DNA of 49,658 nt. Origin: a virus. Under the pieces are notes generated by a model. That model did no database searches, had not been told where the DNA came from, and was given only the letters and a program-made list of their open reading frames with translations. This document shows, piece after piece, positions 1-49,658 of this stretch. A program made the translations under genes and the position numbers. Positions within the stretch are counted from its first letter, which is position 1; each line of letters begins with the position of its first letter. The stretch spans positions 1 through 49,658 of IMG/VR virus record IMGVR_UViG_3300045999_010429. One strand, given 5' to 3'.

Positions 1-9
1 GATGATCTT

Positions 10-432
10 ATGGCTAAATTGCAACAGCCTGATAATTTAGCACCTCAAGTTAATATGGCTGCTAAAGCTTTTGGGAATGCAACTAAAAAGGTAAGTACTG
101 CTGCTCCTGCAAAAGATAAGAGTGTAAAAGAAATGGAGACTATGACAGCTGAAGGAGATATAGAAGAAGCTGTAAATCCGATGCACTATATAACCGATCC
201 ATCCCTTATAATGCTAACAAAACTGTTCGGATATTTACTATTTAGCGGTATGGGACTCGCAGTTGTTGTGGGAATAGCTAAAGACTTGCTTAAAGCAAAG
301 AAGAAAAATAAAGGTAATCCTGAAGCAGCTAAACAAGAAATGGCTGATGTAATCAGTCAAGCAGAAGGCGGAGAAGAAGCACTTCAAGATAGTAAAGTTC
401 AACAAGAGCTTGGTGTAATTGCAAAGAAGTAA
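10..432 (+). CDS. Hypothetical protein with one membrane segment (5' end uncertain)
   Basis: This is a 140-residue protein that I do not recognise. It has a polar N-terminal half, one hydrophobic segment at about residues 68-90 and a charged Lys/Glu-rich C-terminal tail. The reading frame is open to the left edge of the window (three sense codons before the ATG), so the gene may begin upstream and this start is provisional. It lies directly before the tail tube gene, so a virion or tail assembly role is possible from position only. Confidence 0.6.
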   Translation: MAKLQQPDNLAPQVNMAAKAFGNATKKVSTAAPAKDKSVKEMETMTAEGDIEEAVNPMHYITDPSLIMLTKLFGYLLFSGMGLAVVVGIAKDLLKAKKKNKGNPEAAKQEMADVISQAEGGEEALQDSKVQQELGVIAKK

Positions 433-459
433 ATGTAACTTAAGTTCTGCATCAATAGA

Positions 460-466
460 TATTTAT
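460..466 (+). promoter_or_regulatory. Candidate late promoter motif TATTTAT
   Basis: TATTTAT lies 17 nt before the ATG of the tail tube gene in an AT-rich 51-bp gap. The same heptamer recurs at a similar distance before several other structural genes on both strands. Reading it as the -10 element of a phage late promoter is inference by analogy with the single-element T4 late promoter. Confidence 0.4.
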
Positions 467-483
467 ATTAAACCAAGAATAAG

Positions 484-969
484 ATGCCAGTATTAGATCC
501 AAATGAGATAATGTTTACGGCCTATGAACCAACGGTTCAGAACCGGTTTATCATGTATATTGACGGCATTCCTTCTTTCATGATTAAGAGTGCTACTGCA
601 CCCAACGTGAACTTGAACGAAGTGAAGCTTGACCACATCAACATTTACCGTAAGATTAAAGGTAAGGCCGAGTGGCAGGACATGACCCTCAACCTTTACA
701 ACCCAATCTCTCCCTCAGGTCAGCAAGCTGCAATCGAGTGGATTCGTTTATCACACGAATCAGTAACTGGACGTGATGGTTATTCCGACTTCTACAAGAA
801 AGATCTAAACCTTTCAATCTTAGGTCCAGTAGGTGACGTAGTATCGGAGTGGATTATTAAAGGAGCTTTCGTTAAGACTGCTAACTTCGGAACTTACGAT
901 TGGTCTAACCAAGATGCAATCACTATAGAATTAGGTATTGGAATGGATTACTGTATCTTAAATTATTAA
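484..969 (+). CDS. Tail tube protein, T4 gp19-like
   Basis: The 161-residue product matches the phage T4 gp19 tail tube family in length (T4 gp19 is about 163 residues) and in pattern. It has an N-terminal strand region (NRFIMYIDGIPSFMIKSA), the charged central part with AEWQDMTLNLYNPISPSG, and a C-terminal hydrophobic strand series ending in DYCILNY. Proteins of this family stack as hexamer rings to form the inner tube through which DNA passes. It is followed by a strong terminator, so it ends a transcription unit. The baseplate and tape-measure genes that follow support the call. Confidence 0.88.
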   Translation: MPVLDPNEIMFTAYEPTVQNRFIMYIDGIPSFMIKSATAPNVNLNEVKLDHINIYRKIKGKAEWQDMTLNLYNPISPSGQQAAIEWIRLSHESVTGRDGYSDFYKKDLNLSILGPVGDVVSEWIIKGAFVKTANFGTYDWSNQDAITIELGIGMDYCILNY

Positions 970-988
970 TTGATTCTCAATAAGTTAG

Positions 989-1016
989 AAAGCCGCCTAA
1001 AAAGCGGCTTTTTTTT
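989..1016 (+). terminator. Rho-independent terminator after tail tube gene
   Basis: An 8-bp perfect stem (AAAGCCGC at 989-996 and GCGGCTTT at 1004-1011) with a 7-nt loop is followed by an unbroken T run to 1016. It lies 20 nt after the tail tube stop codon. This is the clearest intrinsic terminator in the window. Confidence 0.92.
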
Positions 1017-1027
1017 ATGTAAAAAAG

Positions 1028-1058
1028 TTGGAAGTTAGGTAGAGAATCCATATCTTTA
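1028..1058 (+). promoter_or_regulatory. Host-type promoter TTGG-N19-TATCTTTA
   Basis: TTGG at 1028-1031 and TATCTTTA at 1051-1058 are separated by 19 nt. This fits the Bacteroidetes primary-sigma consensus TTTG / TAnnTTTG. It lies just after the terminator and 17 nt before the ATG of the next gene, so a new transcript probably starts here. Confidence 0.5.
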
Positions 1059-1075
1059 GGTATAAAATAAATGTT

Positions 1076-1390
1076 ATGACACTAACTACTTTTATGATCG
1101 CTGTACCGGCCGTACTATTTTTAGCAGTACTTGTTAGAAGATTTTGGGTAGAGTTATATGTAATTTGGACAATTCTTCAAGTACTGTTCTACACTACGGG
1201 AATTTCGTTTATGACATCCCTCATCTGGTACGTCCTTTTCGGAGATACCAGCGATATGAGAGGCTTTTGGATCTTATGGCTATTCCACGGTATTACAGTG
1301 CTTGCCATAGCAGGGGTGTATTTCTGTATTGTTTTGGATCTTATAGGTTACGGGATTGCATTTATTCGGAATATTTTTAAGATTAGATAA
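1076..1390 (+). CDS. Small integral membrane protein, unknown function
   Basis: The 104-residue protein is strongly hydrophobic, with about three membrane segments (roughly residues 4-22, 26-55 and 64-95) and a short basic C-terminus. I do not recognise a family. It has its own host-type promoter behind a terminator, so it is separated transcriptionally from the tail genes around it. Early expression and an inner-membrane location are possible inferences. An overlapping frame at 1144-1380 is a shadow. Confidence 0.65.
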   Translation: MTLTTFMIAVPAVLFLAVLVRRFWVELYVIWTILQVLFYTTGISFMTSLIWYVLFGDTSDMRGFWILWLFHGITVLAIAGVYFCIVLDLIGYGIAFIRNIFKIR

Positions 1391-1411
1391 ACAAAAAAGT
1401 TATTTTTGATA

Positions 1412-1418
1412 TATTTAT
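1412..1418 (+). promoter_or_regulatory. Candidate late promoter motif TATTTAT
   Basis: TATTTAT lies 23 nt upstream of the gp26-like gene within the sequence GATATATTTATC. It belongs to the recurring motif set described under findings. Confidence 0.35.
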
Positions 1419-1441
1419 CAATATATAACTAAATTAAGATT

Positions 1442-2194
1442 ATGTCAGAAAAGTTTTCACTTCCTACAGAAATTATTGAGCTTCCGTCTCAAGGTAAAAT
1501 TTACGAAACCGAAAATCCTCTTTCTTCCGGTACTGTCGAGATGAAGTACATGACAGCACGCGAAGAAGACATTCTCACTAACGTAAACTTGTTAAAACAA
1601 GGGGTCGCTATTGAAAGGATGTTACAGTCGTTGATCAAATCTCCCATTAAATATGAAGATCTATTACTGGGAGACAGAAACGCTCTTTTGATTGCCTCTC
1701 GTATACTTGCTTACGGGTCTACTTACTCTTTTGAGTATTTAGATTCAGAGACTGATTCAAAAGAGGCAATTACAGTTGATCTACAAAATCTTAAAAATAA
1801 GAGCGTAGATTATTCAATTTACGATAACAAGAATGAGTTTAGCTTCGAACTCCCTCATTCAAAAAATACGGTGACTTTCCGTCTCCTTACCGTAGCAGAT
1901 GAAAAAGCCATTGAAGCTGAAATTAAAGGCTTAAAGAAAGCTAATTTAGCTGCAGGGGAGATTACTACCCGTCTAAAAAAGCAAATACTTTCCGTAAACG
2001 GAAACTACGAAGCTAAAGCTGTCCGTGATTTCGTAGACAACTACCTAATTGCTAAAGATTCTAACCCGCTCAGGGCATATATTACAAAGATAACCCCCGA
2101 TATCGATCTCACAATCGACTTCACGCTCTCGTCGGGCAGGGAAGTGCAGCAAATGCTACCGCTAACGGCGGAATTTTTTTTTCCCGGGGGTTGA
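1442..2194 (+). CDS. T4 gp26-like baseplate hub assembly / tail chaperone protein
   Basis: The 250-residue product resembles the T4 gp26-like baseplate assembly family. It has an N-terminal LPSQGKIY stretch, a KYMTAREEDIL motif, a helical middle (IERMLQSLIKSP, GDRNALLIASRI) and a C-terminal region rich in short strands. In T4 the order is 26-51-27-28-29, and here too the gene is followed by a short gp51-like frame and then the tape measure. The frame ends at 2194 right after a T9-C3-G5 run. The downstream frame is open through this run, so a proportion of product is probably extended by frameshifting. It likely helps assemble the hub or fold the tape measure. Confidence 0.72.
   Translation: MSEKFSLPTEIIELPSQGKIYETENPLSSGTVEMKYMTAREEDILTNVNLLKQGVAIERMLQSLIKSPIKYEDLLLGDRNALLIASRILAYGSTYSFEYLDSETDSKEAITVDLQNLKNKSVDYSIYDNKNEFSFELPHSKNTVTFRLLTVADEKAIEAEIKGLKKANLAAGEITTRLKKQILSVNGNYEAKAVRDFVDNYLIAKDSNPLRAYITKITPDIDLTIDFTLSSGREVQQMLPLTAEFFFPGG
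2172..2194 (+). other. Candidate programmed frameshift site (T9 C3 G5 run)
   Basis: The zero frame reads GAA TTT TTT TTT CCC GGG GGT TGA. A +1 shift (for example on GGG to GGG) or a -2 shift on TTT enters the frame that continues to 2453. That frame is open from 2166 (a TAA lies at 2163) and encodes a protein-like stretch with YHGGGGFSWSEV before the first ATG at 2271. Both tRNA re-pairings are perfect on the homopolymers. A one-base homopolymer error in the assembly would produce the same picture. Confidence 0.65.
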
Positions 2195-2270
2195 GTACCG
2201 ACAAATATATAAACGAGAGGTATTCGAGCTAGCCTATCATGGCGGCGGTGGCTTTTCCTGGTCAGAGGTA

Positions 2271-2453
2271 ATGGATATGCCTATCTCTGAACGTAGGCTA
2301 AATCTACGTTTTATCAATGAACACTTGGAAAAGATGCAGGAAATCAGAAAAGAGCAGCAAACTGTTACTGCCGATAAACCTTTGATTTCCAAACCCAACA
2401 TTAAGTCTCCAGTAGAATCTCCTACATACGTCTCTAAGGTAAAAAAACGATAA
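2271..2453 (+). CDS. gp51-like small tail assembly protein, probably made as frameshift fusion
   Basis: The first ATG gives 60 residues, but the open frame begins at 2166. The segment before the ATG is coding-like (for example VEYRQIYKREVFELAYHGGGG), pointing to production as a fusion to the gp26-like protein. The core pattern, Gly-rich turn, FSW, then MPISERRLNLRFI and a charged helix, resembles the small gp51-type baseplate assembly proteins of T4-like phages. An AGAGG at 2264-2268 sits 8 nt before a second ATG at 2277, so independent initiation is also possible. The C-terminus is Lys/Pro/Ser rich. It lies 28 bp before the tape measure gene. Confidence 0.6.
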   Translation: MDMPISERRLNLRFINEHLEKMQEIRKEQQTVTADKPLISKPNIKSPVESPTYVSKVKKR

Positions 2454-2459
2454 GTAACC

Positions 2460-2466
2460 TATTTAT
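2460..2466 (+). promoter_or_regulatory. Candidate late promoter motif TATTTAT
   Basis: CTATTTATTT lies 15 nt before the tape measure ATG, in a 28-bp gap. The same 15-nt spacing is seen before the HNH gene and before the reverse-strand gene starting at 42459. Confidence 0.4.
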
Positions 2467-2481
2467 TTCTATAGAGATAGT

Positions 2482-4803
2482 ATGGCTACTAAAAAAGAAA
2501 GAGAAGAACAGGAAGCTCTTGCAAGGAGTCAAGTTGGTATAATAAAGGAGGAAAACCTCGCTTTAATGAGCCAGTTAGATCTTGCTTTGAAGATTAGAAC
2601 GGCTAAGAAAGAGGAGTTAAATTTACAGAAAGAAATTAAAGAAATAGGAAGAAAAGCTGTAATTGAGGCTAACAAGTATTCAAAAGTTACAGAAGAGATT
2701 AAAAAACTTGAAGAAGAGTTAATAGAGAGGAAACAGCTAGGACAAACAGTTGTAGTTAGGCAAATAGAAAGAGAGTTACAAGCAGAGAAAAAGAAACAGG
2801 CCGAAGCTCGAAGAACTACTGGTGGACAGTTAAGAGCGATGCAAGAAGAAGCAAAAAGACGAAAAGAATCTCTTGAAGTAGAGCAGCGATTAATTAAAGA
2901 CATAAATAAACAAAGAACTGTAGGTAGTAGAATAATGGATCTCTTTAGGTCCAAAGAGGCTCGACAGCAACAAATTGATAAAGCCCGTGCAAAGGCAAGA
3001 GGCGGATCTAATATACCGACAGGAAAGGGAGGTACGGGCGGTGGCGGAGAGCTAGAGAGCGCAACAGCAGCCGGAGCGGCTAGTAAAAATCCGTACGTTG
3101 TAGCTGCGGGGGCAGCTATTGCTGGAGCTAAGAAGTTAATTGCACCGATGAAGGAAATAGGAAAAGTTGCTACAAATGCTATAGTAAGTCCTTTTGCTGA
3201 TGCAGCCAAGCTTCTAACTGGAGAAGATTTTGGAATGGGAAGCGGAAAGGTAAGGGCAGGAGGTGTCGGAAGTCTATTAGGCGGTATACAGGAGTTTGCA
3301 AGCTCAATACCTATTATAGGTGGCTTTTTAAGCAGTATGGTGGGAGTGGTCAAGACTATAGTCGAGGGTATACTCGGTGTAGAACAAGGTATATTCAGGT
3401 TTGCAAGAGCGATAAACGTTTCATACGGACAGGCAAACCGTATGAGAAGTTCGTTTGCTGCCATAGCTGCAAGCAGTGGACATATTGCTATCAATGAGGA
3501 TAGAATGATGCAATCTCAAGCTGAGATTGGTAATCAACTTGGAATTAATAAACAGCTCAGTGGTGACATCCTAAAAAACGATGTACTACTTAGAGATGTA
3601 ATAGGGACTGAAGCAGGCATTAGACAAAAGATTGCAGAAACTGCTATAACTTCTGGTCAAAGTGCGATAACATTAACTCGTAATATTATAAAATCAGTAG
3701 ACGGGTTTAATAGACTAAGAGGTACCGGTTTTAGCTTTAACGGCATCATGAAAGAAGTTTCAAAGCTATCAGGTGTTGTAGGATTAATGTTTGCACAGTA
3801 TCCTCAGAAAATAGCTAACACTGTAATGCAAGTAAAAACTCTTGGTTTTGATTTAGAGAAGTTAGATAATATAGCAGGCGGCTTTTTAGATTTTGAAGAG
3901 AGCATTTCGAAAGAAATGGAAGCCCAGGTAATAACCGGTAAGGAATTAAACTTAACAAGAGCACGTCAAGCTGCTCTAGATAACGATTACGCTACTCTTG
4001 CGGAAGAAATAACTAAACAGGTAGGTAAAGCTTCTGACTTTACAAAAATGAAGCGAATAGAGCAAGATGCTATTGCTGACGCTATGCGGATGAGTAGAGG
4101 TGAGCTTGCTGATATTTTAAAAAATCAAGAGTTATATAAAAGACTTGGAGCAACAGACTTAGAGACTTTTCATAAGAAAATAGAGTTACTGGAAAGACAA
4201 GGTAAAACTCAAGCAGAAATCAGTCAAATGATTGGCAAGGATGCTTACAATTCATACACTCAAATCTCTACCGCTGAAAGAATTACCGAAATACTTGAGA
4301 AGATGAAGAGAACGTTTGTTGAGTTAATAAAACAATCAGGTATCTTTGATTTTATAACAAGTCCTGAAAAGATTACTAGTTTTGTAAGAGCACTTGCTGA
4401 CAAACTTGCCAGTGTTATAGATGTAGTAGGAAGGGTTGTAGCTACGATGATGGAAGGAGTAGCGTACGTAGTAAGTTTCTTTAGTGATGAAAAAGCAGGT
4501 CAAATAAGAATGCTAGCAGGAACTATTAGAGGGGGGACAGGTACTTTTGCAGAAAGTATAAGGGTGGCAACAGGAGTAGGAACAGGTGAGCAAGCACCTT
4601 CTGTAGGACGTACTGTACAAAATGGAGCTCGACAAGAACAAGAGTATGTATCTCCTCGTAGACGTAGAGGACCCGGCGTAGAAGGATCTACAGCTTCTAA
4701 CGGTCAAGCAGTAATACACAACTACATGGTTGTAGACGGTCAAGTAATGGCACAAAGTACTAATAGAAATCTGCCAATGTTTTACGGAAACGCAGCAGTA
4801 TAA
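2482..4803 (+). CDS. Tape measure protein (T4 gp29 position)
   Basis: The 773-residue protein has the layout of a tail tape measure. The N-terminal 180 residues are highly charged coiled coil (many EELIERK and EAKRRKE stretches). A Gly/Ala linker and hydrophobic region follows at about residues 195-310 (AAGAAIAGAKKLIAP, SSIPIIGGFLSSMVG). Then comes a long helical segment, and the C-terminal part is low in complexity. Tape measures set tail length and are packed inside the tube. The position right after the gp26/gp51-like chaperone pair matches T4 gene 29 and the general rule that frameshifted chaperones precede the tape measure. A long antisense frame at 2529-3494 is a codon-bias shadow. Confidence 0.82.
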   Translation: MATKKEREEQEALARSQVGIIKEENLALMSQLDLALKIRTAKKEELNLQKEIKEIGRKAVIEANKYSKVTEEIKKLEEELIERKQLGQTVVVRQIERELQAEKKKQAEARRTTGGQLRAMQEEAKRRKESLEVEQRLIKDINKQRTVGSRIMDLFRSKEARQQQIDKARAKARGGSNIPTGKGGTGGGGELESATAAGAASKNPYVVAAGAAIAGAKKLIAPMKEIGKVATNAIVSPFADAAKLLTGEDFGMGSGKVRAGGVGSLLGGIQEFASSIPIIGGFLSSMVGVVKTIVEGILGVEQGIFRFARAINVSYGQANRMRSSFAAIAASSGHIAINEDRMMQSQAEIGNQLGINKQLSGDILKNDVLLRDVIGTEAGIRQKIAETAITSGQSAITLTRNIIKSVDGFNRLRGTGFSFNGIMKEVSKLSGVVGLMFAQYPQKIANTVMQVKTLGFDLEKLDNIAGGFLDFEESISKEMEAQVITGKELNLTRARQAALDNDYATLAEEITKQVGKASDFTKMKRIEQDAIADAMRMSRGELADILKNQELYKRLGATDLETFHKKIELLERQGKTQAEISQMIGKDAYNSYTQISTAERITEILEKMKRTFVELIKQSGIFDFITSPEKITSFVRALADKLASVIDVVGRVVATMMEGVAYVVSFFSDEKAGQIRMLAGTIRGGTGTFAESIRVATGVGTGEQAPSVGRTVQNGARQEQEYVSPRRRRGPGVEGSTASNGQAVIHNYMVVDGQVMAQSTNRNLPMFYGNAAV

Positions 4804-4814
4804 AATTATTTAAT

Positions 4815-5045
4815 ATGTCAATGCTAGGACAAATAAGAAGATCAACTCTAAGTAAAAAAGGACAAACGAATCCTTCTGGTATTTTTGAAGGAGTACCTGC
4901 TAATGTAGCAGCCTCAATAAGAGGTTCTTCTGTACCTCTAAACTCCCCCGCTATACCTCCTATTCAAAATCCTATTGATGTTACGTATAATGCTAAACCG
5001 CAGCCCACTTATCTTGAGTATGTAAAATCGTCAAATAAACGCTAA
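4815..5045 (+). CDS. Hypothetical small protein in tail operon
   Basis: This 76-residue protein is rich in Ser, Pro and Asn, with no membrane segment and no motif I recognise. It sits 11 bp after the tape measure gene and 1 bp before the next structural gene, so it is co-transcribed with baseplate genes. A minor virion or assembly role is inferred from position only. Confidence 0.6.
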   Translation: MSMLGQIRRSTLSKKGQTNPSGIFEGVPANVAASIRGSSVPLNSPAIPPIQNPIDVTYNAKPQPTYLEYVKSSNKR

Positions 5046-5046
5046 C

Positions 5047-7038
5047 ATGCCGCTAATTAATTTTAGAACTGATTTAACTAGTCTCCAGTATGGAGCAGAT
5101 AGGCCTGGAGGTGGAAATAGCGGACAACCTTTTGTGCAATTCCCTATTGACAATGCTAGTACTCCTCTTCAGTTTAAACGGTACTACGAAGCAAACAGAA
5201 CAGGGTTAGATTTTCCAGTAAGAGGAGGAGCTATTAGTACACTTCTTGACGGAGGTGCAGGAGTTATCTCTTCCACTATTGATCGGGAGAGAATTCAAAA
5301 GTTTTTTAATAGCGCCCCGCGCGGTACTGCATTTATTGCAAAACAAAAAGGATTACAGTTAACCAATCCTAGAACCCAGGTTCCAAATTCTCTAGTCTTT
5401 AATACTGAGCAGCAGCAACAGTTAGGTAATATTTTCCTACCTGTTACTAATGTTTATGAGCCAATTAACACTCTAGCCCAGGTACAAACCATGGGTACCG
5501 GTGCTCACTTCAATAGACACGGTAATTCTCCTACAATTTTTGAAATACCTCAAAGAACGTACGCCTATATTGCAGGAGCTCCCCAAAATAATACTGAAAC
5601 AACAAACCGTCTTTCTATTTTAAAGGTTACCAAGCTCTTACAGAAACCTATAAACTCAGGTAAGGAACTTGGAAACTTATCTTTTAATAGAACTCTAGGG
5701 GCCAATGTAGATCTAGTAGATAGAATGGGAATCTCACAGTTTAGAGATCAAATCTTTAGCTATAGCGGAGGTCCTGGATCTGTTTATGGAATAGGATTTA
5801 CAAGAATCCTTAGATATACAGATACCGATGCAATACAGAAGAGTGAAACTAATCCTGACCCCAATTTTAGTGTTAACGGGGTACAGAGTGTTTCCTACTC
5901 TAACATCGCCCTAACATACCAGCAAATCGCTGACGCAGGAACCAGAACCCGGGATGGACAGCTACCTACTAGTCCTACCATTATAGATTTTAGAGATTAC
6001 TTACCAGGAACAGTCCCTAGATCTGACTACGGTAATTTTAATGTAGCAAACGTTTCTAATGGAGTAACAGGTTTAGGAATTGGAAATCCTGGACAGCCTA
6101 GGGTGAGAGCTAACTACGTTACAGACACTTCCGTTATTGGACAGGATAATTTGAATATGCTTGATCCTCTTTTTGATGAGCTTTACTACGATCCGCAAGC
6201 AGCAACGCCGTGGGAGACACAAGGACCTAATTCTAAAGATATAATAAAATTTGCGTTTGAGTGTATAGATAACGACAATCCTGCTCAAAGTATAGCTCTA
6301 ATTTTTAGAGCTTTTATTGAAGGGCAGATTACAGATACAAACCAGGCGGAATATAATACATTTAAGTACTTAGGAAGAGGTGAAACTTTTAGAACATACC
6401 AAGGCTTTGATAGAACTATTGGATTTACATTCAAAATGTTTGCACAGAGTAGACAGGAATTACGGCCAATGTACACTAAATTGAATCAATTAATATCTCA
6501 AGTATATCCCGATTATTCTTCACAGTACTATTTAATGCGCGGAAATGTTGTTAACTTGACTATTGGAGATTATATTTACAGAGTACCTGGATTCCTTGAA
6601 AACATAAACGTAACTATTGACAATACTAATACTCCGTGGGAAATAGTTCTTAACCAATATTTAGAGGAAGGAATTGCTGAAGACGATGTAAGAGAATTAC
6701 CTCATATGGTTACAGTGCAGTGTTCATTTAAACCAATAATGAATATCTTACCGAGAAAGGTAAGTTATGCAAACCGATTTGTACCTCTCATCGCTAACAG
6801 AGATAATTACATGAATCCTGCCGCTACAGATGCTAACTTAAGAAATCAGCCCGTAGGTACTGATCTCGCTGCAATAGTACAGGCGCAGTCGGCGCAAGCA
6901 GCTACGCTAGCACAAGCAGCACAACCAGCAGCAGGAGCTCCACCAACCCTTCCAGCAACAAATGCAGCTCCAGCCAGTCCTAATGCTGTTAGAAATCGTA
7001 ATACCGTAGCAGCAATAAGATCATTAATTCCCTCATAG
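5047..7038 (+). CDS. Large tail/baseplate structural protein, tube-cap position
   Basis: The 663-residue protein has no signal peptide or membrane segment and is rich in Asn, Gly, Thr and aromatic residues, as virion proteins often are. A region at about residues 455-585 (with GFDRTIGFTFKMFAQSRQEL and YIYRVPGFLENINVTIDNT) looks like the beta-sandwich found in tube-initiator or hub proteins. The C-terminal 60 residues are Ala/Gln/Pro low-complexity. In T4 the genes following the tape measure are 48 and 54 (tube cap and initiator). That equivalence here is an inference from order and fold impression. Confidence 0.6.
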   Translation: MPLINFRTDLTSLQYGADRPGGGNSGQPFVQFPIDNASTPLQFKRYYEANRTGLDFPVRGGAISTLLDGGAGVISSTIDRERIQKFFNSAPRGTAFIAKQKGLQLTNPRTQVPNSLVFNTEQQQQLGNIFLPVTNVYEPINTLAQVQTMGTGAHFNRHGNSPTIFEIPQRTYAYIAGAPQNNTETTNRLSILKVTKLLQKPINSGKELGNLSFNRTLGANVDLVDRMGISQFRDQIFSYSGGPGSVYGIGFTRILRYTDTDAIQKSETNPDPNFSVNGVQSVSYSNIALTYQQIADAGTRTRDGQLPTSPTIIDFRDYLPGTVPRSDYGNFNVANVSNGVTGLGIGNPGQPRVRANYVTDTSVIGQDNLNMLDPLFDELYYDPQAATPWETQGPNSKDIIKFAFECIDNDNPAQSIALIFRAFIEGQITDTNQAEYNTFKYLGRGETFRTYQGFDRTIGFTFKMFAQSRQELRPMYTKLNQLISQVYPDYSSQYYLMRGNVVNLTIGDYIYRVPGFLENINVTIDNTNTPWEIVLNQYLEEGIAEDDVRELPHMVTVQCSFKPIMNILPRKVSYANRFVPLIANRDNYMNPAATDANLRNQPVGTDLAAIVQAQSAQAATLAQAAQPAAGAPPTLPATNAAPASPNAVRNRNTVAAIRSLIPS

Positions 7039-7056
7039 GTAAAAATAAAAGAGTAG

Positions 7057-7365
7057 ATGGCATCAAGATACGAGAATATAACAACTGTAAAATTAAATTT
7101 AACCGGTAGCCAGTACTACGAGACTAATCTATACCCTAGTATTGCCCCTACAGATAACGACTATTATGTTATAACTACTATAAATGATAGGTTAGATTTA
7201 CTAGCTCTTGATTTTTATCAAGATAGCGGACTGTGGTGGGTTATTGCTTCTGCAAATGCATTGCCCGGGGACTCTATCTACCCTCCTATAGGAATACAGT
7301 TAAGAATACCGACTGATATTACTCAAATACTAAATAATTATAATTTAGCTAATAATGGCTTCTAA
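7057..7365 (+). CDS. gp53-like baseplate wedge protein with LysM-like fold
   Basis: The 102-residue product shows the pattern shared by small baseplate LysM-like proteins: a domain with DRLDLLALDFYQDSGLWWVI, an Asn a few residues later, and PIGIQLRIP near the end. T4 gp53 and related wedge proteins have this fold and link the wedges around the hub. The gene overlaps the next gene by 11 bp, which suggests coupled synthesis with the giant hub protein. The assignment is by motif pattern rather than full alignment. Confidence 0.68.
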   Translation: MASRYENITTVKLNLTGSQYYETNLYPSIAPTDNDYYVITTINDRLDLLALDFYQDSGLWWVIASANALPGDSIYPPIGIQLRIPTDITQILNNYNLANNGF

Positions 7366-10300
7366 TACTAACATTAAGTTATCAAACGTTATTGGTGCAC
7401 CTTTTGCAGACTATGTACTAAGACAGTTAGCAATTAGAGCTAGCAATAGCAGTACTGGTGCAGATCCTTGGGGACCTAGAACAGAAGAGCAGGTCTTATA
7501 TTTAGCAAATAAAACAGCCTGGGTACGGCTTATATCTTCGATAGATATCGCATTCCCCCCTGGAAGTAACGAAACCCTGGACAAGTATATTGAGAGATTA
7601 GGAATACCTGGTTCAGGGGACTATAAAGATGGTAGCTCTCTCGCTAAGAACTGGGTACTACAAGCCGGTGCAACAAAGTATTTTCAAACCGGCTCTGGCT
7701 ATGTGCCGATGTTGAGACAGGGAATAGGTCCAGACGGGGCATACGGATTAGGAGGAACACAAGAATTAGGCTACAGACCGATGCCCGGTCTTACTTCTGT
7801 GACAGTTGATACGGTAGGTAGGTTAGGTTCCTTAAGAACAGCCACTATAAGTTTCAAGGTATGGAACATGAATCAACTCAATACCGTTGAAGCTCTGTAC
7901 TTTAGACTCGGATATTCAATGTTACTTGAGTGGGGGCATACCCAGTACTACAAAAACTACGATAATCCTGCAGGAACAAATAACGGTCAAGGGGTTTTTG
8001 TTCCAAAAGATGTTACCGGACTGTCAGACCCCTTCCAAGATGGATTGAGAAAAGAGATTATACAGCAGGAAATTGAAAAAAAGAAATTCGGTACTAGCGG
8101 TAATTACGACGGAATGCTAGGCATAGTCTCTAATTTCAACTGGTCCCTAAACCAAGAAGGAGGCTATGACTGCTCAGTAAAATTAGTAGGACTAGGTGCT
8201 ATAATGGATTCTATCCGAATAAATCAAGCCTACAAACTACCTCCTGCCCTTATCGCAAGAATTAAGAATGCACAGGACGGTCTTCTAGAAAAATACAAGG
8301 AAGATGAACGAAAGAGAAGAGCTCTTGAAAAAAAGCTTGCAGCACAAGAAAAGCAGATACGGGATCTAGCAGCTGCAGGCGGAGCGGGCGGAGGTGGAGG
8401 TGGACCTACTATCACAGTTCCTAAAAACACGGCCGAACTTTTGCTAGCCGAACAAACCTACGATAGCTTTACTGGTACGAGCTTAGTACCGACTTACGGT
8501 TTTTATTCTGTCTCTGACTATCAAAGACAGCTAGTAAAGTTAGATTATGCGGGGATTTTTACGAATCCGCCAATAGGACCGAACGTCTCTATAACTACTA
8601 TTCAACTAGCGAAAGAGAGATTAACCGGACTTTACCTGTCCAATCCTCAATCTCCTGGATCTCTTACCTTTATTTCTACTAACCCCGGAACAGAAGTTAC
8701 TCTAAACACTGATTTATTTAACCAGTTTAAAAATGTAGCAACAACGGATAACTGGGGAGATCTAGACAACTTCGGAGATCCGGAAAAAGCATTAGTAGCT
8801 AACACACTTGATGTACAGGATAGTGGATTAGGAGGGCTTATAGCAGCACAGTCTCGATATGCTGTATCGACGTTTTCAGGAAACCAAGGAGGTAGGGCTA
8901 CCGCTATAGAAACACCTGCAACAAGCCCTTTACGTGACCAAACCCCTGCAACTGGTGTAACTTTTTTTACAAGTAGAGTTTTTGAGGCTTCTACAACTAC
9001 TAGCGCTGGTGTAAATAAATCCACAAAAGTTCTAATTTTGTTCCAAAATCCCTATAGCACTAACTCAGATTTTGAAGTATTACGAACCAATCTCATAAGG
9101 GCTGTAAAAAGCTGGGAACAAACTAGTAAAAAAGCTAATATAGTACGTTTTGAGTATAGTAAAGGAAGCGGTGTTCTTAAAAATTCACCTCTCGAAGGTG
9201 TAACTTTAGAGATTAATATAAATGTTCTAGCGACACTAAAACCAGGCATACCTCTCACATATTCAGGACTCAAGCAGAGCGGCGCAATAGCTGATCCGAA
9301 AACTGGGCTTAATTTCGTGCAAGACCCTAGTAACGCCGATAAACCGGCGCTACTTCTTCCTTTAAAGATAACTCTCACAACCAATAATGTAGGTTTTATA
9401 GCAAGCGCCACGCCTCCCCCTCCTCAATCTTCTACACCTGGAGGCGGAACCAGTGTCACTACAAGTGATGCATCGCAGGAGCCAGAAATCGAACCTGCGC
9501 AAAAAGAATCTTATGAAGGGTTTGAATCTGCCCTACATGCAATGCTCACCTCAGTGCAGTACCTTTCTCAAGAAAATTCTTTGAAACAAGGTACAGTTAG
9601 TACATACAACTTAACCTCAGATACACAACTTTTCTATACAGATGGAGTTTTTGAAAAACTTTTAGCGCTACAAGGTACAACCCCCACTCCTCCAACTCAG
9701 TTCAGTTTACTAGAATATGCAGCAAAAGGGTTTAGCAGCCAGTTAATGCTAGATAATAGTAAGTTTAATCAAATACCGTATATCGGGGGTGACTTGTCTA
9801 AGCCAGACTTTACAGCTCTATGTACTAGCATGACTGTAAAGTACAAGCAGTTAAATCTGACAGGAACACAGTACGGGGGAGATTATCAGGTTTATATCCC
9901 GCTAGGATATTTGCTAGCTTTTATAAACAATATGTGTTTGTTTTACGATTCAAAACAAGAAACTGTAAGTACAAATCCACCTGCAAAGGGAACTGAAAAA
10001 CGTCCTTATGTCTATGTTGATTACAATCCTGAAACTAATTTTTGCTTAACTTCTCCGCAGCAGTTTTCCGTCGACCCGAATGTTTGTTTAATTCCCGCAC
10101 AGCTAAAAAACAATCAGTACTTAGAATTATTTACCCCGGAAATAGCAAAACTTATAACTGCTCCCTTCAAGCCAGAAGAGGATACAAACAAAGTAAGTGT
10201 GGTACTAAACAAAAGTACATTAGCTTTTAAAAGCCCGGGCAGCGCCTATCAAGGAAAGACCATGCATATAATGGTTTGCACACAGTATTTGTTGCGAATT

Positions 10301-12112
10301 TTAAAAGAATATTCTACTAGCGACCCTCAACATGCCGTAGCACTGCAACCTTTCCTTGAAAGGGTGATGAGAGATATTAACAAAGCTTTAGGGAATGTAA
10401 ATGCATTCAGAGTCGCCTACCGAGATGATACGAATACTATACAGATTCAAGACGACCAGTACGTACCGCCTATAGGGACAGAAACTAACATTCTTATTAA
10501 AGATAATTTTTACAACAAGTTAAAACAAGCCGTAGTTTCATCCGGAGAACTGCCTATTTTTTCCGTAAGAGTACCTACTATAGGATCTGATTTTCGAGAA
10601 ATTGCTTTACCAAATCTTGGAATAGCTAGACAAATGCAGCTAAAAACTGTTATGTCAACTAGATTAGCTAGCATGATAGCAATATCTGCCCAATCTGCTA
10701 CAGGATCTGTAAACGCTAAAGATCATACAGCATTAAGTTGGTTAAATAAAAACTTTAGAGATAGGTATAAGCCTTATGTACAAGATGCAGATAACGGAGC
10801 TAACGGAAGCAATAATGCTCCTGCACCTAAAAAGAATAATAGGACCAATAAAAACAAACCAGCACTCTCTCCCGATCAGGAGCAAGCCGTAAACTTCAAT
10901 TTACATGTGAAGGCTGTTTACGAGGATTTTAACTTAAGCCAAGATGCTATCGATCCATCTAAGAACTATTATATCGAAAGGATGTCGAAGGTGAAATCGA
11001 GAGACGAGAATACGATAGCATCTCCTTTCATTCCTGCAGAATTAGAACTAACTTTAGATGGAATTAGCGGTATTATAATGGGGAATGCTTTTAATATACC
11101 TCCAAACCGGCTCCCTCTTTCATTAAGAGGTTCCGGAAAAGGTGATGCAGGATTACCGTTAGTTGGATTTATTGTAAACGGTCTAATTCATAAAATAGAA
11201 AATAACGAATGGACTACAACAATAAAAGGGCAGATGATAAAGCTGAGAGAGCAGTCTGGGTTAGGAGTTAAGTCAGCACAGCTATCAGCAACCATAGCTG
11301 CAGATCCTGCACAAATACAGCAATCAGATAATGCACCTGCTGTTCCTATAGAAATTAAAAACGGAATAGCTGTTAGAAGTAATCCAGGAGTTATCGATAT
11401 TTTTGGAAATAAGTGTGATAGAGACGACCCCTACTCTAAAGCACCACAGATACCTGAAGGATCTATCAATAGTACTAATTTCCCTGAATACGCACAGAGG
11501 AAATTAGGATTAAGAGCTCCATTCCAGTTTAAAAAGAATCCCTCTAACATTAACTTAAACTCTTTCGGTCTAACTCCGCTAACTCAGGCAGAGATAATAG
11601 ATGTTACCCAGTTAAATAGATTCGATCTCGGCGTTATAACGAATCCTCCGAGATGGTTTGTAATACACCATACTGCAGGAAGGCAGAGAACTGGCCGTGG
11701 CGGTGTAGGCGGTGCTGCTGCCGGTACGATCGATACTTTTTATTGTAGAGGGTATCCCGCTCAGTATGTAATTAGCGGAGACGCAGATATTTACAGGTTT
11801 ATGCCAGATGGAGCAAAAGGATGGCATGTTGCACAATCAGGGTACAATAGTAATTCTATAGGAGTAGAAATACAGGGCGGCGACGATACAAAAATTACCG
11901 CTGCTCAAACAGATGCTGCAATACGTCTTGCTCACTTCCTAGGTTTTAGCTGGCAGCAGGTAGTAGGACACGGAGGTATACAGGAGAGTAAAGCAGATAC
12001 TGAAGGATACAGTACTGTAAAGAGGCTTAACCCTAACTATAAGCCTGGATTTAATCCTAAAGCTCCAGGAAGAATCACAGCCGGGTCAGATCCGTTTACA
12101 TACTGGGGGTAG
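7355..12112 (+). CDS. Giant baseplate hub protein with C-terminal peptidoglycan amidase
   Basis: This 1585-residue protein combines hub and lysis functions. The N-terminal 300 residues contain strand-rich repeats (SLRTATISFKVWNMNQLNTV, a LLEWGHTQYY motif) followed by a coiled coil and Gly-rich linker at about 300-350. Around residues 1215-1305 there is a hub-type segment (MGNAFNIPPNRLPLSLRG, HKIENNEWTTTIKG). Residues about 1430-1585 form an Amidase_2/T7-lysozyme-like domain with zinc-ligand-like histidines in FVIHHTAG, GWHVAQSG and VVGHGG. This probably cuts peptidoglycan during DNA entry, the role of the gp5 lysozyme in T4. Fusing the hub and the enzyme into one chain is notable. Confidence 0.8.
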   Translation: MASNTNIKLSNVIGAPFADYVLRQLAIRASNSSTGADPWGPRTEEQVLYLANKTAWVRLISSIDIAFPPGSNETLDKYIERLGIPGSGDYKDGSSLAKNWVLQAGATKYFQTGSGYVPMLRQGIGPDGAYGLGGTQELGYRPMPGLTSVTVDTVGRLGSLRTATISFKVWNMNQLNTVEALYFRLGYSMLLEWGHTQYYKNYDNPAGTNNGQGVFVPKDVTGLSDPFQDGLRKEIIQQEIEKKKFGTSGNYDGMLGIVSNFNWSLNQEGGYDCSVKLVGLGAIMDSIRINQAYKLPPALIARIKNAQDGLLEKYKEDERKRRALEKKLAAQEKQIRDLAAAGGAGGGGGGPTITVPKNTAELLLAEQTYDSFTGTSLVPTYGFYSVSDYQRQLVKLDYAGIFTNPPIGPNVSITTIQLAKERLTGLYLSNPQSPGSLTFISTNPGTEVTLNTDLFNQFKNVATTDNWGDLDNFGDPEKALVANTLDVQDSGLGGLIAAQSRYAVSTFSGNQGGRATAIETPATSPLRDQTPATGVTFFTSRVFEASTTTSAGVNKSTKVLILFQNPYSTNSDFEVLRTNLIRAVKSWEQTSKKANIVRFEYSKGSGVLKNSPLEGVTLEININVLATLKPGIPLTYSGLKQSGAIADPKTGLNFVQDPSNADKPALLLPLKITLTTNNVGFIASATPPPPQSSTPGGGTSVTTSDASQEPEIEPAQKESYEGFESALHAMLTSVQYLSQENSLKQGTVSTYNLTSDTQLFYTDGVFEKLLALQGTTPTPPTQFSLLEYAAKGFSSQLMLDNSKFNQIPYIGGDLSKPDFTALCTSMTVKYKQLNLTGTQYGGDYQVYIPLGYLLAFINNMCLFYDSKQETVSTNPPAKGTEKRPYVYVDYNPETNFCLTSPQQFSVDPNVCLIPAQLKNNQYLELFTPEIAKLITAPFKPEEDTNKVSVVLNKSTLAFKSPGSAYQGKTMHIMVCTQYLLRILKEYSTSDPQHAVALQPFLERVMRDINKALGNVNAFRVAYRDDTNTIQIQDDQYVPPIGTETNILIKDNFYNKLKQAVVSSGELPIFSVRVPTIGSDFREIALPNLGIARQMQLKTVMSTRLASMIAISAQSATGSVNAKDHTALSWLNKNFRDRYKPYVQDADNGANGSNNAPAPKKNNRTNKNKPALSPDQEQAVNFNLHVKAVYEDFNLSQDAIDPSKNYYIERMSKVKSRDENTIASPFIPAELELTLDGISGIIMGNAFNIPPNRLPLSLRGSGKGDAGLPLVGFIVNGLIHKIENNEWTTTIKGQMIKLREQSGLGVKSAQLSATIAADPAQIQQSDNAPAVPIEIKNGIAVRSNPGVIDIFGNKCDRDDPYSKAPQIPEGSINSTNFPEYAQRKLGLRAPFQFKKNPSNINLNSFGLTPLTQAEIIDVTQLNRFDLGVITNPPRWFVIHHTAGRQRTGRGGVGGAAAGTIDTFYCRGYPAQYVISGDADIYRFMPDGAKGWHVAQSGYNSNSIGVEIQGGDDTKITAAQTDAAIRLAHFLGFSWQQVVGHGGIQESKADTEGYSTVKRLNPNYKPGFNPKAPGRITAGSDPFTYWG

Positions 12113-12127
12113 AAAATATTTATAACA

Positions 12128-12781
12128 ATGCCTATTAGATACTATCCACAGAATCGAATAATAACAAACCTCTACACAAGAGGCCAGTTCAGTACTCCTG
12201 ATGGGAAAGTATATACCGGCAGGTATTACAAAACATACGACGGACAAGCGTTCACCGGTGCTACACCGATCTTAGGAAAAAATCAACCTCTCCGTCCCAT
12301 AGTTCAAGGTGATCCTCAACACGCCGGAGGAAGAGAGTATGGCGGCGGTGTATACGGAAGTCTTAGAGATATTGGAAGAACTATAACTTTAAACGAGGAG
12401 GGGGAAGATATACGCGGTGTACTTACCGAGTTAAAACCCTTCTACCCTCGTCCTACAGAAGATGATTATGCACGCGGGTATTTTACCCGTTACTTCGCTA
12501 AAGAAGTCACAGGACCTCGAACTATCTTTGAAATATCTCAGCCCGATTGGACAAAGATACAGAACGGGGATATAGACCCAGAGTCTTTAGGGTATGAAAC
12601 CGCCGAAATACTGTGGCAATTAACAGGCCCGTTAAACAACAAGCGAATCTCTCAGTATCAAATTCAAGGAGGCGTTTACGATACTAATAAAAGAGTTACC
12701 GAAGGAGAGGCAAGAACTTTTCTAGGTCTGGTAGAGTATATTGGAGGAGATTACACTAAGTTTGCTAGGATAACGTCTTAA
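12128..12781 (+). CDS. Hypothetical virion protein in baseplate operon
   Basis: The 217-residue protein is rich in Tyr, Gly and Thr, with repeated YTGRYY and FTGATP-like short motifs at its N-terminus. It has no membrane segment or catalytic motif that I can see. It follows the hub gene by 15 bp and is the last gene of the tail block. A tail or baseplate accessory role is likely from context, but the family is unknown to me. TATTTAT lies only 4 nt before its ATG. Confidence 0.6.
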   Translation: MPIRYYPQNRIITNLYTRGQFSTPDGKVYTGRYYKTYDGQAFTGATPILGKNQPLRPIVQGDPQHAGGREYGGGVYGSLRDIGRTITLNEEGEDIRGVLTELKPFYPRPTEDDYARGYFTRYFAKEVTGPRTIFEISQPDWTKIQNGDIDPESLGYETAEILWQLTGPLNNKRISQYQIQGGVYDTNKRVTEGEARTFLGLVEYIGGDYTKFARITS

Positions 12782-12800
12782 AGTTGTTTGTTAGGTAGTA

Positions 12801-12823
12801 GTCCCTTATTTTAATAGAGGGAC
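12801..12823 (+). other. Hairpin between tail block and replication block
   Basis: GTCCCT at 12801-12806 pairs with AGGGAC at 12818-12823 around an 11-nt AT-rich loop. No T run follows, so it is not a canonical intrinsic terminator. It sits 12 nt before the ATG of the polymerase-like gene and could act on that mRNA leader. Confidence 0.35.
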
Positions 12824-12834
12824 AAATAAATGTT

Positions 12835-14142
12835 ATGTATTACGTTGTTGAGACAAAAGAACAGCTTGCAAGACTGCCAAAAACAGAGGAGTGTTTTATT
12901 GATTTAGTTACTCTTTCTGAAGAAACGCACCCCTTACTTACCTCTCCCTGCACACTCTACTATAACGATTTTGAAAAAGGATACATTATTCCGATAAATC
13001 ATTCAGAGGGGTTTTCGTTAAGTCTAGACGACATACAGAATTTTCTGTTTGATATTGAAAAAGTTTACCTGTTAGATAAAAAATGGCACTCTTACTATTT
13101 TTACCTGCCTCAGGCCGTAGACCTATACTTTAATGTACTAGATAAAGACGGAGAAATTAAAGATTTTCAATGCTACACTCCTGTTCATCTAGACTTCCAC
13201 AATAAATTCAAGTATTCTGAAGAAGTAAATACATTGGTACCTCTCTCAAAACACTACGAGAGATGTGAATGTATGTTTGAAGCCGTTAAAAGCTACGTCA
13301 ACACGGAAAAAAACTTAGAATGGCAAAACAATTACATAAAAGCCTACAAATGGGTAGAAGAACAGGGGCTGACGTTAAATGAAAGGGTTTTTGATAAGTT
13401 TTTTGAACCTACATGGAAGGTTAGATCAATAAGAGATAACAAGATATACACAAGCTATAACCTTTATAACATAACCTCCAGACCAACCAATGCATTTAAC
13501 GGTATAAACTTCCTAGCTTTCAATAAAGAAAATGGGTCAAGAGCAGCTTTTATACCGCAAAACGACGTTTTAGTGGAGTTTGACTTTGACGGATACCATA
13601 TTCGGCTTATTGCAAACATGTTAGGAATTTTATTACCTTCTAATGAGTCAATCCACGACATATTAGGTAAGCAGTACTTCGGTAAAACGGAGCTAACTCC
13701 GGAAGAGTACCAAGAATCCAAGAAGATTACGTTTAGGCAGTTATATAATGGAGTAGAAGATCAGTACAAAAGTATTGAGCTTTTTAAAGAGATTGACGAA
13801 TTCATACAAAGTATGTGGGAGGAGTGTAAGCGACAAGGATCTCTTACTTTACCCAACGGTAGAAAGCTAAAAGGAAAGGATTTTACTCCTCAAAAGCTTT
13901 TCAACTACTACGTACAGTGTTTAGAAACCGTAAACAACGTTAAAAAATTAATTTCCTTAAGAGAATTATTTAAAGGTAAGAAAAGCAGGGTAATACTCGT
14001 AGTATACGATTCTATCCTAATAGATTATTCGGTAGAAGACGGAAAAGGTTTCTTAAAGCAAATTAAAGATGTTTTAGAAGAGGGCGGATATCGAGTGAAA
14101 GCTCAAAAAGGAGATAACTATAGCTTTTCTAAAGAAAATTGA
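12835..14142 (+). CDS. Short family A DNA polymerase-like protein with degenerate exonuclease domain
   Basis: The 435-residue protein resembles a shortened DNA polymerase I. Palm motif A appears at residue 250 (DFDGYHIRLIA, compare DYSQIELRxLA). An O-helix-like segment lies at 296-306 (KKITFRQLYNG), and motif C is seen as VVYDS with Asp392 (usual HD replaced by YD). The N-terminal 130 residues follow the layout of the 3'-5' exonuclease of the other polymerase in this window (35614-37926). However, its DxE motif is DLV and the second acidic motif is lost, so proofreading is probably absent. Both polymerase Asp residues remain, so activity is possible. It heads the replication block before SSB and UvsX. 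It may be a specialised or regulatory polymerase. Confidence 0.72.
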   Translation: MYYVVETKEQLARLPKTEECFIDLVTLSEETHPLLTSPCTLYYNDFEKGYIIPINHSEGFSLSLDDIQNFLFDIEKVYLLDKKWHSYYFYLPQAVDLYFNVLDKDGEIKDFQCYTPVHLDFHNKFKYSEEVNTLVPLSKHYERCECMFEAVKSYVNTEKNLEWQNNYIKAYKWVEEQGLTLNERVFDKFFEPTWKVRSIRDNKIYTSYNLYNITSRPTNAFNGINFLAFNKENGSRAAFIPQNDVLVEFDFDGYHIRLIANMLGILLPSNESIHDILGKQYFGKTELTPEEYQESKKITFRQLYNGVEDQYKSIELFKEIDEFIQSMWEECKRQGSLTLPNGRKLKGKDFTPQKLFNYYVQCLETVNNVKKLISLRELFKGKKSRVILVVYDSILIDYSVEDGKGFLKQIKDVLEEGGYRVKAQKGDNYSFSKEN

Positions 14143-14152
14143 ACTATTTATT

Positions 14153-14572
14153 ATGGCATATATTGAACTAACGCAAGACCAATTGAAAAACAAGTTATTC
14201 TGTACATTTTCTCCAAAAGATAAGCTGGAAGAAACGTTAAATGTGATTCAGAGAGAATACTCTATCATGTACGGAAAAATTTTTGTACTTGAATCTGTAG
14301 ATTCTGAAGAATTACTTTGTACGTATAACATTGAGATTGAAGGAAGTACAACAAAAGTTCTTCCAAATACTATCTTACTTCACCGTAAGAAAGAGACCAA
14401 TACTCTCTACACTATCAATAGCCTCAACCTTTTAATTAAGTCTTTAAACGAAGGAGTTCTCGATACTTCTTTTCGAATTAATTGGCCTGATTACAGAAAC
14501 ACTGTCCTTTTATCTCAAGGAGAGGAACTAAAGAGGCTTTCCACAAAAATTCACAGAATAGTTAACGTATAA
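14153..14572 (+). CDS. Hypothetical protein between polymerase-like gene and SSB
   Basis: This soluble 139-residue protein has mixed alpha/beta character and alternating hydrophobic strands (KIFVLESVDSEELLCTYNIE, TKVLPNTILLHRKK). I do not recognise its family. It starts 10 bp after the polymerase-like gene and is followed by a 68-bp gap and the SSB gene. A replication-associated role is suggested only by its neighbours. Confidence 0.62.
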   Translation: MAYIELTQDQLKNKLFCTFSPKDKLEETLNVIQREYSIMYGKIFVLESVDSEELLCTYNIEIEGSTTKVLPNTILLHRKKETNTLYTINSLNLLIKSLNEGVLDTSFRINWPDYRNTVLLSQGEELKRLSTKIHRIVNV

Positions 14573-14640
14573 GTTGGCTATTTGCGAATTATTCCTTACA
14601 TTACTTTATTAACGTATTTTTAAACTTAAAACTATAAGTT

Positions 14641-15450
14641 ATGGCAATGGATTTAGGCGCAATTAAGTCTAAACTAAGTGCTTTGCAGACTCAAAAGCAA
14701 GGCAGTCAGAAGAGAGATATGTCTCTCATTCTTTGGAAACCCACCGTAGGTAAGCATTCGGTACGTATTGTACCTGCAACGTGGGATCGTTCTAATCCTT
14801 TCAAGGAGGTCTTGGTACATTACGGAATTGGTAACCGTACTATGGTTTCTCTTCAGAACTTCGGTGAAAAAGATCCAATTGTTGAATTCGCCAAGCAACT
14901 TGCATCAAGTGGCGATAAAGAGAATTGGATGATGTCTCGCAAACTTGAGCCGAAGATGCGCGTATTTGTACCCGTGATTGTTCGTGGTGAGGAAGAAAAA
15001 GGTGTCCGTCTTTGGGAATTCGGTAAGCAGATTTATGCTGAATTGTTGAGTCTTGCTGACGATCCAGATGTTGGAGATTACACCGATGTTATTCAGGGCC
15101 GTGATATTACTATTGAAACTACAGGACCCGAGACTAACGGTACAAGCTTTAATCAATCTAAAGTACGTGTTCGTACAAAAACTACTCCTTTGTCAGAGGA
15201 TGCTGCTGAGGTTGAAAAGTGGTTGAATAATCAACCTGAACCCCTCAGTATTTTCAAGAAATATTCTTACGAGGAAATGAAAGATTCTCTTCTCAGTTGG
15301 CTTAATCCTGAAGAGAGTGCTGATGAGCCTGCACCTGCTGCTGCACCTAAGAAAGAAGCAGCTCCCGCTCCAAAGCCTGCATCTCTCTCACTAAACACTC
15401 CCAAGGCTAAACCAAGCATTGACGAGGAATTTGATGATCTATTTAAGTAA
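14641..15450 (+). CDS. Single-stranded DNA-binding protein, T4 gp32-like
   Basis: The 269-residue product has the gp32 layout. A basic N-terminal arm (GAIKSKLSALQTQKQGSQKR) is followed by a core starting with LILWKPTVGKHSVRIVP, then an Ala/Pro/Lys linker and an acidic C-terminal tail (IDEEFDDLFK). Such tails recruit partner replication proteins. It coats single-stranded DNA during replication and recombination. It is followed 7 bp later by UvsX, its functional partner in T4. Codon use here contains more GGT, CGT and AAG codons than the neighbouring genes, as expected for an abundant protein. Confidence 0.88.
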   Translation: MAMDLGAIKSKLSALQTQKQGSQKRDMSLILWKPTVGKHSVRIVPATWDRSNPFKEVLVHYGIGNRTMVSLQNFGEKDPIVEFAKQLASSGDKENWMMSRKLEPKMRVFVPVIVRGEEEKGVRLWEFGKQIYAELLSLADDPDVGDYTDVIQGRDITIETTGPETNGTSFNQSKVRVRTKTTPLSEDAAEVEKWLNNQPEPLSIFKKYSYEEMKDSLLSWLNPEESADEPAPAAAPKKEAAPAPKPASLSLNTPKAKPSIDEEFDDLFK

Positions 15451-15457
15451 TTAATTT

Positions 15458-16534
15458 ATGGCCAAATCAATTAAAGCCTCGCTTAACGAAAGTGTAGCGG
15501 GTGCTGTCAAGGGTACTTTTAGTCTCGATAAGTTTATTGCATCTAAAAACCTGTCGAGTACTTCGATTAAAATGAAAAACCAAGAGTGGATTCCCTTGTC
15601 TAAAGCTTTTCAAGACTGTCTATCTATTCCAGGTATACCCGTAGGCCATATTACATTACTTCGAGGACATTCTGATACAGGTAAGACCACCGCACTTCTT
15701 GAGGCTGCAGTTAGCGCACAGAAAGTAGGTATCTTACCTGTTTTCATTATTACTGAGATGAAATGGAATTGGGATCACGCCAAGCAAATGGGCTTACAGT
15801 TTGAGAATGTACCTAACGAAGATGGAGAGGTAGCAGACTATAAAGGCTTTTTTATCTACGTAGATAGAGAAAGACTAAACACTATTGAAGACGTAGCAGC
15901 ATTTATTGCCGACCTTTTAGATGAACAAAAGAAGGGTAATCTACCCTATGACTTACTGTTCCTCTGGGATTCTGTAGGATCTATTCCAAGTAGATTGTCT
16001 GTAGAGTCTAATAAGAATAACAACGAGTGGAACGCAGGTGCTATGTCTCAGCAGTTTGGTAATTTTATTAACCAGAAGATTGTTTTATCTCGTAAGCAAA
16101 GTCAGCCCTACACCAATAGTATGCTTGCAGTAAACAAGATCTGGGTTGCTAAAGCAGAGAATATTATGGCCCAGCCCAAGATGAAGAATAAGGGCGGTGA
16201 TACTATGTATTTCGATGCATCTCTTATTATTACTTTCGGTAATGTAACCAATTCCGGAACTAATAAGATTAAAGCAACTAAGAACGGTAAAGATGTAGAG
16301 TTTGCAAAGCGTACTAAAGTAAGCTGCGATAAGAATCACGTTAATGACGTTACTTCTACTGGAAGAGTTATTATGACTGCACACGGATTTATCGATGATA
16401 CCAAGCAGGCAATCGATGCCTATAAGAAACAGTACTCTAAGGATTGGTTAAAGACTCTTGGATCTAACGATTTCGATGTAGTAATCGAAACGGATGAAGA
16501 TAACAAAAATGTGTTTGATCCTACAGAAGAATAA
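15458..16534 (+). CDS. uvsX: UvsX/RecA-like recombinase
   Basis: The 358-residue protein carries a Walker A loop GHSDTGKT at residues 70-77 and a Walker B-type strand LLFLWDSVGS at about 165-174. The ATPase core follows the RecA/UvsX pattern, including an FITEMKWNWDHAK stretch after the first helix. It would form filaments on ssDNA for strand exchange, recombination-dependent replication and repair. It lies 7 bp after the gp32-like gene and is followed by repair and helicase genes, the expected T4-like neighbourhood. The acidic C-terminus ends in DPTEE. Confidence 0.9.
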   Translation: MAKSIKASLNESVAGAVKGTFSLDKFIASKNLSSTSIKMKNQEWIPLSKAFQDCLSIPGIPVGHITLLRGHSDTGKTTALLEAAVSAQKVGILPVFIITEMKWNWDHAKQMGLQFENVPNEDGEVADYKGFFIYVDRERLNTIEDVAAFIADLLDEQKKGNLPYDLLFLWDSVGSIPSRLSVESNKNNNEWNAGAMSQQFGNFINQKIVLSRKQSQPYTNSMLAVNKIWVAKAENIMAQPKMKNKGGDTMYFDASLIITFGNVTNSGTNKIKATKNGKDVEFAKRTKVSCDKNHVNDVTSTGRVIMTAHGFIDDTKQAIDAYKKQYSKDWLKTLGSNDFDVVIETDEDNKNVFDPTEE

Positions 16535-16544
16535 CGTATCTTTA
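16514..16544 (+). promoter_or_regulatory. Host-type promoter TTTG-N19-TATCTTTA
   Basis: TTTG at 16514-16517 and TATCTTTA at 16537-16544 are exactly 19 nt apart. This is the best match in the window to the Bacteroidetes housekeeping promoter. It overlaps the end of uvsX and lies 14 nt before the denV start codon. Confidence 0.55.
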
Positions 16545-16558
16545 GTTAAATAAAAGTT

Positions 16559-17020
16559 ATGACAAGAATTAATGTGGGTATTCCGCCCAAAGAACTTAGT
16601 AATAAGCATTTAATTGCTGAACATAGAGAGCTAAAACGTATACCAAACGTAGTAGCCAGGGGCAGATGTAATCTCAAGAATATACCTGCTCAGTTTTCAC
16701 TCGGTAAAGGTCATGTATCGTTCTTTTACGACAAACTAGGATATTTAAAAGAGCGGTACATCGACCTCTACAACGAGTGTATCAATAGAGGTTTTAACGT
16801 TCAGAATTATCTTATATCCTGGGAAGGTATACCTGCAGAATTAATGAACGGCTATTCTCCGACAGAGAATGACGTTCGAATAATCCGCGAAAGGATAGCC
16901 GAGAGATTGGCCAATCCGATTGCTAAACAGAAGAAGAATGGATTACAGAAAGATGTTCGAGCAGATGGAGAAGCAGGAAGCGGTACCCTTATACAGAAAC
17001 AGCAGAGTATTACTTGTTGA
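16559..17020 (+). CDS. denV: Pyrimidine dimer DNA glycosylase / endonuclease V
   Basis: The 153-residue protein is clearly related to T4 endonuclease V (138 residues). It starts MTRIN with the catalytic Thr2, keeps HLIAEHRELKR with the residue equivalent to T4 Glu23 (Glu24 here), and keeps GHVSFFYDKLGYLKER. The enzyme removes UV-induced pyrimidine dimers and nicks the abasic site. The C-terminal 25 residues are a Lys/Gln-rich extension overlapping the next gene. It has its own host-type promoter, suggesting early expression. UV repair fits a phage exposed to sunlit water, which is an inference. Confidence 0.93.
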   Translation: MTRINVGIPPKELSNKHLIAEHRELKRIPNVVARGRCNLKNIPAQFSLGKGHVSFFYDKLGYLKERYIDLYNECINRGFNVQNYLISWEGIPAELMNGYSPTENDVRIIRERIAERLANPIAKQKKNGLQKDVRADGEAGSGTLIQKQQSITC

Positions 17021-17954
17021 TTCACTAAATACTTTTCTCCGCAGCTTTGCAGCTATCGGACACGTAAATCCCTCTGGAAGTCATATTGGAGGTCTTGGCG
17101 GTTTTCTTAAATCTATAGGAGCTGCTATTAGATACCTACAACCTACTAGAGTTATTCTTGTGTTTGACGGACAAGGAGGATCTACTAACAAAAGATACCT
17201 CTATCCGGAATATAAAGCTAACCGGCATATAACAAAGATATCAAACTGGGATGCTTTTGACAACCAGGAAGAAGAATCAGAATCGATAACGGCTCAAATC
17301 GTGCGTCTGGTTGATTATCTCAAGTGTCTCCCCGTTGATTTAGTTATTATAGATAAAGTAGAAGCCGACGATGTTATTGGGTATCTCTCAAGGCAATTTA
17401 ACGAACAAGTATTTATACTATCTACCGATCAAGACTACCTGCAGCTTGTAACAGAGAAAGTATCCGTCTACTCTCCGATTAAAAAAATTATCTATACTCC
17501 TACCAACATAACTAAGGAGTACGGTATCCCACCTCACAATTTCCTTACTCATAAGATTATTGTAGGCGATAAAGGGGATAACGTTCCAGGAGTCAAGGGT
17601 ATTGCAGCAAAAACGTTAATTAAGCTATTTCCCACTATAACTACCGAAGATAGAGTTACGTTAAAAGACTTGTTAAAAGAGTGTGAAGGAAAGGATAAAA
17701 GATACGCAGATGTCTATAATTTTCGAAAGCAGCTTGAAATAAATCAAAAGCTGATGGATTTAGAGAATCCAAATATCCCTGAACCAGATAAAGAAACTTT
17801 GAATAACGTGGTAGCTAACCCAAGCAGTAATTTTAATCCCGAGCATTTTATTAAACTGTACAACGAAGACCAATTAGGAAAAACCTTAATGAGTCCTCAC
17901 CTATGGCTTAATGAAATATTTACAAATTTATCCAAATACGAGTTGAAAGATTGA
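16938..17954 (+). CDS. 5'-3' exonuclease / RNase H of the FEN family (T4 Rnh-like)
   Basis: About 338 residues from the ATG at 16938; a TTG at 16920 and an ATG at 16953 are alternatives. All of these starts lie inside the end of denV. FEN family motifs are visible: an N-terminal VLLVDSLNTFLRS, VILVFDGQGG, an EADDVIGYLS acidic motif, STDQDYLQL, and a helix-hairpin-helix VGDKGDNVPGVKGIAAKT. The enzyme removes RNA primers from lagging-strand fragments. This complements the polymerase at 35614, which lacks a 5' nuclease domain. The overlap with denV implies coupled translation. Confidence 0.87.
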   Translation: MDYRKMFEQMEKQEAVPLYRNSRVLLVDSLNTFLRSFAAIGHVNPSGSHIGGLGGFLKSIGAAIRYLQPTRVILVFDGQGGSTNKRYLYPEYKANRHITKISNWDAFDNQEEESESITAQIVRLVDYLKCLPVDLVIIDKVEADDVIGYLSRQFNEQVFILSTDQDYLQLVTEKVSVYSPIKKIIYTPTNITKEYGIPPHNFLTHKIIVGDKGDNVPGVKGIAAKTLIKLFPTITTEDRVTLKDLLKECEGKDKRYADVYNFRKQLEINQKLMDLENPNIPEPDKETLNNVVANPSSNFNPEHFIKLYNEDQLGKTLMSPHLWLNEIFTNLSKYELKD

Positions 17955-17976
17955 GTAAGATTAATTAAATTAAGTT

Positions 17977-19350
17977 ATGAGCGTTCTAAATCAACTAAAT
18001 GCCTACGGTGTAAGCTTTCAAATTAAAGTTCTATCAAGCTTACTTAAGCATAGAGAATTTTTGCAGAGTATCTATGATATCCTTGAAGAGGATTATTTTG
18101 ATAACCCAGCCCATAAGTGGATTGTAGAAGAGATTCTTAAGTATCACTATAAGTATCATACCACGCCCACCTTAGATGTACTTCAAGTAGAAGTAAAGAA
18201 GATAGAGAACGAGGTATTGAAAGTATCTGTAATTGAGCAGCTAAAAGAAGCTTACAAAGCATCTAACGAAGATAGAGATTTCGTAGAACAAGAGTTTTCC
18301 AACTTTTGTAAAAACCAGCAACTAAAGAAAGCCCTGCTATCTTCTGTTGAATTACTTGAGAAGGGACAGTACGACGATATTCGTTATCTTATTGATACTG
18401 CACTAAAAGCAGGTCAAGATAAAAATATCGGTCACGAGTACGAAAAGGATGCCGAGACTCGTTATCGACTAGAAGAAAGAGGCCCACAACCTACCCCCTG
18501 GGAGCATATAAATGAACTACTACAGGGAGGAATAGGATCCGGCGACTTAGGTATTATTTTCGGTAATCCGGGCGGAGGTAAGAGCTGGATGCTAGTTGCG
18601 TTAGGTGCAACGGTGGTAGCAGCAGGAGGTACAGTAGCTCACTATACACTCGAACTTTCAGAAACGTACATGGGTAAGAGATATGACGCTATTTTTACCG
18701 GTATCAGAATACAGGATTTAGGTAAACATAGAAAAGAAGTAGATGAGGCGGTAGGCAAACTACCCGGCAAGCTAATCATCAAGGAATTCTCAATGGGTAA
18801 AGCATCTATATCTACTATTGAGAGTCATATTCAGAAAATTACCGACCTTGGACATAAACCAGACCTTATCATTATTGACTACGTTGATCTCCTGAAGTCA
18901 AAAAGAAAATCTATAGACAGAAAAGATGAGATCGATGATATTTATGTCTCCACCAAAGCACTTGCTCGTGATATTAAGATTCCTATTTGGACTGTATCTC
19001 AGGTAAATCGAGCCGGTGCAAAAGATGACGTTATCGAAGGCGACAAAGCAGCCGGGTCTTACAACAAGATTATGATTGCAGACTTTGCGATGTCATTGTC
19101 TAGAAAGAGGTTAGATAAAGTAAACGGTACAGGTAGGGCACATATCATGAAAAACCGGTACGGTGGTGACGGTATGACTTATCCTGTAAAAATTAATACT
19201 GAAAACGGTAATATTGAGATTCAAGCACGCGAAATGGGTGAGGATGAATTTGTTCAAGAAGGATCTCCCATCCCAGGAAAACCCGTTACCGGATTCAGTG
19301 CAGAAGAGAAAAATTTTCTACAACAAAGGTTTTTTGAATTAGGGAAATAA
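17977..19350 (+). CDS. Replicative DnaB-type helicase (T4 gp41-like)
   Basis: The 457-residue protein has a helical N-terminal domain followed by a RecA-like helicase core. Walker A is GNPGGGKS at about residues 193-201, Walker B is LIIIDYVDLL near 300, and a later VSQVNRAGAKDD motif matches DnaB motif H4. It probably unwinds the fork as a hexamer. No zinc-finger/TOPRIM primase domain is present in the chain, so primase must be separate and lies outside what I can identify here. It follows the exonuclease gene by 22 bp. Confidence 0.88.
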   Translation: MSVLNQLNAYGVSFQIKVLSSLLKHREFLQSIYDILEEDYFDNPAHKWIVEEILKYHYKYHTTPTLDVLQVEVKKIENEVLKVSVIEQLKEAYKASNEDRDFVEQEFSNFCKNQQLKKALLSSVELLEKGQYDDIRYLIDTALKAGQDKNIGHEYEKDAETRYRLEERGPQPTPWEHINELLQGGIGSGDLGIIFGNPGGGKSWMLVALGATVVAAGGTVAHYTLELSETYMGKRYDAIFTGIRIQDLGKHRKEVDEAVGKLPGKLIIKEFSMGKASISTIESHIQKITDLGHKPDLIIIDYVDLLKSKRKSIDRKDEIDDIYVSTKALARDIKIPIWTVSQVNRAGAKDDVIEGDKAAGSYNKIMIADFAMSLSRKRLDKVNGTGRAHIMKNRYGGDGMTYPVKINTENGNIEIQAREMGEDEFVQEGSPIPGKPVTGFSAEEKNFLQQRFFELGK

Positions 19351-19352
19351 GC

Positions 19353-19359
19353 TATTTAT
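19353..19359 (+). promoter_or_regulatory. Candidate late promoter motif TATTTAT
   Basis: GCTATTTATTAC begins 2 nt after the helicase stop codon and lies 20 nt before the ATG at 19380. It is one of the recurring set. Confidence 0.35.
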
Positions 19360-19379
19360 TACTACAAAAGTTGTCAGAT

Positions 19380-19595
19380 ATGAGTATTGCAGAATTATAT
19401 GTAGAGAAAAGAACCCCATTCGCACCTCCTGTAAATCAAACTACCTACGAGCAGTTCGTATTTGAGATGGAAAGAACAGGTACCAACAACTTGGTAGCAA
19501 GAGATATGGTTGATCCTACTTTCCGTCCTCCGCAAGCTTCTGATAGCTATCTAGCCCAGAAATTTCAAGAAGGGCTGAATTCAAACCTACAGTAA
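19380..19595 (+). CDS. Hypothetical small protein
   Basis: From the ATG at 19380 the product is 71 residues; a TTG 9 nt upstream is a less likely start. It is soluble and Pro/Phe/Thr-rich (FAPPVNQTTYEQF, PTFRPPQASD), with no family that I recognise. It lies between the helicase and the ribonucleotide reductase. The candidate late motif upstream suggests it may be expressed apart from the replication genes. Confidence 0.58.
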   Translation: MSIAELYVEKRTPFAPPVNQTTYEQFVFEMERTGTNNLVARDMVDPTFRPPQASDSYLAQKFQEGLNSNLQ

Positions 19596-19610
19596 TTTAC
19601 TAAACAGGTT

Positions 19611-19639
19611 ATGATCTTAACGGCATCGTAAGATCGCCG
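19611..19639 (+). promoter_or_regulatory. Two mutually exclusive hairpins in the RNR leader
   Basis: GATCTTA at 19613-19619 pairs perfectly with TAAGATC at 19629-19635. Alternatively CGGCATC at 19621-19627 pairs with GATCGCCG at 19632-19639 with one bulged C. The two structures share bases and cannot form together. Tiny frames begin at 19611 (6 codons) and 19641 (11 codons) ahead of the reductase ATG. A switch or attenuator role is speculative. Confidence 0.3.
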
Positions 19640-19683
19640 AATGAAAAACCTATCTATAAAACTATTAAAAAACTAAAACAAAA

Positions 19684-21540
19684 ATGGACATTTCGCAAAG
19701 CATCCTTTCAGACTTGACGGTGTATATGAAGTATGCAAAATTTAATCCAGAACTAAACAGAAGAGAGTCCTGGAAAGAATTAGTAGACAGAAACAAGGAA
19801 ATGCACTTAAAAAAATTCCCTCATTTAAAAGAGGAAATTGAGGATGCTTATAAGTTTGTCCATGACAAAAAAGCTTTACCGTCAATGCGTTCTATGCAGT
19901 TTGCCGGTAAGCCTATTGAAATTAGTCCTAACCGCATCTACAACTGTGCCTATCTTCCTATCGACGATTGGAGAGCCTTTGGAGAAACCATGTTCTTACT
20001 TCTTGGAGGTACAGGTGTAGGTTATTCAGTACAAAAGCATCACGTAGAGAAACTACCTGAGATTAGAAAGCCGGATCCGAAAAAGAATCGCCGTTTTTTA
20101 ATTGGCGATAGTATTGAAGGATGGGCCGATGCAGTAAAGGTATTGGTGCGCTCCTACTTTGAAGGAGGTTCTACCCCGGTATTTGATTTTTCTGATATCC
20201 GTCCGAAAGGAGCACAGTTAATTACTTCAGGCGGTAAAGCACCTGGCCCTCAACCTCTAAAAGAATGTCTACTTAAGATTCAAGGCGTTCTTGATAGTAA
20301 GCAAAATAACGATAAATTAACTCCAATTGAGGTTCACGATATTATATGCCATATTGCAGATGCGGTATTGACCGGCGGTATTCGTAGAGCAGCTCTAATC
20401 AGTCTATTTAGTGCAGATGACGAAGAGATGATTTCTGCTAAAGCAGGTGCTTGGTGGGAGCGTAATCCTCAAAGAGGACGCGCTAACAACTCTGCTGTAC
20501 TTCTCCGCAGTAAAGCAACCGAAGACTTCTTCATGACTCTGTGGGAGAAGATTAAAGCATCAGGCGCAGGAGAACCGGGTATTTATTTCAATAACGATAA
20601 AGACTGGGGAACCAATCCGTGCTGTGAAATCGCTCTACGTCCTTACCAGTTTTGTAACCTCTGTGAAGTAAACGTATCAGACGTTGTAGATCAAGAAGAT
20701 CTAAATGCGCGTGTAAAAGCAGCTGCATTTATCGGAACACTCCAAGCCTCCTACACCAACTTTCATTACTTACGTCCAGTATGGCAGCGCACTACTGAAA
20801 AAGACGCTTTGATCGGTGTAGGTATGACAGGTATTGGATCAGGTGCAGCTCAAAAATTAGACCTCAAGCAAGCCGCTCAAATTGTAAAAGAAGAAAACGA
20901 AAGAGTAGCCAAGATAATCGGTATCAATTCGGCTGCAAGATGTACTACTATTAAACCTTCTGGTACCTCGTCCTTGACCCTCGGTACCTCAAGCGGTATT
21001 CATGCTTGGCATAATGATTATTATATTCGCCGTATTCGTGTAGGTAAGAATGAAGCTATATATACTCATCTATCTATACATCACCCCGAGCTTATCGAAG
21101 ACGAGTACTTCCGTCCGCACGATACTGCAGTTATTTCTGTACCGCAAAAAGCACCTGCTGGATCAATTTTACGTCATGAATCTGCCTTACAGCTTCTTGA
21201 AAGAGTAAAGTTTTTCTATCAAAACTGGATCAAGCCAGGTCACAGAACTGGTCAAAATACACACAATATATCTGCTACCGTATCTATAAAGGAGAGTGAG
21301 TGGGAAGAAGTAGGAAAGTGGATGTGGGAAAACCGTAAGTTCTATAACGGACTTTCAGTACTACCGTTCTCAGAACATACTTACAAGCAAGCGCCTTTTG
21401 AAGATTGTACTGAAGAGCAGTACAGAGAACTTATGAAAAGCTTACACAACGTAGATTTGTCACAAGTAATTGAATTTGTTGACAGTACAAATCTAATGGG
21501 AGAGGTAGCGTGTGCTGGCGGAGCTTGTGAAATAGTTTAG
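19684..21540 (+). CDS. nrdJ: Class II (adenosylcobalamin-dependent) ribonucleotide reductase
   Basis: The 618-residue protein has reductase signatures. These are NRIYNCAYLP with the first active-site Cys, LLLGGTGVGYSVQ, the NPCCEIAL active-site loop at about residue 311 and a C-terminal redox pair in CAGGACEIV. The overall pattern fits the monomeric B12-dependent type, and no small radical-generating subunit gene is present nearby. It makes deoxynucleotides for phage DNA synthesis without oxygen but needs host cobalamin. It is shorter than Lactobacillus-type RTPR (about 740 residues). The 88-bp leader holds two alternative hairpins. Confidence 0.85.
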   Translation: MDISQSILSDLTVYMKYAKFNPELNRRESWKELVDRNKEMHLKKFPHLKEEIEDAYKFVHDKKALPSMRSMQFAGKPIEISPNRIYNCAYLPIDDWRAFGETMFLLLGGTGVGYSVQKHHVEKLPEIRKPDPKKNRRFLIGDSIEGWADAVKVLVRSYFEGGSTPVFDFSDIRPKGAQLITSGGKAPGPQPLKECLLKIQGVLDSKQNNDKLTPIEVHDIICHIADAVLTGGIRRAALISLFSADDEEMISAKAGAWWERNPQRGRANNSAVLLRSKATEDFFMTLWEKIKASGAGEPGIYFNNDKDWGTNPCCEIALRPYQFCNLCEVNVSDVVDQEDLNARVKAAAFIGTLQASYTNFHYLRPVWQRTTEKDALIGVGMTGIGSGAAQKLDLKQAAQIVKEENERVAKIIGINSAARCTTIKPSGTSSLTLGTSSGIHAWHNDYYIRRIRVGKNEAIYTHLSIHHPELIEDEYFRPHDTAVISVPQKAPAGSILRHESALQLLERVKFFYQNWIKPGHRTGQNTHNISATVSIKESEWEEVGKWMWENRKFYNGLSVLPFSEHTYKQAPFEDCTEEQYRELMKSLHNVDLSQVIEFVDSTNLMGEVACAGGACEIV

Positions 21541-21571
21541 TATCTTCCCAGAAGATCTGCTATTTATTAAC

Positions 21572-21862
21572 ATGAATCTTCTAGACTTATTCAGAAGGAG
21601 TAGGCTCACTCCGGGAAACCCTAACGGAAACCGGCCGCCTACTACCTATCAAGATACTACAGTCGAAATGCGTAATGTTAGGTTCCCTCCTACTATTTCC
21701 CCGGGAGCTAACTACGATACTTATACAAGATTTGAAGAAGCAGCAACTGTAGCAGGAAACAGAGAACCTGTTGAGGTTACATATTATATGGTTACGGAAA
21801 CTAACGATTTTTTAATGACCGAAGACGATAACAATTTAATAACCGGTACCGATATAGTATAA
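21572..21862 (+). CDS. Hypothetical protein preceding the tail fiber
   Basis: The 96-residue protein has a basic N-terminus (LLDLFRRSRLTPGNPNG), a Tyr/Thr-rich middle and an acidic C-terminus with TETNDFLMTEDDNNLI. The family is unknown to me. It lies 25 bp before the tail fiber gene and has TATTTAT 4 nt before its ATG. A fiber-associated or virion role is inferred from position. Confidence 0.58.
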   Translation: MNLLDLFRRSRLTPGNPNGNRPPTTYQDTTVEMRNVRFPPTISPGANYDTYTRFEEAATVAGNREPVEVTYYMVTETNDFLMTEDDNNLITGTDIV

Positions 21863-21887
21863 AAAATTAAAATCAACAGTTAAACAA

Positions 21888-25096
<3,209 letters not shown>

Positions 25097-25115
25097 CTTT
25101 ATTAAAAGAACCGTT

Positions 25116-25580
25116 ATGAGCAGTTACAAGTCTACTAAGTTATTTGACGGATATTCTACTTGCTTTCGCCAATGGAAAGCAGAAACCACGCATTGCAAAT
25201 TTCTTCACGGATATGCAGTATCTTTTCGAGTATGGTTCGAAGGAGAGCTAGACGAGAGAAACTGGGTATGGGACTTCGGTGGAATGAAGCGTGCTAAGAA
25301 CACTATTCAAGGTAAAACTCCCAAGGATTTCTTTGCTTGGTTACTCGATCATACAACAGTCGTAGCTGAGGACGATCCTTATTTAGAGCATTTCAAACAA
25401 ATGAATAGAGACGGTATCATACAGTTACGTATACTACCTGCTGTAGGATGCGAGCGATTTGCTGAATACCTATACGGAGTTATTAACGACTTTTTAGCAG
25501 TAGAAACTAGCGGACGAGTAAAAGCCATAAAAGTAGAAGTATACGAGCACGAAAGGAATAGTGCTAGTTACGAGGGTTAA
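25116..25580 (+). CDS. queD: QueD-like 6-carboxytetrahydropterin synthase
   Basis: From the ATG at 25116 (a frame extends to 25059 but overlaps the previous gene) the product is 154 residues. QueD/6-pyruvoyltetrahydropterin synthase marks are visible: a THCKFLHGY motif with catalytic Cys and zinc His residues, a WVWDFGGMK segment, LLDHTTVVAEDDPY, and a final VEVYEHERNSASY Glu motif. It converts dihydroneopterin triphosphate to 6-carboxytetrahydropterin, step 2 of 7-deazaguanine synthesis. FolE (31557), QueE and QueC nearby supply the neighbouring steps. Confidence 0.87.
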   Translation: MSSYKSTKLFDGYSTCFRQWKAETTHCKFLHGYAVSFRVWFEGELDERNWVWDFGGMKRAKNTIQGKTPKDFFAWLLDHTTVVAEDDPYLEHFKQMNRDGIIQLRILPAVGCERFAEYLYGVINDFLAVETSGRVKAIKVEVYEHERNSASYEG

Positions 25581-25597
25581 TTAAAAATACAAAGGTT

Positions 25598-25726
25598 ATG
25601 TTCGAAGCAATTACACACGCATTAGGTCTTTGCGGAGACCAGCATCCAACTTTTTTAGGAGTTTTGTTGGAATTTCCACAAATTAATCATATATTCTATT
25701 ATATAAAACATGGAGGAAAACTATGA
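25598..25726 (+). CDS. Small ORF of 42 residues between queD and queE
   Basis: ATG at 25598 to TGA at 25724-25726 encodes MFEAITHALGLCGDQHP and a hydrophobic/aromatic C-terminal half. Its stop overlaps the next ATG as ATGA, and the start has the AAGGTTATG context seen at many genes here, supporting a real gene. The Cys-Gly-Asp-Gln-His stretch might bind metal. No family is recognised. Confidence 0.55.
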   Translation: MFEAITHALGLCGDQHPTFLGVLLEFPQINHIFYYIKHGGKL

Positions 25727-25950
25727 AGTGTTTAAAAAACTCAAAGACAGGTAACATTGTTCGCGTACCTGATCAACAAGCCAACCAAATGGCCGGATCG
25801 ACTTGGCAGTATATTCCCAAGTCTGAATGGAAAGCGGCTACCCGCGTAGTAGTAAATCAGCAACAAGAAGAAGAGTCTGATAAGAAAGAAAAGACTATCA
25901 GCGAGAAAGCTCTTAAGCGTAAGAAGTTAAAAGAAAAACAAAGACAGTAA
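25723..25950 (+). CDS. Hypothetical charged small protein
   Basis: This 75-residue protein has an N-terminal part CLKNSKTGNIVRVPDQQA and a long Glu/Lys-rich C-terminal helix. It overlaps the upstream small ORF by 4 bp and is followed 1 bp later by queE, so it is translated as part of the que operon. Unusually for this window, its start is preceded by a strong Shine-Dalgarno sequence (GGAGG, 6 nt from ATG). Function unknown. Confidence 0.65.
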   Translation: MKCLKNSKTGNIVRVPDQQANQMAGSTWQYIPKSEWKAATRVVVNQQQEEESDKKEKTISEKALKRKKLKEKQRQ

Positions 25951-25951
25951 T

Positions 25952-26791
25952 ATGAGTAAAATAGATCCACACAAACTATTAATTTCTAGTGACTTCTACT
26001 CCGTCCAAGGTGAGGGTATCTCATCAGGAGTGCCCTCTTACTTTGTCCGTCTAGGTATTTGTAACCTAACCTGCGGTATGAGCCGGAAGTTTGCTAATCA
26101 GTTAGAGAAAGAAAAAAAACTAGAGGATGGAGAAATCTTTGTAGGTGACTTGCATGCTGAAGGCAAAGCAACTTGGACTTGTGATTCTACAAGTCAGTGG
26201 TTGTGGCGAGGCGAAGATAAAGACTTTCAGTACTTGATTGATCGCTGGAAGGAGCAGGATATCTACGATGATATTAAAGAAGGTAATATTCATATTATTT
26301 GGACAGGCGGTGAACCTACTATTAAAGGTCATCAGGTAGCAATTACCAACTTCTTTAAGTACTGGTCTACTCAAGAAAACTTTAACAATGACTACAACGT
26401 TTTTAACGAAATAGAAACTAACGGTACTGTCGTTATCGATAACGACCTGTTTGATATTATTGATCAAATTAATTGTTCACCTAAGCTCTCTAATTCTGGT
26501 ATGACTGCCAAGCAGCGTATCAATCCTGAAGCCATTAAACGAATAATGCAACATGGAAACTACCAATTCAAGTTTGTTATCTCGACTGAAGAAGATGTAC
26601 AGGAACTTTTCCGCGACTTTGTCGTACCATTTAGCATACCTCTTTCCAAAGTGGTTTGTATGCCAGGATTAGATGATGTTAAAGACTTTGAAGAGCGTAC
26701 CCAATTCTGTTTAGAAATGGCTAAAAAGTATAAGTTCCGTGGATTAACTCGTTTGCATATTGCAGCTTGGAATAAAACCTTAAATGTATAG
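25952..26791 (+). CDS. queE: QueE-like 7-carboxy-7-deazaguanine synthase (radical SAM)
   Basis: The 279-residue product has QueE signatures: FYSVQGEGISSGVPSYFVRL, the start of the radical SAM motif at Cys37-x3-Cys41, WTGGEPTIKG and NEIETNGT. The expected third cysteine of CxxxCxxC is displaced. A stretch of about 33 residues separates Cys41 from WTCDST with Cys77, so the cluster ligands would be C37-x3-C41-x35-C77. It converts 6-carboxytetrahydropterin to 7-carboxy-7-deazaguanine. It starts 1 bp after the preceding gene (TAATATG). Confidence 0.87.
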   Translation: MSKIDPHKLLISSDFYSVQGEGISSGVPSYFVRLGICNLTCGMSRKFANQLEKEKKLEDGEIFVGDLHAEGKATWTCDSTSQWLWRGEDKDFQYLIDRWKEQDIYDDIKEGNIHIIWTGGEPTIKGHQVAITNFFKYWSTQENFNNDYNVFNEIETNGTVVIDNDLFDIIDQINCSPKLSNSGMTAKQRINPEAIKRIMQHGNYQFKFVISTEEDVQELFRDFVVPFSIPLSKVVCMPGLDDVKDFEERTQFCLEMAKKYKFRGLTRLHIAAWNKTLNV

Positions 26792-26792
26792 T

Positions 26793-26933
26793 ATGAAAGA
26801 ATTGCTAAAGGATATCAAGGCATTTCTTATTAAACACAGATTTACAATTCTCTGTATTATAGTTGTTGCTTATTTGGTAATTGACTGGGCAGATATAAAA
26901 CAGGGTATTATAGATGGGTGGTCAAGCAAGTAA
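26793..26933 (+). CDS. Small single-pass membrane protein (46 aa)
   Basis: ATG at 26793, one base after the queE stop codon, gives MKELLKDIKAFLIKHRF then a hydrophobic helix (TILCIIVVAYLVI) and a short acidic tail. The tight spacing after queE supports a real gene. Function unknown; small one-helix proteins are common in phage early regions. Confidence 0.55.
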   Translation: MKELLKDIKAFLIKHRFTILCIIVVAYLVIDWADIKQGIIDGWSSK

Positions 26934-26947
26934 AAATAATTAAACGT

Positions 26948-27037
26948 ATGATAGCTGTAGCAGCGATCGTAGTGCTTATTTTTGTAGCCGTGTACGGAAC
27001 TATCGATATGTGGAAGCAAACAAGAAAGCTGAAATGA
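26948..27037 (+). CDS. Tiny membrane peptide (29 aa) coupled to Smr gene
   Basis: ATG at 26948 encodes a hydrophobic helix (MIAVAAIVVLIFVAVYG) and a basic tail ending at TGA 27035-27037. Its stop overlaps the ATG at 27034 as ATGA. The overlap and the charge pattern (hydrophobic helix then KQTRKLK) suggest a genuine gene or a coupling leader for the Smr protein. Confidence 0.45.
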   Translation: MIAVAAIVVLIFVAVYGTIDMWKQTRKLK

Positions 27038-27240
27038 AAAAATTAGATCTACACGGACTCTCTCACCTAGAGGTTGAGGATAAAGTAGAGAACTTCGTTT
27101 TATTAAACGAACCGCCTTTCTGTATTATAACAGGTTATTCAGAGAAAATGAGAGAGATTGTTAAGCTAATACTTAATAAACACCGTTTACAGCACTATAT
27201 TCCAGCACATAATGCCGGAGAAATAATTGTAATAGATTAA
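27034..27240 (+). CDS. Smr-domain protein
   Basis: From the ATG at 27034 the product is 68 residues, essentially only an Smr (small MutS-related) domain. It has an N-terminal LDLHGLSHLEVEDKVENFV, then CIITGYSEKMREIVKLIL in place of the usual TGxG loop, and a C-terminal strand. Smr domains bind or nick branched DNA or cleave RNA. The LDLHG motif is retained. A GTG at 27010 would lengthen it but overlaps the upstream peptide. Its place inside the que cluster does not reveal a role. Confidence 0.72.
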   Translation: MKKLDLHGLSHLEVEDKVENFVLLNEPPFCIITGYSEKMREIVKLILNKHRLQHYIPAHNAGEIIVID

Positions 27241-27245
27241 AGTAT

Positions 27246-27506
27246 ATGAATCAAAAAACAACAGCTGAAAGCTTCTACGAAGCCATCAAGCATGTAGGCG
27301 CCGGAAGCCTCTACTACCTCACCCGCAAAAAGGACTCTAAAACAGACTTTGTTTTTGAACCTCTCGTTATTGATACAAAAGACAAGGAGTTGACCGTAAA
27401 GATTTTACAAAGGGCAATGGAGCACCCCGACTTCATAGCTTTTCCTGGAACCCCCGAAGCCTACAACTTTATGCGCGGGGAAGTTGACAATACGACTGAA
27501 AAATAG
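27246..27506 (+). CDS. Hypothetical protein
   Basis: The 86-residue soluble protein has SFYEAIKHVGAGSLYYLTRK at the N-terminus and a FIAFPGTPEAYNFM segment. The family is unknown to me. It follows the Smr gene by 5 bp and belongs to the same run of small genes between queE and queC. Confidence 0.6.
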   Translation: MNQKTTAESFYEAIKHVGAGSLYYLTRKKDSKTDFVFEPLVIDTKDKELTVKILQRAMEHPDFIAFPGTPEAYNFMRGEVDNTTEK

Positions 27507-27518
27507 TATATTTAAAGA

Positions 27519-27755
27519 ATGACAATAACGTTAACACAAGAACATCTGTATATAGGTATTATAGCGTTTTTAGGCTTTTTACAGTTAGTGCAGTGGAAGT
27601 CTATTAAAAAGCTGCAAGATGAATGCGACAAGTTATGGGAGCAGTTAGGTACCCTGGTGTCTGGAGTAAGTAATCAGATAATCTCTATTCAAAAAGACCT
27701 TAACAGTAAAGAAGATAAAAAAACCGGTTCTGAGGCTAATCGGGATACAAAATAA
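27519..27755 (+). CDS. Small membrane-anchored coiled-coil protein
   Basis: This 78-residue protein has a membrane helix at about residues 9-26 (YIGIIAFLGFLQLVQW), then a coiled-coil segment (SIKKLQDECDKLWEQLGTL) and a polar tail. It could be an i-spanin-like or simply a membrane accessory protein; the sequence does not decide. TATATTTA lies just upstream of its ATG, with TTGA 19 nt before that. Confidence 0.55.
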   Translation: MTITLTQEHLYIGIIAFLGFLQLVQWKSIKKLQDECDKLWEQLGTLVSGVSNQIISIQKDLNSKEDKKTGSEANRDTK

Positions 27756-27782
27756 TACGCTTCTAACTCTAATTTTTAACAG

Positions 27783-28736
27783 ATGAAAAAACAAGCAGTG
27801 TTATCATTGTCGGGCGGGATGGATAGCTCTACCCTACTCCTGCACCTTCTTGCAAACGGTTTTCAAGTAACAGCACTATCTTTCGACTACGGCCAAAAGC
27901 ACCGTGTTGAACTTGAGCGCGCTAAATCATTAGTAGATTATATTAATGATAGAATGTTTTATACTAAACAAGATAACTATGTAAAGCATCAGGTTATCAA
28001 ATTAGACGGACTACAACAACTTCTCAACTCAGCACTTGTTGAAGGAGGGAAAGATGTTCCTGAAGGGCATTACGAGCAGGATAATATGAAAGAAACAGTA
28101 GTACCTAACCGTAATAAAATATTCTCCTCTATCATACAGGCAGTTGCTTTATCTATAGCGACAAAGCCGATTGGAGATGACTGTTCTGTAGGTCAAGAAG
28201 TAGCTATTGCATTAGGTATTCACGCAGGCGATCACGCCATTTACCCGGACTGCCGTCAAGAATTTAGAGACGCCGATATGGAAGCTTTTAGAATGGGTAA
28301 TTGGAATTCAGAACTAGTAGGATTTTATACTCCGTATCTCTATACCGATAAGCTTGGCATTTTACAAGACGGTGCCATGTGTTGTGAAGGGTTGGGATTA
28401 GACTTTAACGAAGTGTACAAACGTACTAATACAAGTTATAAACCAATTCAAATCGGTAACGTATGGTACTCGGATTATAAATCAGCAGCATCAGTAGAAC
28501 GTATTGAAGCATTTACTAAACTAGGACGTCCTGATCCTGTTGCATATGCAAACGAAACCGGTCCTGTAAAATGGGAAGTAGCAAAAGAATATGTAGAGCA
28601 GGTATTATCAAAGTATGCTGAAGAGAAAATGAAAGCTAACGCTATTGCTAATCCTCCTATGTTAGAAGGTACTGATAAAGCCTACTCTCCCACAGCTTTG
28701 TCTTACCAGCACGTAGCTACAGAAGGAAGAAGTTAA
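27783..28736 (+). CDS. queC: QueC-like 7-cyano-7-deazaguanine synthase lacking the zinc cysteines
   Basis: The 317-residue protein has the N-type PP-loop SGGMDSS at residues 9-15 and further QueC marks (FDYGQKHRVELERA, VVPNRN). It is longer than typical QueC (about 225 residues). The zinc site of QueC (SC followed by CxxCxxC) aligns with TNTSY and NVWYSDYKSAASVERIEAF at about 212-236, where all four cysteines are replaced. It should convert 7-carboxy-7-deazaguanine to preQ0, which the downstream QueF would use. The altered site may change stability or product, so activity is not assured. Confidence 0.82.
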   Translation: MKKQAVLSLSGGMDSSTLLLHLLANGFQVTALSFDYGQKHRVELERAKSLVDYINDRMFYTKQDNYVKHQVIKLDGLQQLLNSALVEGGKDVPEGHYEQDNMKETVVPNRNKIFSSIIQAVALSIATKPIGDDCSVGQEVAIALGIHAGDHAIYPDCRQEFRDADMEAFRMGNWNSELVGFYTPYLYTDKLGILQDGAMCCEGLGLDFNEVYKRTNTSYKPIQIGNVWYSDYKSAASVERIEAFTKLGRPDPVAYANETGPVKWEVAKEYVEQVLSKYAEEKMKANAIANPPMLEGTDKAYSPTALSYQHVATEGRS

Positions 28737-28765
28737 ACTAGCAGTAAAACCTAAATAATTAAACT

Positions 28766-29548
28766 ATGGCATTAATAAGTCACGAAATACCTAAGCAGCT
28801 GTTTCCTTATCACGATCTTATTAGCGATTATCCCTACGTATTAGGTCATTTGCTAAATAATGATCGACAGTATACAGAGTTTTATAAAGAGAAACTTAAG
28901 ACTGCCCCTTACTCTATATTGGATAACTCTGCTTTTGAACTCGGTCAATCAATCCCAGGAGAGGAGTTGTACGAGCTTGGAGAAGAGTTTCAACCTACGC
29001 ACTTAGTGCTTCCCGATAAAGTAAATGACTACCGGCAGACTATGGAGAATGCTGTAGAATATCTCGGTAATTATAGGTCGGATAAAGTGAAGTACATCGG
29101 AGTATGTCAAGGAGACACATTTGAAGATATTGCTGATTGTATTGATTTTTATACTGAAAAAGATATTGATATTATTGCATTGCCTTTTGACCTAGTACCA
29201 GATTCTGACTACGTGACAGTACGTTTTCGTTTCTTGAATTGGTGGTATTCTAATAGGTATCGCTTTAGCGGCCGACTTCACAAATTCCATCTACTTGGAT
29301 GCCAGAATCCGGTTGAGTTTCAGCTTTTTAAGTATAATCAACAGCATTTAACTAGTTATATTTATTCCTTGGATACTAGCTCACCTATTGTAAATGGATG
29401 GTCAGGAAATAAACTAGGACCTAACGGTCTTACCGCTCCTAAACCAAAAGCTAAATTAGCTGATAACCTAGATATTGAACTGTCTAAAGAGCAGCTTGAA
29501 TTAATTTTTGATAACGTTAAAACTTTTAGAACTTATGTCAGTAAGTAA
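28766..29548 (+). CDS. dpdA: DpdA-like DNA transglycosylase (TGT family)
   Basis: The 260-residue protein follows the tRNA-guanine transglycosylase/DpdA pattern. ILDNSAFELG holds the equivalent of the conserved Asp in the TGT DSGGF motif. THLVLPDKVNDYRQT, GVCQGDTFEDIADCI, HLLGCQNPVEF and SLDTSSPIVNG (second conserved Asp) follow. Phage DpdA proteins exchange guanine in DNA for a 7-deazaguanine base. Its place between queC and queF strongly supports a DNA modification role rather than tRNA queuosine. The specificity (preQ0, preQ1 or a derivative) cannot be read from the sequence. Confidence 0.76.
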   Translation: MALISHEIPKQLFPYHDLISDYPYVLGHLLNNDRQYTEFYKEKLKTAPYSILDNSAFELGQSIPGEELYELGEEFQPTHLVLPDKVNDYRQTMENAVEYLGNYRSDKVKYIGVCQGDTFEDIADCIDFYTEKDIDIIALPFDLVPDSDYVTVRFRFLNWWYSNRYRFSGRLHKFHLLGCQNPVEFQLFKYNQQHLTSYIYSLDTSSPIVNGWSGNKLGPNGLTAPKPKAKLADNLDIELSKEQLELIFDNVKTFRTYVSK

Positions 29549-29549
29549 T

Positions 29550-30458
29550 ATGAATGAAGCGGCTTCGCGGTCGCTTGGATCCGCAAACTCTTATGCGGTT
29601 TATACAGATAAATTTGATCCATCGCAGTTAAACCCTATGCCGCGTATTCTTGCACGTCAAGACTGGGGAATTAAGGGAGATGAGTTTGTAGGATACGATG
29701 TATGGCATTGTCATGAAGCTACTTTCCTTCTTAACAACGGTCTTCCGGTAGCAGGTACTTTAAAGATTATCTGTCCCTCTGATTCGGAGTTCATGGTAGA
29801 GTCTAAGTCTTTTAAGCTTTACCTGAATACTTTCGATATGTGTAAGATGGGAGCTACTATGGACGAAGCGATTGCTAATTACGAGAATCAAGTGAAGGAA
29901 GATGTTAGTGCTTGTATTAAAGCAAACGTAGAGGTAGCCTTCTTTAAGTCCGGTGATGATAAAGCTAAGGTAGCAGATCCTACTGCCGGGTATTTAGATT
30001 TATATAGAGCTATTCCAGAGGGCGAATTAGAGAAGATGGAGATTACCGACTATAATGCTACTGGCGAATACTATCTTGTGAGCCTTGACGGTAATACAGA
30101 TGGAGAAGAGGTTAATTACTTCACTAACGTATTGAGATCTCGTTGCCGTCATACAAAGCAAAAAGATACAGGCGCGGCCTACTTTACTATTAAAACCAAG
30201 CAAGGAGCCGTAGATAAGAAAGGCCTCTTAAAGCTTGTAATTTCACTTCGCGAAGTAAATGAGTTTCACGAATTCTGTGCTGAAAAGCTCTATACAGAGA
30301 TTATGTCTAACTCTCTAGTAGAAGAATGCTGCGTAATGCTACTCTACTCACGCCGCGGTTCATTAGATATCTGCCCGGTACGTGCTACTAAGCCTTCTAT
30401 GATTCCTGCAGCTCTTAAATCTAAGTTTTACTACACTCAAAAAGCGATGGGACAGTGA
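29550..30458 (+). CDS. queF: QueF, NADPH-dependent preQ0 reductase (bimodular type)
   Basis: The start is chosen at ATG 29550, directly after the dpdA stop (TAATATG); ATG 29535 is possible. The product is about 302 residues, similar to E. coli-type bimodular QueF. It carries ESKSFKLYLNTFDM, the active-site Cys and Asp in RSRCRHTKQKDTGAAYF, the His/Glu in NEFHEFCAEKLY and RRGSLDICP. All catalytic positions look intact. It reduces the nitrile of preQ0 to the aminomethyl group of preQ1. A reductase here implies that the phage base is preQ1 or made from it. Confidence 0.9.
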   Translation: MNEAASRSLGSANSYAVYTDKFDPSQLNPMPRILARQDWGIKGDEFVGYDVWHCHEATFLLNNGLPVAGTLKIICPSDSEFMVESKSFKLYLNTFDMCKMGATMDEAIANYENQVKEDVSACIKANVEVAFFKSGDDKAKVADPTAGYLDLYRAIPEGELEKMEITDYNATGEYYLVSLDGNTDGEEVNYFTNVLRSRCRHTKQKDTGAAYFTIKTKQGAVDKKGLLKLVISLREVNEFHEFCAEKLYTEIMSNSLVEECCVMLLYSRRGSLDICPVRATKPSMIPAALKSKFYYTQKAMGQ

Positions 30459-31015
30459 CGAAGCTACAGAAAGACTGGGCAGTACTGGTATCACAAACAG
30501 CATCAGAGGTTATTGCTATAAGTGAAGAGCTTGGGTTTTTCCCAAGCCTTCTCATAACCAACAATCTTCGTAAGATACCCCAAAAGAACCTAGAGATCCT
30601 TGGGAAAAACGGTGTAGAGATAAGGACCATTCCCTTCAATCCAGTAATGGAGAATTATCTCATTCCAGAATTGTTAGAAAAGAAGCTAATAACCTTACAC
30701 GGATTTTTACGAATTCTACCGCCAGGCTTTTTTAACCAGTTTAAAGGAGGGTTCTACAACGGTCATCCCGGACTTATAACCAAGTATCCGGAATTGAAAG
30801 GGAAAGATCCGCAGGTTAGGGCTTGGGAAGGTAAATATCCTACGATCGGTTCCGTAGTACATAAGGTAACAGAGGGGGTAGATGAAGGAGAGGTAGTAAA
30901 TTTTAGCGCTATTCCTAACGTAGCAACAACTCTTGATGAGGTATTTTATGCCCTTCGTAGTACTTCCCTTGAAGCGTGGAAAAGCTTTTTTACAAATACT
31001 TGGAAATTTGAGTAA
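30455..31015 (+). CDS. Formyltransferase of the GART/PurN fold in the 7-deazaguanine operon
   Basis: The 186-residue protein starts at GTG 30455, overlapping the queF stop as GTGA, so the two are coupled. It has formyltransferase features: FLRILPPGFF, the active-site Asn and His in YNGHPGLI, and a GSVVHKVTEGVDEGEVV segment with the conserved Asp. These enzymes move a formyl group from 10-formyltetrahydrofolate to an amine. Coupled to QueF, whose product preQ1 has a free primary amine, it may formylate preQ1 or the base in DNA. A plain role in purine synthesis is less likely given the context. Confidence 0.8.
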   Translation: MTKLQKDWAVLVSQTASEVIAISEELGFFPSLLITNNLRKIPQKNLEILGKNGVEIRTIPFNPVMENYLIPELLEKKLITLHGFLRILPPGFFNQFKGGFYNGHPGLITKYPELKGKDPQVRAWEGKYPTIGSVVHKVTEGVDEGEVVNFSAIPNVATTLDEVFYALRSTSLEAWKSFFTNTWKFE

Positions 31016-31030
31016 AAGTCTGTATATTTT
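31000..31030 (+). promoter_or_regulatory. Host-type promoter TTGG-N19-TATATTTT
   Basis: TTGG at 31000-31003 and TATATTTT at 31023-31030 are 19 nt apart, the same spacing as the sites at 1028 and 16514. It lies 13 nt before the next ATG and overlaps the end of the formyltransferase gene. Confidence 0.45.
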
Positions 31031-31043
31031 ACAAAATACTTAG

Positions 31044-31553
31044 ATGAAAATACTACTTGGATCTCACGGAACTGGTAAAACTACCTTATTAAAGGAGGTA
31101 TCTACTAAGTTTCCTGAATACTACGTTACTGACGGTTTTTCTAGGCCTGTTATTAAGATTGGAAAAATGCTTGAGTTATCTAATAACGAAAAGCAGTATG
31201 CTATTAATGAGCTATCGGCCTGGGCCTATCAAAATTACCTTACTCATAAGAATGTAATCAGTACCCGAAGTATTGTAGACTGTATTATCTACTCCCAGAT
31301 TCTAGCCCCTGAACTTGATATCGAAAATCTCGTCACTCTATTTGAAGAAACTAAAGATCAGGTAGAGTATTTCTTTTATATTCCGGTTGAGTTTGATTAT
31401 GTAGCCGATCCAGACCGCTTAAGTCATGAATTGCAGCTTAAGATTGATGGCGTAATAAAAGAGTTTATGGTAAAGTACATACCTAAAGAAAAAGTCGTTA
31501 TATTAACAGGAACAGTAGAAGAGCGTTTAAATCAAATATCTAAATACCTATAA
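31044..31553 (+). CDS. P-loop nucleoside/nucleotide kinase-like protein
   Basis: The 169-residue protein starts with a P-loop GSHGTGKTT at residues 7-15. STRSIVDCIIYSQI and YFFYIPVEFDYVADPDRLS fit small AAA_28/thymidylate-kinase-like P-loop kinases. The substrate cannot be assigned. It lies 3 bp before folE and behind a host-type promoter, so a role in nucleotide or cofactor metabolism is likely. Confidence 0.72.
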   Translation: MKILLGSHGTGKTTLLKEVSTKFPEYYVTDGFSRPVIKIGKMLELSNNEKQYAINELSAWAYQNYLTHKNVISTRSIVDCIIYSQILAPELDIENLVTLFEETKDQVEYFFYIPVEFDYVADPDRLSHELQLKIDGVIKEFMVKYIPKEKVVILTGTVEERLNQISKYL

Positions 31554-31556
31554 TAC

Positions 31557-32267
31557 ATGAGTAGAGATAAACACATCAACATTGAAGAGTTAGAACTTGC
31601 CAAGGCCGGACACGCTAATGGGATCAGTACCTACCTTCGAGATGCAATTTTAGAAGGACGTCATTCACTGTCTGACGGCGAAAAGCAACGGATTATCGAA
31701 GCAGCAGCCGTACATTACGGAAAGTTTTTAACCACCTTGGGTGTAGATTGGGAGAATGATCCTAATAGCTCTAATACACCAAAGCGAGTAGCTAAGGCTT
31801 ATGTAAACGATAAATTTGCAGGCCGCTTTAATCCTTTAGCAGAAATAACAAGCTTCCCGAGTGATGGCTATACTGGAATAGTACAGGAAAGTAATATACC
31901 TGTTACTAGCGTCTGCAGTCACCATCATGAAACAATTTTAGGTCTTGTATCAATTGCATACGTACCTAGTGAAAACGGTAGAGTGGTCGGCTTGAGTAAG
32001 TTAAACCGCATTGTAGAACATTTTGGTAGGAGAGGAGCAATTCAAGAGCAATTGACTGTAGCTATTCATAATGCAGTAGATAAAATTTGCGAAGGAAACT
32101 TAGGCGTAGCTGTTATGGTAAATGCTACACACAATTGTGTAAGTTGCAGAGGAGTTAAACACCAAGGTGCTTCCATGCAAACTACGAAGCTATCAGGCTG
32201 CTTTTTAGAAGAAGACTCAGCAAGAGCAGAATTTTATAAAAATATTGATTTGGCTATTAAGAAGTAG
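31557..32267 (+). CDS. folE: GTP cyclohydrolase I
   Basis: The 236-residue product carries GTP cyclohydrolase I motifs. These include the zinc-site CSHHHE in VTSVCSHHHETILGLVSIAY, GLSKLNRIVEHFGRR, the QEQLTVAI helix, and CVSCRGVKHQGASMQTTKLSG with the second zinc Cys. It opens GTP to dihydroneopterin triphosphate, the first step toward 7-deazaguanine, and so completes the FolE-QueD-QueE-QueC-QueF set in this window. Length and motifs match cellular FolE. It lies 3 bp after the kinase-like gene. Confidence 0.93.
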   Translation: MSRDKHINIEELELAKAGHANGISTYLRDAILEGRHSLSDGEKQRIIEAAAVHYGKFLTTLGVDWENDPNSSNTPKRVAKAYVNDKFAGRFNPLAEITSFPSDGYTGIVQESNIPVTSVCSHHHETILGLVSIAYVPSENGRVVGLSKLNRIVEHFGRRGAIQEQLTVAIHNAVDKICEGNLGVAVMVNATHNCVSCRGVKHQGASMQTTKLSGCFLEEDSARAEFYKNIDLAIKK

Positions 32268-32285
32268 TTTTTGTGCAATCACCAC

Positions 32286-32292
32286 TATTTAT
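32286..32292 (+). promoter_or_regulatory. Candidate late promoter motif TATTTAT
   Basis: CTATTTATATT lies 15 nt before the ATG of the HNH gene, in the short gap after folE. Confidence 0.4.
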
Positions 32293-32307
32293 ATTAAAAG
32301 AAAAGTG

Positions 32308-32949
32308 ATGATTACATGTAAAATTTGCAATAAGCAATTTAAAGCTATTACTAATAGTCATTTGAGAGATAAGCATAGTTTTACTCTCGAACAGTACTTA
32401 GAAAAGTATCCGGATGCAGTCTTAACTTCCTTAGAGACAAGAGAACAAATAGCTAAAACCAACTCTAAAAGCTACGAAGAAAAGTACGGAACTGAAAATG
32501 CTCTTAAGTTAAGAGAAACAAGAAGATTAAAAGCTTTAGACCAATTTAAAGATCCGGCACAGAAAGAAGTTAGAAAAAGTAGTAGCTGGAAAGGTTATGG
32601 AGAGATAGCAGGAACTAACTGGACGTACTATAAGAAAGGAGCAGCAAGTAGGGGTTTTGACTTTGATATTTCTATTGAATATGCGTGGGAGCTTTTTTTA
32701 AAACAGAAAAAAAAATGTGCACTATCTGGCCAGGAAATAGGCTTTAATGTTAAAACAGGAACATTGAATAAATACGGATACCAAAAAAATACTGCTTCTT
32801 TAGATAGAATTGACAGTAGAAAAGGCTACGTAATAGGAAACGTACAGTGGGTACATAAAGATATAAATAAGTTAAAGTCTAATTTAGACGAAGAAAGTTT
32901 TGTAAGACTATGCACATTTGTATCGGAATATAAAAAAAATAAACTATGA
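32308..32949 (+). CDS. HNH endonuclease with N-terminal zinc finger, probably free-standing homing enzyme
   Basis: From the ATG at 32308 the product is 213 residues; an upstream frame start at 32245 overlaps folE and is rejected. The N-terminus has a C2H2-like finger (ITCKICNKQFKAITNSHLRDKH) with a MucR-like pattern. The C-terminal half holds an HNH core: CALSGQEIGF, TASLDRIDSRKGYVIGNVQW and a trailing Asn/Lys helix. Such genes in T4-like phages are usually selfish homing endonucleases next to conserved metabolism genes, here folE and the dut-like gene. It has its own candidate late motif. Confidence 0.82.
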   Translation: MITCKICNKQFKAITNSHLRDKHSFTLEQYLEKYPDAVLTSLETREQIAKTNSKSYEEKYGTENALKLRETRRLKALDQFKDPAQKEVRKSSSWKGYGEIAGTNWTYYKKGAASRGFDFDISIEYAWELFLKQKKKCALSGQEIGFNVKTGTLNKYGYQKNTASLDRIDSRKGYVIGNVQWVHKDINKLKSNLDEESFVRLCTFVSEYKKNKL

Positions 32950-33104
32950 AAGGGCTAGGAGATTTAGTTGCTAAGATCACAAAGTTTTTCTACATTGATA
33001 GACTGGCCGAAAAAATAGCTCATTTGTTCGGTAAAGAAGACTGTGGATGTGAGCGTAGAAAAGATAAACTAAATAAATGGGTTCCGTTCAAAAAGAAAAA
33101 ATAG
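32946..33104 (+). CDS. Small conserved phage protein with CGC motif (52 aa)
   Basis: ATG at 32946 overlaps the end of the HNH gene by 4 bp. The product starts MKGLGDLVAKITKFFYIDRL, has a Cys-Gly-Cys-Glu-Arg cluster near residue 34 and ends in a basic tail. This pattern (GLGD amphipathic helix, EDCGC, basic residues, LNK) is familiar from small unassigned proteins in many phages, so I consider it real. Function unknown; metal binding is possible. Confidence 0.62.
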   Translation: MKGLGDLVAKITKFFYIDRLAEKIAHLFGKEDCGCERRKDKLNKWVPFKKKK

Positions 33105-33105
33105 T

Positions 33106-33639
33106 ATGTTAAATTCAAATCAGATAATTGAAGAAGGTCTACTTAAGCTAGACGAAACTAAAGGTAAACCAGCACAAGTCGGTTTCGATGTTACCTTAAA
33201 AGCAGTAAATAAGGTAGGTAACAAAATTGGCGGAGGGGTCTATAACTTACCTAGAGGCGGTAAAATAGGTAAAGTATTAAAAAATAAAACCGAACTGACC
33301 ACTTACACCCCTGTCGAAACTATTCGATTAGATGAGGTAGAAGGATGGTTATTATATGAAGGTACTTATGATATTACATTTAACGAAGGATGTAAGATTC
33401 CTAATAATCGCGTAGCATTTATTAAGCAGCGATCCTCTCTCTGGCGTAATGGAGCCCTTATTAATTCCCCGGTGTTTGACCCTGGTTTTCAAACAGATAA
33501 CATGGGAACCATCATGCTAGTGACCGAGACGATATTTATTGAGAAGGATGCTCGTGTAGCTCAAATATATTTTCATGAATGTGAACCTGCTGAAGAGTAT
33601 AATGGACAATGGCAAAATGATAAACAACGAAATAAGTAA
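33106..33639 (+). CDS. dUTPase / dCTP deaminase superfamily protein
   Basis: The 177-residue protein shows the family core at about residues 104-136: KQRSSLWRNGALINSPVFD followed by PGFQTDNMG. RSSL and the Asp before PGF match conserved motifs. The deaminase catalytic Glu expected in the following strand (ITLE) is not evident in TIMLVTET, so dUTP hydrolysis or a non-catalytic role is more plausible than deamination. Phages use these enzymes to keep uracil out of DNA. It is 1 bp after the preceding small gene. Confidence 0.75.
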   Translation: MLNSNQIIEEGLLKLDETKGKPAQVGFDVTLKAVNKVGNKIGGGVYNLPRGGKIGKVLKNKTELTTYTPVETIRLDEVEGWLLYEGTYDITFNEGCKIPNNRVAFIKQRSSLWRNGALINSPVFDPGFQTDNMGTIMLVTETIFIEKDARVAQIYFHECEPAEEYNGQWQNDKQRNK

Positions 33640-33642
33640 GTT

Positions 33643-33804
33643 ATGCAACCAAAAGAATCAAAAACGTATTGGCATTTTTACTGTAGTATGTCTAAATCAA
33701 TACTCAGAGTAGGAGCAGGATATTTTTTAATTGAAAATAACCTGATAGGAGCTGGCTGGTTGTTGATTATAGCCGAAGTACTAGGTATTATTGAAGAACT
33801 ATAA
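33643..33804 (+). CDS. Small membrane protein (53 aa)
   Basis: ATG at 33643 in the TAAGTTATG context, 3 bp after the dut-like gene, encodes a polar N-terminus (MQPKESKTYWHFYC). Two short hydrophobic segments follow (RVGAGYFLIENNLIGAG, WLLIIAEVLGII). Spacing and start context support it. Function unknown. Confidence 0.52.
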   Translation: MQPKESKTYWHFYCSMSKSILRVGAGYFLIENNLIGAGWLLIIAEVLGIIEEL

Positions 33805-33849
33805 AACAAATATAGAAGAATTTAAAGACTTGAAGAATTAATTTTAACT

Positions 33850-33877
33850 AAGTTCAAAATTTTGCGATTTTTTCATG
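33850..33877 (+). repeat. Left arm of 28-bp imperfect inverted repeat flanking the 33911 gene
   Basis: This 28-nt sequence (core TTTGCGATTTTTTCATG) recurs in inverted orientation at 34376-34402 with one substitution and one single-base gap. It lies 33 nt before the start codon of the secreted protein gene. Confidence 0.88.
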
Positions 33878-33892
33878 TCCAGTTATGTATTG
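33861..33892 (+). promoter_or_regulatory. Candidate host-type promoter overlapping the left inverted repeat
   Basis: TTTG at 33861-33864 and TATGTATTG at 33884-33892 are 19 nt apart and lie 18 nt before the ATG. The -33 part is inside the inverted repeat, so a factor binding the repeat could control this gene. Confidence 0.35.
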
Positions 33893-33910
33893 TAAACTAA
33901 AAAACAAATT

Positions 33911-34354
33911 ATGAAAAATTTATTTTTATTATTTTTAGCAGTAACTTTTACATTGACTTCATCTGCACAATTGAAAGGATGGAACGTCTCTACAGGTGCT
34001 ACAGTTTTTGCACCTATTGCTAAAAACGTCAATTGGAATTCTAAATTTTGGGGACAAAGAGTAACGTTTTCTAAAAAAGATCTAAACGTTACCGTTGGTT
34101 ATATGCAAAATAGAGCAGGTAATGCACAAATCCCTGTACTCGTCGGTGCTGAAAGAAGTCTTGGTAAAATTTTCAAAGTAGGATTTCGCAGCGGTATGAC
34201 TTTCTTTAACGACCAGAAAGGGCAGTTTACTTATATGCCCTCTGTTAGATACAGCTTGAATAAAAAGTGGTGTGTCGAACAATCAGTTCTTAGAATGGTA
34301 AAAGACGGTAAGCATTCAAGCCAAGTCGGCTTCGGTGCTTTCTATCATTTTTAA
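33911..34354 (+). CDS. Secreted, probably outer-membrane beta-barrel-like protein
   Basis: The 147-residue protein starts with a clear signal peptide (KNLFLLFLAVTFTLTSSAQ, cut probably before Gln). It continues with alternating strand-like segments and ends in GFGAFYHF, a C-terminal aromatic residue typical of outer-membrane barrels. The length would allow a small barrel of about eight strands. A phage-encoded surface protein may alter host receptors or block superinfection. The gene is bracketed by a 28-bp inverted repeat, so it may be a mobile or invertible cassette. Confidence 0.7.
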   Translation: MKNLFLLFLAVTFTLTSSAQLKGWNVSTGATVFAPIAKNVNWNSKFWGQRVTFSKKDLNVTVGYMQNRAGNAQIPVLVGAERSLGKIFKVGFRSGMTFFNDQKGQFTYMPSVRYSLNKKWCVEQSVLRMVKDGKHSSQVGFGAFYHF

Positions 34355-34375
34355 TAGGAAAGTTCGAAAATAAAG

Positions 34376-34402
34376 CATGAAAAAATCGCAAATTTTGGAC
34401 TT
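34376..34402 (-). repeat. Right arm of 28-bp imperfect inverted repeat
   Basis: CATGAAAAAATCGCAAATTT and the next seven bases are the reverse complement of 33850-33877 apart from one substitution and one missing T. It lies 22 bp after the stop codon of the secreted protein gene and 20 bp before the bS21 start. Confidence 0.88.
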
Positions 34403-34421
34403 GGTTAAAAATTAACAGGGT

Positions 34422-34601
34422 ATGATTATAGTTAACATAGATAATTCTATCGAACAGGCGTTAAAGCAATATAAGAACAAGCACAATAAAATCGGTGTTG
34501 TAAAAGAACTGCGCGATAGACAGACCTACACTAAGCCGTCTATAAAGCGTAGAACTGAAATACTTAAAGCTAAGTATGTAGAGTCAAAAAAAAGTAAGTG
34601 A
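34422..34601 (+). CDS. rpsU: Phage-encoded ribosomal protein bS21
   Basis: The 59-residue protein reads as a bS21 homologue. MIIVNIDNSIEQALKQYKNK is followed by KIGVVKELRDRQTYTKPS and a basic tail with IKRRTEILKAKY. Length, the ALKxYK motif, the GVxxELRxRQ motif and the PSxxRR motif all match bS21 of Bacteroidetes. bS21 binds the 30S subunit near the anti-Shine-Dalgarno end of 16S rRNA. A phage copy may replace the host protein and favour phage mRNAs. The stop overlaps the next start as GTGA. Confidence 0.88.
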   Translation: MIIVNIDNSIEQALKQYKNKHNKIGVVKELRDRQTYTKPSIKRRTEILKAKYVESKKSK

Positions 34602-35617
34602 AACTAGACAAGTATAATAAACTGCGGTTGAAGCTCGAGGTGCATAAGCTCGAGCAAAACTATTTTACCCTAGATAGAATACTGTACTACTTTTCTTTTC
34701 TAGGTAATATCTTTTTGATCTACTTTGGATACTTTTTTGTAAAGTCTATTACAGACAGTATTCCACCGCTATTCCCTTTCCAGAATACTTTTTTTACTAT
34801 TTTTGTAGCTCTCTTTCTTACTGGGTATGAACTTACAAAACGGTTTGTACTAGAGCAGCTATCGATTAGCATTTTACAAATCAAAAAGTTCACCGCCACT
34901 ATTGCCATTGGATCTCTTATCTGTTTAGGTTTAATTGCAGGAAGCTTTTATCTTTCCATTAAAGGAGCTCACAGACTTATAGATAATACTGAAACGATTC
35001 AAACTGTAGTAGAAGCTACCACCTCTCAAAAAGCAGATTCAGTAGCAAGCTATTACGACAAGGAGATTCAGTACTACAGAAATCAACCGACTAAAACTAG
35101 GACTGATAGACAGTACCGGGACTCTATTGTAGCTACCTTACAGCAAACTAAAGATGCTAAGTTGAAAGAGATAGAGGGTAAGTCTCAAGAAAAGGCTGCT
35201 ACAAAGCTTGGCGAGAGCAGTGAAAATTCCACAGCATTCTTCTTTATAACAGTATTTCTTGAATTGCTTATCCTAATAGGGGTAGGGTTTAATGCATTCT
35301 ATACTATAGGTAGTTACGACGAAACTAAAAAACTTTTACAAACTCCCAAGTTCAAACAGTTGGAGCTTAACTTAAAACTTCTTAGATTGTATTATCAGAA
35401 CGGTAAGAAGCTAGCTAACGATCCTACACTATCGTATAACAAGTTTCAATCCCTGGTACAGACACAAGGTATTTACTGCTCACAAAAAGACTTAAAAGCG
35501 TTTATTACCCTGTGCCAGGAGTTAGAAATTGTTAGAGATTCCAGAGGTAGGAGAAAAGAGTTAACAATGTCTTACGATGAAGCGAAAAAACTGATAGAGA
35601 ATCAAGAAGGATTATGA
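34598..35617 (+). CDS. Membrane protein with extracytoplasmic coiled-coil, unknown function
   Basis: The 339-residue protein starts at GTG 34598, overlapping the bS21 stop. It has about four membrane helices (near residues 30-50, 63-82, 98-124 and 212-235). A charged, partly coiled-coil loop lies between the third and fourth (SQKADSVASYYDKEIQYYRN). The soluble C-terminal domain looks helix-rich, like a winged-helix (YNKFQSLVQTQGIYCSQKDL). It overlaps the polymerase gene by 4 bp, so it is coupled to both neighbours. I do not recognise the family. Confidence 0.65.
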   Translation: MKLDKYNKLRLKLEVHKLEQNYFTLDRILYYFSFLGNIFLIYFGYFFVKSITDSIPPLFPFQNTFFTIFVALFLTGYELTKRFVLEQLSISILQIKKFTATIAIGSLICLGLIAGSFYLSIKGAHRLIDNTETIQTVVEATTSQKADSVASYYDKEIQYYRNQPTKTRTDRQYRDSIVATLQQTKDAKLKEIEGKSQEKAATKLGESSENSTAFFFITVFLELLILIGVGFNAFYTIGSYDETKKLLQTPKFKQLELNLKLLRLYYQNGKKLANDPTLSYNKFQSLVQTQGIYCSQKDLKAFITLCQELEIVRDSRGRRKELTMSYDEAKKLIENQEGL

Positions 35618-37926
35618 TGCAAGAAAAAAGTTATGTCACGGTCAACGATAAGGAGACCTTCAAGCAATTAGTACAGCACATTACAGAAAGCGAATATGTA
35701 GCTTTCGATACCGAGACCGATAGTCTGAACATGCGTAAAGGCAAGATTATCGGTTTCTCTGTCTCTGGTGAGGTCGGGAAAGGGTTTTATATGCCTACAA
35801 TGGTCTGGAACGGAGAGCGTTTACAGGAGTTGTTAATAGAAGGTAAAGGAGCACACGAATTAGCTAAGTTTGCTATTACAAAGCTCGTAGATAAAAAGCT
35901 TATCTGTCATAACGCCTCCTTCGACTTACGGTACGTAAAGAATTTTTACGGTGTTGATTTACTGCCCTCTCTTCATGCAGATACTTCCCTAATCGTACAC
36001 ACAGTAAAAGAAGAAGGTGCATTCGGATACGGTAATCCTTTTGGTTTGAAATCCATTGCAATAATGGTTCAGAAGGAGATTGGTTTAGATGTAGAGACTG
36101 AAGCTAACGAAGAGCAGATTGCTCTAAAAGAAAATATTAAAGCTAACGGAGGTTCTACTTCGAAAGATAATTTCGAAATCTACAAAGCAGATATGGAGAT
36201 ACTTTCCAAGTACGCTGCCGCCGATACCGACCTTACCCTCCGTATCTATAACCACTTCTATCAGATTCTAGTTCAAGAAGGCTTGGAGAAGTTCTTTTTT
36301 GAAGACGAAGTAATGCCCGTATATAGAGAGGTTACTATACCAATGGAGGAGCATGGTATCAGACTTGATATCCCTTTAATAGAGCGTACCAAAGAGAGTA
36401 TAACGAAAGACTTACAGGAGCAATCTGAGATGATTGTTAAAGAGCTATTAAAGGAATCGAAGGTAAGAGCGTGGATTATTGATCAGGCCGTGGAAGCATA
36501 TCCGCCTAAAAGTAAGGGCACGTTTGCTCAACGTCTTCTAGAGCAGAATGGAGTAGAGCTCCCTAAATCCGAAAAGACCGGTAAGTTTACCATCAATAAA
36601 GCAGCTGTTACCGCACTACCTCCTTCAGTTATCAAGGATTTCTTGATGACTGGCGATATAGAATGTCTCAGCAAAGATCAGATTGTAAAGGCTAGTTTAT
36701 CTCTTTGGAAAGAAGATAATGACGGGCAATTTTTCAATATCCAGTCTAAAGATCAAATGGGTAAGATTGCCTTCGACGTATTGGGGGAAAAGCCTATCTC
36801 AAATACTACCAAAGGTAAGCCGCAGTTTGATGAAGACATGATTCAGTCTATCAAGGACAAGTATGCTTGGGCAAAGCATTTACGCCTCTATAATAAACTC
36901 ACTAAGATCAAAACCGCATATATTGACCGGTTTCTTGATGCAGCAGAAGATGGTAGATTCTACCCATATTTTAAGCAGAACGGTACCGTATCGGGCCGTT
37001 ACGGATCAGACATGCAGCAGTTACCTAAGCCGCTTGAACCTGGACAAGACGAGGAAATGATTATGAACTACACAAACGTAGTTCGTGCATTTTTTATTGC
37101 CGACGAGGGAGCTAAGATACTCGATACCGACTATGCATCTCTAGAGCCTAGAGTGTTTGCTACTGTAGCAGGCGACCAGGGATTGAAAGATATCTTTAAT
37201 AATGATTTAGACTTCTATTCTCACATTGCTATCAAAACTGAGAAACTAGAGGGAGTAAGTGCACATACTAAAGCACCTAATTTCCTTAAAAAGGTAGATC
37301 CGGTTAAGAGACAAACTGCTAAGGCTTATTCACTAGGTGTGCCGTACGGTATGTCTGGATATGCCCTTGCAATGTCTTTGGGTGTAGATAGGAAAGAAGG
37401 GGAGAGACTTGTAGAAGGTTATCTAGATGGATTCCCTGAACTGAGAAAGTGGAGAGAAAACTCACGTGCGTTTGTAAAGGAGAATGGTTACATTAAGAAT
37501 AAAGTAGGGCGTATTAGACATCTCCCTCAAGCTAAAGAGATCTATAATATCTTTGGAGATAAACTTATTGAAGATTGGCGATTTAGGAAGCAAGTAGAGC
37601 AGGAGTACGGAGCAGAAGCTGCAACTAATCTATATAGAGATTATAAAAATGCTCTAAACAACGTTTTAAACTTTCAGATTCAAAGCTATTCAGCTAGTAT
37701 CGTAAATAGAGCTGCTTTACAGATTAATCGTAGGTTTAAACAAGAAGGAATAAACGGCCAAGTGATTTGTCAGATTCATGACCAATTAATTTGTCAGGTA
37801 AAAGACGAAGATGTAGAGAGAGCTTGCCCAATCGTTCAAGACTGTATGGAAAATACAACTAAATTAGACGGGGTAGATCTTATAGCGATTCCAGAAGTGG
37901 CAAAAAATTTCCGTGACGGACACTAG
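35614..37926 (+). CDS. polA: DNA polymerase I family protein with 3'-5' exonuclease
   Basis: The 770-residue polymerase has an intact N-terminal proofreading domain (Asp32 and Glu34 in AFDTETDSL, later HNASFDLRY and AAADTDLTLRIY). A complete family A polymerase domain follows: motif A DTDYASLEPRVFA near 504-516, motif B RQTAKAYSLGVPYG, and motif C QIHDQL with His722-Asp723. No 5'-3' exonuclease domain is present; a separate FEN gene lies at 16938. This is probably the main replicative polymerase. It starts inside the end of the preceding membrane protein gene (ATGATG). Confidence 0.93.
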   Translation: MMQEKSYVTVNDKETFKQLVQHITESEYVAFDTETDSLNMRKGKIIGFSVSGEVGKGFYMPTMVWNGERLQELLIEGKGAHELAKFAITKLVDKKLICHNASFDLRYVKNFYGVDLLPSLHADTSLIVHTVKEEGAFGYGNPFGLKSIAIMVQKEIGLDVETEANEEQIALKENIKANGGSTSKDNFEIYKADMEILSKYAAADTDLTLRIYNHFYQILVQEGLEKFFFEDEVMPVYREVTIPMEEHGIRLDIPLIERTKESITKDLQEQSEMIVKELLKESKVRAWIIDQAVEAYPPKSKGTFAQRLLEQNGVELPKSEKTGKFTINKAAVTALPPSVIKDFLMTGDIECLSKDQIVKASLSLWKEDNDGQFFNIQSKDQMGKIAFDVLGEKPISNTTKGKPQFDEDMIQSIKDKYAWAKHLRLYNKLTKIKTAYIDRFLDAAEDGRFYPYFKQNGTVSGRYGSDMQQLPKPLEPGQDEEMIMNYTNVVRAFFIADEGAKILDTDYASLEPRVFATVAGDQGLKDIFNNDLDFYSHIAIKTEKLEGVSAHTKAPNFLKKVDPVKRQTAKAYSLGVPYGMSGYALAMSLGVDRKEGERLVEGYLDGFPELRKWRENSRAFVKENGYIKNKVGRIRHLPQAKEIYNIFGDKLIEDWRFRKQVEQEYGAEAATNLYRDYKNALNNVLNFQIQSYSASIVNRAALQINRRFKQEGINGQVICQIHDQLICQVKDEDVERACPIVQDCMENTTKLDGVDLIAIPEVAKNFRDGH

Positions 37927-37959
37927 TTTTTACTAAAATTTGATATATTTATTGCAAAG

Positions 37960-37971
37960 GTACTTGGTAGG
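37960..37971 (+). repeat. Left arm of inverted repeat flanking hsp20
   Basis: GTACTTGGTAGG is repeated exactly in inverted form at 38469-38480. Allowing one gap, similarity extends to GTACTTGGTAGG(T)CCTT. It lies 59 nt before the Hsp20 start in a 104-bp gap that also holds TATTTAT (37946-37952). Confidence 0.75.
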
Positions 37972-38030
37972 CCTTAGTTACGAAAACATTAATTAACCGT
38001 TCACCGCAAGGGAACACAAAACTTAAACCC

Positions 38031-38462
38031 ATGGGAATATTTAGACCCTTTGAGCTGGATCCATTTGACCTGCTCTGGAAAGACCTCCTTGAAACACAAG
38101 CACATTTCTCTGCAATTACGCAGAAAGTAACACATCCGGTAGACATTTACGAAACAGAAAACGGCATTCGATTTGAAGTAGCCGCGGTAGGCCTTGAAGA
38201 AAAGGATATCGAGATTCTTGTTGAAGGCGAGCAGCTTCGTATTAAGTACGAAAAGTCTGCAAACACTCAAGAGGCTCCGATTTACAGAGGTATTAAAAGA
38301 TCTTCTTTTGATCTTACCTGGAAAATTTCTTCTAAATTCGATCTAAGCCAGCTTGAAGCCTCTCTTGACAAAGGATTGCTAACATTAAGCATTCCGGTTG
38401 CTGAAGGCAAAGCAATGCGTAGAATCGAAATTAAAACTGCAAAGCAGTTAAATAGCAAATAA
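38031..38462 (+). CDS. Small heat shock protein, Hsp20 family
   Basis: The 143-residue protein has an alpha-crystallin domain at about residues 38-135: HPVDIYETENGIRFEVAAVG, EKDIEILVEGEQLRIKYE, and a final strand region GLLTLSIPVAEG with the conserved G-x-L motif. A C-terminal IEIKT follows. Small heat shock proteins hold unfolded proteins for refolding by other chaperones. GroES and GroEL genes follow, which suggests a phage folding cassette for virion proteins. The gene is bracketed by a 12-bp inverted repeat, echoing the arrangement at 33850-34402. Confidence 0.88.
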   Translation: MGIFRPFELDPFDLLWKDLLETQAHFSAITQKVTHPVDIYETENGIRFEVAAVGLEEKDIEILVEGEQLRIKYEKSANTQEAPIYRGIKRSSFDLTWKISSKFDLSQLEASLDKGLLTLSIPVAEGKAMRRIEIKTAKQLNSK

Positions 38463-38468
38463 AAAGGA

Positions 38469-38480
38469 CCTACCAAGTAC
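38469..38480 (-). repeat. Right arm of inverted repeat flanking hsp20
   Basis: CCTACCAAGTAC, directly after the hsp20 stop codon, is the exact reverse complement of 37960-37971. It also lies 6 bp before the next ATG. Confidence 0.75.
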
Positions 38481-38486
38481 TAAGTT

Positions 38487-38675
38487 ATGTTTTCTATTCC
38501 AAGAAATTTTATTAACTTTCAAGACAGGCTCTTTTTAGTAAAGAAAGTCATTAAAGAAGAACACAATCCTGTAGTAGAAGCCTGGAAGCTTCTAACTGAT
38601 TCAGATACAGTTCTTAAGAAAGACGGCATTCTTTATTTTTTAGAGAGTATTCCTGAAGCAGAAATAGTAGAATAA
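38487..38675 (+). CDS. Hypothetical small protein in chaperone cassette
   Basis: The 62-residue soluble protein (FSIPRNFINFQDRLFLVKKV, then WKLLTDSDTVLKKDGILYF) is not recognised. The start has the common TAAGTTATG context. It lies between hsp20 and groES and could be an adaptor or an unrelated early gene. Confidence 0.58.
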   Translation: MFSIPRNFINFQDRLFLVKKVIKEEHNPVVEAWKLLTDSDTVLKKDGILYFLESIPEAEIVE

Positions 38676-38689
38676 ACAAAAATAAAAAT

Positions 38690-38998
38690 ATGAATCAGTT
38701 ACAACCGATGAATGGGTACATTGCTCTAAAGCCCATTGAAGAAGAAGAGCAGACCTACGGTAATATTGTCATTCCTGATCTAGGTAAAGAAAGACCTGAA
38801 CTAGGAGAGGTGGTAGCAGTATCTGCAACCTATAATTACAACTCTGATACTTGGGTTAAATCTCAACTTCAAGTAGGAGATAAGGTTCTTATTCCTAAAC
38901 TAGGATCAGTACGTATTACCCTAGAAGGAGAAGAGTATTTTATTTGTAAAGAACAAGACATTTATTCTAAATTAGTAAAAGAAGAAAAAATATTCTAA
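38690..38998 (+). CDS. groES: GroES co-chaperonin
   Basis: The 102-residue product shows the GroES pattern. It has an N-terminal strand (MNGYIALKPIEEEEQTYG), a mobile-loop region running into IVIPDLGKERPELGEVVAV, a VGDKVLIPKLG segment and a C-terminal YFICKEQDIYSKL. It caps GroEL rings. It differs from T4 gp31, which is not recognisable as GroES by sequence. The groEL gene starts 3 bp downstream. Confidence 0.9.
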   Translation: MNQLQPMNGYIALKPIEEEEQTYGNIVIPDLGKERPELGEVVAVSATYNYNSDTWVKSQLQVGDKVLIPKLGSVRITLEGEEYFICKEQDIYSKLVKEEKIF

Positions 38999-39001
38999 GC
39001 C

Positions 39002-40657
39002 ATGACAACAACAGTTTTCGGAACAGAATTAAAAAATAAACTACTGGCCGGTATTAAGAAACTAAACCAATCGGTTTCATCGACACTAGGTCCTGGCGGC
39101 CGTACAGTATTGATTAAAGATCAATCAGGTGAGGTCAAGGTTACGAAAGACGGAGTTACAGTAGCCCGCTCCTTTCATGAACTAGAAGACCAAGTAGAAG
39201 ATCTTGGTGCACAGCTTGTAAAGCAAGTATCTATCAAATCTGCTAACGAAGCAGGAGACGGTACTACTACTTCCACGCTTCTTGCTGCTACGATGGTAGA
39301 AGAAGGTTTGAAGCTCATTAACCAAGGATCTAATCCCGTGGAGGTTAAGAAAGCTATCGACAAGTACGTAGGAGAGGTAGTAGAACATCTTCGTAAACTC
39401 TCAAAAGATATTAGCTCTCAAGATCAAATTCAGCAGGTAGCTACCATCTCAGCTAACAACGATACCGAGGTAGGTAATTTAATCTCCACAGCTATCGAAA
39501 AGGTAGGACGTGAAGGTATCGTTACTATTGAAGAGTCTAAGACCGGAGAAACTACTCTTGAAATCGTAGAAGGTATGCAGTTTGACCGCGGGTATAAATC
39601 TCCGTACTTTGTTACGAACAATACTACGATGCAAGCTGTATTGAATGATCCTTACATTTTGATTTATGATGGACGTATTACTAAAGCAGCCGATATCCTC
39701 AATGCATTGAGTAAAGCTAATTCAGATCAGAAACCTTTGCTTATTGTTGCAGAAGATATTGAAGACGAAGCTTTGGCTACTTTGATCGTAAATAAGATGC
39801 GCGGTATTGTTTCTGTAGCTGCAGTAAAAGCTCCAGACTTTGGAGAACGTCGTACTTTGATTCTTGAAGATCTAGCCATTTTGACAGGCGGTCAAGTTAT
39901 TTCTAAGAATAAAGGACATAAGCTAGAGAAACTAACACCTGTACAGCTCGGTGAAATGTTTGGAGTAGCAAGAACTGTTACTGTAGCTAAAGAGACAACC
40001 ACAGTTGTTGACGGTAAAGGTACAGAAGAGGCTATAACCTTGAGAGCTGAGGAGATTAAAGATCAAATTGAGAAAGCTACATCTTTCTATGAGAAAGAAA
40101 AACTACAAGAGAGACTTGGAAAATTAGTTGGAGGAGTAGCTATTATATCAGTAGGCGGTAATTCCGATATTGAAATCAAAGAAAAGAAAGATCGGGTAGA
40201 AGATGCTCTGTTTGCTACTAAGGCTGCACTTGTTGAAGGTGTAGTACCTGGCGGCGGTATTGCATTAATTAAAGCTTTTAAGTATCTAAATAAAGCTACA
40301 GAAAGCGGCAATGATTCAAACGGATATAACATTGTAAAGAAAGCTTGTTACGCACCTTTCAGTACAATCCTTGCCAACTGCGGTATTGAAGATACTTATT
40401 CGATTCTAAGAGAAATATTCGATGCAGAGAAAGAACTATTCGAACAAACTCAAGAAGATAACATTTTCACCTACGACGCAAAAACACAGAGTATTGTAGT
40501 TGCTAATAAATCAGGTCTCCTTGATCCGACCAAAGTAACGCGTACAGCTCTTGAAAATGCTGCATCAGTAGCAGGAACTATTCTAACAACCGAGTCGGTA
40601 ATCTTTGAGAAGAAAGACTCTAAGAAAAAAGAAGAAGATCCGATGATGGGATTTTAA
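39002..40657 (+). CDS. groEL: GroEL chaperonin
   Basis: The 551-residue protein is a full-length chaperonin. ATP-site motifs include [26 protein letters not shown] and [13 protein letters not shown]. The apical domain has KAPDFGERR, and [13 protein letters not shown] lies in the equatorial domain. The C-terminus is charged and ends in DPMMGF rather than a long GGM repeat. With GroES and Hsp20 upstream the phage brings a complete folding machine, probably for its own abundant virion proteins. The many GGT, CGT and AAG codons suggest strong expression. Confidence 0.96.
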
Positions 40658-40702
40658 GCTAAAGTTTGTAAACTTTTAAGAAGACTGAGGTAGTGAATTA
40701 TG

Positions 40703-40732
40703 CTGTGTTGATCATCTTATATGTAAACACAG
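40703..40732 (+). promoter_or_regulatory. Hairpin in the tonB leader
   Basis: CTGTGTT at 40703-40709 pairs with AACACAG at 40726-40732 around a 16-nt loop, ending 4 nt before the tonB ATG. A stem this close to the start could control ribosome access. No T run follows. Confidence 0.35.
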
Positions 40733-40736
40733 TATT

Positions 40737-41513
40737 ATGGAAACCAACAAAGCCCTGCTAGACATTGTCTTTAGCCACCGAAACAAACAGTACGGCGCGT
40801 ACGAATTGAGATCAAATTATAATAAGAGGATCAACCGGGCTCTACTTATCACCCTTGGGTTAGCAGGTGCTTTGGTTTCCGCTTATGCGTTTAAGGATAA
40901 TAAGGAGTTTACTAAACCGATCTACACTACCACTGAAGTAACGATTACTGAGATTAGAGAGAAGGAAGTAAAACCGCCTCCACCTCCTCCACCTAAAGAA
41001 GTTCAGACTACCCAACCTACAACCGTTAAGTTTACTGAACCTATAATAGTAGATCAGCCTGTTGAGCCTATACCTGCTCAAATTGATATACGTGGATCTG
41101 AAATAGGAACAGTAAATATAAAAGGTGATACTTGTCTAATTGCTCCACTACCCGGAATAGATGGAGGTACTGGTATTGTTGATGTACCTACTGAACCTGA
41201 TATATTCGAGCGAGTTGAAATTGAAGCTGAATTTCCAGGCGGAATAAATAAATGGAGACAATACTTGGAGAGAAACTTGAGAGTAGACAGCGACATACCT
41301 GAAGGCACCTATGCTGTGCTTATTCAATTCGTAGTGGATAGAGATGGTAATATCAGCGATGTAATCGCCTTAACTGATCACGGCTACGGAATGGAAGATG
41401 AAGCCAAGCGAGTAATCAAACGCGGACCTAAATGGAACCCGGCAATCCAAAACGGACGTGAAGTTAAAGCATACCGTAAACAATTAATTACATTCCAAAT
41501 AGGAGGAGATTAA
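40737..41513 (+). CDS. tonB: TonB-like energy transducer, Bacteroidetes type
   Basis: The 258-residue protein has all parts of a Bacteroidetes TonB. These are the cytoplasmic N-terminus (RNKQYGAYELRSNYNKR), one membrane helix at about residues 34-52, a Pro-rich periplasmic linker (KPPPPPPPKE), and a C-terminal TonB domain (IEAEFPGGINKWRQYLERNL, IQFVVDRDGNISDVI, KWNPAIQNG). TonB couples the proton gradient to outer-membrane importers. A phage copy could sustain nutrient uptake or change use of TonB-dependent receptors by phages. It ends convergently with the reverse-strand fiber gene, overlapping by 4 bp. Confidence 0.88.
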   Translation: METNKALLDIVFSHRNKQYGAYELRSNYNKRINRALLITLGLAGALVSAYAFKDNKEFTKPIYTTTEVTITEIREKEVKPPPPPPPKEVQTTQPTTVKFTEPIIVDQPVEPIPAQIDIRGSEIGTVNIKGDTCLIAPLPGIDGGTGIVDVPTEPDIFERVEIEAEFPGGINKWRQYLERNLRVDSDIPEGTYAVLIQFVVDRDGNISDVIALTDHGYGMEDEAKRVIKRGPKWNPAIQNGREVKAYRKQLITFQIGGD

Positions 41514-42205
41514 CCGACTCTGTTAACTGTTACGATTAGAGAGGGTATAGCGGGTCCTACTGCAGGACTAGCGTTATAGAGTATCCTAACGTTGTCCCTG
41601 GTAGCTCCCCATTTTAACTGGTACCAATCATTAGCCGAAGCAGATACAAAAAAGTTCCAAGCAGCTACAACAGAATCATTAGACCCTCCGCCCAACGTTA
41701 TCCCGGTGTTAGTCTGAGCAACATCAGACCCTGTCCTACTTAGCCAGATAAATGCCGTAGTATTCTGAGCATCTGTCTTATCAAACTGAGCTGAAAACTG
41801 AATGTTATAGACCCCAGGATTAGTTATTTTTATTATCTCACCATAAGAGCCTGAAAGGCTCACTCCCTTAGACACATCAGTAACACTGAGAGACATCGTA
41901 TAAGCTGTATTAGCGAGAGCTAAATTCATTGACGCAGTATGGTAAAAAGACCCGTAGTAGGGAGTGACGCCGAATGAACTAGTTACGTTGTTTATAGAAG
42001 ACGTAAAGCTGTTAAATGAGCTTGTTGATGTAAACGATCCTGTTTGACTCGGCAGTACTACAGAAGACGAGATTTGATTAAAAACAGTATTACCGAGATT
42101 TTGCACTGTAGTCTTTTTGGTAACAGTATTGTTTACGATTGGAAAGACATCGGTTGGTTCTGGAGTTACTAGAGCAGGTAGCCCTGATATCGGTAAATCT
42201 GGCAT
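41510..42205 (-). CDS. Reverse-strand tail fiber protein with C1q-like C-terminal domain
   Basis: The 231-residue protein begins with the module ISGLPALVTPEPTDVFPIV that also starts the fiber at 21888 (shared ISxLPA, TDVxPxV, TVxNLxN), so both probably attach to the same virion site. A Ser/Thr stalk follows. The C-terminal 140 residues (ALANTAYTMSLSVTDVSKG, GVYNIQFSAQFDKT, AFIWLSRTGSDV, WYQLKWGA) resemble the jelly-roll C1q/TNF-like tip common on phage fibers. Together with the next reverse-strand gene it forms the only - strand unit in the window, suggesting a swapped host-range module. Confidence 0.78.
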   Translation of the reverse strand: MPDLPISGLPALVTPEPTDVFPIVNNTVTKKTTVQNLGNTVFNQISSSVVLPSQTGSFTSTSSFNSFTSSINNVTSSFGVTPYYGSFYHTASMNLALANTAYTMSLSVTDVSKGVSLSGSYGEIIKITNPGVYNIQFSAQFDKTDAQNTTAFIWLSRTGSDVAQTNTGITLGGGSNDSVVAAWNFFVSASANDWYQLKWGATRDNVRILYNASPAVGPAIPSLIVTVNRVG

Positions 42206-42216
42206 AGAATTAGTGA

Positions 42217-42459
42217 TTATATTGTGACGTAAATTTTAGATCCATCCTCTTGTAAAATATAGTTTAAGTTTTCTTGTTGCAAAAACCCCTCTAAACCCGG
42301 GCCTACTATGCCTACCTGTGCTACACCTCCCCTATTCAACCAAGCAGCATACATGTTAGACTGTAATTCGTTTACATATTCGTTGTACATTCTAACTTGT
42401 TGATCCATAGTTAGACCCTTAACTTCCTTCAGCTGTCTAAAATGTTGCCAGTGCATCAT
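42217..42459 (-). CDS. Hypothetical protein upstream of reverse-strand fiber
   Basis: This 80-residue protein has a helical N-terminal half (HFRQLKEVKGLTMDQQVRMY) and a C-terminal part with GGVAQVGIVGPGLEGFLQQE. No family is recognised. It precedes the fiber gene in the same - strand unit with 11 bp between them. ATAAATA on the + strand (TATTTAT on the - strand) lies exactly 15 nt upstream of its first ATG. It may be a fiber adaptor or chaperone. Confidence 0.62.
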   Translation of the reverse strand: MMHWQHFRQLKEVKGLTMDQQVRMYNEYVNELQSNMYAAWLNRGGVAQVGIVGPGLEGFLQQENLNYILQEDGSKIYVTI

Positions 42460-42474
42460 AGGGGTATATTATAT

Positions 42475-42481
42475 ATAAATA
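42475..42481 (-). promoter_or_regulatory. Candidate late promoter motif TATTTAT, reverse strand
   Basis: Read on the - strand this is GATATTTATATA, 15 nt before the ATG at 42459. Its presence in the correct orientation on the only reverse-strand unit is strong support for a strand-specific promoter role. A forward copy at 42508-42514 faces away from it. Confidence 0.45.
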
Positions 42482-42524
42482 TCGTAACAGTACTTTTGAA
42501 AGCAAACTATTTATATAGAGAGAG

Positions 42525-42555
42525 TTGGTAATATGCTTTTGATAACATAATTTAT
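42525..42555 (+). promoter_or_regulatory. Candidate host-type promoter TTGG-N19-TAATTTAT
   Basis: TTGG at 42525-42528 and TAATTTAT at 42548-42555 are 19 nt apart, upstream of the phosphoesterase gene. The downstream element is an imperfect match and lies only 4 nt before the ATG, so confidence is low. Confidence 0.3.
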
Positions 42556-42559
42556 ACTT

Positions 42560-43297
42560 ATGAAAGTAGTTTTGATTAGTGATACGCATACCAGGCACAA
42601 GCACTTAACTACAAAAGCCTATAAACCAGGCTTGCCAGACGGAGACTTACTTATCCACGCCGGAGACTTTACAAACGTAGGACAAAAGGGAGAAGTGATG
42701 AGTTTTATAGATTGGGCTAGCCAGCAAGCTACCCGCTACACTCACGGGGTTGTGTTTATCGCCGGAAATCACGACAGATCTTTTGACCCGAAATATTTTA
42801 GAGAGTATGAAGATTCCGATTTATGGGAAGATTTCTCACATCTTAAAAAGCCCACGTGGCTTCGCAATATTCTATCTAATCTTGAACCTGGCCGCTCTAA
42901 CGTTACTTATTTGGAGAACCAGGAGATAGTCTTAGGAGGGTTGAAGATATGGGGATCACCTATTACGCCTTGGTTTTACGGAGAAAGATGGGCATTTAAT
43001 AAACAGAGAGGTGCAGACATAAAAGAAGTGTGGAATCAAATACCTGCAGATACGGATATATTAGTAACGCATGGACCTGTTATAGGAAGACACGACTATG
43101 TACCATCGGAAGGAAAGTATGCTGGCTGTGAGGAATTAAAAAATAAGATCGAGGAGATAAAACCCAAGCTACACGTTTGCGGGCATATACATGAAGGACA
43201 TGGAGAGGAGATGGTAAACGGAGTAACATATGTAAACGCAAGTATCTGTGATCGCTTTTACGATCCTGTGAATAGACCTATTATTGTAAACTTATAA
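42560..43297 (+). CDS. Calcineurin-like metallophosphoesterase
   Basis: The 245-residue protein has the full metallophosphoesterase motif set: ISDTHTRHK at the N-terminus, DLLIHAGDFTN, FIAGNHDRSF, VTHGPVIGRH and VCGHIHEGHGEE. These residues bind two metal ions. The substrate (nucleic acid, nucleotide or phosphoprotein) cannot be predicted. It is the first gene of a forward unit diverging from the reverse fiber island, with the next gene 1 bp downstream. Confidence 0.88.
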   Translation: MKVVLISDTHTRHKHLTTKAYKPGLPDGDLLIHAGDFTNVGQKGEVMSFIDWASQQATRYTHGVVFIAGNHDRSFDPKYFREYEDSDLWEDFSHLKKPTWLRNILSNLEPGRSNVTYLENQEIVLGGLKIWGSPITPWFYGERWAFNKQRGADIKEVWNQIPADTDILVTHGPVIGRHDYVPSEGKYAGCEELKNKIEEIKPKLHVCGHIHEGHGEEMVNGVTYVNASICDRFYDPVNRPIIVNL

Positions 43298-43298
43298 G

Positions 43299-43598
43299 AT
43301 GGAAAATAAAACATTTGATTTTAAGAAGTACCAAGGGTACTTACTTAAACTAACTAAGGTAGAAGATAGAAGATTTAATAATGAACATCCTAACGGGTAT
43401 AACGTAGGACACGTAGAAAAAGGAATGCTTCATTTAGAGAATTCTAATAAGTATCAGTGTGTGTTTATCTTAGACGGACCTGATCGCTACTACCACACGT
43501 CGCAAGTTCTAGAAATTTCTGAGCATGAAGGTTATGACCTAGTCAAAACCCTCAACTCCACCTATAAGGTAGAGCCTCAAATCGTTTCAATTACTTGA
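43299..43598 (+). CDS. Hypothetical protein
   Basis: This soluble 99-residue protein is Tyr/His-rich (FKKYQGYLLKLTKVEDRRFN, GPDRYYHTSQVLEISEHEGY). Its alternating strands suggest a small beta-fold. The family is unknown to me. It follows the phosphoesterase by 1 bp and precedes thioredoxin. Confidence 0.6.
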   Translation: MENKTFDFKKYQGYLLKLTKVEDRRFNNEHPNGYNVGHVEKGMLHLENSNKYQCVFILDGPDRYYHTSQVLEISEHEGYDLVKTLNSTYKVEPQIVSIT

Positions 43599-43626
43599 AC
43601 ACAACAAAAACATTCAATTTAATCAA

Positions 43627-43884
43627 ATGACAGAATTTTATTACTTCAGTACTACATGGTGTCAACCCTGTAGAGCTTTCAAACCTGTAGTTCAGCAAGT
43701 TATCGGAGAACTTGGAGTTCCGATGCAGTTTCTAGATGCGGAACAGAATCCTGATCTTGCACAAAAGTTCAGCGTAACCTCTGTACCTACCATTATAGTA
43801 GCACAAGGAGGTCAACCTATATATAGAAATATCGGAGTTATTTCTAAAGCACAGCTTACTAACGCTCTAGGACAGTTTAGGTAG
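43627..43884 (+). CDS. Thioredoxin-like protein
   Basis: The 85-residue protein is a minimal thioredoxin fold with the active site WCQPC in FSTTWCQPCRAFKP, then FLDAEQNPDLAQKF, the cis-Pro loop VTSVPTIIVAQGG and a C-terminal helix. It is shorter than E. coli thioredoxin (about 108 residues), similar to phage thioredoxin/glutaredoxin proteins. It may supply electrons to the ribonucleotide reductase at 19684, whose C-terminal cysteine pair needs a reductant. Confidence 0.85.
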   Translation: MTEFYYFSTTWCQPCRAFKPVVQQVIGELGVPMQFLDAEQNPDLAQKFSVTSVPTIIVAQGGQPIYRNIGVISKAQLTNALGQFR

Positions 43885-43894
43885 TGAAATCTAC

Positions 43895-43901
43895 TATTTA
43901 T
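43895..43901 (+). promoter_or_regulatory. Candidate late promoter motif TATTTAT
   Basis: CTATTTATG lies 12 nt before the ATG at 43914 and may drive the envelope cassette that follows. An AGGAG at 43904-43908 gives this gene an unusual Shine-Dalgarno-like sequence. Confidence 0.38.
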
Positions 43902-43913
43902 GTAGGAGAAAGT

Positions 43914-44429
43914 ATGAGAGCCTTTTTAACTATATTGTTTCTATGCGTATATAGCGTACTAGCTGCCCAAAAAGCAGTGCCTTCGGGTGAAATAAATCCG
44001 CTTACATCTCTCTACACTACAGTACAGGTCAGGAATGTTACCAACAAAGTAAAAGTAGGACCTCTAACAGGGAATAAAAATCTCGCATTTGGGGTTAAGA
44101 ATATTGTTGAAGAAGTAGTGTTAGATAAGGGATATGACTTAAGTGATAGTTCGGAACTTAGACTAGATTTAGAAATAATTTACTTTGATGTACAGCAAAC
44201 ATCAACTGGTGTAAGTGTATTTCATAAGACTGAAAATGAAACAATAATTAGAATAAAAGGTATTCTCTATACAGATAGTAAAAAATCAAAAGAGTATATT
44301 GCAACAGGTAAAAGTTCCGAAGTATCTACCTCAACTATGATTATCGATGAAGGTGGTGGTTTTAATCAAGCGTCAGCTCGTTCTGCCCTTAAGAAAACCA
44401 TTATTAACCTAATCGATAAACTACTATGA
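43914..44429 (+). CDS. Secreted CsgG-related protein, short paralogue
   Basis: The start at 43914 is chosen because it gives a signal peptide (MRAFLTILFLCVYSVLAAQ); the frame continues upstream to 43884 without a better start. The 171-residue product shares a pattern with the CsgG-like protein at 46947. Both have FGVKNIVEEV against GLGVTNIVVEF, an EIIYFDV strand, a middle strand followed by EYIATG, and a final conserved helix. It is probably a periplasmic or outer-membrane partner. It overlaps the next gene by 4 bp. Homology is by my visual alignment. Confidence 0.6.
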   Translation: MRAFLTILFLCVYSVLAAQKAVPSGEINPLTSLYTTVQVRNVTNKVKVGPLTGNKNLAFGVKNIVEEVVLDKGYDLSDSSELRLDLEIIYFDVQQTSTGVSVFHKTENETIIRIKGILYTDSKKSKEYIATGKSSEVSTSTMIIDEGGGFNQASARSALKKTIINLIDKLL

Positions 44430-46318
44430 AAAGACTGTTATTAGCATTTTTGCTTCTAATTAGTTTTGCTTCTTATTCACAAACACCACAAATCGGTCAC
44501 TTCCAAACTCTAGCTACTGTTAGAAGAGGAGACACCTTAGATGTAGCCTGGTATTACACACCAGGTTCACCTGATATTCGTACATTTCAGGTTGACTTTC
44601 AGTACAAGAAAACATTATTAACTTATTTATCTACTACAGTCGATGCTACTGTGAACGGAATGACTCCGGCAGTAAGTTACAGGACTTGGGATAACTACAG
44701 GTATAATAACTATTCGAACGGAACTTACACTTACTTAACTAATCCGGATTGGACAGTAGGACGCAACTACTTAGTACTATCGAGCGGTAATACTATCAAC
44801 TCTGGCGGTTATATTATTCATAACAAGTATAAAATTAATGCTGTAGCTCCAAATTACGCTTCTGATACAATTACTGTAAACTGGGCTCGTATGTTTGATG
44901 TTAACGGTAATACGATCGGAGATAACGTAGCTCAGCTTACAAATCAAAAGTTAGCTATCAAGCTACTAGGGAACTTAACATTATCAGGTAAGGTATGGTT
45001 AGGACCGCAGATGAACTTAAGACCTGTAGTTATCTGCACTCAAGCTAATAACGGTGCATTTATCGACTCAGTAACCGTAAATGCTGATGGTACCTATACC
45101 TTGGATAATATCGATGAAAATACTCGCTATAAACTTGAACTTAAATTCCCAGCAGCACTCGCCTCAATTAGAGATAATGCTGTAACAATAGCTGATGCTG
45201 TTAAAACATACGACGAATACACTAATACAGATGTTAACCAAACATTCCCAAGAACATACTTAAGAAACGGATTAGCATATTTAATTGCTGATATTAACAA
45301 AACAGGTACATTAGATGGTGGCGATGCTTACTCAATCTATGCTTCAGTCTCAGGCTTAAAGCCAATTGATACAGCTAAAGTACTAAATGTATTTAGTAAA
45401 AATGCTTATGATTCATTAGCGTTAGGGCAAGATCAATGGATAGCATGGCCTGGTAATATTAACGGTGTAAATTATATCTTTGACAGTGTAGGTACAGTTA
45501 ACTTAACAAACGTTGATATTAAGTACTTCCTCTTAGGTGACGTTGACAGAACACATTCATCTCCGGTGTTTGATGCTAACGGTAACTTAGTAGCTGCAGC
45601 TAGATATATTGGAACACTTGATGTTAATATTCCAAATGTAACCGCCCCGACAGGTCAAGCAATGTATGCTAACTTTAATATCAATACAAACGGTATTAAA
45701 AATGATGGCTTACAGTTTGAAATGAAGTATGATCCGACTAAGGTTAAGTTTGAAGAAATAGTATCAAACATTCAAGGACCATGGTTACAGTATTTAACTC
45801 ACGATGATGCTAACGGTATTATTCGTTTTGGAGGAATGAATAACCAAGTACTAGGATCATTAACAGGTAATGCAACTCCATTCAAATTAAAATTCTCTCC
45901 AATCGGCAATAACGATATTATGACTAACTTATATGTTAGAAGCTTAATGGATGCTGCTGATAGAAATGGAGATCATTTCAATATCAATTTACAATCTGAT
46001 TATGTAGTATTATCTTCAAGACGAGCGGTAGTACAAACACCTGAAGGTGAAATCTCAGCTACAATCAGACCAAACCCAACAAGTGGGTTCTTTGAATTGG
46101 TAGTAGTATTCCCTAAAGCAAACATGGATGCTTTAGCTATGGTATACGATATTCAAGGTCGTAAAGTTAAAGATATTGGTAAGATATGGAGTGATCAATA
46201 TGTAACTACCGTTATTAAGCAGGTTGATTTGACGTCTGCAGCTAATGGTAATTATTTATTAGTAGTAAATAACTTAGAAGATAATAAACGCTTAGCAAAA
46301 CAATTCATTAAAATTTAA
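44426..46318 (+). CDS. Secreted protein with dockerin/cohesin-like parts and type IX sorting domain
   Basis: The 630-residue protein starts with a signal peptide (RLLLAFLLLISFASYSQ). Around residues 285-312, LIADINKTGTLDGGDAYSIY resembles a dockerin calcium loop, with a second GDVDRTHSSP near 369. Residues about 420-530 (GLQFEMKYDPTKVKFEEIV) resemble a cohesin-type beta-sandwich. The last 85 residues (IRPNPTSGFFELVV, VYDIQGRKVKDIG, NGNYLLVVNN, ending KQFIKI) match the C-terminal sorting domain used by the Bacteroidetes type IX secretion system. It is therefore predicted to be displayed on or released from the infected host surface. Confidence 0.8.
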   Translation: MKRLLLAFLLLISFASYSQTPQIGHFQTLATVRRGDTLDVAWYYTPGSPDIRTFQVDFQYKKTLLTYLSTTVDATVNGMTPAVSYRTWDNYRYNNYSNGTYTYLTNPDWTVGRNYLVLSSGNTINSGGYIIHNKYKINAVAPNYASDTITVNWARMFDVNGNTIGDNVAQLTNQKLAIKLLGNLTLSGKVWLGPQMNLRPVVICTQANNGAFIDSVTVNADGTYTLDNIDENTRYKLELKFPAALASIRDNAVTIADAVKTYDEYTNTDVNQTFPRTYLRNGLAYLIADINKTGTLDGGDAYSIYASVSGLKPIDTAKVLNVFSKNAYDSLALGQDQWIAWPGNINGVNYIFDSVGTVNLTNVDIKYFLLGDVDRTHSSPVFDANGNLVAAARYIGTLDVNIPNVTAPTGQAMYANFNINTNGIKNDGLQFEMKYDPTKVKFEEIVSNIQGPWLQYLTHDDANGIIRFGGMNNQVLGSLTGNATPFKLKFSPIGNNDIMTNLYVRSLMDAADRNGDHFNINLQSDYVVLSSRRAVVQTPEGEISATIRPNPTSGFFELVVVFPKANMDALAMVYDIQGRKVKDIGKIWSDQYVTTVIKQVDLTSAANGNYLLVVNNLEDNKRLAKQFIKI

Positions 46319-46329
46319 AATCAAATATC

Positions 46330-46662
46330 ATGTCAGAAGAACAATCACAAGACCATAACGACGGAACTTGGTCAGGACTTAAAAAAACAATCATTGGTAC
46401 TTTAAGTACAGCTGTATTAGGTGCTGGTACTTGGTTTACGACTACTTTCTTCGGTGGTCATAAAGAAGATAAAGAAGAACCTAAAACAGAACAAGCCGCT
46501 CCTGCTGCAACTCCCACTATTGTAATCAACAATACTCAACAGCAACAACAAGCTGCTAGTGGTGGAACTAAGGTAATTGAGCGTGTAGTTGAAAAACCAG
46601 CTGCTAAACCAGCTGAACCAGCTCCAAAGAAAAAAGAGTTTTCAGAAGAACCAAAATGGTAA
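46330..46662 (+). CDS. Membrane-anchored Pro/Ala-rich protein, possible lysis accessory
   Basis: This 110-residue protein has a polar N-terminus, one hydrophobic segment at about residues 20-41 (IIGTLSTAVLGAGTWFTTTF), and a long low-complexity tail rich in Gln, Pro, Ala and Lys. There is no cleavable signal. It might be a spanin-like or holin-like membrane protein, given the holin-like gene 21 bp downstream, but this is uncertain. Confidence 0.52.
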   Translation: MSEEQSQDHNDGTWSGLKKTIIGTLSTAVLGAGTWFTTTFFGGHKEDKEEPKTEQAAPAATPTIVINNTQQQQQAASGGTKVIERVVEKPAAKPAEPAPKKKEFSEEPKW

Positions 46663-46683
46663 TAACCCCTAAAAATCAAAAGT

Positions 46684-46947
46684 ATGAAATGGTTTAAACA
46701 GTTGTTCGACGATGACAACACAATTAATGAAAAATCGGTTGTTGGATTCTTAGCTTTCCTTATGATGGTAGTCGCTTTAGGTGTTGACATCGTTACTGGA
46801 TGGCTTGGTAGAGAGTTCATGATTAACGAGTTTATCTTCGATGGCTTTATGGTAATTGTTTTAGGTTCATTCGGTATTGGATCTATTGACAAATTCATTA
46901 ACGCTAAGAAAGGTACTAAATCAGAAGAAGCTCCAACTGAAGAGTAA
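46684..46947 (+). CDS. Holin-like two-helix membrane protein
   Basis: The 87-residue protein has a short charged N-terminus, two membrane helices (SVVGFLAFLMMVVALGVDIV and FMVIVLGSFGIGSI) and a charged Lys/Glu tail. This is the general layout of small phage holins or holin-like DUF proteins. Its stop overlaps the next start. No endolysin lies next to it, so the lysis role is an inference. Confidence 0.55.
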   Translation: MKWFKQLFDDDNTINEKSVVGFLAFLMMVVALGVDIVTGWLGREFMINEFIFDGFMVIVLGSFGIGSIDKFINAKKGTKSEEAPTEE

Positions 46948-47669
46948 TGAAGAAGTTAATCTTGTGGCTTTGTACCTCACTAATAATGTGGGGTGCAAAT
47001 GCTCAAGTTGTAGGTAAAACTACAACTGAAGACTATAAGGCTTCGTTTGAGAAGAAATCGAACATAGATAGCCTTTTAGAATACGATGGCCCTAAGATTC
47101 CTATTCAAATTCTAAGTTTAGGTATTAGCGAAGATGTTTATGCTATGTATCCTGAACTAAAGGATAAGCGTGTTGGATTAGGGGTAACAAACATTGTAGT
47201 CGAGTTCTTAGAAGAAACCAATCATTTTACCTTTACAGAAGATAAGACCGAGATTAAAAATAGAATGGTCAAGCAGTTTCAAGCTAGCCAGTCTGGAATT
47301 ACCGAGGATAAGTTGGATGGGAGAGGTAAAATCAGATTAGCTCATTATTTCGTTTATATTGAATGTTATGATTTCTCAGTTTCAGAAGACGAAACTGTAA
47401 ATATGAAAGACGGAGTTAAAAACACCGTCGTAACTCGTTTAGGTCTGCAAGTTAAATTCGTTAACGCTGAAACAGGAGAATATTTCACCGGTTCCGGTCT
47501 AGGAGAGGCTAAAACAGTTAGAGAATTAACTCTAATGAACGATGATAACTTTTCAGAAGTTAAATTTAATCAATCAACAATAGGTACTTCGACTAAGAAA
47601 GCGCTTGAGATAGCTGCCGGTAAAATACTACTGCGCATGCACAAGAAAGGTATCTTTAAACTTCAATAA
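46947..47669 (+). CDS. CsgG-like curli secretion family protein
   Basis: The 240-residue protein has a signal peptide (KLILWLCTSLIMWGANAQ) without a clear lipobox. Its CsgG-like body includes RVGLGVTNIVVEFLEETNHF, then IKNRMVKQFQASQSGITE, LQVKFVNAETGEYFTGSG and a C-terminal helix. CsgG forms an outer-membrane pore for amyloid subunit export in bacteria, and CsgG-like genes are known from several large phages. Here no CsgA/B-like subunit is evident, but a T9SS cargo and low-complexity outer-membrane protein are neighbours. It overlaps the holin-like gene by 1 bp and has a shorter paralogue at 43914. Confidence 0.72.
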   Translation: MKKLILWLCTSLIMWGANAQVVGKTTTEDYKASFEKKSNIDSLLEYDGPKIPIQILSLGISEDVYAMYPELKDKRVGLGVTNIVVEFLEETNHFTFTEDKTEIKNRMVKQFQASQSGITEDKLDGRGKIRLAHYFVYIECYDFSVSEDETVNMKDGVKNTVVTRLGLQVKFVNAETGEYFTGSGLGEAKTVRELTLMNDDNFSEVKFNQSTIGTSTKKALEIAAGKILLRMHKKGIFKLQ

Positions 47670-47683
47670 AATGAAGAAATTAA

Positions 47684-49165
47684 TTGAAAAAATTAAGATC
47701 ATATCTAATTTTATTAAGCTTATTGTTGATAAGCTGTTTAAAAAGTAACGGGCAGACCCTTACCTACCAATTTATTGATCCCTGCACTAAGGTTATAACC
47801 TACTTCTCCGTTCCTGCTACAGGAACAACAGTATTTTTTTTAGGTAAATCAGCGCAATTTACTTCAGCTGATGTTACTAGCGGAGCATTCGGTGCTTGGG
47901 TAAACCAAGCTTATGCCGATTACAGAAAGATATCGCCTTGTGGACAGCAACAAGGACAGGTAATACAGAATCAAATTACATCTCAAATTATTAGCAATAC
48001 AGTACAGAGTGTAGTGAGTAGTATTATGAGCCAAGCTCAATCAGCTGCTTCAGGTACTATTGACAACACTCCGTTAGCAGGAGGTACTGATGCTGCTGGA
48101 AAAAATAACAAAGAAAGCAGTAACAAAAAATCTAAATCAAAAAATGGAAACAATAGCAATAATAATATTCCTGCTACTACTAGCAGCAATAGCGGTAATG
48201 GGAGCGGTACAAATGTTTCAGGAACTGGCCAAAGCGGGAACAATACTCCTAAAAATAATAATGAATCTGGGACAGGGGCTGGGAATAATACTAGTACTGG
48301 CGGGAGCAGTAATGGTAGCTCTAATCAAAGCGGGAGCTCTCAAACTAGCAGCTCTAGCTCGACTACATCTTCTCAATCCTCTCAGAACAATAAAGCTGGG
48401 GAGAAAGGAGAAGAAGTAGCTGCTACTACGACAATGAATATTGATCAACAAAACCAAAATAGTTCCAAAGACAATAACGGAAGCAGCAAAGGAAAAAACG
48501 GAAAGAACGGAACAAATAACCCTATCATAGTATCATCAGATTTTACCACAGCTCAGAATCTAGATAAGACATTTACCCCTATACTTAATTTAAGTATGTC
48601 TCAATCCTCAATGACCGGAATGTCGAGTTGGGGACTAACATCGATGATATGGTTTAACCTAAAACAGTTTGCTATATCAGGAAAATACACTAAAATTAAC
48701 TTTAGTAAGAATGGTAAACTGAAGTGGGTACATAACATTAACTTAACCAGCGTTTATTCATATGGAAATATAATTGGATTTGTAGGTTATAGCGGAATAC
48801 TAAATGCTGGAAAATGGGGAGTTACCGGATTTAATGCCAGTGCTGCTATGACACTGGTAACTGGAGATCAAAAGAATACGTTTGTATCTCCTTCTTTCAC
48901 TGCATTCTACACCAAACCATTTAAGGGGGGTAAGCGTTTAACTGTATCTCCTGAATTATATGTTATATCCACTCCACTACTGTATTCAACTAAAGATAAA
49001 GTGACAACAACCGATAGGACGTTTAGTGCTTTTATTGGCAGCGGTTTTGATTATCAAATAACAAGACGGTTCAAGCTTAACATGAACTATAAAGCAAACA
49101 TGTCTACCAATCCAGACTTTCCTGTTTTATCATTCTTTCTAATAGGTAGTAAGGTTAATTTATGA
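47684..49165 (+). CDS. Secreted low-complexity / outer-membrane barrel protein
   Basis: The only start available in frame is TTG 47684, directly after a TAA. It gives a signal peptide (KKLRSYLILLSLLLISCLKS) with a lipobox-like LISC and a possible cut before QT. After a 110-residue N-domain comes a Ser/Asn/Gly/Lys low-complexity region (about residues 125-275). The C-terminal 200 residues are strand-rich (LTSVYSYGNIIGFVGYSG, FSAFIGSGFDYQITRRFKL), like an outer-membrane barrel. An ATG at 47671 in another frame begins a 25-codon ORF, and an A6 run at 47687-47692 joins the frames, so a frameshift or a base error is possible. It overlaps the next gene as ATGA. Confidence 0.68.
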   Translation: MKKLRSYLILLSLLLISCLKSNGQTLTYQFIDPCTKVITYFSVPATGTTVFFLGKSAQFTSADVTSGAFGAWVNQAYADYRKISPCGQQQGQVIQNQITSQIISNTVQSVVSSIMSQAQSAASGTIDNTPLAGGTDAAGKNNKESSNKKSKSKNGNNSNNNIPATTSSNSGNGSGTNVSGTGQSGNNTPKNNNESGTGAGNNTSTGGSSNGSSNQSGSSQTSSSSSTTSSQSSQNNKAGEKGEEVAATTTMNIDQQNQNSSKDNNGSSKGKNGKNGTNNPIIVSSDFTTAQNLDKTFTPILNLSMSQSSMTGMSSWGLTSMIWFNLKQFAISGKYTKINFSKNGKLKWVHNINLTSVYSYGNIIGFVGYSGILNAGKWGVTGFNASAAMTLVTGDQKNTFVSPSFTAFYTKPFKGGKRLTVSPELYVISTPLLYSTKDKVTTTDRTFSAFIGSGFDYQITRRFKLNMNYKANMSTNPDFPVLSFFLIGSKVNL

Positions 49166-49658
49166 GGCTACTACTCACCATACTGCTATTCCCATTCGTA
49201 CTATTTGGACAATCTATCACTGCCCCGCCAGGCAGAACTTATCAAGTAAACGTTAGTGGACAAGATGCTAGTGGGTTTGTAATCAGTGGATTTGGAACTG
49301 AAACACTACTAACATCGATTAGTTTAGTTAATCCACCATCAGGTACAACATTTAATATAACCACAACAACAGGTTTAACTGCAGCAAGTGGATTTACTTT
49401 AACTGGGAACAAAACACGTTTAGTATTTACAGGAACCATTGCTAATGTTAATAATGCATTAGCATCTTTAAAAGTTAACACTGGCTCAATACTTGGAAAT
49501 GTTCAAATATCAGTAGCCACAACTGTAAACCCAGCAGGATTTTTCTATAATGGTGTAAATGGACACTTTTATAGACCAATATCTGCTGGTAACACATACA
49601 CTGGTGCACGAGCAGCATCCTTGGCAACAACATTCAAAGGCCAGCAAGGATATCTGGT
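49162..49658 (+). CDS. Secreted lectin-like protein, 3' truncated by window end
   Basis: ATG at 49162 overlaps the previous stop (ATGA) and the frame is open to the window edge, giving at least 165 residues. The signal peptide (MRLLLTILLFPFVLFGQ) is followed by a Thr/Ser/Gly-rich beta domain of about 110 residues. Then comes a segment with FYRPISAGNTYTGARAASLA and GQQGYL that resembles the start of a C-type lectin-like domain. Binding to glycans on host or neighbouring cells is inferred. It continues the envelope cassette of signal-peptide genes. Confidence 0.7.
   Translation, partial: MRLLLTILLFPFVLFGQSITAPPGRTYQVNVSGQDASGFVISGFGTETLLTSISLVNPPSGTTFNITTTTGLTAASGFTLTGNKTRLVFTGTIANVNNALASLKVNTGSILGNVQISVATTVNPAGFFYNGVNGHFYRPISAGNTYTGARAASLATTFKGQQGYL

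Follow-up and report, generated by a model that had tools for sequence, protein, structure and literature searches.

The divPolA1 gene and its family

The window, by which we mean the whole 49,658-nucleotide stretch of viral DNA analyzed, carries an open reading frame (ORF) with an ATG start whose 435-residue product is followed by genes for replication and recombination (Table 1). The first-pass annotation had described this product as a short family-A-polymerase-like protein beside a single-strand DNA-binding protein (SSB) and UvsX; the neighbors are present, with the SSB being of the gp32 type, and the polymerase relationship holds. The protein matches Pfam DNA_pol_A with an E-value of 1.9e-6, scoring 27.5 bits where the curated cut-off is 34.3, a level that some of its relatives exceed, and it matches the PHROG_17 DNA polymerase with an E-value of 2.8e-6. 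A single-sequence search of the PDB with the window protein returned no match, and a profile was required to reach Klenow (4.8e-9 with the family profile), while alignment of the same profile to regular PolAs gave a probability of 97% (E = 1.2e-10, hhalign). Among phage genomes, tblastn identified gp001 of Flavobacterium phage immuto as a homologue (34.6% identity over 98%, E = 1e-75), which is annotated as DNA polymerase family A, with further homologues in Microcystis phage Mel-JY01 and in a 484-kb huge-phage genome.

The window protein is a new member of the already published divPolA1 family, which was named from 14 phages, immuto among them (Yutin et al., 2024, Virol J 21:200, PMC11348598). 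In a literature search, the name occurred only in that paper and its preprint. As described in its available text, divPolA1 phages have a regular PolA, PolB or PolC in addition, and the protein has conserved palm residues, a truncated thumb and an inactivated exonuclease; its authors independently inferred that it still acts as a polymerase and takes part in replication (Yutin et al., 2024). The family now extends from that short description to at least 540 IMG/VR loci, being widespread in environmental phage contigs and inseparable from one small unnamed protein. Conservation was assessed on 146 complete homologues, nearly all from IMG/VR, which form 50 clusters under 70% identity. One further copy, 35% identical, lies in a bacterial MAG bin (L171, 10001-11323) on an immuto-like phage contig, which also carries a primase 75% identical to that of immuto.

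Table 1. Coordinates of the features discussed, in positions of the window.
Feature	Position	Strand	Basis or remark
divPolA1, 435 aa, thumbless, exonuclease-dead family-A DNA polymerase relative	12835..14142	+	ORF, Pfam/PHROG, AF2 model, published family
12-residue linker, residues 191-202	13405..13440	+	97 residues in E. coli Pol I, including the thumb
Thr-Ser-Arg-Pro motif, Arg216-Pro217	13480..13485	+	Arg216 is the Klenow R668 counterpart; both invariant
Motif A, DFDGYH, residues 250-255	13582..13599	+	D705 kept, extra Asp252, His255 replaces E710
Motif B, residues 292-304	13708..13746	+	Tyr292 replaces R754; Lys296 = K758, Phe300 = F762, Tyr304 = Y766
Motif C, Tyr391-Asp392-Ser393	14005..14013	+	Klenow H881-D882-E883 (HDE)
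Small obligate partner, 139 aa, HRKK..NTLYT..N..LN core	14153..14572	+	58/58, 77/80 and 14/14 loci or records; pLDDT 93.1; no known family
gp32-type single-strand DNA-binding protein	14641..15450	+	Pfam gp32 2.1e-11; PHROG_1192 5.8e-23
UvsX recombinase	15458..16534	+	PHROG_97 2.8e-18
DenV-like pyrimidine-dimer glycosylase (endonuclease V)	16559..17020	+	PHROG_1183 1.5e-38
FEN-type 5'-3' exonuclease	16920..17954	+	Pfam 5_3_exonuc_N 6.9e-31
DnaB-type replicative helicase	17977..19350	+	PHROG_19 1.5e-75
QueC	27783-28736		7-deazaguanine DNA modification gene
DpdA-like transglycosylase	28766-29548		33% to immuto DpdA
Regular PolA with exonuclease domain, probable replicase	35614..37926	+	Pfam DNA_pol_A 6.8e-61, DNA_pol_A_exo1 8e-13; PHROG_17 3.9e-97

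In all but two of 58 loci, the genes run in the order divPolA1, small protein, SSB, (UvsX), FEN and DnaB (56/58), and in the window a ribonucleotide reductase gene also lies downstream. Inspected loci without a flagged UvsX have an ORF of about 380-390 residues in its place, which by eye appears to be a diverged UvsX. The DenV-like gene sits between UvsX and FEN, overlapping the FEN ORF, and in some relatives the DenV match falls inside a 468-residue ORF, as if fused to FEN. A DenV-like glycosylase was found in 37 loci, a count relied on here in place of the tally in the 58-locus table, where ORFs that also match FEN confound the DenV figure. Directly upstream of divPolA1, a 217-residue protein (12128-12781; 51/58 loci) without a Pfam or PHROG match is possibly structural, given that a large baseplate-like gene precedes it. 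The T4 clamp profile PF02916 gave no match in any record searched, and the controls were likewise without a match.

A Pol I fold without a thumb

Both an HMM search and a structure prediction had been suggested as checks in the first-pass annotation, and both bear out the family-A relationship, the predicted structure having the Pol I fold with a palm that keeps the metal-binding pair Asp250 and Asp392. The AlphaFold model (pLDDT 93.8, pTM 0.91) aligns with the Bst Pol I large fragment over 409 of its 435 residues (Z = 26.9). While the overall fold is common to both, the differences from the Klenow and Bst large fragments are considerable. The segment from the first palm helix to the TSRP motif, 97 residues long in E. 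coli Pol I, is reduced to 12 in divPolA1, such that about 85 residues equivalent to the thumb are gone, an absence on which the annotation had not remarked, and the profile alignment to Klenow jumps over the thumb. The fingers are also 16 residues shorter, with 29 rather than 45 residues separating the motif B Tyr from the next conserved strand, and the FEN nuclease is encoded as a separate gene. In the structure alignment, the N-terminal half corresponds to the Pol I exonuclease domain rather than to a promoter-binding one. This exonuclease layout is preserved while the equivalents of its acidic residues E357, D424 and D501 are lost, as had been noticed from the sequence at the outset. The exonuclease domain of Bst Pol I is inactive too.

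The dead exonuclease, the truncated thumb, the kept palm residues, the presence in addition to a regular polymerase and the replication genes downstream are all shared with divPolA1 as published (Yutin et al., 2024). The divPolA2 of barbaviruses is likewise a divergent extra PolA lacking a classical thumb; by the description given in that paper, however, it is paired with PolB, has variable neighborhoods and carries a unique N-terminal domain in place of a dead exonuclease (Yutin et al., 2024).

A fixed but altered active site

The first-pass annotation had read the catalytic Asp residues of motifs A and C as kept, with Tyr-Asp in place of His-Asp and a His in place of the motif A Glu, and the family alignment bears out each of these readings across all 146 sequences: Asp250 (D705), Asp252, His255, Tyr391 and Asp392 (D882) are each invariant. 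The same is true of Arg216, Lys296, Phe300, Tyr304 and Gln361, so that the Klenow-mapped residues R668, D705, K758, F762, Y766, Q849 and D882 are all intact, and Asn357 (N845) is found in 145 of 146. Set against these are changes that are themselves fixed, namely E710 to His, H881 to Tyr and S707 to Asp in every sequence and R754 to Tyr (Tyr292) in 145 of 146, the last being absent from the earlier annotation. At the E883 position (residue 393), Ser occurs in 129 homologues and Ala in 17. The family thus differs from canonical Pol I at the motif A Glu, at Arg754 and at HDE, where His, Tyr and YDS or YDA are fixed instead. A compensation of the lost E883 by Asp252 was considered and set aside as not diagnostic, since E883 is missing from the regular PolA of these phages as well, being replaced by Gln, and position 707 of that enzyme is often Glu.

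Only 33 of the 435 positions are conserved at 97% or above, and active-site positions are enriched among them; selection is strongly purifying, with a median pairwise dN/dS of about 0.07. Taken with the confident model, this pattern suggests that the enzyme is active, with a modified nucleotide site, rather than in decay. Because R754, E710, H881 and E883 are all substituted, nucleotide binding may differ from that of Pol I, or dNTPs may perhaps not be the substrate. The family-wide fixation of this unusual active site is an addition to the published description, the available text of which gives neither the fixed His and Tyr changes nor the large family size (Yutin et al., 2024).

A small protein encoded with every divPolA1

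Behind divPolA1 lies a gene for a small basic protein that the first-pass annotation did not mention and that the available text of the family description does not discuss (Yutin et al., 2024). It is encoded in all 58 divPolA1 loci with 6.5 kb of downstream sequence and in 14 of 14 records tested, while in the reverse search divPolA1 lies just upstream in 77 of 80 small-protein loci, the remaining three being cut by a contig edge. The gap between the two genes is usually within about 25 nucleotides, with at least one intervening gene in some PolB-type phages. This obligate pairing is a new result. The protein has an invariant core (HRKK..NTLYT..N..LN and W111) and no relative among Pfam, PHROGs or PDB sequences. 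Its fold, although confidently modeled, gives matches to viral origin-binding (VIA, Z = 4.7) and RRM-like (Foldseek E = 0.15) folds that fall below a trustworthy level, and its one clear fold match is an uncharacterized phage homologue.

The small protein is probably a DNA-gripping or adaptor part that acts in place of the missing thumb, presumably within a physical complex. Alternatively, it could be a regulator or replisome adaptor and not a polymerase subunit. The nearest precedent for the proposed pairing is the phage T7 DNA polymerase, a family A enzyme with a full thumb that needs a small host protein, thioredoxin, for its grip on DNA. Unlike the T7 system, the thumb of divPolA1 is gone, and its partner is phage-encoded and unrelated to thioredoxin.

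Coexisting replicases, primases and 7-deazaguanine genes

A full PolA is encoded elsewhere in the window, as first read, and is 56.5% identical to immuto gp199. In a control set made up of this copy and 79 relatives (n = 80), E710 and R754 are present in every sequence and the four exonuclease acids in essentially all. These regular PolAs also have Leu at the 762 position (80/80), where divPolA1 has Phe, and their motif C reads HDQ in place of the usual HDE (Gln in 78/80). The suggestion that two diverged PolA types in one phage reflect a division of labor stands on this point, with the regular enzyme keeping its exonuclease acids and E710 and the short enzyme having a different, family-fixed active site. 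A regular PolA accompanies divPolA1 in the window, immuto and G001-G004, while a PolB does so in G006, G008, G009, G010, G012, G014 and Mel-JY01, and LR756508 has PolB pieces together with a PolC. Given that it coexists with PolB in other phages, the short enzyme is not simply a PolA duplication; these phages swap their main polymerase between families while divPolA1 and the small protein stay.

A separate DnaG-type primase with CHC2/Toprim domains is encoded in all six of the longest or complete records, immuto, Mel-JY01, LR756508, G006, G008 and G014, the last three being contigs of 130-197 kb ranked by length alone, IMG/VR completeness not being given. Pfam DNAG_N by itself was too insensitive to reveal the primase. 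DpdA and QueC are encoded by the window, G001-G004 and immuto, all PolA-type phages. In the PolB-type divPolA1 records, including the complete Mel-JY01 and contigs of 173-197 kb, DpdA is absent and QueC was not found except for weak partial matches in two. The coexisting replicase and DnaG-type primase indicate that divPolA1 does not serve as the replicase or as the sole primase, and its occurrence apart from 7-deazaguanine genes indicates that it is not dedicated to copying deazaguanine DNA. Of the roles raised in the first-pass annotation, priming is therefore unlikely as the main function and the copying of modified DNA in general is unsupported, which leaves lesion bypass and strand displacement as candidates.

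Proposed function and alternatives

The reading we favor, to which we give about an even chance, is that divPolA1 is a catalytically competent, non-proofreading accessory polymerase that makes short tracts with the small protein as its partner. Its place in the phage replisome would be next to a separate replicase with proofreading, which is PolA here and PolB in relatives. At the fork it may extend primers from the phage DnaG-type primase, and/or fill gaps jointly with the FEN nuclease, whose gene lies only a few genes further along, with the 139-residue partner probably helping to grip DNA or the replisome at the site of the absent thumb. Bacterial Pol I carries out gap filling with a fused FEN, and the net effect would be that of a Pol I split into FEN and polymerase. 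Phage replication operons often include a nearby FEN gene, however, and such proximity does not by itself demonstrate joint action.

The main rivals to short-tract synthesis are translesion synthesis and D-loop extension. A translesion polymerase, with an open active site lacking both thumb and proofreading, would copy past damage from within a cassette that includes UV repair genes, and the lost proofreading, the altered nucleotide-binding residues and the recurrence of the DenV-like glycosylase, right behind UvsX in the window, all point that way. This role is nevertheless unlikely, because DenV is missing at the two PolB-type loci inspected (L102 and L109) while divPolA1 is retained, and because in every lineage the gene heads the core replication operon, which suggests constitutive function rather than a response to damage. 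Quite unlikely, too, is a D-loop polymerase that extends the 3' end with which UvsX and SSB invade a duplex, starting recombination-dependent replication before the replicase takes over. SSB and UvsX are constant neighbors and short distributive synthesis would suffice for this task, but the neighborhood fits fork work with FEN and DnaB equally well.

The replacement of the steric-gate Glu by His (146/146, where the partner PolA has Glu in 80/80) and the Ser or Ala at the E883 position raise the possibility of an enzyme that uses ribonucleotides for primer or RNA synthesis. Single-subunit RNA polymerases such as T7 RNAP lack both of these acids. We regard this as decidedly improbable: the invariant His is bulky, unlike the Gly that T7 RNAP has at the steric-gate position; loss of E883 is not diagnostic when the partner PolA has Gln in nearly all copies; the N-terminal half resembles an exonuclease domain and not a promoter-binding one; and all the longest records encode their own DnaG-type primase. 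Replacement of the primase, an idea that arises from the same lost Glu, was rejected as the main role on this last ground. In Pfam searches, divPolA1 has neither Zn-ribbon nor Toprim primase domains, DNA_pol_A being its sole match.

It is similarly improbable that divPolA1 is a catalytically dead scaffold, solely bridging replisome parts. The missing thumb, the dead exonuclease and several changed dNTP-contact residues would fit such a protein, yet the residues that dead enzymes usually lose are invariant here, namely both metal-binding Asp residues, Lys and Tyr of motif B and the residue equivalent to Q849. A specialist copier of 7-deazaguanine-modified DNA, suggested by the DpdA and QueC genes of PolA-type phages, is most improbable of all given the PolB-type records without DpdA.

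Implications

A broader proposal, which we put forward tentatively and consider doubtful, is that divPolA1 and the small protein are the two subunits of one polymerase, with an unrelated phage protein standing in for the thumb, and that this pair is the unchanging center of a replisome in which the main replicase is freely swapped. If true, the pair would be a new architecture for a family-A polymerase. Two questions follow, namely whether a thumbless family-A polymerase can function when its grip on DNA comes from a partner, and for what purpose a phage that already has its own replicase and primase needs divPolA1. An isolated host-phage pair exists in Flavobacterium sp. LMO8 and phage immuto.

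Follow-up and report, generated by a model that had tools for sequence, protein, structure and literature searches.

Tyr54 of the ribosomal protein bS21 of Flavobacterium johnsoniae stacks on A1534 and turns the 16S rRNA tail towards its pocket, and the Y54A replacement raises expression of an rpsU'-gfp fusion threefold (McNutt et al., 2023, PMC9976891). The bS21 gene of Flavobacterium, rpsU, has an extended Shine-Dalgarno (SD) sequence and is autoregulated: it is an SD of exceptional strength (under -13 kcal/mol by the method of that study) that responds to the loss of bS21, and on ribosomes without bS21 initiation is faster on host rpsU and slower on SD-less mRNA (PMC9976891). The same authors speculate about a phage factor, e.g., a protease acting against host bS21, with autoregulation serving as a counter-defence (PMC9976891).

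Phage-encoded bS21 has already been published for Bacteroidetes phages (Chen et al., 2022, PMC9723584), and hence the gene described here is not new. These phage proteins have Tyr at position 54 in 54 of 61 cases and another aromatic residue in seven; their genes are expressed late and occupy the opposite strand within a set of capsid and terminase genes, and the SD of the phage bS21 gene is not discussed in the available portion of that paper. One more phage bS21, that of Pelagibacter phage HTVC008M, has been shown to enter Escherichia coli ribosomes (Mizuno et al., 2019, PMC6375957), but its host is outside Bacteroidia, and it is 51.4% identical to the protein studied here over 37 residues only.

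The stretch of DNA analyzed here (the window) corresponds to a 49,658-base virus record in IMG/VR, possibly a fragment. The bS21 gene and its surroundings comprise:

33106..33639, + strand, dCTP deaminase-like gene (dcd), identified with Pfam
33643..33804, + strand, 53-aa small protein, an ORF with similarity to other contigs seen by eye
33838..33877, no strand, left arm of an inverted repeat, from arm alignment
33911..34354, + strand, 147-aa ORF between the repeat arms, with a signal-peptide-like N terminus by eye and a weak beta-barrel match (13.4 bits, cut-off 28.7)
34376..34415, no strand, right arm of the inverted repeat, ending 6 nt before the bS21 start
34422..34601, + strand, phage bS21 gene, 59 aa, without SD (pairing at -4.7 kcal/mol), identified by Pfam, NCBIfam and solved-structure matches
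34575..34577, + strand, codon of Tyr52, the equivalent of F. johnsoniae Tyr54 by alignment (role from PMC9976891)
34598..35617, + strand, 339-aa protein with hydrophobic stretches by eye, whose GTG start overlaps the bS21 stop (GTGA)
35614..37926, + strand, family A DNA polymerase with 3'-5' exonuclease (polA), identified with Pfam, next in the array

The original prediction took the ORF at 34422-34601 (+) for a bS21, and the Pfam, NCBIfam, PHROG and structural matches all agree with it. The ORF is translated into 59 residues with no internal stops, in an open frame of 61 residues from stop to stop, with two codons before the ATG. It matches Pfam PF01165 Ribosomal_S21 (48 bits, E 1e-12, cut-off 27), the NCBIfam equivalog TIGR00030 (42.8 bits, cut-off 28.95) and PHROG 21469 “ribosomal protein S21”; its closest solved relative is bS21 of the F. 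johnsoniae ribosome (7jil, E 1.1e-10), and a further one is another bS21, 9i5v. By these matches, the 59-residue ORF is a real bS21.

The window is likely part of a large phage genome, one related to that of Flavobacterium phage immuto. The closest relatives of its polymerase (56.5% identity over 770 of 770 residues) and helicase (53.7% over 441 of 457 residues) are those of immuto_2-6A (MW353175) and its sisters; GroEL is 54% identical to that of immuto phages, and the DpdA-like and QueE-like proteins are 30 and 26% identical to their immuto counterparts. The host of immuto phages is Flavobacterium sp. LMO8, and from identities of 54-57% Flavobacterium or a relative is the likely host here, in agreement with the predicted Bacteroidetes phage. 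Pfam matches in the window cover structure and replication (T4-like baseplate, gp32-like protein, 5'-3' exonuclease, DnaB helicase, DNA polymerase A), metabolism (ribonucleotide reductase barrel, QueC, QueF, GTP cyclohydrolase I, a PTPS/QueD-type protein) and chaperones (HSP20, GroES, GroEL). The gene set of the immuto region overlaps that of the window and its order is partly similar, with QueD and QueE at one end, polA-groES-groEL at the other end, and the middle partly reordered. Unlike for the window, no S21 match was obtained for the 160,410-base immuto record in a search that found S21 in four bS21-bearing viral records, and hence bS21 is optional in this phage group.

Several other features of the window can be listed. 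The 7-deazaguanine genes (PTPS/QueD-type, QueE-like, QueC, DpdA-like, QueF, GTP cyclohydrolase I) occupy 25059-32267, related 7-deazaguanine genes being found in immuto_2-6A, and the HSP20, GroES and GroEL genes are at 38031-40657. A TonB C-terminal domain protein is encoded at 40737-41513 (36.5 bits, cut-off 24.6), and a 630-aa protein at 44426-46318 has a weak match, below the cut-off, to the Por secretion tail (22 bits, cut-off 27), which is a Bacteroidetes trait. DNA polymerase A matches are found at two proteins, 12835-14142 (27.5 bits, below the cut-off of 34.3) and 35614-37926. Repeats with mostly 42-base spacing are located at 22429-22873, inside the 1002-aa ORF 21888-24896, and no tRNA genes are found in the window.

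The optional occurrence of bS21, with its absence from the complete immuto genome, would be expected of a passenger gene that has no ribosome role or a role elsewhere. We consider this decidedly improbable, as the bS21 signature and the Tyr are conserved, many phage contigs carry bS21, and dN (by NG86) is low: 0.10-0.18 between the window gene and five close phage relatives, with dS saturated and not computable. For one of six pairs, that with locus L010, dS has been obtained (dN 0.234, dS 1.634). Low dN and saturated dS argue that the ORF is under purifying selection.

The order of genes is dcd, 53-aa protein, inverted-repeat segment, bS21, 339-aa protein, polA, and bS21 is on the same strand as dcd, polA and groEL. 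In contrast to the phages of Chen et al. (2022, PMC9723584), bS21 of this immuto-like phage thus has the strand of its neighbors and adjoins nucleotide-metabolism genes and the DNA polymerase. A late structural-module placement of the kind reported there was rejected, and as strand and module differ, we do not place the window bS21 in any of Chen's five clades. Its position beside replication genes suggests, as a guess, that bS21 is expressed together with them. A Bacteroidetes promoter consensus has no match upstream of bS21 on the + strand (33000-34421); in the whole window, the same motif has two overlapping matches on the + strand and five on the - strand.

Parts of this arrangement recur in other bS21-bearing contigs, as judged by eye. 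ORFs resembling the 339-aa protein, for which no Pfam family was found, adjoin polA in L007 and L010, and in L007 bS21, the 339-aa-like ORF and polA are consecutive; the immuto protein in the equivalent place before polA is unrelated and was rejected as a counterpart. An ORF similar to the 53-aa protein ends 13 bases before bS21 in L004, L005, L006 and L008. In L002, L003 and L009, bS21 is preceded by an IscU-like gene, with L002 ending at bS21. Pfam places a NifU_N/IscU-like gene before and an IscA-like gene after bS21 in L003 (5604-6497) and L009 (5297-6542), the IscA-like gene of L009 being one ORF further on from bS21. Our literature search found no papers joining phage, S21 and iscU. The 147-aa ORF has no relatives in viral contigs, phages or 149 Bacteroidia genomes, an empty answer in the last of these searches carrying no weight without a positive control.

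The anti-SD contact residue was examined by aligning the window bS21 with distinct proteins from three sets, namely phage (57), Flavobacterium-type (47) and Bacteroidia-wide (70). At position 54, the window protein has Tyr (Tyr52), as do all 47 Flavobacterium-type proteins, 65 of the 70 Bacteroidia-wide ones and 54 of the 57 phage ones; the remaining three phage proteins have His. In this the window protein resembles both the Flavobacterium host bS21 (PMC9976891), a member of the same protein family, and the phage proteins of Chen et al. (PMC9723584). It had been suggested that the phage bS21 could keep or change the hidden state of the anti-SD. The retention of Tyr52 favors the former; with the contact Tyr kept, the phage bS21 most likely preserves the SD-blind state.

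The closest cellular bS21s are L184 and L187 (57% identity), followed by L286, L287 and L296 (53-56%); identity to Flavobacterium-type bS21 is lower than to these three (47%). The viral contig L277 encodes a bS21 with 76% identity to the F. johnsoniae query over 49 residues, and this gene, too, is without SD (-2.7).

The leader of the bS21 gene was compared with those of host rpsU by pairing to the 12-base 16S tail CACCUCCUUUCU, which is found in three Flavobacterium genomes, with no match in a fourth; a longer tail pattern had no match in three genomes, one of them being this fourth Flavobacterium genome. Energies are ViennaRNA duplex values, unlike the published method, so that the -13 kcal/mol threshold transfers only roughly. 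An extended SD (dG <= -13) is present in all 54 distinct leader-protein pairs of the Flavobacterium-type set (mostly titled Flavobacterium, a few otherwise, e.g., L121, L127), with 79 readable loci out of 80 (L129 is cut) all at -18.3 or lower. The window bS21 leader, at -4.7 kcal/mol, lacks the extended SD (dG below -13) of the autoregulated rpsU. Among phage bS21 genes (162 loci including the window, with L080 and L081 duplicated as L197 and L198; 63 distinct pairs), no distinct leader reaches -13, four reach -12.2, and the other 59 are above -7.

The four leaders at -12.2 belong to one clade of 12 loci (L065, L067, L069, L071-L079, but not L066, L068, L070) with the bS21 SD AAAAGGAGG. In five contigs of this clade, some of them near copies, bS21 is at -12.2, while other ORFs reach -10 in none of 51 cases and -7 in four of 51; in five further phage contigs, a single ORF reaches -7, that of L010 at -10.2. 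Escape from an rpsU-type SD is therefore, as far as these leaders tell, not universal among phages. Nor is the extended SD universal in hosts. S21 was found in 142 of 149 Bacteroidia genomes searched, and among 70 leaders (the top 30 by score plus 40 sampled further down the ranking) 16 reach -13; hence, the contrast between phage and host holds for Flavobacterium-type hosts, not for the whole class. The leaders of L184 and L187 carry an extended SD (-19.6 and -18.7), and those of L286, L287 and L296 do not (-1.5, -0.5 and -2.5).

The base at -3 of the window bS21 gene is G rather than the favored A, and a helix is predicted just upstream, so that expression of bS21 could be low. The helix would be formed by the 40-nt inverted repeat at 33838-34415 that surrounds the 147-aa ORF. 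Its arms are identical in 37 of 41 columns, with two mismatches and two gaps; the score of 58, compared with at most 52 in 300 dinucleotide shuffles, is the best among 1,100-base tiles of the window, the next one being 52. The RNA spanning 33805 to 34480 has a folding energy of -166.6 kcal/mol (z -4.04, from only 20 shuffles). In the presence of the left arm the right arm is paired with probability 0.95 (0.93 with its partner), and in its absence 0.56. Between -20 and +20 around the start, pairing is 0.61 with the left arm (0.70 in a longer transcript) and 0.56 without it, and that of the start codon is nearly unchanged (0.48 with the arm, 0.50 without). Thus 6 nt would separate the long helix from the bS21 start, and a strong effect on initiation is not predicted. 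The repeat was rejected as a shared phage feature: of the 79 bS21 loci whose upstream DNA is long enough, one of which is the window, none but the window shows an arm of this kind (58, the next score being 29), and the exact 29-base arm occurs in no viral contig searched.

Two other genes of the window had been proposed to have strong SDs and to respond to the exchange of bS21:

25712..25716, + strand, GGAGG before ORF 25723, pairing at -9.3 kcal/mol
43904..43909, + strand, AGGAGA before ATG 43914, pairing at -7.3 kcal/mol

Both sites are indeed present, but they are far weaker than the host rpsU signal and do not rise above chance. In the interval from -20 to -3, one of 57 chosen ORF starts is at -7 or lower, and two if ATG 43914, which is not among the 57, replaces the GTG start 43884; in six mock windows, 0, 3, 3, 4, 4 and 8 of 57 reach -7. 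With a longer leader interval, three of 57 starts (12128, 2271, 25723) reach -7, compared with 13.7% of random positions; as the starts are located in A-rich DNA, mock windows took the place of this null. The two nulls agree that SDs are in no excess. Hence most genes of the window lack an SD, as had been stated, whereas a response of these two genes to bS21 is unsupported; SD-responsive phage genes were rejected, and the two sites need no explanation. The absence of an extended SD from the phage bS21 gene itself is more informative.

The chance level of SD-like sites speaks also against the proposal of Chen et al. (2022) that phage bS21 alters the choice of mRNA, its changed N-terminal helix over the mRNA path favoring phage mRNAs. 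Host-conserved positions do differ in the window: position 21 is R or K in all 117 distinct host proteins, N in the window, and other than R or K in at least 54 of 57 phage proteins; further, H replaces F at 23, N replaces D at 24, and Q replaces R at 14 and 18. At positions 21, 23 and 28 the window has N, H and V, compared to R, F and T in Flavobacterium-type bS21, although 28 is a weak marker, V being also the commonest residue there in the Bacteroidia-wide set. This resembles the divergence at 21, 23, 25 and 28 reported for phage proteins (PMC9723584). On the other hand, K or R is retained at position 14 in 22 of 57 phage proteins, no phage-specific mRNA motif is shown here, and drift or evasion of a host factor would explain the divergence just as well, so that we regard an altered mRNA choice as rather unlikely.

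We propose, giving it an even chance, that the phage bS21 can take the place of its host counterpart in the 30S subunit and leaves the anti-SD hidden, and that its synthesis escapes the host feedback loop. In this loop, a shortage of bS21 raises rpsU translation via the extended SD, and a surplus lowers it. The SD-less phage bS21 mRNA, similar to other SD-less phage mRNAs, would be read by ordinary bS21-replete ribosomes; its product, which may substitute for host bS21 as the pelagiphage protein enters E. coli ribosomes (PMC6375957), would fill bS21-less subunits and keep ribosomes fit for SD-less mRNAs, with the anti-SD still hidden. Given the retained Tyr and entry into the ribosome, translation of host rpsU should then fall, while SD-less phage mRNA stays readable: host rpsU would be turned down through the host's own loop, and the phage bS21 would take over. 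Such supply needs no phage factor of the protease type.

In favor of supply outside the host loop, L184 and L187, the closest cellular relatives, have an extended SD that the window gene lacks. Against it, L286, L287, L296 and most sampled Bacteroidia also have no rpsU SD; bS21 is dispensable for the immuto phage, which has none; and four of 63 distinct phage leaders do carry a strong SD. Moreover, SD absence is the default of phage genes here and need not be an adaptation: what it points to is a likely consequence for regulation, not selection for that consequence. We found no statement of this feedback escape in the literature searched (few subscription papers, no bioRxiv).

One more observation against it is that pelagiphage bS21 cut the activity of E. 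coli ribosomes to about 5% in vitro (PMC6375957), which would fit a phage protein that slows or poisons host translation instead of serving that of the phage. This is improbable, as the authors themselves note that the phage protein may misfit E. coli ribosomes (PMC6375957), and in the window the gene precedes the phage DNA polymerase and the anti-SD contact residue is retained; the phage, too, needs ribosomes.

Supply of bS21 outside the host loop can tentatively be extended. Host bS21 is made best by bS21-less ribosomes, and phage bS21 may be made best by bS21-replete ones, so that the sign of the loop would be reversed, and phage bS21 would then favor its own synthesis and shut off host rpsU; phages may be split between two solutions, one clade having a strong SD on bS21 alone, and the hairpin of the window may add a transcript-dependent switch.

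Of all ribosomal proteins, bS21 is reported to be by far the one most often encoded by phages (PMC9976891). In Flavobacterium, bS21 and the hidden anti-SD are tied to a single regulated gene with unusual clarity, and a phage bS21 that retains the contact residue but has no regulatory SD would be accounted for, simply and testably, by supply outside host control, for which the SD-bearing phage clade and the SD-less phage bS21 genes form a natural experiment. While phage bS21 is a known kind of gene, its regulatory contrast with host rpsU is worth an experiment.

Follow-up and report, generated by a model that had tools for sequence, protein, structure and literature searches.

A putative late envelope-remodelling gene block with a predicted type IX secretion cargo in tailed phages related to Flavobacterium phage immuto

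Introduction

The type IX secretion system (T9SS) has known roles in gliding, adhesion and the secretion of enzymes. Why would a phage carry a compact run of genes whose products appear to be addressed to the host envelope, one of them bearing a sorting tail for this very system? Such a run occupies the end of a 49,658-base fragment of an IMG/VR virus record, here called the window (the whole stretch of DNA that was analysed). We lean, with modest confidence and on the basis of sequence comparisons, towards the view that the block is a late envelope-remodelling cassette of immuto-related Bacteroidota tailed phages, and that its benefit would most likely be changed adsorption. The virus, it seems, re-dresses the surface of its host late in infection.

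Results and discussion

Seven genes (P1 to P7) lie on the same (+) strand at 43914-49658, with gaps of at most 21 bases and three overlapping junctions (Table 1), as a sequence-only reading of this DNA had described when it spoke of genes that overlap or nearly touch. That reading was largely right about the secreted proteins in the run and left out two membrane-protein genes within it, P3 and P4. Its start for P1, the ATG at 43914 and not the GTG at 43884, is backed by homologues.

Table 1. Genes of the block in the window, with the domains of the P2 product
Feature	Position	Strand	Description
P1	43914..44429	+	Small secreted protein, predicted LptE/PelC/CsgG-superfamily fold; distant P5 paralogue
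P2	44426..46318	+	Predicted T9SS type A cargo; 4-base overlap with P1
P2, signal peptide			N-terminal
P2, N-terminal domain			Follows the signal peptide
P2, central part	~aa 190-385		CarboxypepD_reg-like and dockerin-like module
P2, cohesin	~aa 386-545		Cohesin
P2, sorting domain	~aa 546-630		C-terminal sorting domain
P3	46330..46662	+	Single-TM inner-membrane protein
P4	46684..46947	+	Two-TM holin-like protein
P5	46947..47669	+	Secreted CsgG-fold protein; 1-base overlap with P4
P6	47684..49165	+	Predicted outer-membrane beta-barrel protein
P7	49162..49656, cut by window end	+	Secreted C-type lectin; 4-base overlap with P6

The rest of the window encodes a UvsX-like recombinase, a DnaB helicase, a ribonucleotide reductase, a split family A DNA polymerase and 7-deazaguanine genes, which is the gene content of a large tailed phage. 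This phage is related to Flavobacterium phage immuto, its nearest isolate (polymerase identity 56.5% over the full length), whose host is Flavobacterium sp. LMO8, and we infer that the host of the window phage also belongs to the Bacteroidota. G001, a window relative of 169 kb, encodes a major capsid protein that shares 63% identity with its immuto counterpart. Our scans returned at least 591 stretches with P5 relatives, of which 80 were kept, and 57 P2 loci; over 100 related viral loci share the block, these counts being somewhat inflated because certain contigs carry two locus ids. The order P1-P2-P3-(P4)-P5-P6-(P7) is kept across the scanned P5 and P2 loci, with P5 the most conserved gene. 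In immuto (vB_FspM_immuto, NC_055915) every part except P4 sits together in one block, comprising a lectin (gp013), a dockerin-like protein (gp014), a cohesin protein with a T9SS tail (gp015) and homologues of P3 (gp016), P5 (gp017), P6 (gp018) and P1 (gp019). However, P2 is split there over two genes, the block opens with the lectin and closes with P1, and the P4 homologue lies about 30 kb away, together with the holin and endolysin.

Since many viral contigs and the isolate immuto share the block, it consists of phage genes and not host DNA. The possibility of host DNA joined in assembly, which had been raised as a potential refutation, is thereby excluded, and the immuto-like major capsid gene in one near relative agrees with this. 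Only two loci were found in a collection of bacterial genomes, namely a short Flavobacterium MAG contig carrying the block (L140) and a 254-kb MAG contig with the block and a capsid homologue (L141). The latter contig is very likely phage because of that homologue, which likewise speaks against host contamination; a search of the L140 and L141 genomes for the PF03864 capsid family found nothing. Diversifying selection on the surface proteins was considered and not seen (dN/dS 0.04-0.25).

N-terminal signal peptides are present in P1, P2, P5, P6 and P7, in keeping with the earlier count of at least five such genes. In most Bacteroidetes SPI substrates a glutamine is exposed after cleavage (PMC5837995). 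Indeed, when sites were scored by a simple cleavage rule (not SignalP), the residue after a plausible SPI site was Q (position +1) in 33/53 relatives of P1, 54/56 of P2, 40/44 of P5, 37/38 of P6 and all 25 of P7, far above the shuffle expectation of about 4-6 for every one of the five. These counts show that the five products carry predicted Bacteroidota-type Sec/SPI signals and are built for Sec export. Phages of P. gingivalis are also reported to encode Q-at-+1 SPI substrates, proposed to modify the outer membrane (PMC10367356). Within the part of that report on which we draw, those phages differ from ours in that they are integrating, are confined to one species and come without a T9SS tail, cohesin or lectin.

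P2 had been described as a T9SS-sorted protein with dockerin- and cohesin-like parts, and all of these were recovered. The window copy matched Por_Secre_tail at E 3.0e-7 in a single-genome search; in an all-Pfam hmmscan the match was sub-threshold (2e-4, 22 bits against a cut-off of 27). Por_Secre_tail was matched by 26 of the 56 aligned P2 members (best 1.6e-10, exceeding the cut-off) and TIGR04183 by 21 of the 56 (best 9e-12), and none of 12 related records contained more than a single Por_Secre_tail match. Both ends of P2 are those of a T9SS type A cargo, with a Sec signal at the N-terminus and, at the extreme C-terminus, an Ig-like sorting domain bearing the motif PNP...D..G...GxY; the PNP, D, G and GxY residues are the same in every row of a 24-row alignment of P2 tails. 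As judged from its dN/dS of 0.08-0.16, this predicted T9SS type A tail is under purifying selection, and display of P2 at the cell surface is likely.

The T9SS route is, however, not universal, and tailless P2 relatives exist. In another set of relatives, with about 27% identity, P2 stops straight after the cohesin and the next ORF encodes a lipoprotein some 114-131 aa long. We sorted 130 full-length P2 ORFs without dereplication: 89 had the tail motif without the lipoprotein, 36 the lipoprotein without the tail and 5 neither, although two of these five (L015 and L066) visibly have a lipoprotein. We rejected a programmed frameshift that would add a tail to the tailless P2, because the ORF downstream codes for a separate lipoprotein that has a signal and a stop of its own. 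The lipoprotein domain aligns with the T9SS tail (hhalign 8.7e-6), and 11/27 of the lipoproteins matched Por_Secre_tail (best 9e-4). Furthermore, in 21/27 the +3 residue following the Cys is D or E; these acidic residues are similar to those of the F. johnsoniae surface-export consensus SDDFE (PMC5080379). The T9SS tail and the adjacent lipoprotein may represent two alternative routes to the cell surface.

These export signals also bear on whether some of the products decorate the phage particle or serve its adhesion. Lectin and Ig-like domains are known from virions, and in one relative (L023) the order is P4, a spanin-like protein, endolysin, P1, P2, the lipoprotein, P3, P5 and P6, followed directly by a 1722-aa fibre-like protein. 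However, the Q-rule Sec signals and the T9SS tail would take the products away from the cytoplasm, the site of tailed-phage assembly, and we give a role in the virion very little credence.

Cohesin and dockerin modules are common among Bacteroidota proteins. A cohesin match was found in 33/56 P2 relatives (best 5e-11); against a cut-off of 24.1 bits, immuto gp015 (36.7) and the L141 P2 (36.8) score above and the window copy (18.4) below. The module at aa 190-385 of P2 is homologous to the C-terminal module of P7 (hhalign E 1.9e-21, against 0.15 or higher for the controls). It has a single complete DxNxxGxxDxxD loop, its other half being degenerate, and a GDVN-type motif at its end. We term it 'dockerin-like' because Dockerin_1 was matched once only and under the cut-off (a single relative, 15 bits against 22.9, E 0.002-0.02). 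A second cohesin in the N-terminal domain of P2 was also considered and is unsupported (hhalign E 0.46). The immuto proteins correspond to successive parts of the fused L141 P2, gp014 to aa 1-375 (E 4e-59) and gp015, which matches both cohesin (5.9e-9) and the T9SS tail (2.4e-8), to aa 405-592 (E 3e-27), and each has its own signal peptide. That P2 is fused in one phage and split in immuto between dockerin-like and cohesin proteins suggests that the two parts may bind each other, and that display in immuto may be non-covalent.

The lectin-like protein of the sequence-only reading, P7, is a C-type lectin, with Lectin_C present in 25/25 full-length relatives. These are 476 aa long; a full-length copy lies at 12362-13792 of L006. 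Its product and immuto gp013 (Lectin_C E 3e-15) both have the EPN and WND Ca-site motifs, which are associated with mannose-type sugars. The lack of a T9SS tail in P7 itself counts against its passage across the outer membrane and display at the surface. P7 is found beside a tailed P2 in 25/28 distinct cases and beside a tailless P2 in 3/31, a pattern that tracks clades and is not corrected for kinship. The sugar-site motifs and this pairing would also fit adhesion or aggregation, in which the lectin and cohesin stick infected cells to other cells, algae or particles and so aid the spread of the phage. However, a late lytic cassette would leave little time for such a payoff, P7 is missing from many relatives, and we consider adhesion as the main function quite unlikely.

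We tentatively propose, as a possibility short of an expectation, that these phages have a cohesin-dockerin display of their own. A T9SS-anchored scaffold and secreted dockerin-like proteins, including a mannose-type lectin, would together form a glycan-binding coat, with the T9SS tail swapped in related phages for a surface lipoprotein that has a tail-like domain. An anchored cohesin with separate dockerin-like proteins is also the arrangement of scaffoldin-type display, i.e. the logic of the cellulosome. The putative phage version differs in that its module is degenerate, its cargo is a lectin and not an enzyme, and its anchor is a T9SS tail.

The block had also been credited with two CsgG-type proteins, which holds for P5 by fold and not by sequence, and for P1 at the level of the superfamily only. 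The P5 model (pLDDT 71.6) has the CsgG monomer fold, the top 19 Foldseek matches all being CsgG (best 4uv2_F, E 1.6e-8, TM about 0.5). In sequence searches, P5 had no Pfam match to the CsgG family at E<=1 and its profile no match to PDB sequences at E<=10; PDB sequence searches with the P1 and P2 profiles found nothing. P5 is 53% identical to immuto gp017 and lacks a lipoprotein Cys, having the SPI-type site with Q instead. As to the pair of membrane-inserting beta-hairpins that make the outer-membrane pore of CsgG, the P5 model contains long strands at 134-195 but a charged hairpin tip, and the alternation scan was ambiguous. For P1 (model pLDDT 84.5), the best Foldseek match was Cj1090c (6e-6), with PelC (2e-5) and LptE also ahead of CsgG (1e-4), and the model fits the wider LptE/PelC/FlgT/CsgG fold. 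Pfam Lipoprotein_16 was matched by 27/53 P1 relatives (best 5e-5), and P1 and P5 are distant paralogues (hhalign E 5.7e-6). We also considered that P1 might be the surface exclusion protein TraT and rejected this, with weak matches in 3/53 relatives (best 0.0018) and TraT not among the 50 Foldseek matches listed.

The fold of P5 raises the question of curli-like export, with P5 as a CsgG pore for a phage substrate such as the low-complexity P6. P5 shares its overall fold with CsgG (4uv2, 6l7a). However, it lacks both the lipobox and a Pfam CsgG match, and the block has no curli genes, with no Pfam match to CsgA, CsgB, CsgE or CsgF among the cassette proteins. P6, moreover, is itself predicted to be an outer-membrane barrel. 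We give curli-like export scarcely any credence.

P6, the low-complexity barrel-like protein of the sequence-only reading, has a secreted N-terminal domain, a long low-complexity linker and a barrel-like C-terminal part of about 210 aa. That description is upheld by a C-terminal G-x-x-Phi-x-Phi beta-signal in 38/38 relatives and by alternating segments in the C-terminal part, and P6 is predicted from these features to be built as an outer-membrane beta-barrel. A lipoprotein assignment was dropped, the Cys not being conserved. P3 has one TM, a disordered P/A/Q/K tail and a conserved terminal Trp, and shares 58% identity with immuto gp016 across 67 aa; the ten commonest endings among its relatives (117/118) all finish in Trp, mostly as PKW. 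P4 has two TMs and 50% identity to immuto gp192. It matched no family in profile searches, and in relatives it has a lysis-gene neighbourhood.

This neighbourhood extends to the block as a whole. Of the 124 loci that have both P1 and P5, 92 also encode, on the cassette's strand and no more than 5 kb away, an endolysin of the immuto gp191 type; it is upstream in 50 (median 242 bases between match ends) and downstream in 42, and P4 often adjoins it. In immuto, the P4 homologue gp192 directly precedes the endolysin gp191 and the holin gp190. No endolysin is visible beside the block in the window, where the block runs off the end. Since the cassette is tied to lysis genes in most relatives, it is probably expressed late. 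A search for a Bacteroidota promoter consensus gave no match, and the -7 element was at chance level.

Because of this gene linkage, a lysis accessory is a serious rival explanation. The cassette would then supply the outer-membrane step, with P3 and P4 working at the inner membrane, P5 and P1 as periplasmic rings, P6 as the outer-membrane component, and the surface proteins loosening or marking the envelope for bursting; a protein set spanning the inner to the outer membrane, with a holin-like P4, fits such a role. However, separate candidates for lysis functions occur in relatives, namely the 210-aa spanin-like protein with an N-terminal TM between P4 and endolysin in L023, and a short one-TM protein and an NlpC/P60 protein downstream of P7 in L006. 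Nor would lysis need a T9SS-exported cohesin protein or a lectin, and in immuto some 30 kb separate the cassette from the holin and endolysin. Such additional spanin-like genes, like the presence of a lectin and a cohesin, speak against lysis as a full account, and we rate it as unlikely.

In the envelope-remodelling reading that we prefer, the cassette would use the Sec, outer-membrane assembly and T9SS pathways of the host. P2 would leave through the host T9SS, be held at the surface and offer docking sites on its cohesin. Dockerin-like modules (those of P7, immuto gp013 and gp014) would bind such cohesins, and the lectin would thus decorate the infected cell; such lectin docking is possible. 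P5, P1 and P6, together with the inner-membrane proteins P3 and P4, would form the periplasmic and membrane part. In our judgement the benefit would be altered adsorption to the infected or lysing cell, i.e. a block to superinfection or progeny kept off debris; adhesion between cells, or of cells to particles, would come next.

How new is this? Cryophage MT820023 encodes proteins with T9SS type A tails, for which its authors propose hijacking of the host system and superinfection exclusion (PMC7468147). Therefore, of the earlier claim that export through T9SS by a phage would be remarkable, the selected tail of P2 stands and the word 'remarkable' has to be qualified. The Cryophage cargo consists of endoglucanase, GH39 and PA14 proteins and is highly variable between variants (PMC7468147), whereas the window phage has one conserved cohesin protein under purifying selection in a fixed envelope block. 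The immuto record names the lectin and the cohesin protein, and no export cassette. We found no such cassette in the titles and abstracts of published open-access papers when looking for phage CsgG in Bacteroidetes or for phage cohesin with dockerin. What looks new is the conserved block, its linkage to lysis, the switch between tail and lipoprotein and the split pair of cohesin and dockerin-like proteins.

Conclusion

To conclude, if the proposed role is true, widespread aquatic Bacteroidota phages would install a defined protein coat through the host T9SS during infection. This would give a testable function to secreted accessory genes of large phages and would tie genes of the lysis region to surface remodelling. 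It would also provide a natural T9SS reporter and, possibly, a phage-made cohesin-dockerin pair. Phage immuto, growing on Flavobacterium sp. LMO8, is an isolate that allows this question to be addressed directly.

Cassette variants and accompanying genes

The cassette was found with variations among the relatives. Its copies at loci L115-L118 are near-identical although the contigs that carry them measure 137, 182 and 321 kb; those of 321 kb may come from a jumbo relative or have arisen in assembly. A relative of 169 kb (G001) carries two major-capsid-like genes in tandem, the products being 63% and 62% identical to the capsid protein of Flavobacterium phage immuto. Relatives of the single-TM protein P3 terminate in Trp, mostly as PKW, an ending that resembles a short binding motif at the C-terminus.

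The phage also encodes an inner-membrane-anchored TonB-like protein (TonB_C E 6.6e-9). It is 88% identical to a copy at locus L006, whose gene follows the cassette at a distance of a few kb on the downstream side; at most other cassette loci the flanks showed none.

Coordinates of features in the window and its relatives
Sequence	Position	Feature
Window	7355-12112	1585-aa protein; amidase/endolysin-like domain close to C-terminus
Window	12835-14142; 35614-37926	Family A DNA polymerase, two genes far apart
Window	25059-32267	QueD, QueE, QueC, GTP cyclohydrolase/QueF-like genes
Window	40737-41513	TonB-like protein
Window	46330-46662	P3
G001 (168,946 bases)	60985-64430	Tandem major-capsid-like genes
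L014	4481-6787	768-aa variant of the lectin P7; cohesin-like domain after own dockerin-like module
L141 (MAG contig)	12284-14783	Immuto-like block; P7-like dockerin-like protein without lectin domain; second outer-membrane-barrel-like protein

Immuto likewise has its family A DNA polymerase divided between two distant genes, and carries QueD, QueE, QueC and GTP cyclohydrolase/QueF-like genes as the window does, together with DpdA. These genes probably serve 7-deazaguanine modification of DNA.
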